Shown: one piece after another, positions 1-39,969 of the stretch
Layout: each line of letters starts with the position of its first letter
Numbering within the stretch: position 1 is the stretch's first letter
Assembly (NCBI GenBank): GCA_016937295.1
Contig: JAFGWF010000178.1
Location: forward strand, 1 to 39,969
Direction of reading: 5' to 3'
Length of the DNA stretch: 39,969 nt
DNA from: Bacteroidales bacterium
GTDB taxonomy: Bacteria > Bacteroidota > Bacteroidia > Bacteroidales > UBA1556
Program-made: the position numbers and the translations under genes
The notes under the pieces: model-generated
The model's input: the letters and a program-made list of their open reading frames with translations, nothing else
Databases searched by the model: none
What the model was told of the DNA's origin: nothing

Positions 1-371
1 ATATTTCCACCTTTTTTACTTATTTTCAACTTGTAAAGGTCAGAAGTGATAATAATGTCTTCATCTTCACCTTGTTGAGCTACAGCAAATGGACCATCAA
101 TTTTAGCAATACTTTGATTGGTGTCTTGTTTTATAGTGTCGGCAGCGAAAGCGGCGGGTTCGGCTACCGAATCGTTATTTTCTTCAAAACTTGCTGCTTT
201 TTTTTCTGCCTCTTTTGCTTTTTTTGCTTCGTTTACACGGCTAATCGAATCTTGCTGGGCAATCTCTTTGCGCTGCTTTTCAATTTCTTCGGGTGAAGGT
301 CTCATAAAATATGAGTATCCGATAAGTATCAAAAATATCAGTGCAAAACCAATGATGGAATTCCTGTTCAT
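1..371 (-). CDS. yidC: Membrane protein insertase YidC (N-terminal part, runs off window)
   Basis: YidC inserts and folds inner-membrane proteins, alone or with SecYEG. Only the first 123 codons are present; the gene continues beyond base 1. The protein starts MNRNSIIGFALIFLILIGYS, a single N-terminal membrane anchor (about residues 5-22). A charged Lys/Glu-rich linker follows (about 25-60), then the start of the periplasmic beta domain. This anchor plus charged linker is how YidC begins in Bacteroidota, where full length is about 600 residues. The conserved five-helix core is outside the window, so the call rests on the N-terminus alone. The start is the ATG at 371. A separate promoter is visible about 100 bases upstream, so transcription need not depend on the exonuclease gene before it. 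Confidence 0.85.
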   Translation of the reverse strand, partial: MNRNSIIGFALIFLILIGYSYFMRPSPEEIEKQRKEIAQQDSISRVNEAKKAKEAEKKAASFEENNDSVAEPAAFAADTIKQDTNQSIAKIDGPFAVAQQGEDEDIIITSDLYKLKISKKGGN

Positions 372-466
372 TATTAAAATATATTATTTAAGTTGTTGAA
401 ATACAAATAATAAGATAATCCGCTTGTTTGAAAATCTGACTGAAAGCAGTCCCTCAAAACGGGTTG

Positions 467-497
467 CAAATATAGACTTTTTGGTTAGGTTGCCAAA
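467..497 (-). promoter_or_regulatory. Bacteroidota-type promoter for yidC
   Basis: Read on the minus strand, TTTG (494-497) is followed after exactly 19 bases by TATATTTG (467-474). This matches the Bacteroidota sigma-ABfr consensus TTTG-N19-TAnnTTTG. Transcription would start near 460, giving a leader of about 90 nt before the ATG at 371. It is the best complete promoter match in the window. Confidence 0.65.
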
Positions 498-551
498 ATG
501 CAAATGTTAAGGAATTCAAACAATGAGAATCTTCGTAAAAAAAAGGTTTTT

Positions 552-1259
552 TTAAACAAAACTAATGTCGGCATCGTCGAACAAAGATTCGCAGCGATAG
601 GCTTTCATCAATTGAGCCAAGGAAACCACATCTTTTTGACAATAGGTCTTAATTCGTTCAATATCCTTTTCTTGCCAATAAACTTTCCAAACATCGGCTC
701 CTGAAATATCGTCTTTGGGGCTTGGTATGTCGAAAATTGCGGTGAGTAAATCGAGGGATGTATAGTTTTTATAATCACCAAATTTCCACAATTCCATGGT
801 GTCGAGATGTCGTATTTCCCAAGGTTTTTTTCCTGCAATATTCAAGGCATCAGGAAGGCCAATTTTATTGATTAACATCCGGCGACTAATGTATGGAAAG
901 TCAAATTCTTTCCCATTATGCGCGCAAAGCAATTTATGCTCTTCAGAATAATACTGGTCGAGCAATTTGGCAAAATCTGTCAATAATGTGACTTCATCAT
1001 GGCCATAAAACGACTTAATCCGAAGAATGTTATTATGAACAAAACCTACTGAAATACAAACGATTCGGCCAAATTCGGCATAGATTCCAGCACGCGGATA
1101 AAGCGTTTCAGGTGTGTCGTCTTCGGAAGAGGCAATTCGCTCCGCCTTGTGATTCCATAATTTTTTCATTCTTTCGTCCATCGCCTCATAAGTAGGATGC
1201 TGAGGCACTGTCTCGATGTCGAGAAACAGGATGTCGGTCAATTTAATATTTTCAAGCAT
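552..1259 (-). CDS. Predicted 3'-5' exonuclease, DEDDy / PolB-exonuclease-like family
   Basis: A 235-residue RNase H-fold nuclease of the PolB-like predicted 3'-5' exonuclease family (PF10108-like). The DEDDy residues are visible: D14 and E16 in FLDIET (ExoI), D120 in HNGKEFDFPYI (ExoII), and Y206/D210 in YCQKDV (ExoIII, Y-x3-D). The length suits a stand-alone nuclease domain with no polymerase. By family it should be a cytoplasmic metal-dependent exonuclease acting on DNA or RNA ends, probably in repair or RNA processing; the substrate cannot be read from sequence. It starts 11 bases after the stop of the barrel protein gene, so it is likely the last member of an operon with the EamA and class V genes. 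yidC follows with its own promoter. Confidence 0.85.
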   Translation of the reverse strand: MLENIKLTDILFLDIETVPQHPTYEAMDERMKKLWNHKAERIASSEDDTPETLYPRAGIYAEFGRIVCISVGFVHNNILRIKSFYGHDEVTLLTDFAKLLDQYYSEEHKLLCAHNGKEFDFPYISRRMLINKIGLPDALNIAGKKPWEIRHLDTMELWKFGDYKNYTSLDLLTAIFDIPSPKDDISGADVWKVYWQEKDIERIKTYCQKDVVSLAQLMKAYRCESLFDDADISFV

Positions 1260-1270
1260 AATTATTTGTT

Positions 1271-1837
1271 TTAAAACCAGAAACGGTATCCTATTAAAAG
1301 TTTAAACTCATTGATTTTGAAATCACTAACGGAGAGTCCGGATGGAAAATTTAATTTATTGTGACTATAGTCGAGCATGAAAACTAATCCCGAGTTTGGG
1401 GAAACTATATAGTTGTAATAGATTCCACCGTCAACAAAGATTCCAGAGACATCAATAATATCTATGTCGAAAGCCGGACCGGCATTAATATATAAACCAA
1501 AATCTTCAAATTCGGTAAAATATAAGGAGAATTCGGCATTGAGATAAGGTTTAAGATGATGGTAATTCGGTTTTGTATATTCTTGATAGCGTGTTCCCAA
1601 TCCCAATTTTACTTTATCGAATAAACGATAGTTAAAGGTTATTCCGCCTAACCACGTGAATGTGTTGTCTTTAAAGTTTAAACCTTTATAAGTTGCAAAA
1701 CCTGCTCCTAAATAGGGAGTTATATAAAATCTATCCGAAGGAGCCGAGCCACAATTGCCATATCGCATTTGAGCTTGGGTGTTTTCTGAGATAAAAAGTA
1801 TCATCAAGAAAATGAAAATAGTGGAAAATCGCTTCAT
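1271..1837 (-). CDS. Small outer-membrane beta-barrel protein, function unknown
   Basis: A 188-residue exported protein. It has a signal peptide (about 1-22, ending ...NTQAQ), then alternating hydrophobic/polar strands rich in Tyr, Phe and Gly (for example YLGAGFATYKGL, GLYINAGPAFDID), and ends in aromatic GYRFWF. A C-terminal aromatic residue is the usual BAM recognition signal, so an 8-strand outer-membrane barrel of the OmpW/PorT-like type is likely. No catalytic motif is seen. It lies 4 bases after the EamA transporter stop and 11 bases before the exonuclease start, so it is co-transcribed with them. Function is not recognised. Confidence 0.7.
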   Translation of the reverse strand: MKRFSTIFIFLMILFISENTQAQMRYGNCGSAPSDRFYITPYLGAGFATYKGLNFKDNTFTWLGGITFNYRLFDKVKLGLGTRYQEYTKPNYHHLKPYLNAEFSLYFTEFEDFGLYINAGPAFDIDIIDVSGIFVDGGIYYNYIVSPNSGLVFMLDYSHNKLNFPSGLSVSDFKINEFKLLIGYRFWF

Positions 1838-1841
1838 GGTT

Positions 1842-2747
1842 TTAATCTTTAAGGATAATTAATGTCTTAGGTTTTCGCTGTGAGAAATAGATACCTACGA
1901 TTACCACAAAAACGCCAACAAAAGTTTTGATGCTAAAATGTTCATCAGGCAAAATAAACCACGCTGAAACCGCTGTAACAACAGGAACAAAATTAGTAAA
2001 AACATTTGCTCGGGCAATTCCAATTTTTTCAATAACAGTTATAAAAAAGAAAAAAGCCAGAATGGAAGCAAAAATAACTAATTGAGCCAAGGTGAAGACC
2101 AAAGGCCATTGGAAAGGAACTTTTATAAAGCTTTGATAATCAAATAGTAAAAAAAGTGGAAGGAAAAGAATCGTCCCATAGATATTTTGCCAGGTGAGAA
2201 TAGTTATGGGTTTGTATGTTTCGCTTAACTTTTTGACCATCATGGTGTAAACCACTGCCGAGAAAACAGCAACAAGCATCAGCATGATTCCAACCGGGTC
2301 TTCTTTAAGCGAAAAATCGGGCTCCAAAACCATTACCAATATGCCTGCAAATGAAATAAATACACCAATTGTATTTACGATGCTCATCTTTTCGTGAAAA
2401 AGTAAACGAGCTGCTAACATTGCAAATAGGGGAATGGTGGACACCATTACGGCTGCTAAAGTGGAGGAAATGCGCTGTAAGCCAAAACTTTCGCCTAAAA
2501 AATATAAAAATGGTTCTGCAACTGAAAGCAAAACCAAATATTTCATGTCTCCTTTGCGCGGAGTTAGGCCTATTTTGAATAAATATTTTACGGCAACGAG
2601 CAGTATGGTTGCGAAAAACAATCTTAAAAAAACCGTGGTTATTGGATTATAAAATTCATAAACAATTTTTACCCAAACATAGCTCATTCCCCAAAAACTC
2701 ATGGCTGCTATCGCCATCAGATAGGTTTTGATGTCGGTTGTTTTCAT
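1842..2747 (-). CDS. DMT-superfamily transporter with two EamA domains
   Basis: A 301-residue inner-membrane protein with about ten hydrophobic helices in two EamA halves (about 8-140 and 150-290). The first half opens with AIAAMSFWGMSYVWVKIV, and Pro/Gly-rich helix ends recur in the second (VVTAVSAWFILPDEHFS). Length and topology are typical of the drug/metabolite transporter family, which exports amino acids, nucleotides or small metabolites. The substrate is not predictable here. It starts 8 bases after the stop of the class V PLP enzyme, so the two are probably co-transcribed. The C-terminus is short, basic and cytoplasmic. Confidence 0.88.
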   Translation of the reverse strand: MKTTDIKTYLMAIAAMSFWGMSYVWVKIVYEFYNPITTVFLRLFFATILLVAVKYLFKIGLTPRKGDMKYLVLLSVAEPFLYFLGESFGLQRISSTLAAVMVSTIPLFAMLAARLLFHEKMSIVNTIGVFISFAGILVMVLEPDFSLKEDPVGIMLMLVAVFSAVVYTMMVKKLSETYKPITILTWQNIYGTILFLPLFLLFDYQSFIKVPFQWPLVFTLAQLVIFASILAFFFFITVIEKIGIARANVFTNFVPVVTAVSAWFILPDEHFSIKTFVGVFVVIVGIYFSQRKPKTLIILKD

Positions 2748-2755
2748 TACATTTT

Positions 2756-4219
2756 TTAGAGCCTAAACCACTCTTTTACAATTCCTTCCAATTGATTGCT
2801 TATGCCGCTCTTATGATAAAATTCATTGGTTTTTGGATTATAATCATAATCTAAAGCCCATTCTGCGTGGTTTTTATCAATTTGATTGAGCGCTTCAACA
2901 ATAAAATCAATTTCCTGATTTGTCATGGTAGGATGAATGGAAATACGCACAAATCCTGGTTTTTCCGAAAGGTCTCCACTTTCAATTTTATTCGTAATTC
3001 GATGACTTTCATCTTTATTGATGCCAAAAAGAATATGACCATAAGTGCCGGCGCAACTGCATCCCCCTCGGGTTTGAATGCCAAAACGGTCATTCAACAG
3101 TTTGACAACCAAGTTATAATGAATTTTGAAGAAGAAAACAGAAACGGCGCCAATTCGGTCACGGATATGTTTTTCAAGGATGAGGAGGCCATCTATTTTT
3201 TCTAAGCCATCAAAAAGTCGATTGACGAGTTCATGCTCGCGTTTGGCTATTTGCTCCGTTCCCATTTTTTCTTTTAAACGGATTGCCAAAGCAGTTCGAA
3301 TGGCTTGCAAGAATCCCGGCGTCCCGCCGTCCTCGCGCGCTTCAATATCGTCGATATATTTGTACTCGCCCCACGCGTTTGTCCAATCAACAGTGCCTCC
3401 TCCGGGGTGGTCGGGTGCTTGGTTTTTGTACATGGCTTTATTGAAAATCAGCACACCACTTGAGCCCGGACCGCCAAGGAATTTATGCGGCGAAAAGAAT
3501 ATTGCGTCCAAAGCCTCCAAGGGATCTGCCGGATGCATGTTGATGTCAACGTAGGGAGCGCTCGCAGCATAATCGGCAAAACATAATCCACCAAACTCGT
3601 GCATCACTTTAGCCATTGCATGGATGTCGGATTGTATGCCGGTAACGTTGCTACAGGCGGTGAAGGAACCGATTATTAATTTTCGGTGTGAATTGGCTAA
3701 CAGCGTGTTACGTAAATTTTCCGGCGAAGGGCGACCGTCAGAACCATGTTCCACAATCAATACATCGGCAATGGTTTCGTACCACGAAGTTTGATTTGAG
3801 TGATGTTCCATGTGAGTAATTAACACTAACGGCTTTTCGGAATCTTGCAAACAATTGCTTCCTTTGATAGCGCTGCAACCTTTAAAACCTAATATCCTTT
3901 GGAGTTTATTCACAGCTCCGGTCATACCAAATCCCGCTGTTATTAACACATCGTCCGGACCTGCATTCACATGTTTTTTAATTATATGACGTGCTTCGTG
4001 ATAGGCTTTTGTCATTAATGTTCCACTCATTGTGGTTTCAGTGTGCGTGTTGGCAACCATAGGTCCAAACTGTTTACGCATAGCATCTTCGATGGGTGCA
4101 TAAAGCCTTCCACTCGCTATCCAATCGGCATAGATTAGCTTCATTGATCCATAAGGTGATTCAAACTTTTGATCGATGCCAATGGTATTTTCTCGAAAAG
4201 GGGTAAAATAGGTTTCCAT
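2756..4219 (-). CDS. PLP-dependent class V aminotransferase / cysteine-desulfurase-like enzyme
   Basis: A 487-residue fold-type I PLP enzyme of the class V (NifS/SufS-like) group. The PLP lysine is K246 in SPHKFLGGPGSSG, the ring-nitrogen aspartate is D216 in CFADYAASAP, and the ring-stacking His lies in THMEHHSN (about 139). A Cys-rich loop RGGCSCAGTYGH (C387, C389) sits where desulfurases carry the sulfur-accepting Cys, so cysteine desulfurase or selenocysteine lyase activity is plausible but unproven. At about 490 residues it is longer than IscS or SufS (about 400), with an extra C-terminal tail. The ATG at 4219 is preferred over upstream in-frame codons because a -7 element lies at 4247-4254 and the upstream residues do not resemble the family N-terminus. 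No Suf/Isc genes are nearby. Confidence 0.85.
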   Translation of the reverse strand: METYFTPFRENTIGIDQKFESPYGSMKLIYADWIASGRLYAPIEDAMRKQFGPMVANTHTETTMSGTLMTKAYHEARHIIKKHVNAGPDDVLITAGFGMTGAVNKLQRILGFKGCSAIKGSNCLQDSEKPLVLITHMEHHSNQTSWYETIADVLIVEHGSDGRPSPENLRNTLLANSHRKLIIGSFTACSNVTGIQSDIHAMAKVMHEFGGLCFADYAASAPYVDINMHPADPLEALDAIFFSPHKFLGGPGSSGVLIFNKAMYKNQAPDHPGGGTVDWTNAWGEYKYIDDIEAREDGGTPGFLQAIRTALAIRLKEKMGTEQIAKREHELVNRLFDGLEKIDGLLILEKHIRDRIGAVSVFFFKIHYNLVVKLLNDRFGIQTRGGCSCAGTYGHILFGINKDESHRITNKIESGDLSEKPGFVRISIHPTMTNQEIDFIVEALNQIDKNHAEWALDYDYNPKTNEFYHKSGISNQLEGIVKEWFRL

Positions 4220-4246
4220 ACTATATTTTCCGGTTGCAAATCGTTG

Positions 4247-4254
4247 CGAAATTA
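4247..4254 (-). promoter_or_regulatory. Candidate -7 element for the class V enzyme operon
   Basis: The minus strand reads TAATTTCG followed by C, one mismatch from TAnnTTTG, 27 bases before the ATG at 4219. No convincing -33 element was found. It supports the ATG at 4219 and likely drives the class V enzyme, EamA, barrel and exonuclease genes. Confidence 0.4.
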
Positions 4255-4456
4255 GTAAAAATAAGATAACATAATAATCTTTTAATGTGTTGATATACAA
4301 TGTTTAATTGGTTTTGTATTTCCAAACAAGCCTAAAAAAGGACAACAGGGAATTAATTGTATGGTACATTTATAAAGTCAAACTAACCTTACGAAAAGCA
4401 ACATAAGGAACAAATTGTTTTGAAATTTTTTAGGAGTATTTGTTTTAGCTCCTTTT

Positions 4457-5404
4457 CTAAAACCGTTTTACTCGAAAATGGCAGTATGGACGTTTTGAGT
4501 TTTTTCCGTAATAATCTTGATGGTATTTTTCTGCTTCGTAAAATTTTGTGGCGGGTGTCAATTCGGTCACCACTTTAAGCCCTTTGACTTGCAAGATTGA
4601 AATTAGCTTTTCTACTATAAGTTTTTGTTCTTCAGAATTATAGAAAATTGCCGAACGATATTGAGAGCCAATATCCGGCCCCTGCCGATTGACCTGAGTT
4701 GGGTCATGGATTTCAAAAAACAGGCGAGCCAGTGTTTCAAAGTTTGTTTTTGACGTGTCGAAAATTACCTCAAGAGCTTCGGCGTGTCCGGTGTTTTCAT
4801 GACAAACTTGCTGGTAAGTTGGATTCGGAATATGCCCTCCTGTATAACCAACTTTGGTTGAAATTACGCCCGGCAATTCTTTGAAATAATACTCTACACC
4901 CCAAAAACAGCCACCGGCAAAGACGGCAGTTTCTGTGTTAATCATAGGATGCAAGTCGTTGAAGTTGAGTGGTTTGAAATTTAAGGAGATGGAATTGACA
5001 CAATGGCGGGTGTTTTTATCCGTGTAACGTTCTCCTAAGAAAACATGTCCAAGGTGGGCACCGCAATTGGCACAAACTATTTCAGTACGATGTCCGTCAG
5101 CATCCGGCACTCGTTTTACCGCGCCTTCGATTTCGTCGTCGAAACTTGGCCAGCCGCAATGTGCATCAAATTTGTCGGTTGAGCGGTAAAGCGGCGCATC
5201 GCAACGCTTGCACTGATACACCCCTGTATCTTGATGTTTGTAATAAAATCCGGTAAAAGGACGCTCGGTGCCTTTGTGTATAATCACTCGCTCTTCTTCA
5301 GGAGTTAGTGGGTTATATTTTTGAGAATCAAGTTTTTGTGAATTCATAGTGCAAGATCCAAAGATGAAAACTAAATGTATTATAAGAAAATTTATCCGTT
5401 TCAC
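4457..5404 (-). CDS. msrBA: Exported methionine sulfoxide reductase, MsrB-MsrA fusion
   Basis: A bifunctional repair enzyme that reduces both R- (MsrB) and S- (MsrA) methionine sulfoxide in proteins. The MsrB domain (about 31-145) has four zinc cysteines (C65, C68, C111, C114) and the catalytic C135 in RHCVNSIS. The MsrA domain (about 157-315) has the catalytic C166 in GGCFWGVEYY and the GYTGG motif. The order B then A is the reverse of the Neisseria PilB fusion. The N-terminus is hydrophobic and ends GSC (C18), suggesting a lipoprotein or exported form acting on periplasmic proteins; the lipobox is imperfect. The start is GTG at 5404, because it gives a complete signal sequence and lies 54 bases after a good -7 element. 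It stands alone between flanking intergenic gaps. Confidence 0.92.
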   Translation of the reverse strand: MKRINFLIIHLVFIFGSCTMNSQKLDSQKYNPLTPEEERVIIHKGTERPFTGFYYKHQDTGVYQCKRCDAPLYRSTDKFDAHCGWPSFDDEIEGAVKRVPDADGHRTEIVCANCGAHLGHVFLGERYTDKNTRHCVNSISLNFKPLNFNDLHPMINTETAVFAGGCFWGVEYYFKELPGVISTKVGYTGGHIPNPTYQQVCHENTGHAEALEVIFDTSKTNFETLARLFFEIHDPTQVNRQGPDIGSQYRSAIFYNSEEQKLIVEKLISILQVKGLKVVTELTPATKFYEAEKYHQDYYGKNSKRPYCHFRVKRF

Positions 5405-5457
5405 AATCGTTGTAAATTAATTTTAAATGGTATTTAAACGAAGTTTAAAATCAGTTG

Positions 5458-5465
5458 CAAAGGTA
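5458..5465 (-). promoter_or_regulatory. Candidate -7 element for msrBA
   Basis: The minus strand reads TACCTTTG followed by C, an exact match to TAnnTTTG. It lies 54 bases upstream of the GTG start. The expected TTTG at -33 is not present at the ideal distance, so only the -7 half is supported. Confidence 0.42.
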
Positions 5466-5554
5466 GTTGAGCAGTTTCATCCTTTTTGTTAACTATGGTT
5501 ATTTATGATAATTGTTAAATTTTGGAATTGGTTTCTCTATAGATTATACTGTAT

Positions 5555-7102
5555 CTAATCCGGCCATCCGATGAAAATATATCTTAACCAATCGTTATTG
5601 CCACTGCTAACAAAGTCGAATACTGGATTTTTGAGGGCAAAGCCAATTCCAACCTGATTTACAAAATTATAACCGTTATAACTAAGTCCATATCTAATCA
5701 TTATTGTTTTTTTTATGGCTACAATAACACCAATTTCAGGAACAACTTTATATTCAGGCCAACCAAATTTTGCAAAATGGGTTTTCTGATAAACATATTG
5801 ATTATTAACAATATTATACGCTTTAAATCGAGCCGATTTTGCATAGTAACTAACGCCAAGTGCTGTATAAAACCAAACCGGACATTGCAATGGACTCATC
5901 GTTGCACCCGCTGTCACCGAAAAAGTCTCTTTACGGGTTAGTCCTTTTTGCAATAATAAATCGTAGTTGCTATTATTTGTTCCATCCTCATTAATCCGTA
6001 ATGAATCGAAATTAAAGAAATAGGCTCTGATATTCAAATAAAAACCAACTTCATCATGTTTAAGATTACCTGTCGAAAAACTAAAGGATGGCTCCTGATC
6101 GACTCCAAAAATAAAATAGCTATGGTCGTATTTATCTCGCATGCAACTAAGGATGAAGTTCAGTTTTTTTAAGTATTTGTCAACCTCTTCTATATGCGAA
6201 CCTTGTGGGTAGAGTTCTTTGTAATCTGTAAAACTGCTATGCGACCAGTGATAACTTTTTTCCTTATAATATTCAACACCGAGGTTGAAGAGGAATTCAT
6301 GTCTTAATGAATCTGCAAAAACGATGTGTTTTCCTCTGGGAAAATTTTCCAGATAATAATTAAAGTAATATGAATCAGTCGATTCCCTCATCTTTATATA
6401 CAGCGCCTCCTCCAAAAGTGGTTTGAGTTTACGATTTAATGAGTCGAACTCAAAATTGTATTTAAAATTCAAGAGGTCATTCAAGTTTTTGCTTATTAAA
6501 ATCTGATTATAGAGGTCTAACTTATAATTTGCGTAAAACTCATCTACAAGTTTTCGATGTCGTCCGTTGGCATAATCTTTAAAATAGCGTTTAAAACCAG
6601 GCAGATTTGGGTTAGTAGCTAATCTCCTGTATTCATTTAATTCTTCAATAATGGGAAGCGCAGCTTTAATTGCATCAATATGCTCGCCTAAAGGGTAATT
6701 CTCTCTATATTTCCAAGCATCTGAGAATAACGAGTCTTTTAAGATTTTTTTAATGAGAATTTCTTCTTTCATTAATACTATTTCACACTGGTTCAATAGT
6801 TTACGTATTTCAAATTGCATTTCGTAATCATCTTTAGGCAGGGAATCCAACATGAGTTGTGCTTGACGATGCGCTTCACTCCAATATTTATTATCTTGCA
6901 GATAATCAATAAACTTGTAATGCAGATTTGGGGATTGGAGTAATATAGAATCCCGAAGAGCTTGACTTTCAGGTAAATTACCAAGGTCTTCTTTGAAAAA
7001 GAAATTCCTCCATAATTTCTCTTTTTTGTCTGAGGCGAGATTCTGGCTAAAACCTGTGATGGTTAAAATTAATAATACTAATGAAATAGTAAATGCTTTC
7101 AT
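5555..7102 (-). CDS. Exported protein: helical repeat N-half, beta-rich C-half, unknown function
   Basis: A 515-residue protein of unrecognised family. The ATG at 7102 is chosen because it begins a clear signal peptide (MKAFTISLVLLILTITGFSQ) and a -7 element lies just upstream. Residues about 20-310 are helical and rich in Leu, Tyr and Lys, with TPR-like pieces (EAHRQAQLML; GVEYYKEKSYHWSHSSFTDY). About 320-515 switches to short strands with many Tyr, Phe and Gly (VGFYLNIRAYFF; MIRYGLSYNGYNFVNQVGIGF), which looks like an outer-membrane or periplasmic beta domain. It lies downstream of the TPR gene at 7381-9993, separated by a MITE-like insertion, so the two may once have been closer neighbours. 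Function unknown. Confidence 0.7.
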   Translation of the reverse strand: MKAFTISLVLLILTITGFSQNLASDKKEKLWRNFFFKEDLGNLPESQALRDSILLQSPNLHYKFIDYLQDNKYWSEAHRQAQLMLDSLPKDDYEMQFEIRKLLNQCEIVLMKEEILIKKILKDSLFSDAWKYRENYPLGEHIDAIKAALPIIEELNEYRRLATNPNLPGFKRYFKDYANGRHRKLVDEFYANYKLDLYNQILISKNLNDLLNFKYNFEFDSLNRKLKPLLEEALYIKMRESTDSYYFNYYLENFPRGKHIVFADSLRHEFLFNLGVEYYKEKSYHWSHSSFTDYKELYPQGSHIEEVDKYLKKLNFILSCMRDKYDHSYFIFGVDQEPSFSFSTGNLKHDEVGFYLNIRAYFFNFDSLRINEDGTNNSNYDLLLQKGLTRKETFSVTAGATMSPLQCPVWFYTALGVSYYAKSARFKAYNIVNNQYVYQKTHFAKFGWPEYKVVPEIGVIVAIKKTIMIRYGLSYNGYNFVNQVGIGFALKNPVFDFVSSGNNDWLRYIFIGWPD

Positions 7103-7106
7103 TACA

Positions 7107-7114
7107 CAAAAATA
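7107..7114 (-). promoter_or_regulatory. Candidate -7 element very close to the 7102 start
   Basis: The minus strand reads TATTTTTG, an exact TAnnTTTG match, ending 4 bases before the ATG at 7102. If it is used, the transcript would be leaderless or nearly so. No good -33 element was found. Confidence 0.3.
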
Positions 7115-7145
7115 ATCAAATAGCAATTCCCGTCGATAATTCGCT

Positions 7146-7156
7146 GAATTTTAATC
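7146..7156. repeat. Left 11-bp target-site duplication
   Basis: GAATTTTAATC, identical to 7371-7381. The two copies immediately flank the terminal inverted repeats of the 7157-7370 element, as expected for a transposition target duplication. Confidence 0.75.
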
Positions 7157-7370
7157 AATGTTGTCCGATAAAAAATATATTTAGTCCCTACGGGACTTTG
7201 TGCAATATCGTAATATCCTTTCTACCAAGATTTTGTCCCTAACGGGACAGCCCTTTTAAGGGCTAAATATTGGTAGAAAATAAAGTAACCCAAAAAATTC
7301 CAAAAGTCCCGTAGGGACTAAATATATCAAGTGTTTCAGCATGTTGAAGAGTTTTTTATCGGACAACAGT
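7157..7370. mobile_element. MITE-like non-coding element, 214 bp, 19-bp terminal inverted repeats
   Basis: The ends are inverted repeats: 7157-7175 (ATGTTGTCCGATAAAAAA after the first A) pairs with 7352-7370, with 18 of 19 bases matching. An exact 11-bp direct repeat flanks it on both sides. Inside are nested palindromes: AGTCCC-TAC-GGGACT (7183-7197), its inverted partner AGTCCC-GTA-GGGACT (7305-7319), GTCCC-TAAC-GGGAC (7235-7248), AGCCCTT-TT-AAGGGCT (7249-7264), and TCTACCAA/TTGGTAGA (7221-7228 with 7270-7277). It holds no ORF. It is therefore a non-autonomous element that would need a transposase encoded elsewhere. The right duplication overlaps the last base of the TAG of the TPR gene, so that reading frame is not damaged. 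The hairpins could act as a transcription barrier or RNA stabiliser between the two genes. The parent transposase family is not identified. Confidence 0.78.
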
Positions 7371-7381
7371 GAATTTTAATC
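7371..7381. repeat. Right 11-bp target-site duplication
   Basis: GAATTTTAATC, identical to 7146-7156. Its last base is also the final base of the stop codon of the minus-strand TPR gene. Confidence 0.75.
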
Positions 7382-9993
7382 TAATTTCTATAGTTTTTAC
7401 TGTAAACTCGTTGCAGTTTTTTGTTTTCAGGGAAATATTGTTGAGCGAGAAGTTTTTTCGTTTTAGGATCTTTTCCCTGAGAAAAATCATGCTGTGCTAA
7501 TATTTCTGCGGATTTTTTGAGAAGTTCTAAATGTTTGTTCGAAATAGTTTTAGTTGCTAAAAGATTTTTTATGCCTTGCGGGATTTTTGTGAAATCGTTC
7601 TCAACCATTTTTTGTTTGAGATAGAAGTATTGTATCTCGCTTTTTTTGGAGAAATTTGCTGCAAATAGTTCAATTGAGTATTCTTTTAATCCAAAATTTT
7701 CTAACGGATTTTCTTTGTAAAAATACTTGATTTCTAATGCTTTAACAAAACCTAAACTATCCTTTCCTCCATTAACCAAACTTTCAGATTCTTTGATAAG
7801 CGATTGATAAGTAGCCGCACCACGATGATGCTGTATCAAACTTTTTGGGGTAACTGAATCTAATAAGCAATCCGGATTTTCTTGGGATAGTTTTAGAGCA
7901 GCTTCCCAGTTGTTAACGGCTGTGATATAGTCTTTTAGGGCAACAGACTGACGTGCTAAGGTGAGATGTTTTATAAAATCTTCCGACAGATACCTGCACT
8001 TGTTTTTATAGAGTTTGTTTTCAATAACTTGAATTTTTACGTTTATCAACGAATCCGCTTCTAAATCCAATTCCTTGACATCATTTTTTATAAGGCGAAG
8101 CATGGTTTCTACCACATCATACCGAGCTCCCCATGCTTGTAAATCGGCTTCTTTAAGGTCGGCAAGCACTACTTTTTTTCCTGCTTTTTTGAGGTAATTA
8201 CTCAAAGAATCATTTTTGATTATTGTGGTGTTTAACTGTAGGTCTTTTGCTGTTCTAAAATAACTAACAGCATTGATAAATCGCTCGTTTTCATATTCTT
8301 CCAAACCAATTTTGATGGTATTCTCATATTTGTTTTGAAGGTTTTCCGACTTTTCGTAAAGGGCTTCAGCAGTGTCATTTCGATGTGAGTTTGTCTCGAC
8401 TGAAGAGGCGACATCACTTAAATTGCTCTTTTGTATCGTTGACCGAAGTTGTGCACTTTCCGAGCTGACATTTCCCATAAGACTGTCGGAATAGTTCAAA
8501 TAGTACAACGCTTTTTTGTGTCGTTTGCCAATAATGTTTTTTTCCGCAGACCTGAGTAAAATATAGTTTAGAGCCGGCTTTAAAGTGTCAATCGCTGAAC
8601 TGTCGGAAATATAATTTCTATGCTCGTCTAAAAAGGAGGTTGTCCACCGTAAATAGTTGATTGCCAAATCTATTTTATGGTTTTGGATACTTTTTGCCGT
8701 AATGCTCACCCACGAATTAAACATTTCTTGCCGCGCACTACGCATCAGTTTTACCGCTTTTTCGTTGCACATCAACTCTTGAATTGTATTACATAATCTT
8801 ATGGCCGTTTCTAATAAATCTATGGCTTCATTTAAATTGTTGTTACTTATTTGATTTTCAGCATTTTCAACTAAGCTATCATAGAGTAAATTTCCCAAAA
8901 TCAAAGCATCTTTTCGCAAATTTTGATCGGGTTTCCGATTATAGAGCAATTCAATGATAGTGGTGGCGCAGCTATCGTAATGTTTTTTTTCAAAGGCTAT
9001 TAGGGCAAAATAAAACCAAGGTTCAGGATAGTCAGGTTTCATTTGAACAGCTTTCTGAAAATGAGTTATGGCGCTGGCGATTTCTTTATTTTGATAGGCT
9101 TTTAAACCGTCGTTAAAGTATTCGATATGAGGGTTTAACATCATATTGTCGAAACGTTCTCTGAGTTTTTTCGTCTCAACTACTAAGCTGTCATATTGCA
9201 TTACTAATCCTTCTCCTTGGAGCTTATCCAATTGTGATTTCGGAATTTTATTTTTCGGATTAATCGTTTGCAAATCTTTCTCAACTTTCTTTAAATCAAT
9301 ATTATAGATACGAACTATTCCTGGTTTAGCATTTTGAAATTTTGTTAAAGTTTTTTTAATTTCAGTTAATTGGGGTTTGAGATTTTCAAGGAAAATGATG
9401 GTTTCGATTAAACTGTCTAAACTTTGCTTTAATTGACTACTATATTCAAACGTATAATTAAAAATTTCCGGTAAAAAATAGGCGGTCTTGGAAGTGTCTT
9501 CCAAAAGAGTATCTAACAAAATTTTTTTTGTTATGGAAAAAGATTGGGTTTGATTTATTTGAAAGCTTGTTTTTTTATTTAGGTCTTTTACAGTTACTTC
9601 AACTAAACATTGATTAGGAAATACCAGATTGTCAAACGTATAGCCTTTATATTCCAATTTGTTGTAGCTTTTTATTGAGTCAATTTTTACTTGAAAACGG
9701 TAAAAATTCTTTGTTTTCTCGATTTGCTGAGTGGCATAAAGGGTAAACCCGAAAAAGTAGTCTAACGTAGGAGCTGTGATATGCGACATTTTGGCTATCA
9801 GATAGTTAGGAATAGATTCCGGTGGTTGTAAGTCTTCGTAACGGTAGTTGCGCACAATGCTGTCCTTTTCCTCAAAAACAATAAGCCCCTGACCAAAACT
9901 GGGAAGTGAAATAGTAAAAAAAACAAGCATTAATAGCTTGTGCAATAAATACTTAACTTTGAGAATACTGTTTTGTTTAAAAGCGATTTCCAT
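7381..9993 (-). CDS. Large exported TPR-repeat protein, unknown function
   Basis: An 870-residue exported protein. Residues about 1-36 form a signal peptide ending ...SLPSFGQ. Residues about 40-200 look beta-rich (FRFQVKIDSIKSYNKLEYKG). From about 290 there are TPR units, the clearest being YFNDGLKAYQNKEIASAITH with the following PDYPEPWFYFALIAFEKKHY. More degenerate helical pairs continue to the end, including ENERFINAVSYFRTAKDLQ and LKDYITAVNNWEAALKL. The ATG at 9993 is preferred over GTG at 9996. It starts 8 bases after the stop of the GH3/serine-hydrolase fusion, so both are expected from one transcript. TPR proteins of this kind usually scaffold envelope complexes. No enzyme motif was seen. 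Confidence 0.8.
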   Translation of the reverse strand: MEIAFKQNSILKVKYLLHKLLMLVFFTISLPSFGQGLIVFEEKDSIVRNYRYEDLQPPESIPNYLIAKMSHITAPTLDYFFGFTLYATQQIEKTKNFYRFQVKIDSIKSYNKLEYKGYTFDNLVFPNQCLVEVTVKDLNKKTSFQINQTQSFSITKKILLDTLLEDTSKTAYFLPEIFNYTFEYSSQLKQSLDSLIETIIFLENLKPQLTEIKKTLTKFQNAKPGIVRIYNIDLKKVEKDLQTINPKNKIPKSQLDKLQGEGLVMQYDSLVVETKKLRERFDNMMLNPHIEYFNDGLKAYQNKEIASAITHFQKAVQMKPDYPEPWFYFALIAFEKKHYDSCATTIIELLYNRKPDQNLRKDALILGNLLYDSLVENAENQISNNNLNEAIDLLETAIRLCNTIQELMCNEKAVKLMRSARQEMFNSWVSITAKSIQNHKIDLAINYLRWTTSFLDEHRNYISDSSAIDTLKPALNYILLRSAEKNIIGKRHKKALYYLNYSDSLMGNVSSESAQLRSTIQKSNLSDVASSVETNSHRNDTAEALYEKSENLQNKYENTIKIGLEEYENERFINAVSYFRTAKDLQLNTTIIKNDSLSNYLKKAGKKVVLADLKEADLQAWGARYDVVETMLRLIKNDVKELDLEADSLINVKIQVIENKLYKNKCRYLSEDFIKHLTLARQSVALKDYITAVNNWEAALKLSQENPDCLLDSVTPKSLIQHHRGAATYQSLIKESESLVNGGKDSLGFVKALEIKYFYKENPLENFGLKEYSIELFAANFSKKSEIQYFYLKQKMVENDFTKIPQGIKNLLATKTISNKHLELLKKSAEILAQHDFSQGKDPKTKKLLAQQYFPENKKLQRVYSKNYRN

Positions 9994-10001
9994 CACTGAT
10001 T

Positions 10002-12971
10002 CTATTTGGTTACTCCCATTTGAAGGTAAATCTCTTCTTGAATTTGAGTGCGAATGCCGGACGTAATGAGTTTTCGGTTTTCTGCATCAGGATAAACTCT
10101 GTTTGAGAGAAAAATATAAATTAAGTTGTATTTGGGGTCAACCCAAAAATATGTGCCAGTAAAACCGCTGTGGCCAAAAGATTTTCCCGAAACCAAAATT
10201 GATGTTGGGCCACCAGTCTGTCGCATTGGCAGGGGCTTATCGAAGCCTAAGCCACGCCTGTTGTGGTTTAGTGGAAACTGCTGACGGGTAAATTCTTCAA
10301 TTACTTCTGTGCTAAGATATTGTCTTCCAGCGTATTCCCCATTTTGAAGCAACATTTGGCACAAAACCGCCAAATCTTCGACATTGCTGAAAAGTCCGGC
10401 ATGTCCTGCAACTCCACCCAACATCGCTGCTCCCTGATCATGCACATAACCGCGAATCAATTCCTTTCTGAAATACCGGTCGTTTTCAGTTGGAGCAATA
10501 TTATTTAAAGTCATCTTATTTAACGGATTGTAGGTAGTGTTTTTTAATCTTAACGGTCTATAAAACACAGAATCACAGTATTTATCTAAAGGAATCTTTG
10601 TGGTTTTTTCGATAATTCTTTGTAAAAAATACATCCCTAAATCAGAGTACAGGTATTTGGATTTTGGTAGCAATTCACTTTCTATAATAGCCTCAATGAT
10701 TGTATCACGATAGCTGTCCATAATGAAGAGATTTTTTGAAACTTGTGTTGAAAAGCCTATCATTGAGCTGTTTTTCAGATAGTTGGTGTCGATGGTTTTC
10801 TTTGGGGCAATGTCAAGATAAAAGGGAATCCAGGGCTTCAATCGGGCTTGATGTGCCATTAAATCGCGTATGTAAATGGTGCCTTTATTGGTTTGTTGCA
10901 ATTCAGGTAAATAATGTCCCAAGGTGAGGTCAATGTCTATTTTTCCTTCCTGAACCAATTTCATCATGGCTAAAGTGGTTGCCATAGCTTTCGTGATGCT
11001 TGCAAGGTCGTAAATGGTTGAATCTGTTACCTTTTGGGTTTTATCATAAGTAAAATAGCCGAATTCTTTTTTGTAAAATATTTTACCGTTTTTGGCAATT
11101 AAAACCTGTGCGCCGGGATAAGCTCCCATTTCGATTCCTGAATTTATAATGGAATCAATTCGTTCTAATTTTTTACTTTTAAACCCTATTTCTTCGGGCA
11201 TTACTTGACCAAGAATGGTCTGTTTGGTTTCTAAACCAAAACCTTCTTTGTATTTTTTGTTAACGGAAACAGGCAGTTTTCCTTTTATTTCGTGGGCTCC
11301 AAAGATGCTTTCAGCCGATATTTGATGCACAATTGGGTTGTCTTCGTAGGCCACTATGACCGCAGCCGGGTCGCATTGCTCAACAAATCTTGAAGCTGAG
11401 TATGGATTTGCAGAAATCACTAAAATTACTTTAGTTTTTTCGCAAAGTATGTTAACAAAATCTACCGTGGTCTGCGAAATTCCATAATTCCGATAGGCTG
11501 AATGACTAGTTCCCATCACATTAATAATTACTTTGTCGAAATGACTTACCAAATTGGCCAAATCTTTTGCCTGAGAAAGGGATGCCTTGGAAGGCAGGCT
11601 AAAGGTGGATATGTCGGCATATTTGGCTATGGTTTGACTGAATTTGTTTTTAGTTTCGTTTCCGATAGAAATTAATGCAATCTTTTGAGGATTAGTTTGT
11701 TGCAAAGGCAAAATGCTATCAACATTGAGAAGTAGAGTTATTGCTTCACGATAAGAACGATTTATCAATGTTTGGTATTTTTTTCTGCTTAGATTTGCTG
11801 TTTTTAGAATTATATCTTTTTGATTGACAGCAATATCATATTTGTAATTGAGTATTTTATGAACTTTTGCATCAAGATATTCCATCGTTAATTGTCCGCT
11901 ATCCAAAGCCATTTTGATTGTTTCTATGGCCTTTTTCAAATCTGTTGGGAGCAACAAAATATCGTTTCCGGCTAAAAGTGCTTTCAGTTCAATTTCTCCA
12001 GCCTCAAAATAGGAACTTACACCTTTCATTTCGAGGGCATCTGTAAAGGCTAAACCTTTGAAATCCAATGAGTCAAATAGCAATCCGTTGACCACTTTGG
12101 GCGATAAACTTGTTGCTAAGTTTGGGGTAGGATCGTAAGTAGGAATAAAAAGATGGGCTACCATTACTGAATGAACTCCTCTTTTTGTAAGGTGTCGAAA
12201 TGGCGCTAAATGAATGGAATCAAGCAAGTTAAGATTTCCTTCAACCGTGGGCAAAGTTTTATGACTGTCGGAATGTGTGTCGCCATGGCCGGGGAAATGT
12301 TTTGCGCAGGCCATGACGCCTTGACTCTGCATTCCGTTGGCAATGCCCCACGCCATTTGCGCCACTCGTTGCGGGTTTTCGCCAAAAGACCGGTTATTGA
12401 TTACCGGATTGCGCGGGTTGTTGTTGACATCCACTACCGGTGCAAAATTCACATTCAGTCCAACTGCTCGGCATTGTTCGCCAAAAGCTTTTCCAATTTC
12501 ATACATCAATAGGGTGTCGTTAGTAGCGCCCAGCGTCATCTGCCTCGGGAAATCAATAACGCTGTCCAATCGCATTCCAATGCCCCATTCGCCGTCAATA
12601 GCCACAAACAAAGGGATTTTACTAACTGAATTGTAAACTGAAGTCAATTGCTTTTGCTTAAATGGTGTCCCTTGAAAAAAACATACTCCTCCTACTTTGA
12701 AACTATCCACTTGAGCTTTTACTTGGTTATGATATTTTGCACTCAGGTTACTATGGGCTCGAATCATAAATAATTGACCAATTTTTTCATCTAAAGTAAG
12801 CGTTTGAAAGACACTGTCAACCCATTGACTTTTAGTTAGTTTTGGGGTGTTTTGGAGTATCGTATCATTAAAAATGCTGTCCTGTTGAGGATAGGCTTTT
12901 GAATGAAAAGAGAGGATTAATATAAAAATTAAAAAGAAAGAATTATTGAAAATTTTAATAGCCAAATTCAT
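10002..12971 (-). CDS. Exported fusion: GH3 beta-N-acetylhexosaminidase-like + class C beta-lactamase-like serine hydrolase
   Basis: A 989-residue exported protein with two enzymatic halves. After a signal anchor (about 8-28), residues about 50-385 form a GH3 domain of the NagZ type. It has KHFPGHGDTHSDSH (224-237), whose Asp/His dyad (D235/H237) is the NagZ general acid/base, and nucleophile D311 in AFTDALEMKG. Residues about 390-575 resemble the GH3 C-terminal domain. Residues about 590-989 form a serine-hydrolase domain: S658-x-x-K661 (SITK), Y775-S-D and H934-S-G. The third residue of the YxN motif is Asp rather than Asn. By family the GH3 half cleaves GlcNAc from muropeptides, and the second half may act on peptide or amide bonds, so peptidoglycan turnover or recycling is likely. 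This fusion is known in Bacteroidota. It is co-transcribed with the TPR protein that follows. Confidence 0.92.
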   Translation of the reverse strand: MNLAIKIFNNSFFLIFILILSFHSKAYPQQDSIFNDTILQNTPKLTKSQWVDSVFQTLTLDEKIGQLFMIRAHSNLSAKYHNQVKAQVDSFKVGGVCFFQGTPFKQKQLTSVYNSVSKIPLFVAIDGEWGIGMRLDSVIDFPRQMTLGATNDTLLMYEIGKAFGEQCRAVGLNVNFAPVVDVNNNPRNPVINNRSFGENPQRVAQMAWGIANGMQSQGVMACAKHFPGHGDTHSDSHKTLPTVEGNLNLLDSIHLAPFRHLTKRGVHSVMVAHLFIPTYDPTPNLATSLSPKVVNGLLFDSLDFKGLAFTDALEMKGVSSYFEAGEIELKALLAGNDILLLPTDLKKAIETIKMALDSGQLTMEYLDAKVHKILNYKYDIAVNQKDIILKTANLSRKKYQTLINRSYREAITLLLNVDSILPLQQTNPQKIALISIGNETKNKFSQTIAKYADISTFSLPSKASLSQAKDLANLVSHFDKVIINVMGTSHSAYRNYGISQTTVDFVNILCEKTKVILVISANPYSASRFVEQCDPAAVIVAYEDNPIVHQISAESIFGAHEIKGKLPVSVNKKYKEGFGLETKQTILGQVMPEEIGFKSKKLERIDSIINSGIEMGAYPGAQVLIAKNGKIFYKKEFGYFTYDKTQKVTDSTIYDLASITKAMATTLAMMKLVQEGKIDIDLTLGHYLPELQQTNKGTIYIRDLMAHQARLKPWIPFYLDIAPKKTIDTNYLKNSSMIGFSTQVSKNLFIMDSYRDTIIEAIIESELLPKSKYLYSDLGMYFLQRIIEKTTKIPLDKYCDSVFYRPLRLKNTTYNPLNKMTLNNIAPTENDRYFRKELIRGYVHDQGAAMLGGVAGHAGLFSNVEDLAVLCQMLLQNGEYAGRQYLSTEVIEEFTRQQFPLNHNRRGLGFDKPLPMRQTGGPTSILVSGKSFGHSGFTGTYFWVDPKYNLIYIFLSNRVYPDAENRKLITSGIRTQIQEEIYLQMGVTK

Positions 12972-13004
12972 AATCAGGGTTTTCCGAGTAGATTTATTGA
13001 AGGC

Positions 13005-13032
13005 TAAAATTACATTTTTGAATTTTCTGCAA
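13005..13032 (-). promoter_or_regulatory. Candidate promoter for the GH3 fusion/TPR operon
   Basis: On the minus strand TTG (13030-13032) is followed after 17 bases by TAATTTTA (13005-13012), a one-mismatch -7 element. It lies 33 bases upstream of the ATG at 12971. Confidence 0.33.
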
Positions 13033-13054
13033 TTGGCTTTTATAAGCTAATTAC

Positions 13055-13070
13055 TAACATGGGCATGTTA
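13055..13070. terminator. Short palindrome after the rhomboid gene (weak terminator or operator)
   Basis: TAACATG (13055-13061) pairs with CATGTTA (13064-13070) around a 2-base spacer, starting 3 bases after the rhomboid stop codon. No T-run follows on the minus strand, so it is at best a weak terminator. It could instead be a dimeric protein site near the GH3-operon promoter. Confidence 0.35.
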
Positions 13071-13072
13071 AT

Positions 13073-13696
13073 CTAAATGAAAATATATTGGAAAAAATCC
13101 ACAAAAGCACGTGGATAAAAAACGAAAGTGTAAACAATGCCATAAACTGCGCCCCAAAGATGGGCATCATGGCCAATATTATCAGTTTGCTTGCGTGCCA
13201 TTATTACAGTGTATGCCAGATAGATAGCTCCAAAAATCCACGATGGAAGCATTATTGGAATAAAAATTAGTCCCATGCGCCCTTGTGGATAAAGAACAAT
13301 GGAGGCAAACACTACCGCTGAAACAGCTCCACTTGCCCCAACCGCATTATAGTGGGCAAAGTCTTTATTTCGGAAATAACTCCATAACGAACTGACAATC
13401 AGTGCGGGAAAATATAAACCTAAAAAGTGTAAATTAGCTAAATCCACAAACTTTATTTGGAAGAAATACACAACTAATTTACCAAATTCCCACAAAACAT
13501 ACATATTGAAAAGCAAGTGAATCCAGTCGGCATGAACAAAACCATGACTCAAAAAGCGATACCATTCTTTGTGGTGAGCAATCATGTATGGGTTGAACTT
13601 CAGCTTGTTAAAACTTTCTGAATTGTTAAATGAAACAAAGGAAACTAAAGCTGTTGGAATGATGATAATGAGTAAAATCAGATTTGACGACATCAT
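13073..13696 (-). CDS. Rhomboid-family intramembrane serine protease
   Basis: A 207-residue inner-membrane protease that cleaves transmembrane helices inside the bilayer. The catalytic serine is S122 in AVGASGAVSA and the catalytic histidine is H179 in GHDAHLWGAVYG, forming the rhomboid Ser-His dyad. The helix-2 region HGFVHADWIHLLFNMYVLW carries the conserved His/Asn pattern of the oxyanion site. About six membrane segments fit the basic bacterial rhomboid core. The ATG at 13696 overlaps the smpB stop (ATGA), so it is translationally coupled as the last gene of the 16920-13073 operon. Substrates are unknown. Confidence 0.93.
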   Translation of the reverse strand: MMSSNLILLIIIIPTALVSFVSFNNSESFNKLKFNPYMIAHHKEWYRFLSHGFVHADWIHLLFNMYVLWEFGKLVVYFFQIKFVDLANLHFLGLYFPALIVSSLWSYFRNKDFAHYNAVGASGAVSAVVFASIVLYPQGRMGLIFIPIMLPSWIFGAIYLAYTVIMARKQTDNIGHDAHLWGAVYGIVYTFVFYPRAFVDFFQYIFI

Positions 13697-14139
13697 ATTC
13701 TTTGCCTTTCTGTGTCTCGGTCGATATCTTTCTGCTTGATAGTTTCCCTTTTGTCGTAAAGTTTTTTTCCTTTTGCAAGCGCTATTTCTAATTTAGCCAA
13801 GCCTTTGTCGTTAATATACAGTCTTACCGGAATTAGCGTAAATCCACGTTCCTTGGTTTTTGTGAGCAACTTCTTGATTTCTTTATGGTTGAGAAGCAAT
13901 TTGCGCGACCGTCTTGGCTCATGATTGTGATCAGTGCCAAATTCATATTCGGTAATGTGCATATTTTTAACAAAAAGTTCATCGTTTTCAAAAGCGCAAT
14001 AGGCTTCCATAATCGAAGCTTTTCCTTGTCTAATCGACTTGATTTCAGTTCCTAACAATACCATTCCTGCTTCAAATCTTTCTAATAGAAAAAATTCAAA
14101 GGCCGCTTTCTTGTTTTTTATTTCTATGGTTTTATTCAT
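13693..14139 (-). CDS. smpB: SsrA-binding protein SmpB
   Basis: A 148-residue small basic protein that binds tmRNA and delivers it to stalled ribosomes for trans-translation. Typical SmpB features are FFLLERFEAGMVLLGTEIKS near the N-terminus, the HITEYEFG strand, RKLLLNHKEIKKL, and a basic C-terminal tail KKLYDKRETIKQKDIDRD, which mimics mRNA in the decoding centre. The ATG at 14139 shares its first base with the TGA of the upstream gene (TGATG), so translation is coupled. No tmRNA gene (ssrA) was seen in the window. Confidence 0.97.
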   Translation of the reverse strand: MNKTIEIKNKKAAFEFFLLERFEAGMVLLGTEIKSIRQGKASIMEAYCAFENDELFVKNMHITEYEFGTDHNHEPRRSRKLLLNHKEIKKLLTKTKERGFTLIPVRLYINDKGLAKLEIALAKGKKLYDKRETIKQKDIDRDTERQRI

Positions 14140-14726
14140 CAAGGTCGTAATACTTCAAAACTCCCATTGTCGTTGATTCGAATTATGGTAGAAGGTTTCA
14201 TTTCGGTAAAGGAATCTTTGCGATAATCAACAATGTGATCAACAGATTCTTTGATTTCGGTGGAAATGGTTTTGTAACTAACCGGCGAAGGATAGCCGCT
14301 AAGATTTGCCGATGTGGAAACAATGGGATGTCCTAAGGTTTTTATCAATTGAAACGTAAAAATTTCCTTAGTGATTCTGATTCCCAGAGTGTTATCATTA
14401 TTGACTACCATTTTTGAAATCCCTTTTGCTCGTGGAAAAACAATAGTTAAAGGTTTGTTCCATTGCCGATAAAGCTCTAAAGCGATAGGATGTGGGGTGT
14501 CGATATATTTTTGAATATTGTCGATTTCGCACATAAGAATAATCAGACTTTTATTTTCGGTGCGGCGTTTTATTTGTAAAATCTTTTTAATGGCTTTGTT
14601 ATTATTGGGGTCGCAACCTAAGGCCCAGATGGTATCCGTTGGATAGAGAATCACTCCGCCATCTTTTATTACTTTTATGGCCTTCTCGATTTCATTTGTA
14701 ATATGTTGATTAACTATGTTTTCCAA
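14139..14726 (-). CDS. tsaC: L-threonylcarbamoyladenylate synthase (Sua5/YrdC/TsaC)
   Basis: This 195-residue enzyme makes threonylcarbamoyl-AMP from Thr, bicarbonate and ATP, the first step of t6A37 tRNA modification. It shows the YrdC signatures GGVILYPTDTIWALGCD, KRRTENKSLIILM and the nucleotide-binding STSANLSGYPSP. The length matches the short TsaC form without the C-terminal Sua5 domain. The start is taken as TTG at 14726, since no ATG or GTG lies before the conserved GGVILYPTDT block and this gives the usual family N-terminus. It overlaps the end of the GT9 gene by 17 bases. Confidence 0.94.
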   Translation of the reverse strand: MENIVNQHITNEIEKAIKVIKDGGVILYPTDTIWALGCDPNNNKAIKKILQIKRRTENKSLIILMCEIDNIQKYIDTPHPIALELYRQWNKPLTIVFPRAKGISKMVVNNDNTLGIRITKEIFTFQLIKTLGHPIVSTSANLSGYPSPVSYKTISTEIKESVDHIVDYRKDSFTEMKPSTIIRINDNGSFEVLRP

Positions 14727-15720
14727 GGGTAAAAATTAAATCATTTATATCAATACTATTTGCACAATCAAAATGCTTTTCCGGACATTCGGCGTGGCCA
14801 TGCAGTCCACAGGGGCGGCAACTTAAGGCTTTTTTGGTTTGTACCACAGCACTGTCGCTGCTTAATGGTCCAAAACCAAATTCAGGAACTGTTGAACAAA
14901 AAATAGCCGTTGTTTTTGCATTAACTGCCGAGGCTAAATGCTGAGGCGCCGAATCGTTTACAAAGCAACGTTGGGCTTTTTGCATCAGAGCTGCCGACTG
15001 GAGAAAGCTCAATTGACCGGACAAATTTATACAATTCTCCGCACTGCTTTCAAAAATAATTTTTGCCGAAAGCTTTTGATCCTCAGGCCCTCCAATGAAA
15101 ATCTTCTTCCATTCTATTGGTAATTCTTGCATAAGTTGCACCCATCCTGTTACCGGAAACTGCTTTGTGAACCAAACCGAGGCGGGTGCAATTACCACAT
15201 AAGGCTGTTGAATGTAGGAATCAATTTTTAGAAAATCTTCGGTAGCCGGATATAGTTTTGGCTTCAGTGGTTCTTTTAAATCGGTAAAGCGTTGAATAAG
15301 AGCATGATTTCTTTGGATTTCGTGGGTGGTTCCTTTTTTGTCGATTTGGTGTTCAACAACATGATTGAAAAGGAAAGAAAACGGATTTTTGTTGAATCCT
15401 GCCCTGACTTTTGCTCCTGATAAAGCGGTCAATAATCCACTGCTTCCAAAGCGATGTAAATTGACAACTATATCGTAACGCTCCTTCCTGATTTTCTTTA
15501 AAACCTGGAAAAGGTTTTGGATTTTATCATTTTTTTTATCCCACGAAAAAATATTTCTTAAATGCGGGTTGTTTTTTAAAAGACTCTCGTTGCCTTTGCG
15601 AACCAACATGTCGATTTGATGGTAACCGCTTGCGGCTAAAGTTTCTATCAGCGATGTGGCAAGTACCACATCGCCGATAAAAGCGGTTTGAATTACAAGA
15701 ATCTTTTCATCACTTTTCAT
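14710..15720 (-). CDS. Glycosyltransferase family 9 (ADP-heptose:LPS heptosyltransferase-like)
   Basis: A 336-residue GT-B enzyme that by family transfers ADP-activated heptose to the lipopolysaccharide inner core. The N-terminal domain opens KILVIQTAFIGDVVLATSLI, and the C-terminal nucleotide-sugar domain has FVNDSAPQHLASAVNAKTTA, characteristic of GT9. A Cys cluster near the C-terminus (CRPCGLHGHAECPEKHFDC) is common in WaaF/RfaF-like members. It acts at the cytoplasmic face of the inner membrane. It lies 3 bases after the aminotransferase stop and overlaps tsaC, so it belongs to the same operon. The exact acceptor sugar cannot be assigned. Confidence 0.9.
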   Translation of the reverse strand: MKSDEKILVIQTAFIGDVVLATSLIETLAASGYHQIDMLVRKGNESLLKNNPHLRNIFSWDKKNDKIQNLFQVLKKIRKERYDIVVNLHRFGSSGLLTALSGAKVRAGFNKNPFSFLFNHVVEHQIDKKGTTHEIQRNHALIQRFTDLKEPLKPKLYPATEDFLKIDSYIQQPYVVIAPASVWFTKQFPVTGWVQLMQELPIEWKKIFIGGPEDQKLSAKIIFESSAENCINLSGQLSFLQSAALMQKAQRCFVNDSAPQHLASAVNAKTTAIFCSTVPEFGFGPLSSDSAVVQTKKALSCRPCGLHGHAECPEKHFDCANSIDINDLIFTLGKHS

Positions 15721-15723
15721 AAA

Positions 15724-16920
15724 CTATTTTCGACCGGGATAAACTTTTAATGCCTCTTTAAGAACATCCATTGATTTGGATAAGTCATTTACATTCAGAA
15801 CGTAACTTATTCTTACCTCATCCATTCCTCGACCTTTGGTTGCATAAAATCCTGTTGCAGGTGCCATCATTACGGTTGCTCCTTCAAATTCAAACTCCTC
15901 AAGCATCCAACGGCAGAATTTGTCGCTGTTGTCGATTGGCAACCTTGCCACAGCATAGAAAGCGCCTTTTGGATTTGGACAAAAAGCACCTTCAATGGCG
16001 TTAATCTTTTGATATACAATGTTTCTACGTTGCAAATACTCATCCATCACTTTTACGAAATAAGATTCGGCAGTATCAATTGCTGCTTCGGCAGCAATTT
16101 GTCCAAAAGTTGGTGGAGACAAGCGTGCTTGAGCAAATTTCATGGCTGTGCTCATCACTTCTTTGTTGCGGCTAATCATTGCTCCAATGCGAAATCCACA
16201 AGCGGAATAACGTTTTGAAACAGAGTCGATTAGAATCACATGATTTTCAAGGCCGTCTAAATTCATTACGCTGAAATGCTCATGTCCATCGTAAACAAAT
16301 TCGCGATAAACCTCATCTGAAATCAAAAATAAATCATGTTTGAGGACAATTTCTTTTACTACTTCCAGCTCCTCCCGACTGTAAAGATAGCCTGTCGGAT
16401 TATTTGGGTTGCAGAGTAAAATAGCTTTGGTTTTGTTGGTAATCGCTTTTTCAAATTCAGCAATTGGAGGCAAGGCAAAACCGTCTTCTATAAATGAAGG
16501 AATAGGTACTACTTTAATCCCGGAATTGATTGCAAATCCATTATAATTCGCATAGAAAGGTTCCGGAATGATTATCTCATCTCCTTCATCCATAGTGCTT
16601 TGCATAGCAAATAGAATCGCTTCAGATGCACCGGTGCCAACTATGATGTCGTCTGGAGTGATGTTAATTCCAACCGTTTCGTAGTAGCTGCATAATTTTT
16701 TGCGATAAGATAGAATTCCTGCTGAGTGGCTGTACTCAACTACATTTCCACTAAAGTTTCGCACTGCATTTAAGGCAATTTCCGGCGTCTCAATATCCGG
16801 CTGGCCAATGTTCAAGTGGTAAACTTTAATTCCTCGTGCTTTAGCTGCATCGGCAAATGGAACTAATTTGCGGATGGGTGATTCAGGCATCATCTGGCCT
16901 TTTTGCGATATTTGTGGCAT
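15724..16920 (-). CDS. Class I/II PLP-dependent aminotransferase (aspartate-aminotransferase-like)
   Basis: A 398-residue fold-type I aminotransferase. The PLP lysine is K236 in DSVSKRYSACGFRIG. The cofactor residues N174 (NPNNPTG) and D202 (LISDEVYREF) are in place, and GTGASEAI binds the phosphate. The profile resembles the subgroup I-gamma aspartate/tyrosine or alanine aminotransferases common in Bacteroidota. Amino-acid specificity is not readable. The ATG at 16920 is the first gene of an operon continuing through GT9, tsaC, smpB and rhomboid with gaps of 3 bases or overlaps. A terminator just upstream ends the DUF1573 transcript, so this operon begins its own transcript. Confidence 0.93.
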   Translation of the reverse strand: MPQISQKGQMMPESPIRKLVPFADAAKARGIKVYHLNIGQPDIETPEIALNAVRNFSGNVVEYSHSAGILSYRKKLCSYYETVGINITPDDIIVGTGASEAILFAMQSTMDEGDEIIIPEPFYANYNGFAINSGIKVVPIPSFIEDGFALPPIAEFEKAITNKTKAILLCNPNNPTGYLYSREELEVVKEIVLKHDLFLISDEVYREFVYDGHEHFSVMNLDGLENHVILIDSVSKRYSACGFRIGAMISRNKEVMSTAMKFAQARLSPPTFGQIAAEAAIDTAESYFVKVMDEYLQRRNIVYQKINAIEGAFCPNPKGAFYAVARLPIDNSDKFCRWMLEEFEFEGATVMMAPATGFYATKGRGMDEVRISYVLNVNDLSKSMDVLKEALKVYPGRK

Positions 16921-16942
16921 AACTATTTGATTTAAAACAAAA

Positions 16943-16974
16943 TAAAAAAACCGACATCCTGTTTGGTTGTCGGT
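16943..16974 (-). terminator. Rho-independent terminator after the DUF1573 pair
   Basis: Minus-strand stem ACCGACA (16968-16974) and TGTCGGT (16950-16956), an 11-base loop, then seven T residues (16943-16949). It lies 36 bases beyond the stop of the 17010-17414 gene and 23 bases before the aminotransferase start. It is the clearest intrinsic terminator in the window. Confidence 0.8.
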
Positions 16975-17009
16975 ACAAATTTGATAAAAAAATCGTTATA
17001 ATGTGGCTG

Positions 17010-17414
17010 TTAACTATTACTTTCTACAACTTCTCCCTTGATAGTTAACGTAACTGCATTATTTACTGCGTTAGTATAAATTGTAATTTTCTTGTCGAAC
17101 GAACCAAGTAAGTTGGTGTCGTAACCCACTTTTATTTCCGAAGATTTGCCGGGCATCAGCGGTTCTCGACTGTAAACAGGTGTGGTACAGCCACATCCTG
17201 ACACAACACGAGTGATGAAAAGTACATCATTGCCTTTGTTTGTGAAAACAAACGTGCACGTTCCATCTGCACCTTTGGTTATTTTGCCATAATCGTGCAC
17301 TGTTTTATTGAATTCAATCTTTGCGTAATTATCGCCTCCTTGATGATTTTTAAATGACGTTGTCAAAACTAAACTACCAATTAAAATGACGGTCATTAGA
17401 AATATTTTTTTCAT
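17010..17414 (-). CDS. DUF1573 exported protein (paralogue 2)
   Basis: A 134-residue secreted or periplasmic protein with a signal peptide (MKKIFLMTVILIGSLVLTTS) and one Ig-like DUF1573 domain (about 28-130). It carries the hallmarks HDYGKITKGADGTCTFVFTN, SGCGCTTP (paired Cys) and PGKSSEIKVGYDT. The ATG at 17414 is used; the upstream TTG does not improve the signal peptide. It follows its paralogue after 42 bases and precedes an intrinsic terminator, so the pair forms a two-gene transcript. DUF1573 proteins are abundant in Bacteroidota and are thought to be envelope or cell-surface proteins; their biochemical role is unknown. Confidence 0.88.
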   Translation of the reverse strand: MKKIFLMTVILIGSLVLTTSFKNHQGGDNYAKIEFNKTVHDYGKITKGADGTCTFVFTNKGNDVLFITRVVSGCGCTTPVYSREPLMPGKSSEIKVGYDTNLLGSFDKKITIYTNAVNNAVTLTIKGEVVESNS

Positions 17415-17456
17415 GGCTATGTATTTTAATATTATTAATTTCAATACTTTAGGTTA

Positions 17457-17915
17457 TTATTTTATGTCAGATGTTGGCGTAAACCCTTCAGATTCGGGTT
17501 TTACAGGAGCTACCTCTTGGGGCTTTGGTTTCACGTCACCTTTAATCGTTAATACCACTGAAGGATTGTCGGCATTGCTCGTGATAGTGATAGTTTTATG
17601 GAATACACCCAGACGGCGTGTGTCGTATTTCACAACAATTTCATCCGACTGACCGGGCATAATTGGAGCATCAGGCTTTTTGGCAACCGTGCATCCACAT
17701 GAGCTTTGAACTCCTTGAATTACAAGTGGTTCTTCTCCGGTATTGGTGAATTTGAAAGCGTATCGACCGTTAGCTCCAACCAACATAGTCCCGTAATCAT
17801 GCTTGGTGGTTTCGAAGCTGATATGAGCTGGTTTTCCGGTTGGGTTTTTTGCAGTGAAACTGCTAAAAACCAATAAAATAACTATCGAAAATGAGAATAA
17901 ACTAATCTGTTTCAT
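17457..17915 (-). CDS. DUF1573 exported protein (paralogue 1)
   Basis: A 152-residue paralogue of the next gene. It has a signal peptide (MKQISLFSFSIVILLVFSS), a DUF1573 Ig-like domain with KHDYGTMLVGANGRYAFKFT, SSCGCTVA and PGQSDEIVVKYDT, then a Pro/Glu/Lys-rich C-terminal tail (KPKPQEVAPVKPESEG) that the second copy lacks. The tail may be a flexible or wall-contacting segment. The ATG at 17915 is used rather than TTG at 17924, since a -7 element lies at 17949-17956. The two genes are probably an old tandem duplication: shared motifs, but low identity outside them. Confidence 0.88.
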   Translation of the reverse strand: MKQISLFSFSIVILLVFSSFTAKNPTGKPAHISFETTKHDYGTMLVGANGRYAFKFTNTGEEPLVIQGVQSSCGCTVAKKPDAPIMPGQSDEIVVKYDTRRLGVFHKTITITSNADNPSVVLTIKGDVKPKPQEVAPVKPESEGFTPTSDIK

Positions 17916-17948
17916 AACTAACAATTGATTTGTAAATTATAGGAACTG

Positions 17949-17956
17949 CAAAATTA
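17949..17956 (-). promoter_or_regulatory. Candidate -7 element for the DUF1573 pair
   Basis: The minus strand reads TAATTTTG followed by C, an exact TAnnTTTG match 33 bases before the ATG at 17915. No matched -33 element at 17-21 bases was seen. Confidence 0.4.
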
Positions 17957-18580
17957 TAAAAAAATGATTCAAAGCGATCCGTTTAACAATTTTTATACCG
18001 CAGAACAGTGATTTGGGTAAAAGAGGGTAAACAACCATTTGTGCCCCAAATATTTTCATTTCTTTAAGTCGAAGTTCATGTCTGCTTGGTGTAAAATGCA
18101 AGGAGAGAAAAAACCTTAGTATCGTTTCAACCTTAATAGAAAAAGATTTGTGAGACAATTATAACCTTATTACCTTATTGACCTGTGACGAAAAGCTGTA
18201 ATTATTTATTCAAGTAATTCATATTCAATATTATACATTTTAAAAATGAATAGAATTAAAATAAATGAAATAAGGTAATAAGGTTTTTTCTTGTTAAGTT
18301 TCTATTGTACTAAGGTTGAAACTGAAAATAAGGTTTTTAATACTTATGGGCTGTTAAAAATCTTTTTTATTTAAATGTAAATCATTGATAATTAAAGAAA
18401 TATTGAATAAAAAAATCAAAATAGTTATTGCTAATTTGAATAAAGTTTTGAACATAAACAGTAAGGAGAATCATTTTTAATCAATAGTCCAATTTCCTGC
18501 CCTCTACATTCTTATTGAATTATTGATAATTTTGTTTAATATTGTAATGATATTTTTGTTAATTATATTGTTGTCTGATT
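17957..18580. other. Long AT-rich intergenic region between divergent transcripts
   Basis: This holds no convincing gene. It separates the minus-strand DUF1573 pair from the plus-strand repeat-protein gene. Its main content is the ACCTTA inverted-repeat block at 18108-18338. From 18339 to 18580 it is very AT-rich. TTTG (18531-18534) and TATTTTTG (18551-18558) form a possible but poorly spaced (16-base) promoter for the 18581 gene. Confidence 0.5.
18108..18338. repeat. 231-bp imperfect inverted repeat with eight ACCTTA boxes
   Basis: The left arm (18108-18179) and right arm (18269-18338) are reverse complements with a few gaps. The inner 17 bases match perfectly (18163-18179 with 18269-18285). 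A 12-base GTTTCAACCTTA/TAAGGTTGAAAC pair (18124-18135 with 18311-18322) also matches. Each arm carries four ACCTTA boxes (left starts 113, 130, 164, 172; right TAAGGT starts 271, 279, 311, 329, all plus 18000), with mirrored spacings near 17/34/8 and 8/32/18. The loop holds a smaller nested inverted repeat (18216-18227 with 18247-18257). No ORF and no flanking target duplication were found. It may be a relic of a palindromic mobile element or an operator array; its function is not known. Confidence 0.7.
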
Positions 18581-18922
18581 ATGAACAAGATAGGGGTTAT
18601 TTTGATAGGCATTTTAACGGTTCTTTTCGCATCTTTTTCCAATAATGCGATTAAAGATGATGGATTTAATCCTGATAATTGCACTTTTAACGGCAAACCG
18701 CTTTATGGAAAGATTCAATTTGTAGAGTCGTTTCCGGATGTGAAGGTGAAATTTGTGGAGTCGTTTGGCGATTTGAAGGTGAAATTTGTAACTTCATTTC
18801 CTAATTCTTGTGGTGAATGGCAGGTTGTCAATTCATTTCCGGATGTTAAGGTGCAGATTGTGGAATCTTTTCCGGATGTTGAAGTAGAGATTGTGGAGAA
18901 CTTTCCTGGCGTAAAGAATTGA
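18581..18922 (+). CDS. Small exported protein with 11-residue SFPDV repeats (possible 7(1) septoil-knot family)
   Basis: A 113-residue protein with a signal peptide (MNKIGVILIGILTVLFASFS, about 1-23), a short CTFNGKPLYGKIQ lead-in, then six tandem units of about 11 residues: FVESFPDVKVK, FVESFGDLKVK, FVTSFPNSCGEWQ, VVNSFPDVKVQ, IVESFPDVEVE and IVENFPGVK. Each unit is a short beta strand plus turn with conserved SFPD. The third unit is longer and carries Cys and Trp. The pattern resembles my memory of a small Bacteroidota family annotated as 7(1) septoil-knot proteins, but I cannot confirm this. Function is unknown. Codons within the repeats have drifted, so the expansion is not recent. It is followed after 49 bases by the alanine-dehydrogenase-like gene on the same strand. 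Confidence 0.72.
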   Translation: MNKIGVILIGILTVLFASFSNNAIKDDGFNPDNCTFNGKPLYGKIQFVESFPDVKVKFVESFGDLKVKFVTSFPNSCGEWQVVNSFPDVKVQIVESFPDVEVEIVENFPGVKN

Positions 18923-18934
18923 TATGGTGCTTTA

Positions 18935-18942
18935 TATGTTTG
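18935..18942 (+). promoter_or_regulatory. Candidate -7 element for the alanine-dehydrogenase-like gene
   Basis: TATGTTTG matches TAnnTTTG 29 bases before the ATG at 18972. It suggests that this gene can be transcribed apart from the repeat-protein gene. No good -33 element is seen. Confidence 0.33.
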
Positions 18943-18971
18943 GCTATTTATTTTAAACAAATCAATCAAAG

Positions 18972-20183
18972 ATGGAAGAATCAATTTATAGTATGATGGG
19001 TGGTACTAAATGGATGCCGAAGGAGGAGCGTCTTGCGGTGAGCATTGAGAAAAAGTCGATAAGTATTGGTGTGCCCAAGGAACTATATTATCAAGAGAAA
19101 CGAGTAATATTGGTGCCTTCTGCGGTATCGCTGTTAGTTCACTGCGGGCATCGGGTGATAATTGAACGCGGGGCAGGAGCGAAGGCTCATTTTTCGGACT
19201 TAAGTTATGCCGAAGCGGGTGCTGAGTTGGTCGATTCTCCTGCTCAAGCATTTCAGGCAGACGTGGTAGTGAAAATTGTCCCTCCAACTCTTGCTGAAAT
19301 TGGCATGATGAAGGATAGGGCTATTTTGATTTCCGCTTTGTATTTACAAGCTCAATCGAAAGAATTTTTTACGGAATTAGTTCGCAAAAGAATAAATGCG
19401 CTGAGTTATGAGCATATACGCGACAAAACTAATTCCTTGCCTGTAATTCACAGTATCAGCGAAATTGTAGGAAATGCTGCTGTTCTTATTGGTGCTGAAT
19501 ATCTTAGCAATCCTGATTGGGGTCGAGGAAAGATGTTAGGCGGGTTTACGGGTATCAATCCATCGGAAGTGATTATTCTTGGTGCCGGTACGGTTGGTGA
19601 GTTTGCTGCTCGTGCCGCTCTTGGGTTTGGTGCAATGGTGAAGATATTCGACGATAGTTTAGTGAAGCTTTCCAGAGTTCAAAATAACCTCGGCGGAAGG
19701 GTCTATACATCTATAATTCAATCGGATGTGTTGTCGAATGCTTTAAAAACTGCCGACGTGGTTATTGGAGCTACTTATCCCAAATCGGAGCGACCTGGTT
19801 TCGTAATTTCGGATTCTATGGTTAAAGGTATGAAAAAAGGTGCTGTTATTGTGGATGTTAGCATTGATAGGGGAGGATGCTCCGAAACAAGCCGCGAAAC
19901 CAATCACGATAAACCGGTTTATAAAATCCATGACGTAACTCATTATTGTGTGCCCAATATTTCGGCTCGAACACCTCACACCGCCTCTTATGCCTTAAGT
20001 AATTTTTTGGGACCTTTTCTTTCTGAAATGGCTGAAATTGGAGGATTGACAAAGCTTTTAATCAATAACCAAGGTGTTCGTTCCGGCGTGTATGCGTATA
20101 AAGGAAATATCGTTAATGACTATATAGCAGGCTGTTTTTCAATTCCTTATTATTCCTTAGATTTACTTTTAGCCTCTTTCTGA
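18972..20183 (+). CDS. Alanine dehydrogenase / PNT-family NAD-dependent dehydrogenase-like protein
   Basis: A 403-residue member of the alanine dehydrogenase/transhydrogenase-alpha family. The N-terminal catalytic domain is KSISIGVPKELYYQEKRVIL to about 130, and the Rossmann NAD site is VIILGAGTVGEFAARAALGF (about 195-215). The substrate-site lysine (K101, VVVKIVPP) is present. However, Y124 in ISALYLQAQ stands where classical Ald has its catalytic His (LHLA), so true alanine dehydrogenation is doubtful. Bacteroidota homologues that I recall also lack this His. An N-terminal extension of about 25 residues precedes the domain. The gene ends 1 base before the convergent hydrolase gene. Confidence 0.85.
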   Translation: MEESIYSMMGGTKWMPKEERLAVSIEKKSISIGVPKELYYQEKRVILVPSAVSLLVHCGHRVIIERGAGAKAHFSDLSYAEAGAELVDSPAQAFQADVVVKIVPPTLAEIGMMKDRAILISALYLQAQSKEFFTELVRKRINALSYEHIRDKTNSLPVIHSISEIVGNAAVLIGAEYLSNPDWGRGKMLGGFTGINPSEVIILGAGTVGEFAARAALGFGAMVKIFDDSLVKLSRVQNNLGGRVYTSIIQSDVLSNALKTADVVIGATYPKSERPGFVISDSMVKGMKKGAVIVDVSIDRGGCSETSRETNHDKPVYKIHDVTHYCVPNISARTPHTASYALSNFLGPFLSEMAEIGGLTKLLINNQGVRSGVYAYKGNIVNDYIAGCFSIPYYSLDLLLASF

Positions 20184-20184
20184 T

Positions 20185-21591
20185 TTATTCAAAAATCATT
20201 TCTTTCCGAATTATATCAAGTTCAATTTCACTGAATTGAAACGCGTTTTCTTTGCGAATTCTTTCCAAGTCGTTGAAACCGTTTTTTACGGCCTCTTCCA
20301 TACTCAAAAGGGCTAAGTGATGATTGTTCTGCCGTGCATAAAAAAGTGCTTTGAAATAGTGCATTTCCGGATTCTTGGGTTCTAATTTTTCATAAATAAA
20401 CAGATGCTTCTGTGCTGAAGCTAATGTGTTGCTTTCTAATGAGTTATTGGTGAAAATATAGGCCATCAGACCAAGATAACCTCTTATCCTTCGAAAGGAA
20501 TGCTTCAAAACGGAATCCTTTGCAACGGCCATTTTTTCGTCCAAATTTGCTAGTTCTTGATTCCAATATTCCGTATCGCCATAAGTCATCATATCGGTTG
20601 CAAAACTTCGGTAATCTTTCTCATCTGTCAATGTTTTTGCGATTTTCGATTGATAATCAGCATATTGTTTCGTCTTAGTCAGGATTCCTATTTTTTTCTC
20701 TATGTCAATAGTATTGGTAATTTCATTGAGATTGTTTATCATCCTTTTGTAAATCGCCACTTGGGCTGGAATATCGTTTTGATTTTTTTTCATATTTAGG
20801 TTAGCGTTTTCAAAACTACGGTAATCCTCAACTAACGAATCTGTTTGCAAAACCTTGTTTTTTAGGCTAAAATAATAAAAGGCTGACTTCATTGTGTTTG
20901 AGTCAGGCCAAAAATGTGTGCTGTCAAAAACAACAAAATTATGATCTTTATTCTTGTCAGTCAATTCGTTATGTAGCTCTGCGAGTTCAGCGAAATTGAA
21001 ATCATCTATTCCACAGGCGATAAAATATTTAAAGTCGATTTGATTTACAATTTTCGTATCCGGCAATCCTGCTCCAAAACCTGCAACTCCTTGTATCTCT
21101 TTGTCTTCCATTGCAATTCGAACTGCCACGCGTGCACCACCACTAAACCCGCAAGTGTATTGTGCTTGAGTGTTTACTTTAAATCTGGATTTAACATCTT
21201 GAATGAAATTGAAAGCTGTTTGTCGTATGTCGTTGTAATTCAGTCCGTTTTTGCTATTATTCGAGCAGGCAATTATCCATCCGAATTGGTCGGCAAGGTC
21301 TTGATAGCGGTTGATTGGCAGATAACCTCTTCCATGACTATCAAAAAAGTATATCACTGGATATGAAGAACTGTCAGAATAGGATTTAGGCAGATAAAGG
21401 GCATAGCTCTCTGAGGCATTATTAGAACAAGGAATTTGCTTATAGATATTACCGGCTTTAAAAACAGCAGTAGTGATTTGATTATTAGTTTGTTGGGTAG
21501 TGTTGTCCAGGTTTTTATTTGACTGATTTCCACATGAAATGGTTACCATTAGAATGAAAATAGCGTATAAAATTTGTTTTAGTTGATCCAT
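20185..21591 (-). CDS. Lipoprotein alpha/beta-hydrolase-like protein with C-terminal helical region
   Basis: A 468-residue protein. The N-terminus is hydrophobic and ends ISC (C20), consistent with a lipoprotein. Residues about 60-240 form an alpha/beta-hydrolase domain (esterase/PHB-depolymerase style): strand PVIYFFDSHGRG, nucleophile elbow CGFSGGARVA (S150), a possible acid in ACGIDDFNF, and a possible catalytic His in FDSTHFWPD (about 226). Residues about 260-468 are helical and TPR-like (KNPEMHYFKALFYARQNNHH). The substrate is unknown. The ATG overlaps the stop of the sugar-transferase gene by one base (TAATG), so it is translationally coupled to surface-polysaccharide genes. A role in modifying or releasing surface glycans or esters is only inference. 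Confidence 0.7.
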   Translation of the reverse strand: MDQLKQILYAIFILMVTISCGNQSNKNLDNTTQQTNNQITTAVFKAGNIYKQIPCSNNASESYALYLPKSYSDSSSYPVIYFFDSHGRGYLPINRYQDLADQFGWIIACSNNSKNGLNYNDIRQTAFNFIQDVKSRFKVNTQAQYTCGFSGGARVAVRIAMEDKEIQGVAGFGAGLPDTKIVNQIDFKYFIACGIDDFNFAELAELHNELTDKNKDHNFVVFDSTHFWPDSNTMKSAFYYFSLKNKVLQTDSLVEDYRSFENANLNMKKNQNDIPAQVAIYKRMINNLNEITNTIDIEKKIGILTKTKQYADYQSKIAKTLTDEKDYRSFATDMMTYGDTEYWNQELANLDEKMAVAKDSVLKHSFRRIRGYLGLMAYIFTNNSLESNTLASAQKHLFIYEKLEPKNPEMHYFKALFYARQNNHHLALLSMEEAVKNGFNDLERIRKENAFQFSEIELDIIRKEMIFE

Positions 21592-22181
21592 TATTTGAAT
21601 ATTTTAAAAAAGGTAAGCGTTATAATTTTAAAATATGTGGTAAGATTTCTATTTTGGATATATTTCATATTCAATCGAATTTTTGCCGGTAAAATTTCCT
21701 CAATATATTGACTTTCAGGGTTTTTTGATTTCGATAAAAGGTCATTTTCGTTTATAAATTCTATGGAAGCCCAGTCTGTTATTCCGGGAGATACCGTTAG
21801 GATTCTTTTTTGCTCATCGGTGTAAAAATCCACATATTTTCTCACTTCCGGTCTTGGTCCCACTATGCTCATCTCGCCCTTGATAACGTTGAATAACTGG
21901 GGCAATTCATCTAATTTATATTTTCGTAAAAATTTACCAATTGGAGTGATTCTGTGGTCGTCATTTCCAATAGTTAAAAGTCCGGAACGGTCGGCATCTT
22001 TTCGCATTGTCCTGAATTTTTTAAGTAGGAAATCTTGATTATTTTTTCCAACTCTAACTTGTCTGTAAAGTGCTGAATTTCCGTCATTAAGAATGATTAA
22101 AAGAGCAATAATAAATAATGCAGGCGATAGAATAACTATGGCTAAAAAAGAAAATAGTATGTCGAAAATGCGGATTATCAT
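21591..22181 (-). CDS. PglC-type polyprenyl-phosphate sugar phosphate transferase
   Basis: A 196-residue monotopic phosphoglycosyl transferase. These enzymes transfer a sugar-1-phosphate from a UDP-sugar to undecaprenyl phosphate, the first membrane step of polysaccharide or glycoprotein assembly. The N-terminal re-entrant hydrophobic segment (about 5-30, IVILSPALFIIALLI) is present, as are the catalytic D91-E92 in YKLDELPQLFNV and the SIVGPRPEVRKYVDFY motif. The short form without extra membrane helices matches PglC/WcaJ C-terminal-like enzymes. It overlaps the DegT gene by 4 bases. The pair resembles the PglE-PglC part of a diamino-sugar pathway, with the DegT enzyme making the amino sugar. 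Confidence 0.93.
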   Translation of the reverse strand: MIIRIFDILFSFLAIVILSPALFIIALLIILNDGNSALYRQVRVGKNNQDFLLKKFRTMRKDADRSGLLTIGNDDHRITPIGKFLRKYKLDELPQLFNVIKGEMSIVGPRPEVRKYVDFYTDEQKRILTVSPGITDWASIEFINENDLLSKSKNPESQYIEEILPAKIRLNMKYIQNRNLTTYFKIITLTFFKIFK

Positions 22182-23389
22182 TTCAAAACAGTGTCAACAG
22201 CATGAATTACAGCGTTTGCAACTTGGTCCACCTGTTCATCGAGGAGTGTGTAATAGACCGGTAAACTAATTTCACGGGAATAGTTTTGGTAACAAACAGG
22301 ATAGTCTTCGATATTGTAACCCATTGATTTATAGAAAGTCATCATTGGGAGTGGGATAAAATGGACATTCACCGAAATTTGCTGTTCAAAGATAAGTCGA
22401 ATGATTTCGTCCCGTTGGGATTCATCTATAGCATTGATTCTTAACAAATAGACGTGGTAAGAGGATACCGTATTTTGATGTTGGTATTCCGGGATTTGAA
22501 ACCGCGCATCTTTGCTGAAAATTTTGGAATATCTATCAAAAATTTGCCTTCTTCTGACTAACATATCATCTCGATAGCGCTCCAATTCAACGAGTCCCAT
22601 CGCAGCTTGAATATCCGTCATGTTATACTTGTATCCTGCCTCAAAAATGTCGTAGCGCCAGTTGCCGATTTGGGTTTTTGCTAAGGCATCTTTCGACTGT
22701 CCATGCAGCGATTTGATATTTAAATATTTGTAAACTTCTTCATTATCAAAAGGTTCAGGCAGATTTAGACCGATAGCTCCACCTTCGGCGGTTGTGAGGT
22801 TTTTCACCGCATGAAACGAAAATACCGTAATGTCGGTTAGGCTGCCGGTTGGGCGACCTTTATAGATTGCGCCGAGGGAATGAGCGGCATCCGAAAGCAC
22901 TAAAATTCGACCTAATTTCTTTTGCAGTTCGTTGGCCGGTTGAAATAAATTCTTTACTTCTATTTTATTAACTATATGATTTATAGCGTCATAATCACAT
23001 GGCCAGCCGCCTAAATCCACCGGCATAATGACTTTTGTTTTTTCGGTAATGGCAGCTTCGATGCTTTGAGCGGAGATGTTAAAATCGGCGTTTGAATCAA
23101 CAAAAACGGGCTTTGCTCCGGTGTGAACGATTACGTTGGCAGTGGCGGCATAGGTATAAGCAGGCAAAATCACCTCATCACCTTCGCCAACACCAAACCA
23201 TCGCAACATCAATTCTAATCCGCCACTTGCCGAGTTAACGCAAAGTGTGGCCTTATTTCCGTTGAATTCGGTAAGTTTTTTCTCGAAAAGTTTTGTGCGT
23301 GGACCTGTGGTTATCCAACCGCTATTTAAGGCTTCAACCACTGCATCAGTGATTTTTGCATCTATTCTTGGGGGTGAAAAAGGTATCAT
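22178..23389 (-). CDS. DegT/DnrJ/EryC1/StrS-family sugar aminotransferase
   Basis: A 403-residue PLP enzyme that aminates keto sugars on nucleotide carriers. The PLP lysine is K196 in SFHAVKNLTTAEGG and the cofactor Asp is D167 in LSDAAHSLGA. The N-terminal IPFSPPRIDAKITDAVVEAL and the WITTGPRTKLFEK segment match the family. A likely product is a 4-amino or 3-amino sugar nucleotide for surface glycans. It is coupled by a 4-base overlap to the sugar transferase. A good -7 element lies at 23412-23419, so it probably heads a three-gene operon with the sugar transferase and hydrolase. The dehydratase that would supply the keto sugar is not in the window. Confidence 0.94.
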   Translation of the reverse strand: MIPFSPPRIDAKITDAVVEALNSGWITTGPRTKLFEKKLTEFNGNKATLCVNSASGGLELMLRWFGVGEGDEVILPAYTYAATANVIVHTGAKPVFVDSNADFNISAQSIEAAITEKTKVIMPVDLGGWPCDYDAINHIVNKIEVKNLFQPANELQKKLGRILVLSDAAHSLGAIYKGRPTGSLTDITVFSFHAVKNLTTAEGGAIGLNLPEPFDNEEVYKYLNIKSLHGQSKDALAKTQIGNWRYDIFEAGYKYNMTDIQAAMGLVELERYRDDMLVRRRQIFDRYSKIFSKDARFQIPEYQHQNTVSSYHVYLLRINAIDESQRDEIIRLIFEQQISVNVHFIPLPMMTFYKSMGYNIEDYPVCYQNYSREISLPVYYTLLDEQVDQVANAVIHAVDTVLK

Positions 23390-23411
23390 CAGTTATGGTA
23401 AAAATGGTTTG

Positions 23412-23419
23412 CAAAGATA
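23412..23419 (-). promoter_or_regulatory. Candidate -7 element for the DegT/sugar-transferase operon
   Basis: The minus strand reads TATCTTTG followed by C, an exact TAnnTTTG match 22 bases before the ATG at 23389. The -33 half is not convincing. Confidence 0.45.
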
Positions 23420-23480
23420 GCATTTTCGGCAATTGTTGCGTCTTGGCTTTTTTTTGTAAAATCCCCAATTTAAGGTCGTC

Positions 23481-24923
23481 TCACTTTATCCATAGGATGG
23501 AATTATAACTGTCGAACTCGTTTTTTTCATAGTTTTGATTTGCAGGGTCGTGAATCCATTGCCCGTCTATAATGAATCGGTAGCTTGTTTTTCCCGGAGG
23601 AAGAAATAAATCGAGTTTCCAGCCGGTTTTGGTTTTTTCCATCTGATATCCGTGTTGAATCCAATTGTTAAAACTACCGGTAACAATTACGGATTTAGCA
23701 TTGGTATAAGATTCTAAAACAAAGGTGTAATTCGGTTTAAATGTGAAAAAAGAATTAATAAAATCACCGCTTCCATTTTGCAAAGGATTGTTGGGATCGG
23801 GCATCCATTTTCCATCCACAACGTATTTATATTCATAGTTTCCAGGGGCAAAATAATATGGGGTAACCCAACCTGAATCGGTTTTCAACATCGACAATTC
23901 ATCTCCTTTCCAATTGTTGAACGATCCGGCAAGAAAAACATTCTTAGCGGCGCTGTATCCTTTAAGAACAAAATAATAAGGTTCTCCAATGGCAAAAACC
24001 GAGTTGCCGGTGCCGAACTCATTTTGCTCAACATGGGAATTGTCGGGGTCTAAAATCCATTCACCGTCAACGATATACTTGTAATAATGTTTCCCGACAC
24101 CAATGTAAGCCGGAAGTGCCCAGCCGGTTTCAGTTTTAAGCATTTCTGCATCCGTTTCGTTCCAATTATTGAAACTTCCAACTAAAACCACTCGCTCCGC
24201 ATCGTTGAAACCGGGGAGATTGAACACATAATTAACCACATAGTAAACCGAATTTTCTCCTCCGTGTCCATCCGGCTCGGTGTTGAGATTTTCAGGATCG
24301 GAAATCCATTGCCCATCTACGATAAACTTGTAATAGTATTTACCTTCGGACAATTCTACCTCAGTTTCCCAGTAGCCGTCCGATTTCTTCATCTGTGTGG
24401 AAGAAGTGCTCCAGTCGTTGAAAGAGCCTGAAAGTAGCACAAATTCTGCATCTTGATGGCCATAAAGTCGAAATTGTATCCGATTATTTTTGTAGAATAC
24501 GGTTTTTGTTCTAAACTTATTTACTCCAAAGTTGACCGGTCCATTAACATATCCCGGACGGTTTGAGCCGGATTTTTCAATGGAATTGGTGAGGATTTTA
24601 AGAAAAATTGACGAGAAAAAAGAGTTCTTTTGTACCGACTTGTAAAGTAGCAAATAATTATGGTCGAGGGTTTTAGCCTCCCATTTTTCCCCATCAATCT
24701 CAAAACTTCTTTGGCCGGAAAAAAGTGCAGCAATCATTGCACTATCCAATTCAAATTGTGCAATCAATTCTTGCTTCTGATTTTCAGTCCATCGAAGGTC
24801 GATAGTGAAACTGAGTTGGCCATTTTCCACTTTGCACACGCCATCGGGAAGTGGCTGTGAATCAACACTAAAGCTGTTGAATAAAATGAAAAAAACTAAG
24901 GATACTTGAAAAATTGCTTTCAT
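23481..24923 (-). CDS. Exported protein with four tandem CBM48/isoamylase-N-like domains
   Basis: A 480-residue secreted protein with no catalytic domain visible. A signal peptide (about 1-22, ...FNSFSVDSQ) leads into a roughly 120-residue region (LPDGVCKVENGQLSFTIDLR...) and then four CBM48/E-set domains of about 82 residues (147-229, 232-312, 316-395, 399-479). Each has GSFN(N/D)W near its start, a GxW turn, then (Y/S)(K/R)(F/Y)(I/V)(V/I)DG(Q/E/K)W and DPxN. The same signature binds glycogen in AMPK-beta and isoamylase-type enzymes, so binding of alpha-glucan or another carbohydrate is likely. The DNA repeat spans about 24485-23487. The ATG overlaps the stop of the upstream retropepsin-like gene (ATGA) with a strong Shine-Dalgarno site, so the two proteins are made together. 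Confidence 0.85.
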   Translation of the reverse strand: MKAIFQVSLVFFILFNSFSVDSQPLPDGVCKVENGQLSFTIDLRWTENQKQELIAQFELDSAMIAALFSGQRSFEIDGEKWEAKTLDHNYLLLYKSVQKNSFFSSIFLKILTNSIEKSGSNRPGYVNGPVNFGVNKFRTKTVFYKNNRIQFRLYGHQDAEFVLLSGSFNDWSTSSTQMKKSDGYWETEVELSEGKYYYKFIVDGQWISDPENLNTEPDGHGGENSVYYVVNYVFNLPGFNDAERVVLVGSFNNWNETDAEMLKTETGWALPAYIGVGKHYYKYIVDGEWILDPDNSHVEQNEFGTGNSVFAIGEPYYFVLKGYSAAKNVFLAGSFNNWKGDELSMLKTDSGWVTPYYFAPGNYEYKYVVDGKWMPDPNNPLQNGSGDFINSFFTFKPNYTFVLESYTNAKSVIVTGSFNNWIQHGYQMEKTKTGWKLDLFLPPGKTSYRFIIDGQWIHDPANQNYEKNEFDSYNSILWIK

Positions 24924-25939
24924 ATTTTTTCCTCCTTATATTTTGAAATACATAATGTTTTCCTGTTGATGTTTATTTTGATAATGCCTTGGTTCAGAAA
25001 ATCGAAACCAAGCATTCCTCCGATATTAATGCCATATCCGCTACTCATTGTGGATAAATTGGTAATGATAACATTCATGCTGTCCATGCTTTGCTCGCCA
25101 ATTTTCAATTCGTTGAGCGAAGCGAAAAATACCTCCACCTTTTTGTTCCCTGAGCCGGTTAGCGTTTTTCTTCCCTTAATTTGCAAAAGTTGCATCAATT
25201 CATCCGGTGCTTGGTTGTCAATCAGGCAGTTTTCGGCTCCCGTGTCGATGCAAAAACAAACTTTTTTGCCCCCGATTGGAATATGGGTGATAATCACATT
25301 ATTTATGAGATCAATTTTTTGCTCTATTTCGTAATGATTGGTATCCCGAAATTCCACTAAAAGATTTCCCTTTCGATCTACCGGACAAAGAGTTAAGGAT
25401 GAGTTGCGAATATCTAAAATCATTTCAAAATCTTTAAAAAAAGAACTTCCAAGAAGCCCTAAAATCTTAATTCCTTTAGAGTTTTCGATATGCCCCAGAT
25501 TTATCACGTCAGCATTTAACTTTTTAAAAACTAATGTGTTGAATTTTATACTGTCCACCACCTTTTTTTTTCTTTCAATATTTGATTGATTAACGCCCAC
25601 TCCCGCCGCATCAAAAACCGGTTTGCCATCTCGAAAATAGGTTGAGTTGAGCACTAAACCTCCGGCGCCGGTATCTAAGATGAAATTACCTGAAATTGAG
25701 TCAATTGTGGCTTCAATCAATAGCAGATTTCCAGCTCTTTTCAAGGGAATCACTACCATTGAGTTGGGAATAATTTTTTTTCGGGAAGATGGTTGAAGAT
25801 GAAAGTCTTCAGTGTTTTCATCATTCTGAAAATAAGTGTTTTGTGATGTTTTTTCTACGAAAGAATCCATTGGTTCCGGTTTGGAATAAGCCAAAAGGAA
25901 AGCAAAAATTAAAAGTAGTAAAGAAAAATTCTTATTCAC
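24920..25939 (-). CDS. Exported clan-AA aspartic protease-like protein with two DTG motifs
   Basis: A 339-residue protein (using GTG at 25939) with a signal anchor (residues about 2-20, KNFSLLLLIFAFLLAYS). Two retropepsin-like units follow, each with an aspartic-protease DTG: D89 in NFILDTGAGGLVLN and D232 in VCFCIDTGAENCLID. Each unit is followed by the hydrophobic-Gly flap pattern (GLLGSSFFKDFEMILD; GGMLGFDFLNQGIIKI). A two-DTG chain could form an intramolecular active site like pepsin, although classical retropepsins dimerise. GTG is preferred because a -7 element ends at 25970, so transcription would begin downstream of the TTG at 25972. The CBM48 gene overlaps its stop. The pair looks like a secreted protease plus a glycan-binding partner, which is inference. 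Confidence 0.8.
   Translation of the reverse strand: MNKNFSLLLLIFAFLLAYSKPEPMDSFVEKTSQNTYFQNDENTEDFHLQPSSRKKIIPNSMVVIPLKRAGNLLLIEATIDSISGNFILDTGAGGLVLNSTYFRDGKPVFDAAGVGVNQSNIERKKKVVDSIKFNTLVFKKLNADVINLGHIENSKGIKILGLLGSSFFKDFEMILDIRNSSLTLCPVDRKGNLLVEFRDTNHYEIEQKIDLINNVIITHIPIGGKKVCFCIDTGAENCLIDNQAPDELMQLLQIKGRKTLTGSGNKKVEVFFASLNELKIGEQSMDSMNVIITNLSTMSSGYGINIGGMLGFDFLNQGIIKININRKTLCISKYKEEKI
24931..24937 (-). promoter_or_regulatory. Strong Shine-Dalgarno site for the CBM48 gene
   Basis: The minus strand reads AAGGAGG, 7 bases before the ATG at 24923, an unusually good match for a lineage where Shine-Dalgarno sites are usually weak. It lies inside the last codons of the retropepsin-like gene, whose stop overlaps the ATG. 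Confidence 0.55.
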
Positions 25940-25969
25940 TGATTTTCGATTTCGGGAAATTGCATGGGG

Positions 25970-25977
25970 CAAAATTA
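25970..25977 (-). promoter_or_regulatory. Candidate -7 element for the retropepsin/CBM48 operon
   Basis: The minus strand reads TAATTTTG followed by C, an exact TAnnTTTG match. Transcription would start near 25963, downstream of the TTG at 25972, which excludes TTG as the start. A 9-codon out-of-frame ORF (ATG at 25966) would be the first translated element. Confidence 0.4.
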
Positions 25978-26280
25978 CGAACTATTTTTTGAAAAATCAT
26001 CTTGTTGTTATTTGTTGAACAAATGTTCTGTTTTTGTCAAATTATGGTTATATTTTTAGAAAAATAATCACTTAAACGTTGGTGTTTTTTTATGGAACGA
26101 ATAGTTCTACTTTTTTATAGAGTTTAAAATCAGTGGGTTATCGAATTGTTGGTTTTTGTAAATTATTCATCTTAGTAGTTTTGGTGATATGATAAAATAT
26201 TCTAAATTCGCTTTCCGTTTATTTCGGAATATGTCGTCTTCAGTTTTTAACTTGCTTTTTATTCATCAAATCATCAATTT
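25978..26280. other. Divergent regulatory region between retropepsin operon and kinase gene
   Basis: About 300 bases with no gene. It holds a palindrome ATTTGTT-G-AACAAAT (26010-26024), a possible dimeric regulator site, and a candidate plus-strand promoter at 26155-26183. The rest is AT-rich. Confidence 0.45.
26155..26183 (+). promoter_or_regulatory. Candidate promoter for the histidine kinase gene
   Basis: TTTG (26155-26158), 17 bases, then TAGTTTTG (26176-26183), a match to TAnnTTTG with a slightly short spacer. It lies about 97 bases upstream of the ATG at 26281. Confidence 0.4.
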
Positions 26281-28203
26281 ATGCGACTTCTAATTTTGTT
26301 CAGTTTCGTTTTTCTTTTAAACCAATCTTTTGTTTTTGCGCAAAACATTATGCTGGATAGTTTGATTACTGCTGCCGACAAGATTGAAAATGTTGACGAT
26401 AAGATATTGTATTTCAAGAAGATGTCGGAAGACACTTCCTATTCCGACATTGCCTTGGAATTGTTACAGGAGGCGAAAACCTATTCAACGGCCTATCGTT
26501 TACCAATTGACTTGAAATTGTATGAGGAATTAGGTCGGCGCTACACCGATAATTTTATGTTTGAACAGGCCATAAATATCTACGATACGCTTGCGAATTT
26601 TCATTTTCGACAGAAGGACACTTCAGGTTGGGTAAAAAGCTTAGATGCTTTGTCTCGCAATTACTTACGAGCTGGTATTCAGGATAGTGCACTGGAAAGT
26701 TTGCTGAAAGCTGAAACGATAATTGACAAAACAAATAATAAAATGTTGCAGTTTCGGATTCATTATGGAATTGCTCACTTCTATTTAGTTACATCTAATC
26801 CGCGTAATTTGCCGCATGAATACCTTGATGTGTGTCGAAATATTGCAGATGAATTGGATTCGGATAGCCTACGCTTTGACTATTTTCTTGAAAAGGCCAG
26901 ACTATATGTTTTTACTGCGATTTATGACTCCGCCGAGTATTTCTTTGAAAAAGTTGGCGATTTGGTCAATTCTTCGGGAGATTTCGGAAAATTGGATCAG
27001 TATTATAATAGCTTAGCGATTTATTATCAGTCGCTTGAAAAACACGATTTAGCTCTTGATGCCTATCTTAAGAGTTATCGAATCAATTTGGATAAGGATA
27101 ATTTCGTAGGACTTTATGTGAATTGTTATAATATTTTTACTTTTTACAATGCGCGAGGCGACTTGGAAAATGCGGAAAAATATCTGATTAAAAGTCTTAA
27201 ATATGCCGAAATTACTAAGATTCAACAGTATAAAATTGCAACATATCAGCAGTTGCATCTTTTTTATTCATCGAATAAAAACTTTGAAAAGGCGTATGAA
27301 TATTTACTGTTGATGAATCAGTCGGTGGAAAGCATGCACTTTCGTGAATTGACAGCCCGAATAGCAGATTTGACCATTCGCTACGACGTGCTGAAGTCGC
27401 AAGATGAGATTACGTTTTTAACGCAAGAAAATCAGATTCAATCGTTGAAAATCAGAAATGATAAGCTAATTATCTATGGATTAGTGATTTTAATGATTGG
27501 AATTGCGCTCTATTTTATTTTGATTTGGCGTCAGAATAAAATCAAAACCAAACAAAAAACCGATCAGTTGACTTTGAAAAACCTGATGCAACAGATGAAT
27601 CCACATTTTATTTTCAACACGCTCAACTCCATTCAGTATTACATGTACAATCATAGTGAGTTAGATACGAACGACTATATTTCAAAGTTTGCATCACTGA
27701 TTCGCAGGATTTTAGACAATTCAAATCAAAATGGCGTGAAACTTTCCGATGAGTTGGAAACGGTCGGACTCTACATTCAATTGGAAAAAATTCGTTTCGA
27801 TGATGGCTTCGACTATCAAATCTCTATCGACCCTGAAGTTAACCCCGATGAGTTTAAAATTCCTTCCATGTTTATTCAGCCATTTGTCGAAAATGCAATC
27901 ATTCATGGTTTAAGACACCGAAAAGAAAGGGGGCAACTTAGTTTAGAGATTAAATTGCAAAAGAATGATATTGTGGAAATTACTGTAGAGGATAATGGCG
28001 TAGGACGCAATAAATCGGACCACATCAATTCGCAAACCGGTCATAAACACAATTCAAAAGCCCTTGGAATTGCCAAAGATCGCCTGAAATTGCTAAGCTC
28101 AATTTATAATAAAAAGCTTAATATTCAATATATTGACAAAACCGAATCGGATATTTGTTGTGGAACAAAAGTTATAATCGAGTTGCCGTTAATCAAAAAT
28201 TAA
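26281..28203 (+). CDS. LytS-type sensor histidine kinase with N-terminal TPR sensor
   Basis: A 640-residue membrane histidine kinase. A signal sequence (about 1-20, ...QSFVFAQ) is followed by about 370 residues of TPR-like helical pairs (for example YYNSLAIYYQSLEKHDLALD; YNARGDLENAEKYLIK) that are presumably periplasmic. Then come one membrane helix (about 396-416), a short linker, and a His_kinase (PF06580)/HATPase_c module. The phospho-acceptor is H442 in QQMNPHFIFNTLNS, the N box is QPFVENAIIHGL (N538), and the G box is EDNGVG (571-575). It is the LytS-like class that works with LytTR regulators, and that partner begins 12 bases after this stop. The signal sensed is unknown; the TPR region may bind a protein or peptide. 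Confidence 0.93.
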   Translation: MRLLILFSFVFLLNQSFVFAQNIMLDSLITAADKIENVDDKILYFKKMSEDTSYSDIALELLQEAKTYSTAYRLPIDLKLYEELGRRYTDNFMFEQAINIYDTLANFHFRQKDTSGWVKSLDALSRNYLRAGIQDSALESLLKAETIIDKTNNKMLQFRIHYGIAHFYLVTSNPRNLPHEYLDVCRNIADELDSDSLRFDYFLEKARLYVFTAIYDSAEYFFEKVGDLVNSSGDFGKLDQYYNSLAIYYQSLEKHDLALDAYLKSYRINLDKDNFVGLYVNCYNIFTFYNARGDLENAEKYLIKSLKYAEITKIQQYKIATYQQLHLFYSSNKNFEKAYEYLLLMNQSVESMHFRELTARIADLTIRYDVLKSQDEITFLTQENQIQSLKIRNDKLIIYGLVILMIGIALYFILIWRQNKIKTKQKTDQLTLKNLMQQMNPHFIFNTLNSIQYYMYNHSELDTNDYISKFASLIRRILDNSNQNGVKLSDELETVGLYIQLEKIRFDDGFDYQISIDPEVNPDEFKIPSMFIQPFVENAIIHGLRHRKERGQLSLEIKLQKNDIVEITVEDNGVGRNKSDHINSQTGHKHNSKALGIAKDRLKLLSSIYNKKLNIQYIDKTESDICCGTKVIIELPLIKN

Positions 28204-28214
28204 TTAATTCAGAT

Positions 28215-28976
28215 ATGATTAAATCCATCATTGTTGACGACGAGCCAAATGCGGTAAATTTTCTGGCGAATGCTCTCACAAAGTATTGTCAGGATGTGGA
28301 AATTGTGGGCAAGGCGCATTCCGTGGAAGATGCTCTTCCGCTTCTTTTTAATGCTAATTTCGACTTGCTTTTTTTAGATATTGAGCTCTTGGACGGCACC
28401 GGTTTCGACTTGTTAGAGCGTGTTGGAAAGATAAATTTCTCGGTTATTTTTATAACGGCCTATAATCAGTATGCTATCAGGGCGTTTCGATTCAATGCTT
28501 TAGATTATTTGCTAAAACCGGTGAATATCAAGGAGTTGTTGAATGCTGTGGATAAAGTTAGAATTCGTTTAAACGCTTCACAACAACATTTTATCGACTT
28601 CAAAAAACTTTTCGATAACCTCAAAGCGCCACAACCTACCAAATTGGCAATAAACTCTCAATCCGAAACAGTGTTCATTTCTTTGGACGAAATAGTGCGT
28701 TTAGAAGCCTATGGAAATTATACTCGAGTGATATTAGTGGATGGAAATCAGATAATTGCATCAAAAACTCTCAAGGACTATGAAACGCTGCTTGAGAATC
28801 TAAGCTTCTTTCGAGTTCATCATTCTCATATAATTAATTTGCAATTCATCAAAAAATTTATAAGGCGTGACGGGGCTTCGGTGCTGATGCAGGATGGGTT
28901 GAACATTCCCGTTGCCACCCGCCGCAAGGAAGCTTTTGAACAATATTTAAAAGATTTTTTCAACCAGATGGATTGA
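28215..28976 (+). CDS. LytTR-family response regulator
   Basis: A 253-residue two-component regulator. The receiver domain (about 1-120) has the acidic pair in VDDEP (D8, D9), phospho-acceptor D55 in LLFLDIELLDGTGFD, T81 in FITAYNQ, and K101 in YLLKPVN. The C-terminal LytTR DNA-binding domain (about 145-250) shows the typical FISLDEIVRLEAYGNYT and SFFRVHHSHIINLQFIKKF. LytTR proteins bind imperfect direct repeats upstream of targets. The ATG at 28215 is chosen over upstream in-frame codons because it begins directly with the receiver strand MIKSIIVDDEP. It is the likely partner of the kinase just upstream. Confidence 0.95.
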   Translation: MIKSIIVDDEPNAVNFLANALTKYCQDVEIVGKAHSVEDALPLLFNANFDLLFLDIELLDGTGFDLLERVGKINFSVIFITAYNQYAIRAFRFNALDYLLKPVNIKELLNAVDKVRIRLNASQQHFIDFKKLFDNLKAPQPTKLAINSQSETVFISLDEIVRLEAYGNYTRVILVDGNQIIASKTLKDYETLLENLSFFRVHHSHIINLQFIKKFIRRDGASVLMQDGLNIPVATRRKEAFEQYLKDFFNQMD

Positions 28977-29021
28977 TAGAGGAAATAAAATTTTCTATGA
29001 CGTTATGTTGATTCGCAAATC

Positions 29022-30632
29022 CTAATTCATCAATTTGCTTAGCATATTGATTCCTACTTCGGATTCGTAAACCACTGCTAAACAGCTATCTCCTTTAGTT
29101 TTTTTGAAAGTTTCCGGAAATAATATGGCTAATTTTCCCGTATTTGTTATAAACCATCCCACATTCTGCTGATTTCCACTGTACAAATAGTATTGCTGAT
29201 AGGGATTGGGTTGAGCATAAATCCAGCTCACATTTGCATCCGGTTGGCAAACATATATCTCATTCGTTATTAGTTTTTTATGATTCTGATCATAGGTTCT
29301 CAATGCGCCTCGCCGTGCCATCTGTGGCTGTGGTACCGGAAAATCGCAATTGAAAGTGCCTAAACGTGTTACTTGAATATTTCTTACCATGCTGAATTTG
29401 GTAGTTTTCTCTTGCAAATTTTTCTGCATTTTTTTTCGATTTTCACGTTCTTGTTTTCTAATTTCCTGAACCTTCTTTTCCTCATTAAAAGCCATTATTG
29501 CTTTTTTATATTTCAAAGGGTTTATTATCGGCTTTACTTTAAACGCTGAGGTAGTACTGCCTTTCTGTAAAATTAAGGTCAAATTTGTATCTTCCTGTGC
29601 TAATTCAACCCGATCCCACCTGACATGGTAATAATTCGGCTTAAATTTCTCCTTTGAATCTATTTCCAACATTAAGCTGTCAAGGGCATAGTATTCTGTA
29701 TTTTTATACATTTCGGGAATTGCTGAGAAAACATAGCTCTCTGGTTCTTTGACCTCCATCTTTCTTTGACCTACGAAACTTCTTATAAGTTGATTTTGAG
29801 TATAATCCGTTTGAGGATGCAAGGTTATATCGGTAGTGTCTATTTGAATTTCATCTTGTGAAAAACTATAGGAGTAGTCTTCCATTGCTTGATTTTGCGT
29901 TAGCGGCAGCAAGTTTTCTTCCTCTTCACGGTATAAATATACCCATTGGTTTGAAATAGTATCATATTCGTAGAAATTATAAACTTCTTCTTTTTCTGAA
30001 ACGAGACTGATGTCGATGGCTTTGCCTTCTTTCATATATAGTTGATTTCCATTAGATTGAGCGTCAATCTGAAACATTCCGGCTGACATAAAACTATAGT
30101 TTATTCCTGCCGAATCGTAATCCATAGGAATTCCTGCCAGATAAATGTCGAAGGGATTATAAAAATCGCGGTAGTAGATTTCAATGTCCTTATTCACTTC
30201 ATTCCCATCTTTGTCAATGAAAGTATTGGCTGGAATATGAATGATGCTTCCGTTTTTTGTTTTGATGTCGTGAGCCTTCTTGTTATTTATTTTAAAAATC
30301 TCATAGTCGATTCTTTCCCCAAAGGGTGGCTCAATTTTCCGACTTTTGTTGTCCTGAGCGTAAAATTTGGTGCTGTCTTCAACTGTTGTAATCTGTTCTA
30401 TATCCGCTTTTTGAGTTTCGGGCTGATGCGTTGTTAGCAAGTATGTGGCAATCGTTGCCACCGCTACCACAGCTAAACCGGTGATTCCATAGCTTAGAAA
30501 GGATTTTCCTCCGGCAGTGAAATGGCTATTGTTTACCATGTTTGTTAAGCTCGAAAATGGTTTTTTAAAGCGTAATATTTCATTATCAGTAATTGGTTTT
30601 CTGTCGGTTATAAGTGTTCTTTTCGGTTTCAT
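29022..30632 (-). CDS. Single-pass membrane protein downstream of the sigma factor (anti-sigma-like, unrecognised)
   Basis: A 536-residue protein with a basic, probably cytoplasmic N-terminus (about 1-46), one membrane helix (about 47-67, YGITGLAVVAVATIATYLL) and a large, probably periplasmic part. The periplasmic part contains a beta-rich segment around IIHIPANTFIDKDGNEVNKD and a Lys/Glu-rich coiled-coil stretch (about 390-420, EEKKVQEIRKQERENRKK). This N-in, single-helix plan and its place directly after an ECF sigma gene resemble anti-sigma factors, but no known anti-sigma domain was recognised. The ATG at 30632 is used rather than TTG at 30641. The IPANTF-type segment recurs in Bacteroidota surface proteins. 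Function is unknown; the anti-sigma idea is inference. Confidence 0.65.
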   Translation of the reverse strand: MKPKRTLITDRKPITDNEILRFKKPFSSLTNMVNNSHFTAGGKSFLSYGITGLAVVAVATIATYLLTTHQPETQKADIEQITTVEDSTKFYAQDNKSRKIEPPFGERIDYEIFKINNKKAHDIKTKNGSIIHIPANTFIDKDGNEVNKDIEIYYRDFYNPFDIYLAGIPMDYDSAGINYSFMSAGMFQIDAQSNGNQLYMKEGKAIDISLVSEKEEVYNFYEYDTISNQWVYLYREEEENLLPLTQNQAMEDYSYSFSQDEIQIDTTDITLHPQTDYTQNQLIRSFVGQRKMEVKEPESYVFSAIPEMYKNTEYYALDSLMLEIDSKEKFKPNYYHVRWDRVELAQEDTNLTLILQKGSTTSAFKVKPIINPLKYKKAIMAFNEEKKVQEIRKQERENRKKMQKNLQEKTTKFSMVRNIQVTRLGTFNCDFPVPQPQMARRGALRTYDQNHKKLITNEIYVCQPDANVSWIYAQPNPYQQYYLYSGNQQNVGWFITNTGKLAILFPETFKKTKGDSCLAVVYESEVGINMLSKLMN

Positions 30633-30643
30633 TTTCTTCAATA

Positions 30644-31261
30644 TTAAAAGGCAATTAATAAAATAGTTAATGCTAAAAGTATTTCGAGTCCGCGTGATTT
30701 GCTGATTGTAATCATTTGAGTGCCAATTTTTTTGCGAATTCTGAAAAGGGCAGTTCTAAGACTTTCTTCAGTTTTTCCGGTGATGGATGCTATGTCGGTA
30801 AAAGAAAGACGGTCGAAATATTTCCATTGAATAAGTTCATATTCCTGATCGGGAAGCTGTTCCATGCACTCGATAAGCAAAGCCATCATATCATCGCTAA
30901 AGTTCTCTTCCTGACTCCATTGCTTGATTTTTTCCATTTCTACATAGTACTTCGTTTGAACTTTTTGTTTCCTGAAATGTAATAAAACTTCATTATTGGC
31001 AATAGTGAAAATCCATGATTTTAATGCTCCGCTATGCCTCGAAGTGAACTTGTCGGCATTTTTTAAGGCTTTCAGAAATGTGGTGCTAACAAGGTCTGCG
31101 GCAGTCTCTTTGTCGTCAACTCGACTATAGACAAACCTGAAAATCTCGATGTAATGTCGGTCGTAGATCTCGCCGATTTCCGCTTCGATGCTTTTCTTCC
31201 GATTTAGGATTATTCCCGAATCTTCAACTTCGTTTTGGGTGAACAGTGCATTCATTTTCAT
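30644..31261 (-). CDS. ECF-type RNA polymerase sigma factor with hydrophobic C-terminal tail
   Basis: A 205-residue sigma-70 family factor of extracytoplasmic-function type. Region 2 (about 28-100) includes EIYDRHYIEIFRFVYSR and AADLVSTTFLKALKNA. Region 4 (about 115-185) contains LPDQEYELIQWKYFDRLSF and the helix-turn-helix FTDIASITGKTEESLRTALF. Unusually, the protein then ends ITISKSRGLEILLALTILLIAF, a hydrophobic tail of about 13 residues that could touch or insert in the membrane. It precedes the single-pass membrane protein gene by 11 bases and follows the LRR protein by about 37 bases. ECF factors answer envelope stress or surface signals; the target promoters are not known. Confidence 0.9.
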   Translation of the reverse strand: MKMNALFTQNEVEDSGIILNRKKSIEAEIGEIYDRHYIEIFRFVYSRVDDKETAADLVSTTFLKALKNADKFTSRHSGALKSWIFTIANNEVLLHFRKQKVQTKYYVEMEKIKQWSQEENFSDDMMALLIECMEQLPDQEYELIQWKYFDRLSFTDIASITGKTEESLRTALFRIRKKIGTQMITISKSRGLEILLALTILLIAF

Positions 31262-31298
31262 TGTATTATATATCTATAATTCCCATTTAAGGATTTTG

Positions 31299-33329
31299 TT
31301 ACAGATTTAAATAGTTTATTATTTGTCCTATGGTAATTAAATCATAATTAGTTACTTGTGCTTTTAAGGTGATTACTTTTTCTTTGTCATTCGCTGTTGA
31401 AACTTCTTTCTGATTAACCAATCCATAAGAATTGTCGGGTAATATAATGATCATTGAAATTTCCTCATCTTTCACCAAACTAAGGCTTATGGCTTGTATG
31501 GTTGGTGAAAATTGATATTTTCGGTAGCTCAGTCCTTTATGGTATATCACAAAGATTTCTTTGACAGGAATATTGGAGCCGGTTTCATTTATAAAAATTA
31601 TGTCTTTTAGTTCAATATTTGCGGTGTCGTTTATATTCGATAATCTGTTGTATCCTAATATTTTAAGACTTCGAAGCCAGTATGTTTCGGAAGGATAGCA
31701 GGATTCTAAGGCTTCTGCTTCATGGCTTAGAATTTCAACATAATAATCCATCCATTTTTCTTCAGTCAGCAGCCGCTCCTCCGGACTCATTAAACTACGA
31801 AGCTGCTGCCAGCCATTCCGCTCAATTTGAAGGATAGCATTCCGAATCAACCGTTTGTTTTTTGTGATTTCCTTATCACTTTTTCGATTTTTGCGCGCTA
31901 ATAAAGAAAGATATTTTGCATAATCTTTCTCCAAATCCTTGGGGCTTATATTCTCGGCTTTGCCAAATCTCCTTCTAACAGGAAAAGCTTCTATGGTTTT
32001 AATTTTTCCTGACGGCTCTTTCAGAAAAATGGTAAAATTCTTCATTTGTGGATGATATAAAAGCCTGATGTCCATATAGTCAACTTTTAAAAATGGCATG
32101 AATTCCTTCGGTTTTGTGGGATTATAAGTAACCCATTCATAATCTTTATATATGGTTAATTCTTGATGAGCTTTAAAAAATTTAGCCGATGAATAGTTTC
32201 GATTTTTTCTGTTTTTGCGAGGGTAAAAATTGAATGTCAGATGACCTCGCTGAACTCCTCGATAGCGGAATAGTTTGAAGAAAGCGTTGCTGGAATTTAG
32301 TAGGCGCGATGGAACTATTAGTGAGTCCCAAAATCTTTCTTCGGTAAAAAGAGTGTCGAATGTTATTGATAGCAATCGATTGCTAAATATTTGATTATAA
32401 TGCATGTACGCTGCTGAGTAAACCTTATAACTTTGGTTGTTAGTGTTGAAATTTCCATAATGATTCATCCTGATTTTCGCTTCTGGAGTGATGGGTGCAA
32501 AATCCCAAAAGATTCGACTATTAATCTGTTTTAAAGTGGTTATGATGGCCGGTGAAACGGAATCGGTACGAATGTATTTCAAGTTACGGCTCGCGCAGAA
32601 TTCCAGCTCGTATTCGGGGTCGGGTAAATTATTACCTTCTATAAATAGACTGTCTAATTTTGGAAAAAAAGGTAGGAAGGTGGTTAAACTTGCCAATTTA
32701 TTATGACTCAAATTTAATACCTTGATATTATGTGATTTATAATCTGTATTCACATTATAAATCCCACAATTAATAACCGAAAGTTTCAATAAGTCATTCT
32801 CCAAAGTAAGTAATTTGTTTAGGCTGTTTGGGTCAATTGTGCGACAGTTTTCCAAATAAAATTCCTTAACATGATGTTCTAAGAGGAAGTTTGTTGGCAC
32901 CATGCTGATTTGGCTGTTTTTAATAACCACCTTGCTGATGAAATCTGTGTTTTTAAATGCTTCCATGAGCGATAAAAAATCAACTTCTGATACAGATTCT
33001 ATTTCTAATGTGCCAATTTCGTGTGCTCTCAATTTTGGTAATCCCGAAATGTTGGTTTTGGCTGCCGAACTGCCTATGAATGCTATGTTTGTTAAAAATA
33101 TTGCTTTTGATGCTTGGGTGAAGGCGGCGCTTGCGTATTCATTCTCAAAATCAATCACTATTCGACTTGGTAAATTGTTGTTTTCTAAAGCTTTGGTTTT
33201 GCCCTGAGAAAAAGAATGGTATTGTGTGAACAACAGAAAGATTATCAATAGATTAGGTGTGAATTGAATTTTACGCCAGAGGGAAAAACTGCGGCTATTG
33301 ACACATTTATAATCTTTTTGATTAAGCAT
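31299..33329 (-). CDS. Exported leucine-rich-repeat protein, unknown function
   Basis: A 676-residue exported protein. A basic N-terminus leads to a hydrophobic signal stretch (about 24-42, FTPNLLIIFLLFTQYHSFSQ). Residues about 90-270 carry leucine-rich repeats (RAHEIGTLEIESVSEVD, HNIKVLNLSHNKLASLTTF, FPKLDSLFIEGNNL), indicating a protein-binding solenoid. The remaining roughly 400 residues have no recognised domain. They are rich in charged and aromatic residues and include a Lys/Arg-rich segment (LSLLARKNRKSDKEITKNKR). It lies upstream of the sigma factor with about 37 bases between, so all three genes may form one transcript. It is not similar to its neighbours. LRR function could be adhesion or binding a signal; this is unproven. 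Confidence 0.75.
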   Translation of the reverse strand: MLNQKDYKCVNSRSFSLWRKIQFTPNLLIIFLLFTQYHSFSQGKTKALENNNLPSRIVIDFENEYASAAFTQASKAIFLTNIAFIGSSAAKTNISGLPKLRAHEIGTLEIESVSEVDFLSLMEAFKNTDFISKVVIKNSQISMVPTNFLLEHHVKEFYLENCRTIDPNSLNKLLTLENDLLKLSVINCGIYNVNTDYKSHNIKVLNLSHNKLASLTTFLPFFPKLDSLFIEGNNLPDPEYELEFCASRNLKYIRTDSVSPAIITTLKQINSRIFWDFAPITPEAKIRMNHYGNFNTNNQSYKVYSAAYMHYNQIFSNRLLSITFDTLFTEERFWDSLIVPSRLLNSSNAFFKLFRYRGVQRGHLTFNFYPRKNRKNRNYSSAKFFKAHQELTIYKDYEWVTYNPTKPKEFMPFLKVDYMDIRLLYHPQMKNFTIFLKEPSGKIKTIEAFPVRRRFGKAENISPKDLEKDYAKYLSLLARKNRKSDKEITKNKRLIRNAILQIERNGWQQLRSLMSPEERLLTEEKWMDYYVEILSHEAEALESCYPSETYWLRSLKILGYNRLSNINDTANIELKDIIFINETGSNIPVKEIFVIYHKGLSYRKYQFSPTIQAISLSLVKDEEISMIIILPDNSYGLVNQKEVSTANDKEKVITLKAQVTNYDLITIGQIINYLNL

Positions 33330-33877
33330 ATAAGAGTTTTAGTCGATTGATTATTTAATACCTTTAATGATGAATTGTTACACACTAACGACAAAATAAC
33401 GAAATTGATGGTTGCAATATTTTGCCTGTCAGATAAATAATGTGTTCCAAACGGTTTTTGAAATTGGTTTTAAATAAACAAGGACTTCCCATTGATGATT
33501 GGCATAATATTTTTCCAAGAAAGGTTGTTGATTCTTTCTTAATATTTTACCACTCCTTAAGTAGTCTAATGACCGTGAAGAAAAATTGTAATTGACCAAA
33601 AACTAACCCATGTCGAAATATCAGGGAATTTACCGGACTGAATCGCATCATATATAGGATTTGGATTATTGCGCGCTCGGGTTTTATGGCGTAACCAATA
33701 ATCAACGTCATTTTTTTGATAAAATACGTTACTAAATCATGGGGTTATCATCTATGGGGCAATTGGTTGTAGAAAAAATCCGATACATTTCAGTCCGTCA
33801 TTCCAATGCCCGAATTGATGAATATGGTCGGTTAATTCCGACAAAACCAACCAGAATCCAAATTTAAACCGTTCGTA
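33330..33877. other. Intergenic region containing a transposase relic
   Basis: This lies between the LRR gene and tolC, with no intact gene. Bases 33330-33609 are unremarkable AT-rich DNA where no promoter or repeat is convincing. Bases 33610-33867 hold the RAYT relic. No terminator was seen after it. Confidence 0.5.
33610..33867 (+). pseudogene. Remnant of an IS200/RAYT-type (REP-associated tyrosine) transposase gene
   Basis: One reading frame from ATG 33610 gives recognisable N-terminal transposase sequence broken by two in-frame stops (codon 16, TAG at 33655; codon 42, TAA at 33733). The pieces are MSKYQGIYRTESHHI, then DLDYCALGFYGVTNNQRHFF, then MGQLVVEKI and NARIDEY. In intact Bacteroidota relatives the same order runs YRTES...DYxxxGFYFVTICTQNR...G.LV.E.I...DEYVVMPNH. 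Here the frame leaves the family at DEY, just before the HUH catalytic site, and ends 13 residues later. It is therefore a truncated, dead copy that cannot cut DNA. The family assignment is from memory of the motif order, and a database check would settle it. Confidence 0.72.
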
Positions 33878-35176
33878 TCATTCCACCATTTTTCCTGTAA
33901 TCCGCCGAACATCCATTTCAGTTTGCCGAAGTTGATTCATTAGGTTGATAAGCTGCATATTTATTTGAATTACAGAAAGTTGATTCTGTCGAAAGTCGAA
34001 CCCGCTAATGGTTCCTGCGTTATACTGCTCTTCCGCAATTTCGATTGTTTTTGTAGCCCATTGAAGGTTTTTTTCCAAAAGATTTTTATTTAATAGCAAA
34101 TTGTGATAAATGCTTAATAATCGATGAAGCTCCGTCTTGATTAAATTTTCGTAATCTATCCTGCTCAAAGTAGCAATTTCGGTTTCTAATTGGCTGTTTT
34201 CTATGCGATTATTCACTTTGCCACCATCGTATAAATTCATTCGAACCGTTACGCCAAAACCTGGTCCATAAGTCAATGAAGACTCGGTAAAGCCAACTTC
34301 GTTCATCTGCTTGGAGTATCCGTAGCTTCCAAAAAGATTGACTTGTGGATAACGTGCTGATTCTTCAATACGTAAATTAGCTTCGGCCAACAATTCTTCC
34401 ATTTGCCTGCGTTGCAGGTAGTTGTTATTGGCTATGGCGTCTTTTTGAATGGCTTCCTCATTTCCAATACCCTGTAATTCCATGCTTTCTTTTACAGGAG
34501 TCCATTTCGTAATACTGTCGTTTCGCAGCATCCTGTTGATTTGAATTTGTAGGTCTTCAACAGCCCATTTGGCATTTAAAAGAGCTATCGAGTCCGAATT
34601 GAAATCCATTTCTGCTTGATATAATTCCAAGGCGTTAATGGAACCTATTTCTTTCTGTTTCAATGCAATTCTATACCGAAATCGAGAAATGTCTAAGCTT
34701 TGTTGATGTAGCTCCACTATGTCGTGGCTCATTATTAATTGGGAATATAATCTTGAAATGTCGGCAATAGTTTGTTCTACCAAGTATTTTGTTTCTTGAG
34801 CGCCAATCTGTGCCAAATAGTTTAAACGGTCTTTATTGGCAAACATGGCAAATCCGTCAAATACTGTATAATCTAATCGAACCGCACCCGACAAAGTAGT
34901 GCTTTGAGCGTTTTTTCCACTGCGACTATCACCGCTAAAAAAATTTAACTCGGAGTTTTTAACGTCCATGGATGCGGTGCCGTCAGCAGATATTGTTGGC
35001 AACATGCCGGCATTTCCGGCAGTGTTTTGGTTGTCGAGTATTTGGTTCTCAATTCGGTAAATTTGAATCTGATAATTCTTCTCCAACGTCATGGAAATCA
35101 TCTCATTAAGTGTTATTGTTTGTTGACTGTAAGCACTTATGGAAACAAAAAGAAATAGTATGGATAGTTTATTCAT
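33878..35176 (-). CDS. TolC-family outer-membrane efflux channel
   Basis: A 432-residue outer-membrane component of the RND system upstream. A signal peptide (MNKLSILFLFVSISAYSQQ) precedes a TolC domain rich in long helices, with the family's duplicated pattern (ITLNEMISMTLEKNYQIQIY near the start; LSQAG-like helical repeats later) and the typical EEQYNAGTISGFDFRQNQLS near the C-terminus. The start is the ATG at 35176; the apparent upstream M is TTG at 35185. It overlaps the end of the RND gene by 8 bases, so the three genes form one operon. It would form the channel that carries drugs or other compounds across the outer membrane. Confidence 0.9.
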   Translation of the reverse strand: MNKLSILFLFVSISAYSQQTITLNEMISMTLEKNYQIQIYRIENQILDNQNTAGNAGMLPTISADGTASMDVKNSELNFFSGDSRSGKNAQSTTLSGAVRLDYTVFDGFAMFANKDRLNYLAQIGAQETKYLVEQTIADISRLYSQLIMSHDIVELHQQSLDISRFRYRIALKQKEIGSINALELYQAEMDFNSDSIALLNAKWAVEDLQIQINRMLRNDSITKWTPVKESMELQGIGNEEAIQKDAIANNNYLQRRQMEELLAEANLRIEESARYPQVNLFGSYGYSKQMNEVGFTESSLTYGPGFGVTVRMNLYDGGKVNNRIENSQLETEIATLSRIDYENLIKTELHRLLSIYHNLLLNKNLLEKNLQWATKTIEIAEEQYNAGTISGFDFRQNQLSVIQINMQLINLMNQLRQTEMDVRRITGKMVE

Positions 35177-38100
35177 GTTCTTCAACAGTTTTTTTAGTTT
35201 TTTTACTTGCTATGAACGTGTAAAGCACCGGAATAACAAACAGGGTCAGGAATAGGGAGAAAAGCAATCCGCCGATAATCACCGTTCCGAGAGGCACTCG
35301 ACTATTTGCAGAGCCGCCAAGGGATAAAACCAAAGGGATAGCTCCCAAAACGGTAGCCATGGAAGTCATAAGGATGGGGCGAAGTCGGTCGGTTGCGGCG
35401 CTAATTGCTGCCTGGCGTAGATTCATTCCTTCAGCTCTTTTTTGATTTGCAAAGTCAACGATGAGAATGCCGTTTTTAGTAACAATTCCAATAAGCACAA
35501 TCATACCGATTTGACTGAATATGTTTAAGGTTTGTCCAAAAATCCAAAGAGAAAGGAGGGCGCCGGCAAGAGCTAGAGGCACGGTAAGCATCACAGTCAA
35601 AGGGTCGCGGAAACTCTCAAACTGGGCTGCAAGGGTGAGATATACCAAAATAAGGGCGAAGACAAAAACCAAAAGCAGGTTGGAATTCCCTTCGGCATAA
35701 TCAGCCGAGTTTCCGGTAAGTGTTGTCAAAAAACTGTCGTCCAACACTTCATCAGCAATTTTATCCATGGCGTCAATACCATCGCCAAGGGTGTAACCGG
35801 CTGCCGGTGAGGCTGATATGGTTGCTGATGAGTAACGGTCGTAGCGTAAAAGCTGTGGAGGCATGCTTTGTTCACGAATCGTAATCAGGTTATCCAAACT
35901 TACCAAATTCCCGTCTTTAGTGGTCATTTTAATTTGTTTGATGTCCTCAGGGCGCATTCGCTGACTATTTTCGGCCCTGGCTATCACATAATATTGCTTT
36001 CCATTTCTAATAAAAAAGCCAATTCGTTGCTCGCTAAAATAGGTCTGCATGGTTTCAGCAATGTCTTTTACGGAAATGCCCAAATCGAAAGCTCTATCGC
36101 GATTGATATCAATGGCTAACTCCGGCTTAGTGAATTTTAAGTCAATATCAACCGCTTCAAATGCGGGATGACTTCGCGCTTTATCCAAAAATTTAGGAAT
36201 TACTTCTTCTAATTGTTCCAAAGTTCCGGTTTGAATCACATATTGAATCGGTAAGGAATTCATGCCTCCTCCGGCTCCTTCAATAGTTGGGTCTTGCACC
36301 ACAAATGCTTGTCCCATAGTGTGTTTTTGCAATTGCTTATTAATCTCAGCCGCAATTTCCATTTGGGATTTTTCCCGTTTATTGGGTTCTTTCAGCATTA
36401 TTCTGAAAAAACCGGAATTGACCGAAACGGACGAACCAAATCCGGGTGAAGTAACCGAAAGAACATAGTCTTTTTCAGGAATAGTATCCAAAAAGGAAAG
36501 TAATTCAAGCTGAAATTCATCCATAAGTTTAAAGCTTGTGCCTTCAGGTGCTTTGGTAATCACGCGCAATCTGCCTTTATCATCCAACGGAGCCAATTCT
36601 TTAGGAAGGTTGATGAAAAGAAATCCAATCATCAAAAAGGAAATTATGAGGATGGGGAAGGATAAATATTGGTACTTGAAAAATCCGGTAAGCCATGAGG
36701 GATAGTGTTTTAGCAGAAAATCAATGGGTTTTTGGATAAAACGAAGCGACCGATATTCTTTTGTGCCGGGTTTTAACAATCTCGAACTTATCATCACTGT
36801 GAGCGAAAGAGAGATAAATGTGGAAATTATCACAGAGCCCGACACGACCATCGCAAACTCTCTGAAGAGTCGTCCTGTGAATCCCATCATGAAGAAAATG
36901 GGCATGAAAACAGCTATCAAAGTAACTGTGGTTGAAATGATTGCGAAAAAAACCTGTCGTGAACCTTTAAATGCAGCTTGGATGGGATTCATGCCTTGCT
37001 CAATTTTAGCATAGATGTTTTCCATCATCACTATGGCATCGTCCACAACCAAACCGGTGGCAAGGAGCAAACCAAGCAGGGTGAGTACATTTATGGAAAA
37101 TCCGGCGATGAATAGAAAAATAAAGCCGCCAATGAGACTAATTGGGATTGTGATAACCGGAATGAAAGTGGTGCGGAAATTTCGCAGAAAGATGAAAATG
37201 ATGAATAAAACTAAGGCGAATGCGAGTATTATGGTGCTTTGAACGTCTGAGATAGACTTGCGAATGCTGGTAGTCACATCCATCCCGACACCTATGATAA
37301 TGTCGTCAGGAATTTCCTTTTTAAGCTTTTCCACACGGCGGTAGGCTTCATCCACAATGTCGATATAGTTGCTGCCGGGTTGGGGCTGTAAAGCCACACC
37401 AACCATGGGAATAGCGCCATTTCCCCGAAGAATCGATTGGTCGTTTTGGGCTCCCAACTCCGCCCTTCCTAAATCCTTTAACCTTATGATGTGGTTGTTT
37501 CGCTGCTTGATAACCAAATTGTTAAACTCGTCAACGGTGTTTATTCTTCCGTAAGTTTGAATGGTGAGATAGCGCCTTTCACCTTCAAGTTGTCCTGCCG
37601 GAAGTTCAACATTCTGACTGTTCAGGGCTTGTTTGATGTCTTGAGTAGTTATCTGATAACTGTTCATTTTGTTGATGTCAAGTATCAAACGCATAGCGTA
37701 CTGTTTACTTCCCCAAATATAAATTTGGCTTACGCCATCAATAGTTTGCAATCGTTCTTCAAAAACATTTTCGGCAATTTCGGTAAGTTCCATAAGACTT
37801 CGATTGCGGCTTTGCAGAGTGATGGCAAGGATGGTTTGAGCATCGGCATTCGCTTTGGAAACAACCGGTGGGTCGGCATCCGGCGGAAGGACTCGAAGCG
37901 CCTGCGAAACCATATCGCGTACGTCATTGGCTGCATTGTCCAAATCTTTGCCAAGGTCAAATTCAACACTAATTGTTGAACGGCCAACGGAGCTCACCGA
38001 ACTGATATTCTTAATTCCATCCACACGATTTATCTGCTCCTCAAGTGGTTCAGTTATCTGCGATTCAATCACTTGCGCACTGGCACCGGTATAGTCGGTT

Positions 38101-38243
38101 CTCACGGTGATGATGGGTGGATCAACGCTGGGATATTCTCTAACGCCAAGGGTTAGAAAAGCAACTGTTCCAAATATCACAATCGCTATAGCAAAAACCA
38201 AGGTCAAAACCGGCTTTTTTATGCTTAATTCCGATAAGGTCAT
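35169..38243 (-). CDS. RND efflux pump, HAE1/AcrB-type inner-membrane transporter
   Basis: A 1024-residue proton-driven pump with the usual 12-helix, duplicated AcrB plan. The proton-relay aspartates D401 and D402 sit in GLLLATGLVVDDAIVMMENI (helix 4). The N-terminal periplasmic entry (SVDPPIITVRTDYTGASAQV) and the second-half VLIGIVTKNGILIVDFA are diagnostic. Its full length (AcrB is 1049 residues) suggests that it is functional. By family it exports toxic compounds such as drugs, dyes or bile salts; the substrate is unknown. Its start overlaps the adaptor gene's stop by 4 bases and its end overlaps tolC. Confidence 0.96.
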   Translation of the reverse strand: MTLSELSIKKPVLTLVFAIAIVIFGTVAFLTLGVREYPSVDPPIITVRTDYTGASAQVIESQITEPLEEQINRVDGIKNISSVSSVGRSTISVEFDLGKDLDNAANDVRDMVSQALRVLPPDADPPVVSKANADAQTILAITLQSRNRSLMELTEIAENVFEERLQTIDGVSQIYIWGSKQYAMRLILDINKMNSYQITTQDIKQALNSQNVELPAGQLEGERRYLTIQTYGRINTVDEFNNLVIKQRNNHIIRLKDLGRAELGAQNDQSILRGNGAIPMVGVALQPQPGSNYIDIVDEAYRRVEKLKKEIPDDIIIGVGMDVTTSIRKSISDVQSTIILAFALVLFIIFIFLRNFRTTFIPVITIPISLIGGFIFLFIAGFSINVLTLLGLLLATGLVVDDAIVMMENIYAKIEQGMNPIQAAFKGSRQVFFAIISTTVTLIAVFMPIFFMMGFTGRLFREFAMVVSGSVIISTFISLSLTVMISSRLLKPGTKEYRSLRFIQKPIDFLLKHYPSWLTGFFKYQYLSFPILIISFLMIGFLFINLPKELAPLDDKGRLRVITKAPEGTSFKLMDEFQLELLSFLDTIPEKDYVLSVTSPGFGSSVSVNSGFFRIMLKEPNKREKSQMEIAAEINKQLQKHTMGQAFVVQDPTIEGAGGGMNSLPIQYVIQTGTLEQLEEVIPKFLDKARSHPAFEAVDIDLKFTKPELAIDINRDRAFDLGISVKDIAETMQTYFSEQRIGFFIRNGKQYYVIARAENSQRMRPEDIKQIKMTTKDGNLVSLDNLITIREQSMPPQLLRYDRYSSATISASPAAGYTLGDGIDAMDKIADEVLDDSFLTTLTGNSADYAEGNSNLLLVFVFALILVYLTLAAQFESFRDPLTVMLTVPLALAGALLSLWIFGQTLNIFSQIGMIVLIGIVTKNGILIVDFANQKRAEGMNLRQAAISAATDRLRPILMTSMATVLGAIPLVLSLGGSANSRVPLGTVIIGGLLFSLFLTLFVIPVLYTFIASKKTKKTVEEHE

Positions 38244-39331
38244 AGTTGAGCCTCCGTTCTGATTTGGTTGATGGTGATTGGTGCTTTGTCTTTGATTTTC
38301 ATTAAGTTGCTGATGATTACGGTGTCTCCGGCTGAAAGGCCTGAAAGAATTTGAACCATCGATTTAGTTCGTCCGCCGGTTGTAACCGGCTTTGATTGAA
38401 CCTTTCCGCTTTTTACAATATAAATAATCTGACCATTGAGCTGCGGCACAATGGCGTCTGCAGGTACTAATAAGGCATCATTGGACGTTTGAAGGTTATA
38501 CACCACTTGAACAAAGTCTCCTACAACAAACTTTTTTTCTTTATTGTCGATTTTTGCCCGAAGCTGAATACTGCCCGAAGTAGCATCAATAGAGGAGTTG
38601 ATGGCATAGATTTCAGCCTCAGCACTGTCGGAGCTTGTGGTTGCAATAAAACGAATTTTTTGACCAACGGACGCTTTGGCAGCATAAGCTCCCGGTATTT
38701 CAAATTGAATCTTTAAACGGTCATCTTGAACTAAAGTGCTGATTGCTTGTCCGGTATTCAACCATGTGCCAACACTAATATCTCGCATTCCGATTTTTCC
38801 GCTAAATGGTGCCTGGATTGATGCAAGGTCAATTTTTACTTCCAATTCCTCCATTTGTGCTTCCAATTGTAAAACTTTTGCCTTAGCCAAATCTATGGCT
38901 TCTGTGCTAACACCCTCTACGTCAACGAGCTGACTCTTTCTTTTTAAATCATTTTCTGCTGTTAGCAATTGCGATTTCAACGCTTTTAATTGCGATTGAA
39001 AATGTCGGTCGTCAATTTGGATTAGCTTTTCGCTTTGTTGAACATGTTGCCCTTCCTTAAAATTTATCTCCGTTACTAAACCTGATAGGGGGGCTGTTAC
39101 ATACAATTCTTCCATAGCTAAAATTTTTCCCGGTACAATAATCTCAGAAGTAAATGTTTGACCTTGAGCTATATATCCAATGGCTTGCAAATTGCCTGAA
39201 AAATTGCGTTTGGATTCGGTTTTTTCTTTGCACGAATTTAAAGTAAAAACAAGGCAACAGGTTAATCCTAAAACAGGCAATTTTTTTAATAAATTTCTTG
39301 ATTTCAGGAAAGGTATTGTTTTATTTGTCAT
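38240..39331 (-). CDS. RND efflux periplasmic adaptor (HlyD/MFP) lipoprotein
   Basis: A 363-residue membrane fusion protein that links the inner-membrane pump to TolC. A signal sequence ends LNSC (C34), so it is probably a lipoprotein anchored in the inner membrane. It shows the biotinyl-lipoyl motif halves (LSGLVTEINFKEGQHVQQSE and IQAPFSGKIGMRDISVGTWL), a helical hairpin between (about 110-165), and a beta-barrel region (DRLKIQFEIPGAYAAKASVG). Length and domain order match AcrA/MexE-like adaptors. It is the first gene of the adaptor-pump-TolC operon, with a promoter candidate at 39425-39432. No TetR- or AraC-type regulator is adjacent in the window. Confidence 0.94.
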   Translation of the reverse strand: MTNKTIPFLKSRNLLKKLPVLGLTCCLVFTLNSCKEKTESKRNFSGNLQAIGYIAQGQTFTSEIIVPGKILAMEELYVTAPLSGLVTEINFKEGQHVQQSEKLIQIDDRHFQSQLKALKSQLLTAENDLKRKSQLVDVEGVSTEAIDLAKAKVLQLEAQMEELEVKIDLASIQAPFSGKIGMRDISVGTWLNTGQAISTLVQDDRLKIQFEIPGAYAAKASVGQKIRFIATTSSDSAEAEIYAINSSIDATSGSIQLRAKIDNKEKKFVVGDFVQVVYNLQTSNDALLVPADAIVPQLNGQIIYIVKSGKVQSKPVTTGGRTKSMVQILSGLSAGDTVIISNLMKIKDKAPITINQIRTEAQL

Positions 39332-39424
39332 AGAATATATTTGTAATATTTGGTAAAAAATGATTTAAATAATTGAATATCAATGCTATTTATGCTTATA
39401 TGTCGCAGTGCGAAATAAGGCTTG

Positions 39425-39432
39425 CAAATTTA
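39425..39432 (-). promoter_or_regulatory. Candidate -7 element for the RND operon
   Basis: The minus strand reads TAAATTTG followed by C, an exact TAnnTTTG match, 93 bases before the ATG at 39331. No -33 match at 17-21 bases was certain. Confidence 0.45.
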
Positions 39433-39520
39433 AGCAGTTTATTGAATGAAGTGAACGAAATTGCTTATTATCAATTTTAATAACAAATCGAACCACTCTG
39501 TTTTATTCTCATAAATCGCT

Positions 39521-39528
39521 TAATTTCG
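39521..39528 (+). promoter_or_regulatory. Candidate -7 element immediately before the glycosyltransferase
   Basis: TAATTTCG followed by C, one mismatch from TAnnTTTG, ends 4 bases before the ATG at 39533. If used, the mRNA would be leaderless. The same variant occurs at 4247-4254 on the minus strand. Confidence 0.3.
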
Positions 39529-39532
39529 CGCC

Positions 39533-39969
39533 ATGAATATCATGCTGATAAATCATTATGCGGGATCGCCACAAATGGGGATGGAATACAGACCTTATTA
39601 TCTTGCTAAAGAGTGGATTAGTAAAGGTCACAAGGTTGTGGTTATTGCTGCCGATAATGCTCATGTTCGTAAAATTCAGCCGATTATTTTCGCAAGTTTT
39701 ACTTCCGAAAGCATTGACGGCATTGAGTATCTTTGGGTAAAAACACCTGAATATCAAGGTAATGGAATAGCACGGGTGAAAAATATGTTTTCATTTGTCA
39801 GCCAATTGAATAGGAAAGCTTCCTTTTTGTCTCGAAAATATCGTCCGGATGTGGTAATTGCCTCATCTACTTATCCTTTAGATAATTATCCTGCACATAA
39901 AATAGCAAAACTAAGTGGCGCGATTTACATGTATGAAATTCATGATTTGTGGCCGCTTTCACCCATGGA
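39533..39969 (+). CDS. GT4-type glycosyltransferase (N-terminal part, runs off window)
   Basis: The first 145 codons of a glycosyltransferase of GT-B fold, starting MNIMLINHYAGSPQMGMEYR. The opening strand-loop, the EYRPYYLAKEWISKGHKVVV helix-strand pair, the FVSQLNRKASFLSRKYRPDVVIASS segment and the acceptor-domain end YEIHDLWPLS match the WbuB/GT4 type used in capsule or LPS side-chain assembly. The C-terminal nucleotide-sugar domain lies beyond the window. It is transcribed away from the RND operon across a 200-base divergent region. Confidence 0.85.
   Translation, partial: MNIMLINHYAGSPQMGMEYRPYYLAKEWISKGHKVVVIAADNAHVRKIQPIIFASFTSESIDGIEYLWVKTPEYQGNGIARVKNMFSFVSQLNRKASFLSRKYRPDVVIASSTYPLDNYPAHKIAKLSGAIYMYEIHDLWPLSPM

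Follow-up and report, generated by a model that had tools for sequence, protein, structure and literature searches.

Organization and Distribution of the Three-Gene Unit

The window, i.e., the whole stretch of DNA analyzed in this work (39,969 nucleotides of contig JAFGWF010000178.1 from a Bacteroidales bacterium), harbors on its minus strand three genes arranged head to tail in the order LRR protein, ECF sigma factor, membrane protein. They are separated by gaps of 37 and 11 bases, and the ORF coordinates agree with the original prediction of three same-strand genes spaced in this way; with an alternative TTG start of the membrane protein gene at position 30641, the second gap would measure 2 bases. 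The genes and the features of their products are as follows:

31299..33329 (-), exported LRR protein gene, first of the unit (ORF, 676 aa)
32457..33179 (-), LRR solenoid spanning residues 51-291 of the first gene product (AlphaFold2 model, matched to ribonuclease inhibitor by VIA-align with Z 17.1)
31302..32165 (-), residues about 389-676 of the LRR protein, its C-terminal domain (hhalign homology with that of the membrane protein)
30644..31261 (-), ECF sigma factor gene, second of the unit (ORF, 205 aa; Pfam, NCBIfam)
30647..30703 (-), hydrophobic tail at the sigma C-terminus, residues 187-205 (hydropathy, alignment)
29022..30632 (-), single-pass membrane protein, predicted anti-sigma factor, third gene (ORF, 536 aa from ATG)
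30495..30632 (-), cytosolic N-terminus of the membrane protein, residues 1-46 (conserved motif K[IF]Nx[DN]RPx[IL][ST]xEEIxxxx[DN]Fxx[LV][LV]xx[FY])
30429..30494 (-), transmembrane helix, residues 47-68 (model and hydropathy)
29913..30308 (-), ZU5/GAIN-like periplasmic domain, residues about 109-240 (VIA-align of the predicted model)
29025..29702 (-), C-terminal domain on the periplasmic side, membrane protein residues about 311-536 (model; common to the LRR protein)

Three observations go beyond the original prediction, namely that the sigma factor has a hydrophobic tail, that the LRR and membrane proteins have a C-terminal domain in common, and that LRR-ZU5-like fusions exist.

The comparison of the window with G005 revealed purifying constraint on all three genes (pN/pS 0.34, 0.21, and 0.23, with synonymous sites near saturation). 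A block of about 80 bases upstream of the LRR gene is also common to these two; since no promoter motif is common to all four of the LRR-gene upstream regions compared, we do not claim a shared promoter for the cassettes.

The question whether the three genes are neighbors elsewhere can be answered positively: the same order and strand occur in seven further genomes, so that, with the window, the arrangement is kept in eight genomes belonging to at least six families, with an LRR-protein identity as low as 21-23%. The hosts of the seven other cassettes are Bacteroidales plus one Flavobacteriales MAG. In a tree of 41 pairs of sigma factor and membrane protein, the eight LRR-family cassettes form one side of a single branch (SH-aLRT 98), and the LRR-cassette label changes once, versus 7.5 times with shuffled labels. 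These data bear out the idea, already put forward in the original prediction, that the trio represents one unit. The LRR gene is missing from 28 of the 36 tree pairs whose upstream sequence extends over at least 1,500 bases, and the LRR protein is therefore confined to one lineage; since the cassettes were gathered partly via a search with the LRR protein and partly via one with the membrane protein, their frequency among all pairs is not unbiased. The distribution within the genus of the window is patchy: strong sigma orthologues are present in 3 of 11 genomes, and those three, alone in this genus, also harbor the LRR protein together with the membrane protein in its N-terminal form. The family defined by the N-terminal motif was found in at least 12 of 393 Bacteroidales genomes, and in a draw of 395 genomes from the phylum a match spanning both ends of the profile occurred only in the window's own genome.

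The Sigma Factor and Its Putative Anti-Sigma Partner

Judging from its sequence, the second gene encodes an ECF (group 4) sigma-70 factor, i.e., a short protein with sigma regions 2 and 4. Indeed, both Sigma70_r2 (E 1.9e-14) and Sigma70_r4_2 (E 8.9e-10) exceed the Pfam gathering score, and TIGR02937 exceeds its NCBIfam cut-off. Its tail is short (about 15 hydrophobic residues), and tails of this kind, defined by a mean hydropathy of at least 1.5 over a 15-residue tail window, were found in 6 of 73 distinct sigma ORFs, from six genomes. The carriers comprise part of the LRR-cassette lineage and the near relatives G154 and G196, whose upstream side is cut by the contig end. The tail is missing from the sigma factors of the related cassettes G095, G328, G313, and L054 and thus is not essential to the unit. 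A search of the literature on membrane-anchored sigma factors found nothing relevant.

The membrane protein is predicted to possess a cytosolic N-terminus, one membrane helix, and a periplasmic C-terminus, and the charge on the N-side of the helix is more positive than that on the C-side in 37 of 41 members (inside-positive). The cytosolic part spans 36-54 residues across the 41 members (46 in the window), and Phe26 of its motif is conserved in all 41 aligned pairs. The original prediction of an anti-sigma topology lacking a recognized anti-sigma domain still holds: the helix lies at residues 47-68, and for the window protein Pfam gave nothing with E < 0.1 and NCBIfam nothing at all. The motif itself falls outside every Pfam and NCBIfam model, and none of the families listed by Pfam and NCBIfam for 57 relatives is an anti-sigma domain. 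A recognizable class I domain (ASDI: RseA, zinc-finger, FecR), which according to PMC7406223 has 50 residues or more, is thus not seen. As for class II (CnrY, NepR), the cytosolic length fits, and the model places two short helices at residues 16-21 and 26-34 with low confidence (pLDDT about 47-65); the N-terminal profile matched none of the solved anti-sigma chains and gave no CnrY or NepR row.

The relatives amount to 89 after the removal of four genome repeats (L021, L022, L024, L026) from 93 rows. A sigma gene lies directly upstream in 42 of the 42 motif-bearing relatives with readable upstream DNA (42 of 43 overall, L059 beginning at the contig end). This set consists of 41 scored members plus L057 and L084, whose motif was read by eye, as was the identification of the L069 sigma factor, and it includes the near-copies L051/L055/L080, L052/L053, and L095/L096. 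In 37 of 41 measured pairs the two genes overlap or lie at most 40 bases apart. The 46 relatives without the motif, reduced to 42 by setting aside four that are fragments or have a start cut by the contig end (L050, L104, and two L080 pieces), are mostly exported or lipoprotein-like, and a sigma gene is found upstream in just one of them (L034). In L034, L234, and L235 the same ectodomain stands behind a different N-terminus of about 80 residues, again with a sigma gene upstream. Very probably, the membrane protein is the anti-sigma factor of the adjoining sigma factor, with an unrecognized cytosolic domain.

The Periplasmic Domains and the LRR Protein

According to its predicted model, the ectodomain of the membrane protein has a beta-sandwich of the ZU5 type, a similarity at the fold level. 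VIA-align superposed it on the ZU5 domain of ankyrin (Z 9.2, 123 residues, rmsd 3.1), and nearly all rows with Z of at least 5 were ZU5, GAIN, or FIIND domains; Foldseek retrieved nothing significant for the membrane protein (best E 0.076), so that the assignment rests on VIA-align. Self-cleavage of this domain was considered and rejected because the His-x-Ser/Thr or Cys-x-His motif is not conserved, positions 205-246 of 57 relatives containing no conserved His or Cys. Active ankyrin-type ZU5 domains without cleavage exist too.

Pfam gave weak LRR matches for the window protein, all under the gathering score (best LRR_4, E 0.0012); the repeat solenoid is borne out by the predicted model, and the orthologues L144, L145, and L054 exceed the Pfam gathering score. 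One of the eight cassette members of this family, L147, has no LRRs. When the orthologues were scanned against NCBIfam, XopAC, XopL, XopAE, and similar models were matched, but far below their cut-offs; these matches reflect LRR similarity, and we did not read a function from them. The proteins of this family have an N-terminal hydrophobic segment, a lipobox is absent from all eight, and no T9SS sorting domain was matched by NCBIfam in the five scanned. With neither an anchor nor a sorting signal found, a periplasmic location appears likelier than a surface one. As the sensor part of the partner is also predicted to be periplasmic, the "surface sensing" of the original prediction finds no support.

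Homology between the LRR and membrane proteins in their C-terminal domains was revealed by hhalign with alignments of 69 and 8 rows (probability 99.3, E 2.7e-20, score 137, versus at most 18 in 30 column shuffles), a relationship not seen with four-row versus three-row profiles. The membrane-protein profile also matches the LRR protein of G328 directly (E 9.2e-7). Moreover, L030, L148, L149, and L152 each have a single exported protein that combines LRR, ZU5-like, and C-terminal domains; the same fusion was recognized in L035 from profile matches and reading of the translation. Because of this common domain and of these fusions, the LRR protein is probably a co-sensor.

A Candidate Envelope-Sensing Switch

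Taken as a whole, the analysis suggests a type of envelope signaling module that has no name as yet, and we consider it fairly probable that the unit works as an envelope-sensing sigma/anti-sigma switch to which an exported co-sensor belongs. The periplasmic part of the anti-sigma factor would consist of the predicted ZU5/GAIN-like domain followed by the C-terminal domain. The LRR protein, exported and probably remaining in the periplasm, would most likely dock on it through its own copy of the latter domain, its solenoid reading a ligand. Ligand binding might then alter the complex and free the sigma factor, via either a conformational change or proteolysis of the anti-sigma factor. In the lineage of the window, the sigma tail could hold the sigma factor at the membrane beside the anti-sigma helix.

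Other explanations have to be weighed. The LRR protein might be, rather than the input partner of a true sigma/anti-sigma pair, a target of the sigma factor, that is, an effector produced once the switch has been turned on. Autoregulated effector genes next to ECF factors are common, the LRR gene stands first in the unit, and most of the checked pairs (28 of 36) manage without it; the domain held in common with the anti-sigma factor and the fusions found elsewhere suggest instead a physical partnership of the two proteins, and we assign to the effector reading a low, albeit appreciable, probability. That the three genes are unrelated and adjacent by chance is hardly credible: the patchiness in the genus (3 of 11 genomes) might suggest it, but it is contradicted by co-inheritance and by an order kept in eight genomes and at least six families, with LRR-protein identity down to 21-23%.

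The sign of the regulation also has to be considered. The evidence from motif and adjacency would be identical if the membrane protein acted positively on the sigma factor (as an activator or a needed carrier), like the N-terminus of FecR on FecI, and the 59 N-terminal residues of FecR are described as essential for ECF activity in PMC7406223. We regard this as unlikely, given that control by an anti-sigma factor anchored in the membrane is by far the commonest arrangement according to PMC8103513 (74% of ECFs with a known mechanism). It seems quite improbable that the part bound to the membrane is the tail-bearing sigma factor itself, freed by cutting of the tail, with the membrane protein merely helping. 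Membrane-bound sigma extensions are reported (ECF48, 52, 53, and IutY; PMC8999054) and six of the 73 sigma ORFs carry a tail; still, this tail is short and is missing from the four related cassettes mentioned above.

Returning to the sigma/anti-sigma switch, PMC7406223 reports class I anti-sigma domains next to about 6% of Bacteroidetes ECF factors versus 32% overall, and this survey suggested other anti-sigma classes in Bacteroidetes. For one such class, the motif family offers a concrete candidate that can be tested, though it is too rare (on the lower bound given above) to close the gap alone. No description of such a unit was found in the literature searched, subscription papers and preprints being mostly outside the search. 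Should the LRR protein act as a co-sensor, the sigma/anti-sigma pair would have an unusual input, and bacterial envelope sensing would be connected, through the LRR/ZU5-like pairing, with the domain combinations of animal immune sensors. More speculatively, and this is a tentative idea that may well prove wrong, we might be dealing with an unnamed Bacteroidota anti-sigma family whose inhibitory motif is short and new and whose ectodomain is ZU5/GAIN-like. One lineage would have joined this family to an LRR co-receptor that is exported and to a sigma factor anchored by its tail; the resulting LRR plus ZU5-like pattern-sensing switch would parallel the LRR-ZU5 sensors found in animal innate immunity, whether through convergence or through descent.

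PIDD contains LRRs, and animal PIDD and NLRP1/CARD8 resemble the present unit in combining LRR and ZU5-type domains in one sensor. The presence of ZU5 in CARD8 and NLRP1 is stated in abstracts. In contrast to these proteins, the ZU5-like similarity described here is one of predicted fold (Z 6.7-9.2), and the self-cleavage motif is not conserved.

The genes of CnrH, CnrY, and CnrX of Cupriavidus metallidurans lie together. This class II system has a short cytosolic inhibitor end, one membrane helix, and a separate periplasmic sensor (PMC4598750), as is predicted for our unit. Unlike CnrX, the periplasmic sensor is here LRR/ZU5-like, and the N-terminal profile finds no counterpart among solved anti-sigma chains. 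RseB is not known to be an LRR protein or, unlike the present partner, to have a domain in common with its anti-sigma factor RseA. The likeness of RseA/RseB with sigma E consists in an anti-sigma factor plus a separate periplasmic partner (PMC8103513). ECF48, ECF52, and ECF53 also possess a hydrophobic element past sigma region 4 (PMC8999054); here it is a bare tail of about 15-27 residues, without the zinc-finger domain, accompanied by a separate membrane protein. The Dma anti-sigma factors are likewise Bacteroidota-specific, unusual, and encoded beside their own sigma factor, and they end in an outer-membrane beta-barrel behind a disordered tether (PMC13088901), whereas here a ZU5-like and a C-terminal domain are predicted. 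Indeed, secondary structure and fold matches of the membrane-protein model indicate beta-sandwich-type domains and a long helix, and no beta-barrel of the Dma type. Lastly, the TonB receptor/FecR/FecI systems, including TfSigG/TfFecR, show an ECF sigma gene followed by that of a single-pass membrane protein, also in Bacteroidota (PMC13352502); the present unit differs from them in that it gave no FecR Pfam match, no TonB receptor was found among the scanned neighbors, and an LRR partner is there instead.

The three-gene unit and its conservation

The original prediction grouped an exported LRR protein, an ECF sigma factor and a single-pass membrane protein into one unit. This unit is real, since the same order is kept in other genomes. 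It has the following composition, the nearest named relative being the MAG Bacteroidales bacterium UBA6267:

33329 to 29022, minus strand: three-gene unit, all genes on the same strand and separated by 37 and 11 bases
minus strand, 676 aa: exported LRR protein
minus strand, 205 aa: ECF sigma factor, regions 2 and 4 clear
minus strand, 536 aa: membrane protein

Pfam support for the LRR part is weak, but the predicted model clearly shows a solenoid at residues 51-291 of the LRR protein (Z 17.1). The LRR gene, a strong sigma orthologue and the membrane-protein gene in its N-terminal form occur together in three of the 11 genomes of the genus; the remaining eight are without them, except that G006 harbors a membrane-protein relative devoid of the N-terminus. 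Beyond the genus, the same gene order is found in G272 (where the contig end cuts the membrane gene), G328, G313 and G095, plus a Flavobacteriales MAG (locus L054). Across the cassettes the gaps range from 37 to 96 bases between the LRR and sigma genes and from -4 to 37 bases between the sigma and membrane-protein genes, and the LRR proteins are as little as 21-23% identical to that of the window; the first gene of G095 retains the C-terminal domain alone, no LRR being seen.

In a tree of 41 sigma/membrane-protein pairs, built leaving the LRR protein out, the eight cassettes are set apart from all other pairs by a single branch (SH-aLRT 98), and LRR presence requires one change versus 7.5 for shuffled labels. 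The LRR gene has therefore long been kept with its pair, with either one gain preceding this period or one loss following it. In G154, an LRR-protein relative made up of the C-terminal domain only (L146 7872-9110) ends about 330 bases before the contig end, and a sigma/membrane-protein pair (L230 242-2485) begins about 240 bases into a different contig; these are perhaps one cassette divided by assembly.

As for the surroundings, an RND efflux operon (33878-39331: OEP protein, AcrB-type pump and a third gene) lies directly upstream on the same strand; the genes upstream of the G005 cassette differ from it. A TPR histidine kinase and a LytTR response regulator (26281-28976) are convergent with the cassette, an arrangement also kept in G005 (L021 10812-13508). 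An exported protein with repeated AMPK1_CBM/CBM48 domains adjoins a retropepsin-like aspartyl protease (23481-25972), a pair that, judged by protein length and start, is near the G005 cassette too. Lastly, a beta-lactamase-family domain is fused to glycoside hydrolase family 3 at 10002-12971.

The membrane protein and its sigma factor

The membrane protein is matched by no NCBIfam model and by no Pfam family at an E-value below 0.1. Its relatives are of two kinds, with or without a cytosolic motif. In 43 of them, the cytosolic N-terminus contains K[IF]Nx[DN]RPx[IL][ST]xEEIxxxx[DN]Fxx[LV][LV]xx[FY] and is followed by one membrane helix; Phe26 of this motif is present in 41/41 aligned rows. A sigma gene lies directly upstream of 42 of these 43, the remaining one being cut by a contig end; among the 42 motif-less relatives with a complete start, mostly exported or lipoprotein-like, the corresponding count is one (L034). 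The cytosolic part spans 36-54 residues in the 41 pairs, and the flanking charges are consistent with an N-terminus inside in 37 of them. On these sequence grounds (adjacency, one helix, N-terminus inside) the membrane protein is likely the anti-sigma factor of the sigma, a reading that is well supported.

In three loci, the same ectodomain lies behind another N-terminus of about 80 residues, matched by no Pfam family, and a divergent sigma gene directly precedes it:

L034, 8978-10950
L234, 6121-8702
L235, 5420-7589

The ectodomain is thus combined with two types of cytosolic N-terminus, both of them adjoining a sigma factor.

Among 393 Bacteroidales genomes, 83 harbor some membrane-protein relative and at least 12 the motif-bearing form with adjacent sigma (G000, G005, G036, G095, G154, G166, G196, G269, G272, G313, G328 and G337), a lower bound since scoring was limited to three candidates in each genome and inspection to part of the matches. 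Among 395 genomes drawn from the phylum, 37 have some relative, and a match covering both profile ends occurs in the window's own genome only.

AlphaFold2 gave a confident periplasmic domain at about residues 100-240, which VIA-align matched to ankyrin ZU5 (Z 9.2) and also to GAIN and FIIND; these three kinds of domain account for almost every row at Z 5 or above. Since Foldseek alone returned no significant matches, "ZU5-like" refers to the fold level. The domain lacks the motif by which active ZU5/GAIN domains cleave themselves. Residues 98-245 (pN/pS 0.12, window versus G005) are the most constrained of the stretches compared, membrane helix excepted. The ZU5-like module has a second partnership with repeat proteins: near the motif-less relatives of L025, L027, L089, L090, L103 and L104, each of the six large neighbours scanned is a WG-repeat protein.

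In the window sigma factor, SKSRG and then about 15 hydrophobic residues form the C-terminus. Such a tail is found in six of the 73 distinct sigma ORFs of the loci (window, G005, G002, G272, G154 and G196), is absent from the related G095, G328, G313 and L054, and is conserved between window and G005 (pN/pS 0.32). Larger membrane extensions of sigma factors are described in passages of PMC8999054; a bare tail accompanied by a distinct anti-sigma factor points to a putative added membrane anchoring of the sigma. Another sigma, in L228, has a short hydrophobic stretch near its end, and milder versions may be more common.

Exported partners and likeness to known switches

The C-terminal domains of the LRR and membrane proteins align in a profile comparison in which neither set contains a fused protein (probability 99.3, E 2.7e-20, score 137, versus at most 18 in 30 column shuffles and 15.9 for the reversed profile), and the membrane-protein profile directly finds the G328 LRR protein (E 9.2e-7). 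At the sequence level, the two proteins are related through these domains. Moreover, L030, L148, L149, L152 and L035 encode LRRs and a ZU5-like domain in one exported protein, with a recognisable C-terminal domain in most; in L152 the LRR and ZU5-like parts only were matched, and the ZU5-like and C-terminal parts of L035 rest on profile matches plus a reading of the translation. LRR matches are weak in L092 and none in L083. The LRR protein probably acts with the anti-sigma ectodomain, on which it would dock by the shared domain, a likely co-sensor. The surface location originally proposed for it is unsupported, and a periplasmic one fits better.

Within 250 bases upstream on the same strand, 45 sigma loci have an LRR-family protein (8), a TonB_C protein (4), another ORF (8) or no ORF reaching 70 codons (25, a few of these loci starting close to the end of a contig). 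The four small exported TonB_C proteins precede the sigma of pairs without an LRR protein:

L024, 4423-4938
L052, 4664-5083
L228, 2786-3241
L229, 5547-6170

Similar small exported proteins, unmatched by the TonB_C profile, lie upstream of the sigma in L056 and L227. The system seems to take varied exported partners or none.

A class I anti-sigma domain would not fit, since the cytosolic part in the window is only 46 residues long; this short end resembles that of the class II anti-sigma factor CnrY, sequence profiles of the N-terminus giving no link to CnrY or NepR. The system would act in the manner of a class II sigma/anti-sigma switch whose sensor is a separate protein in the periplasm.
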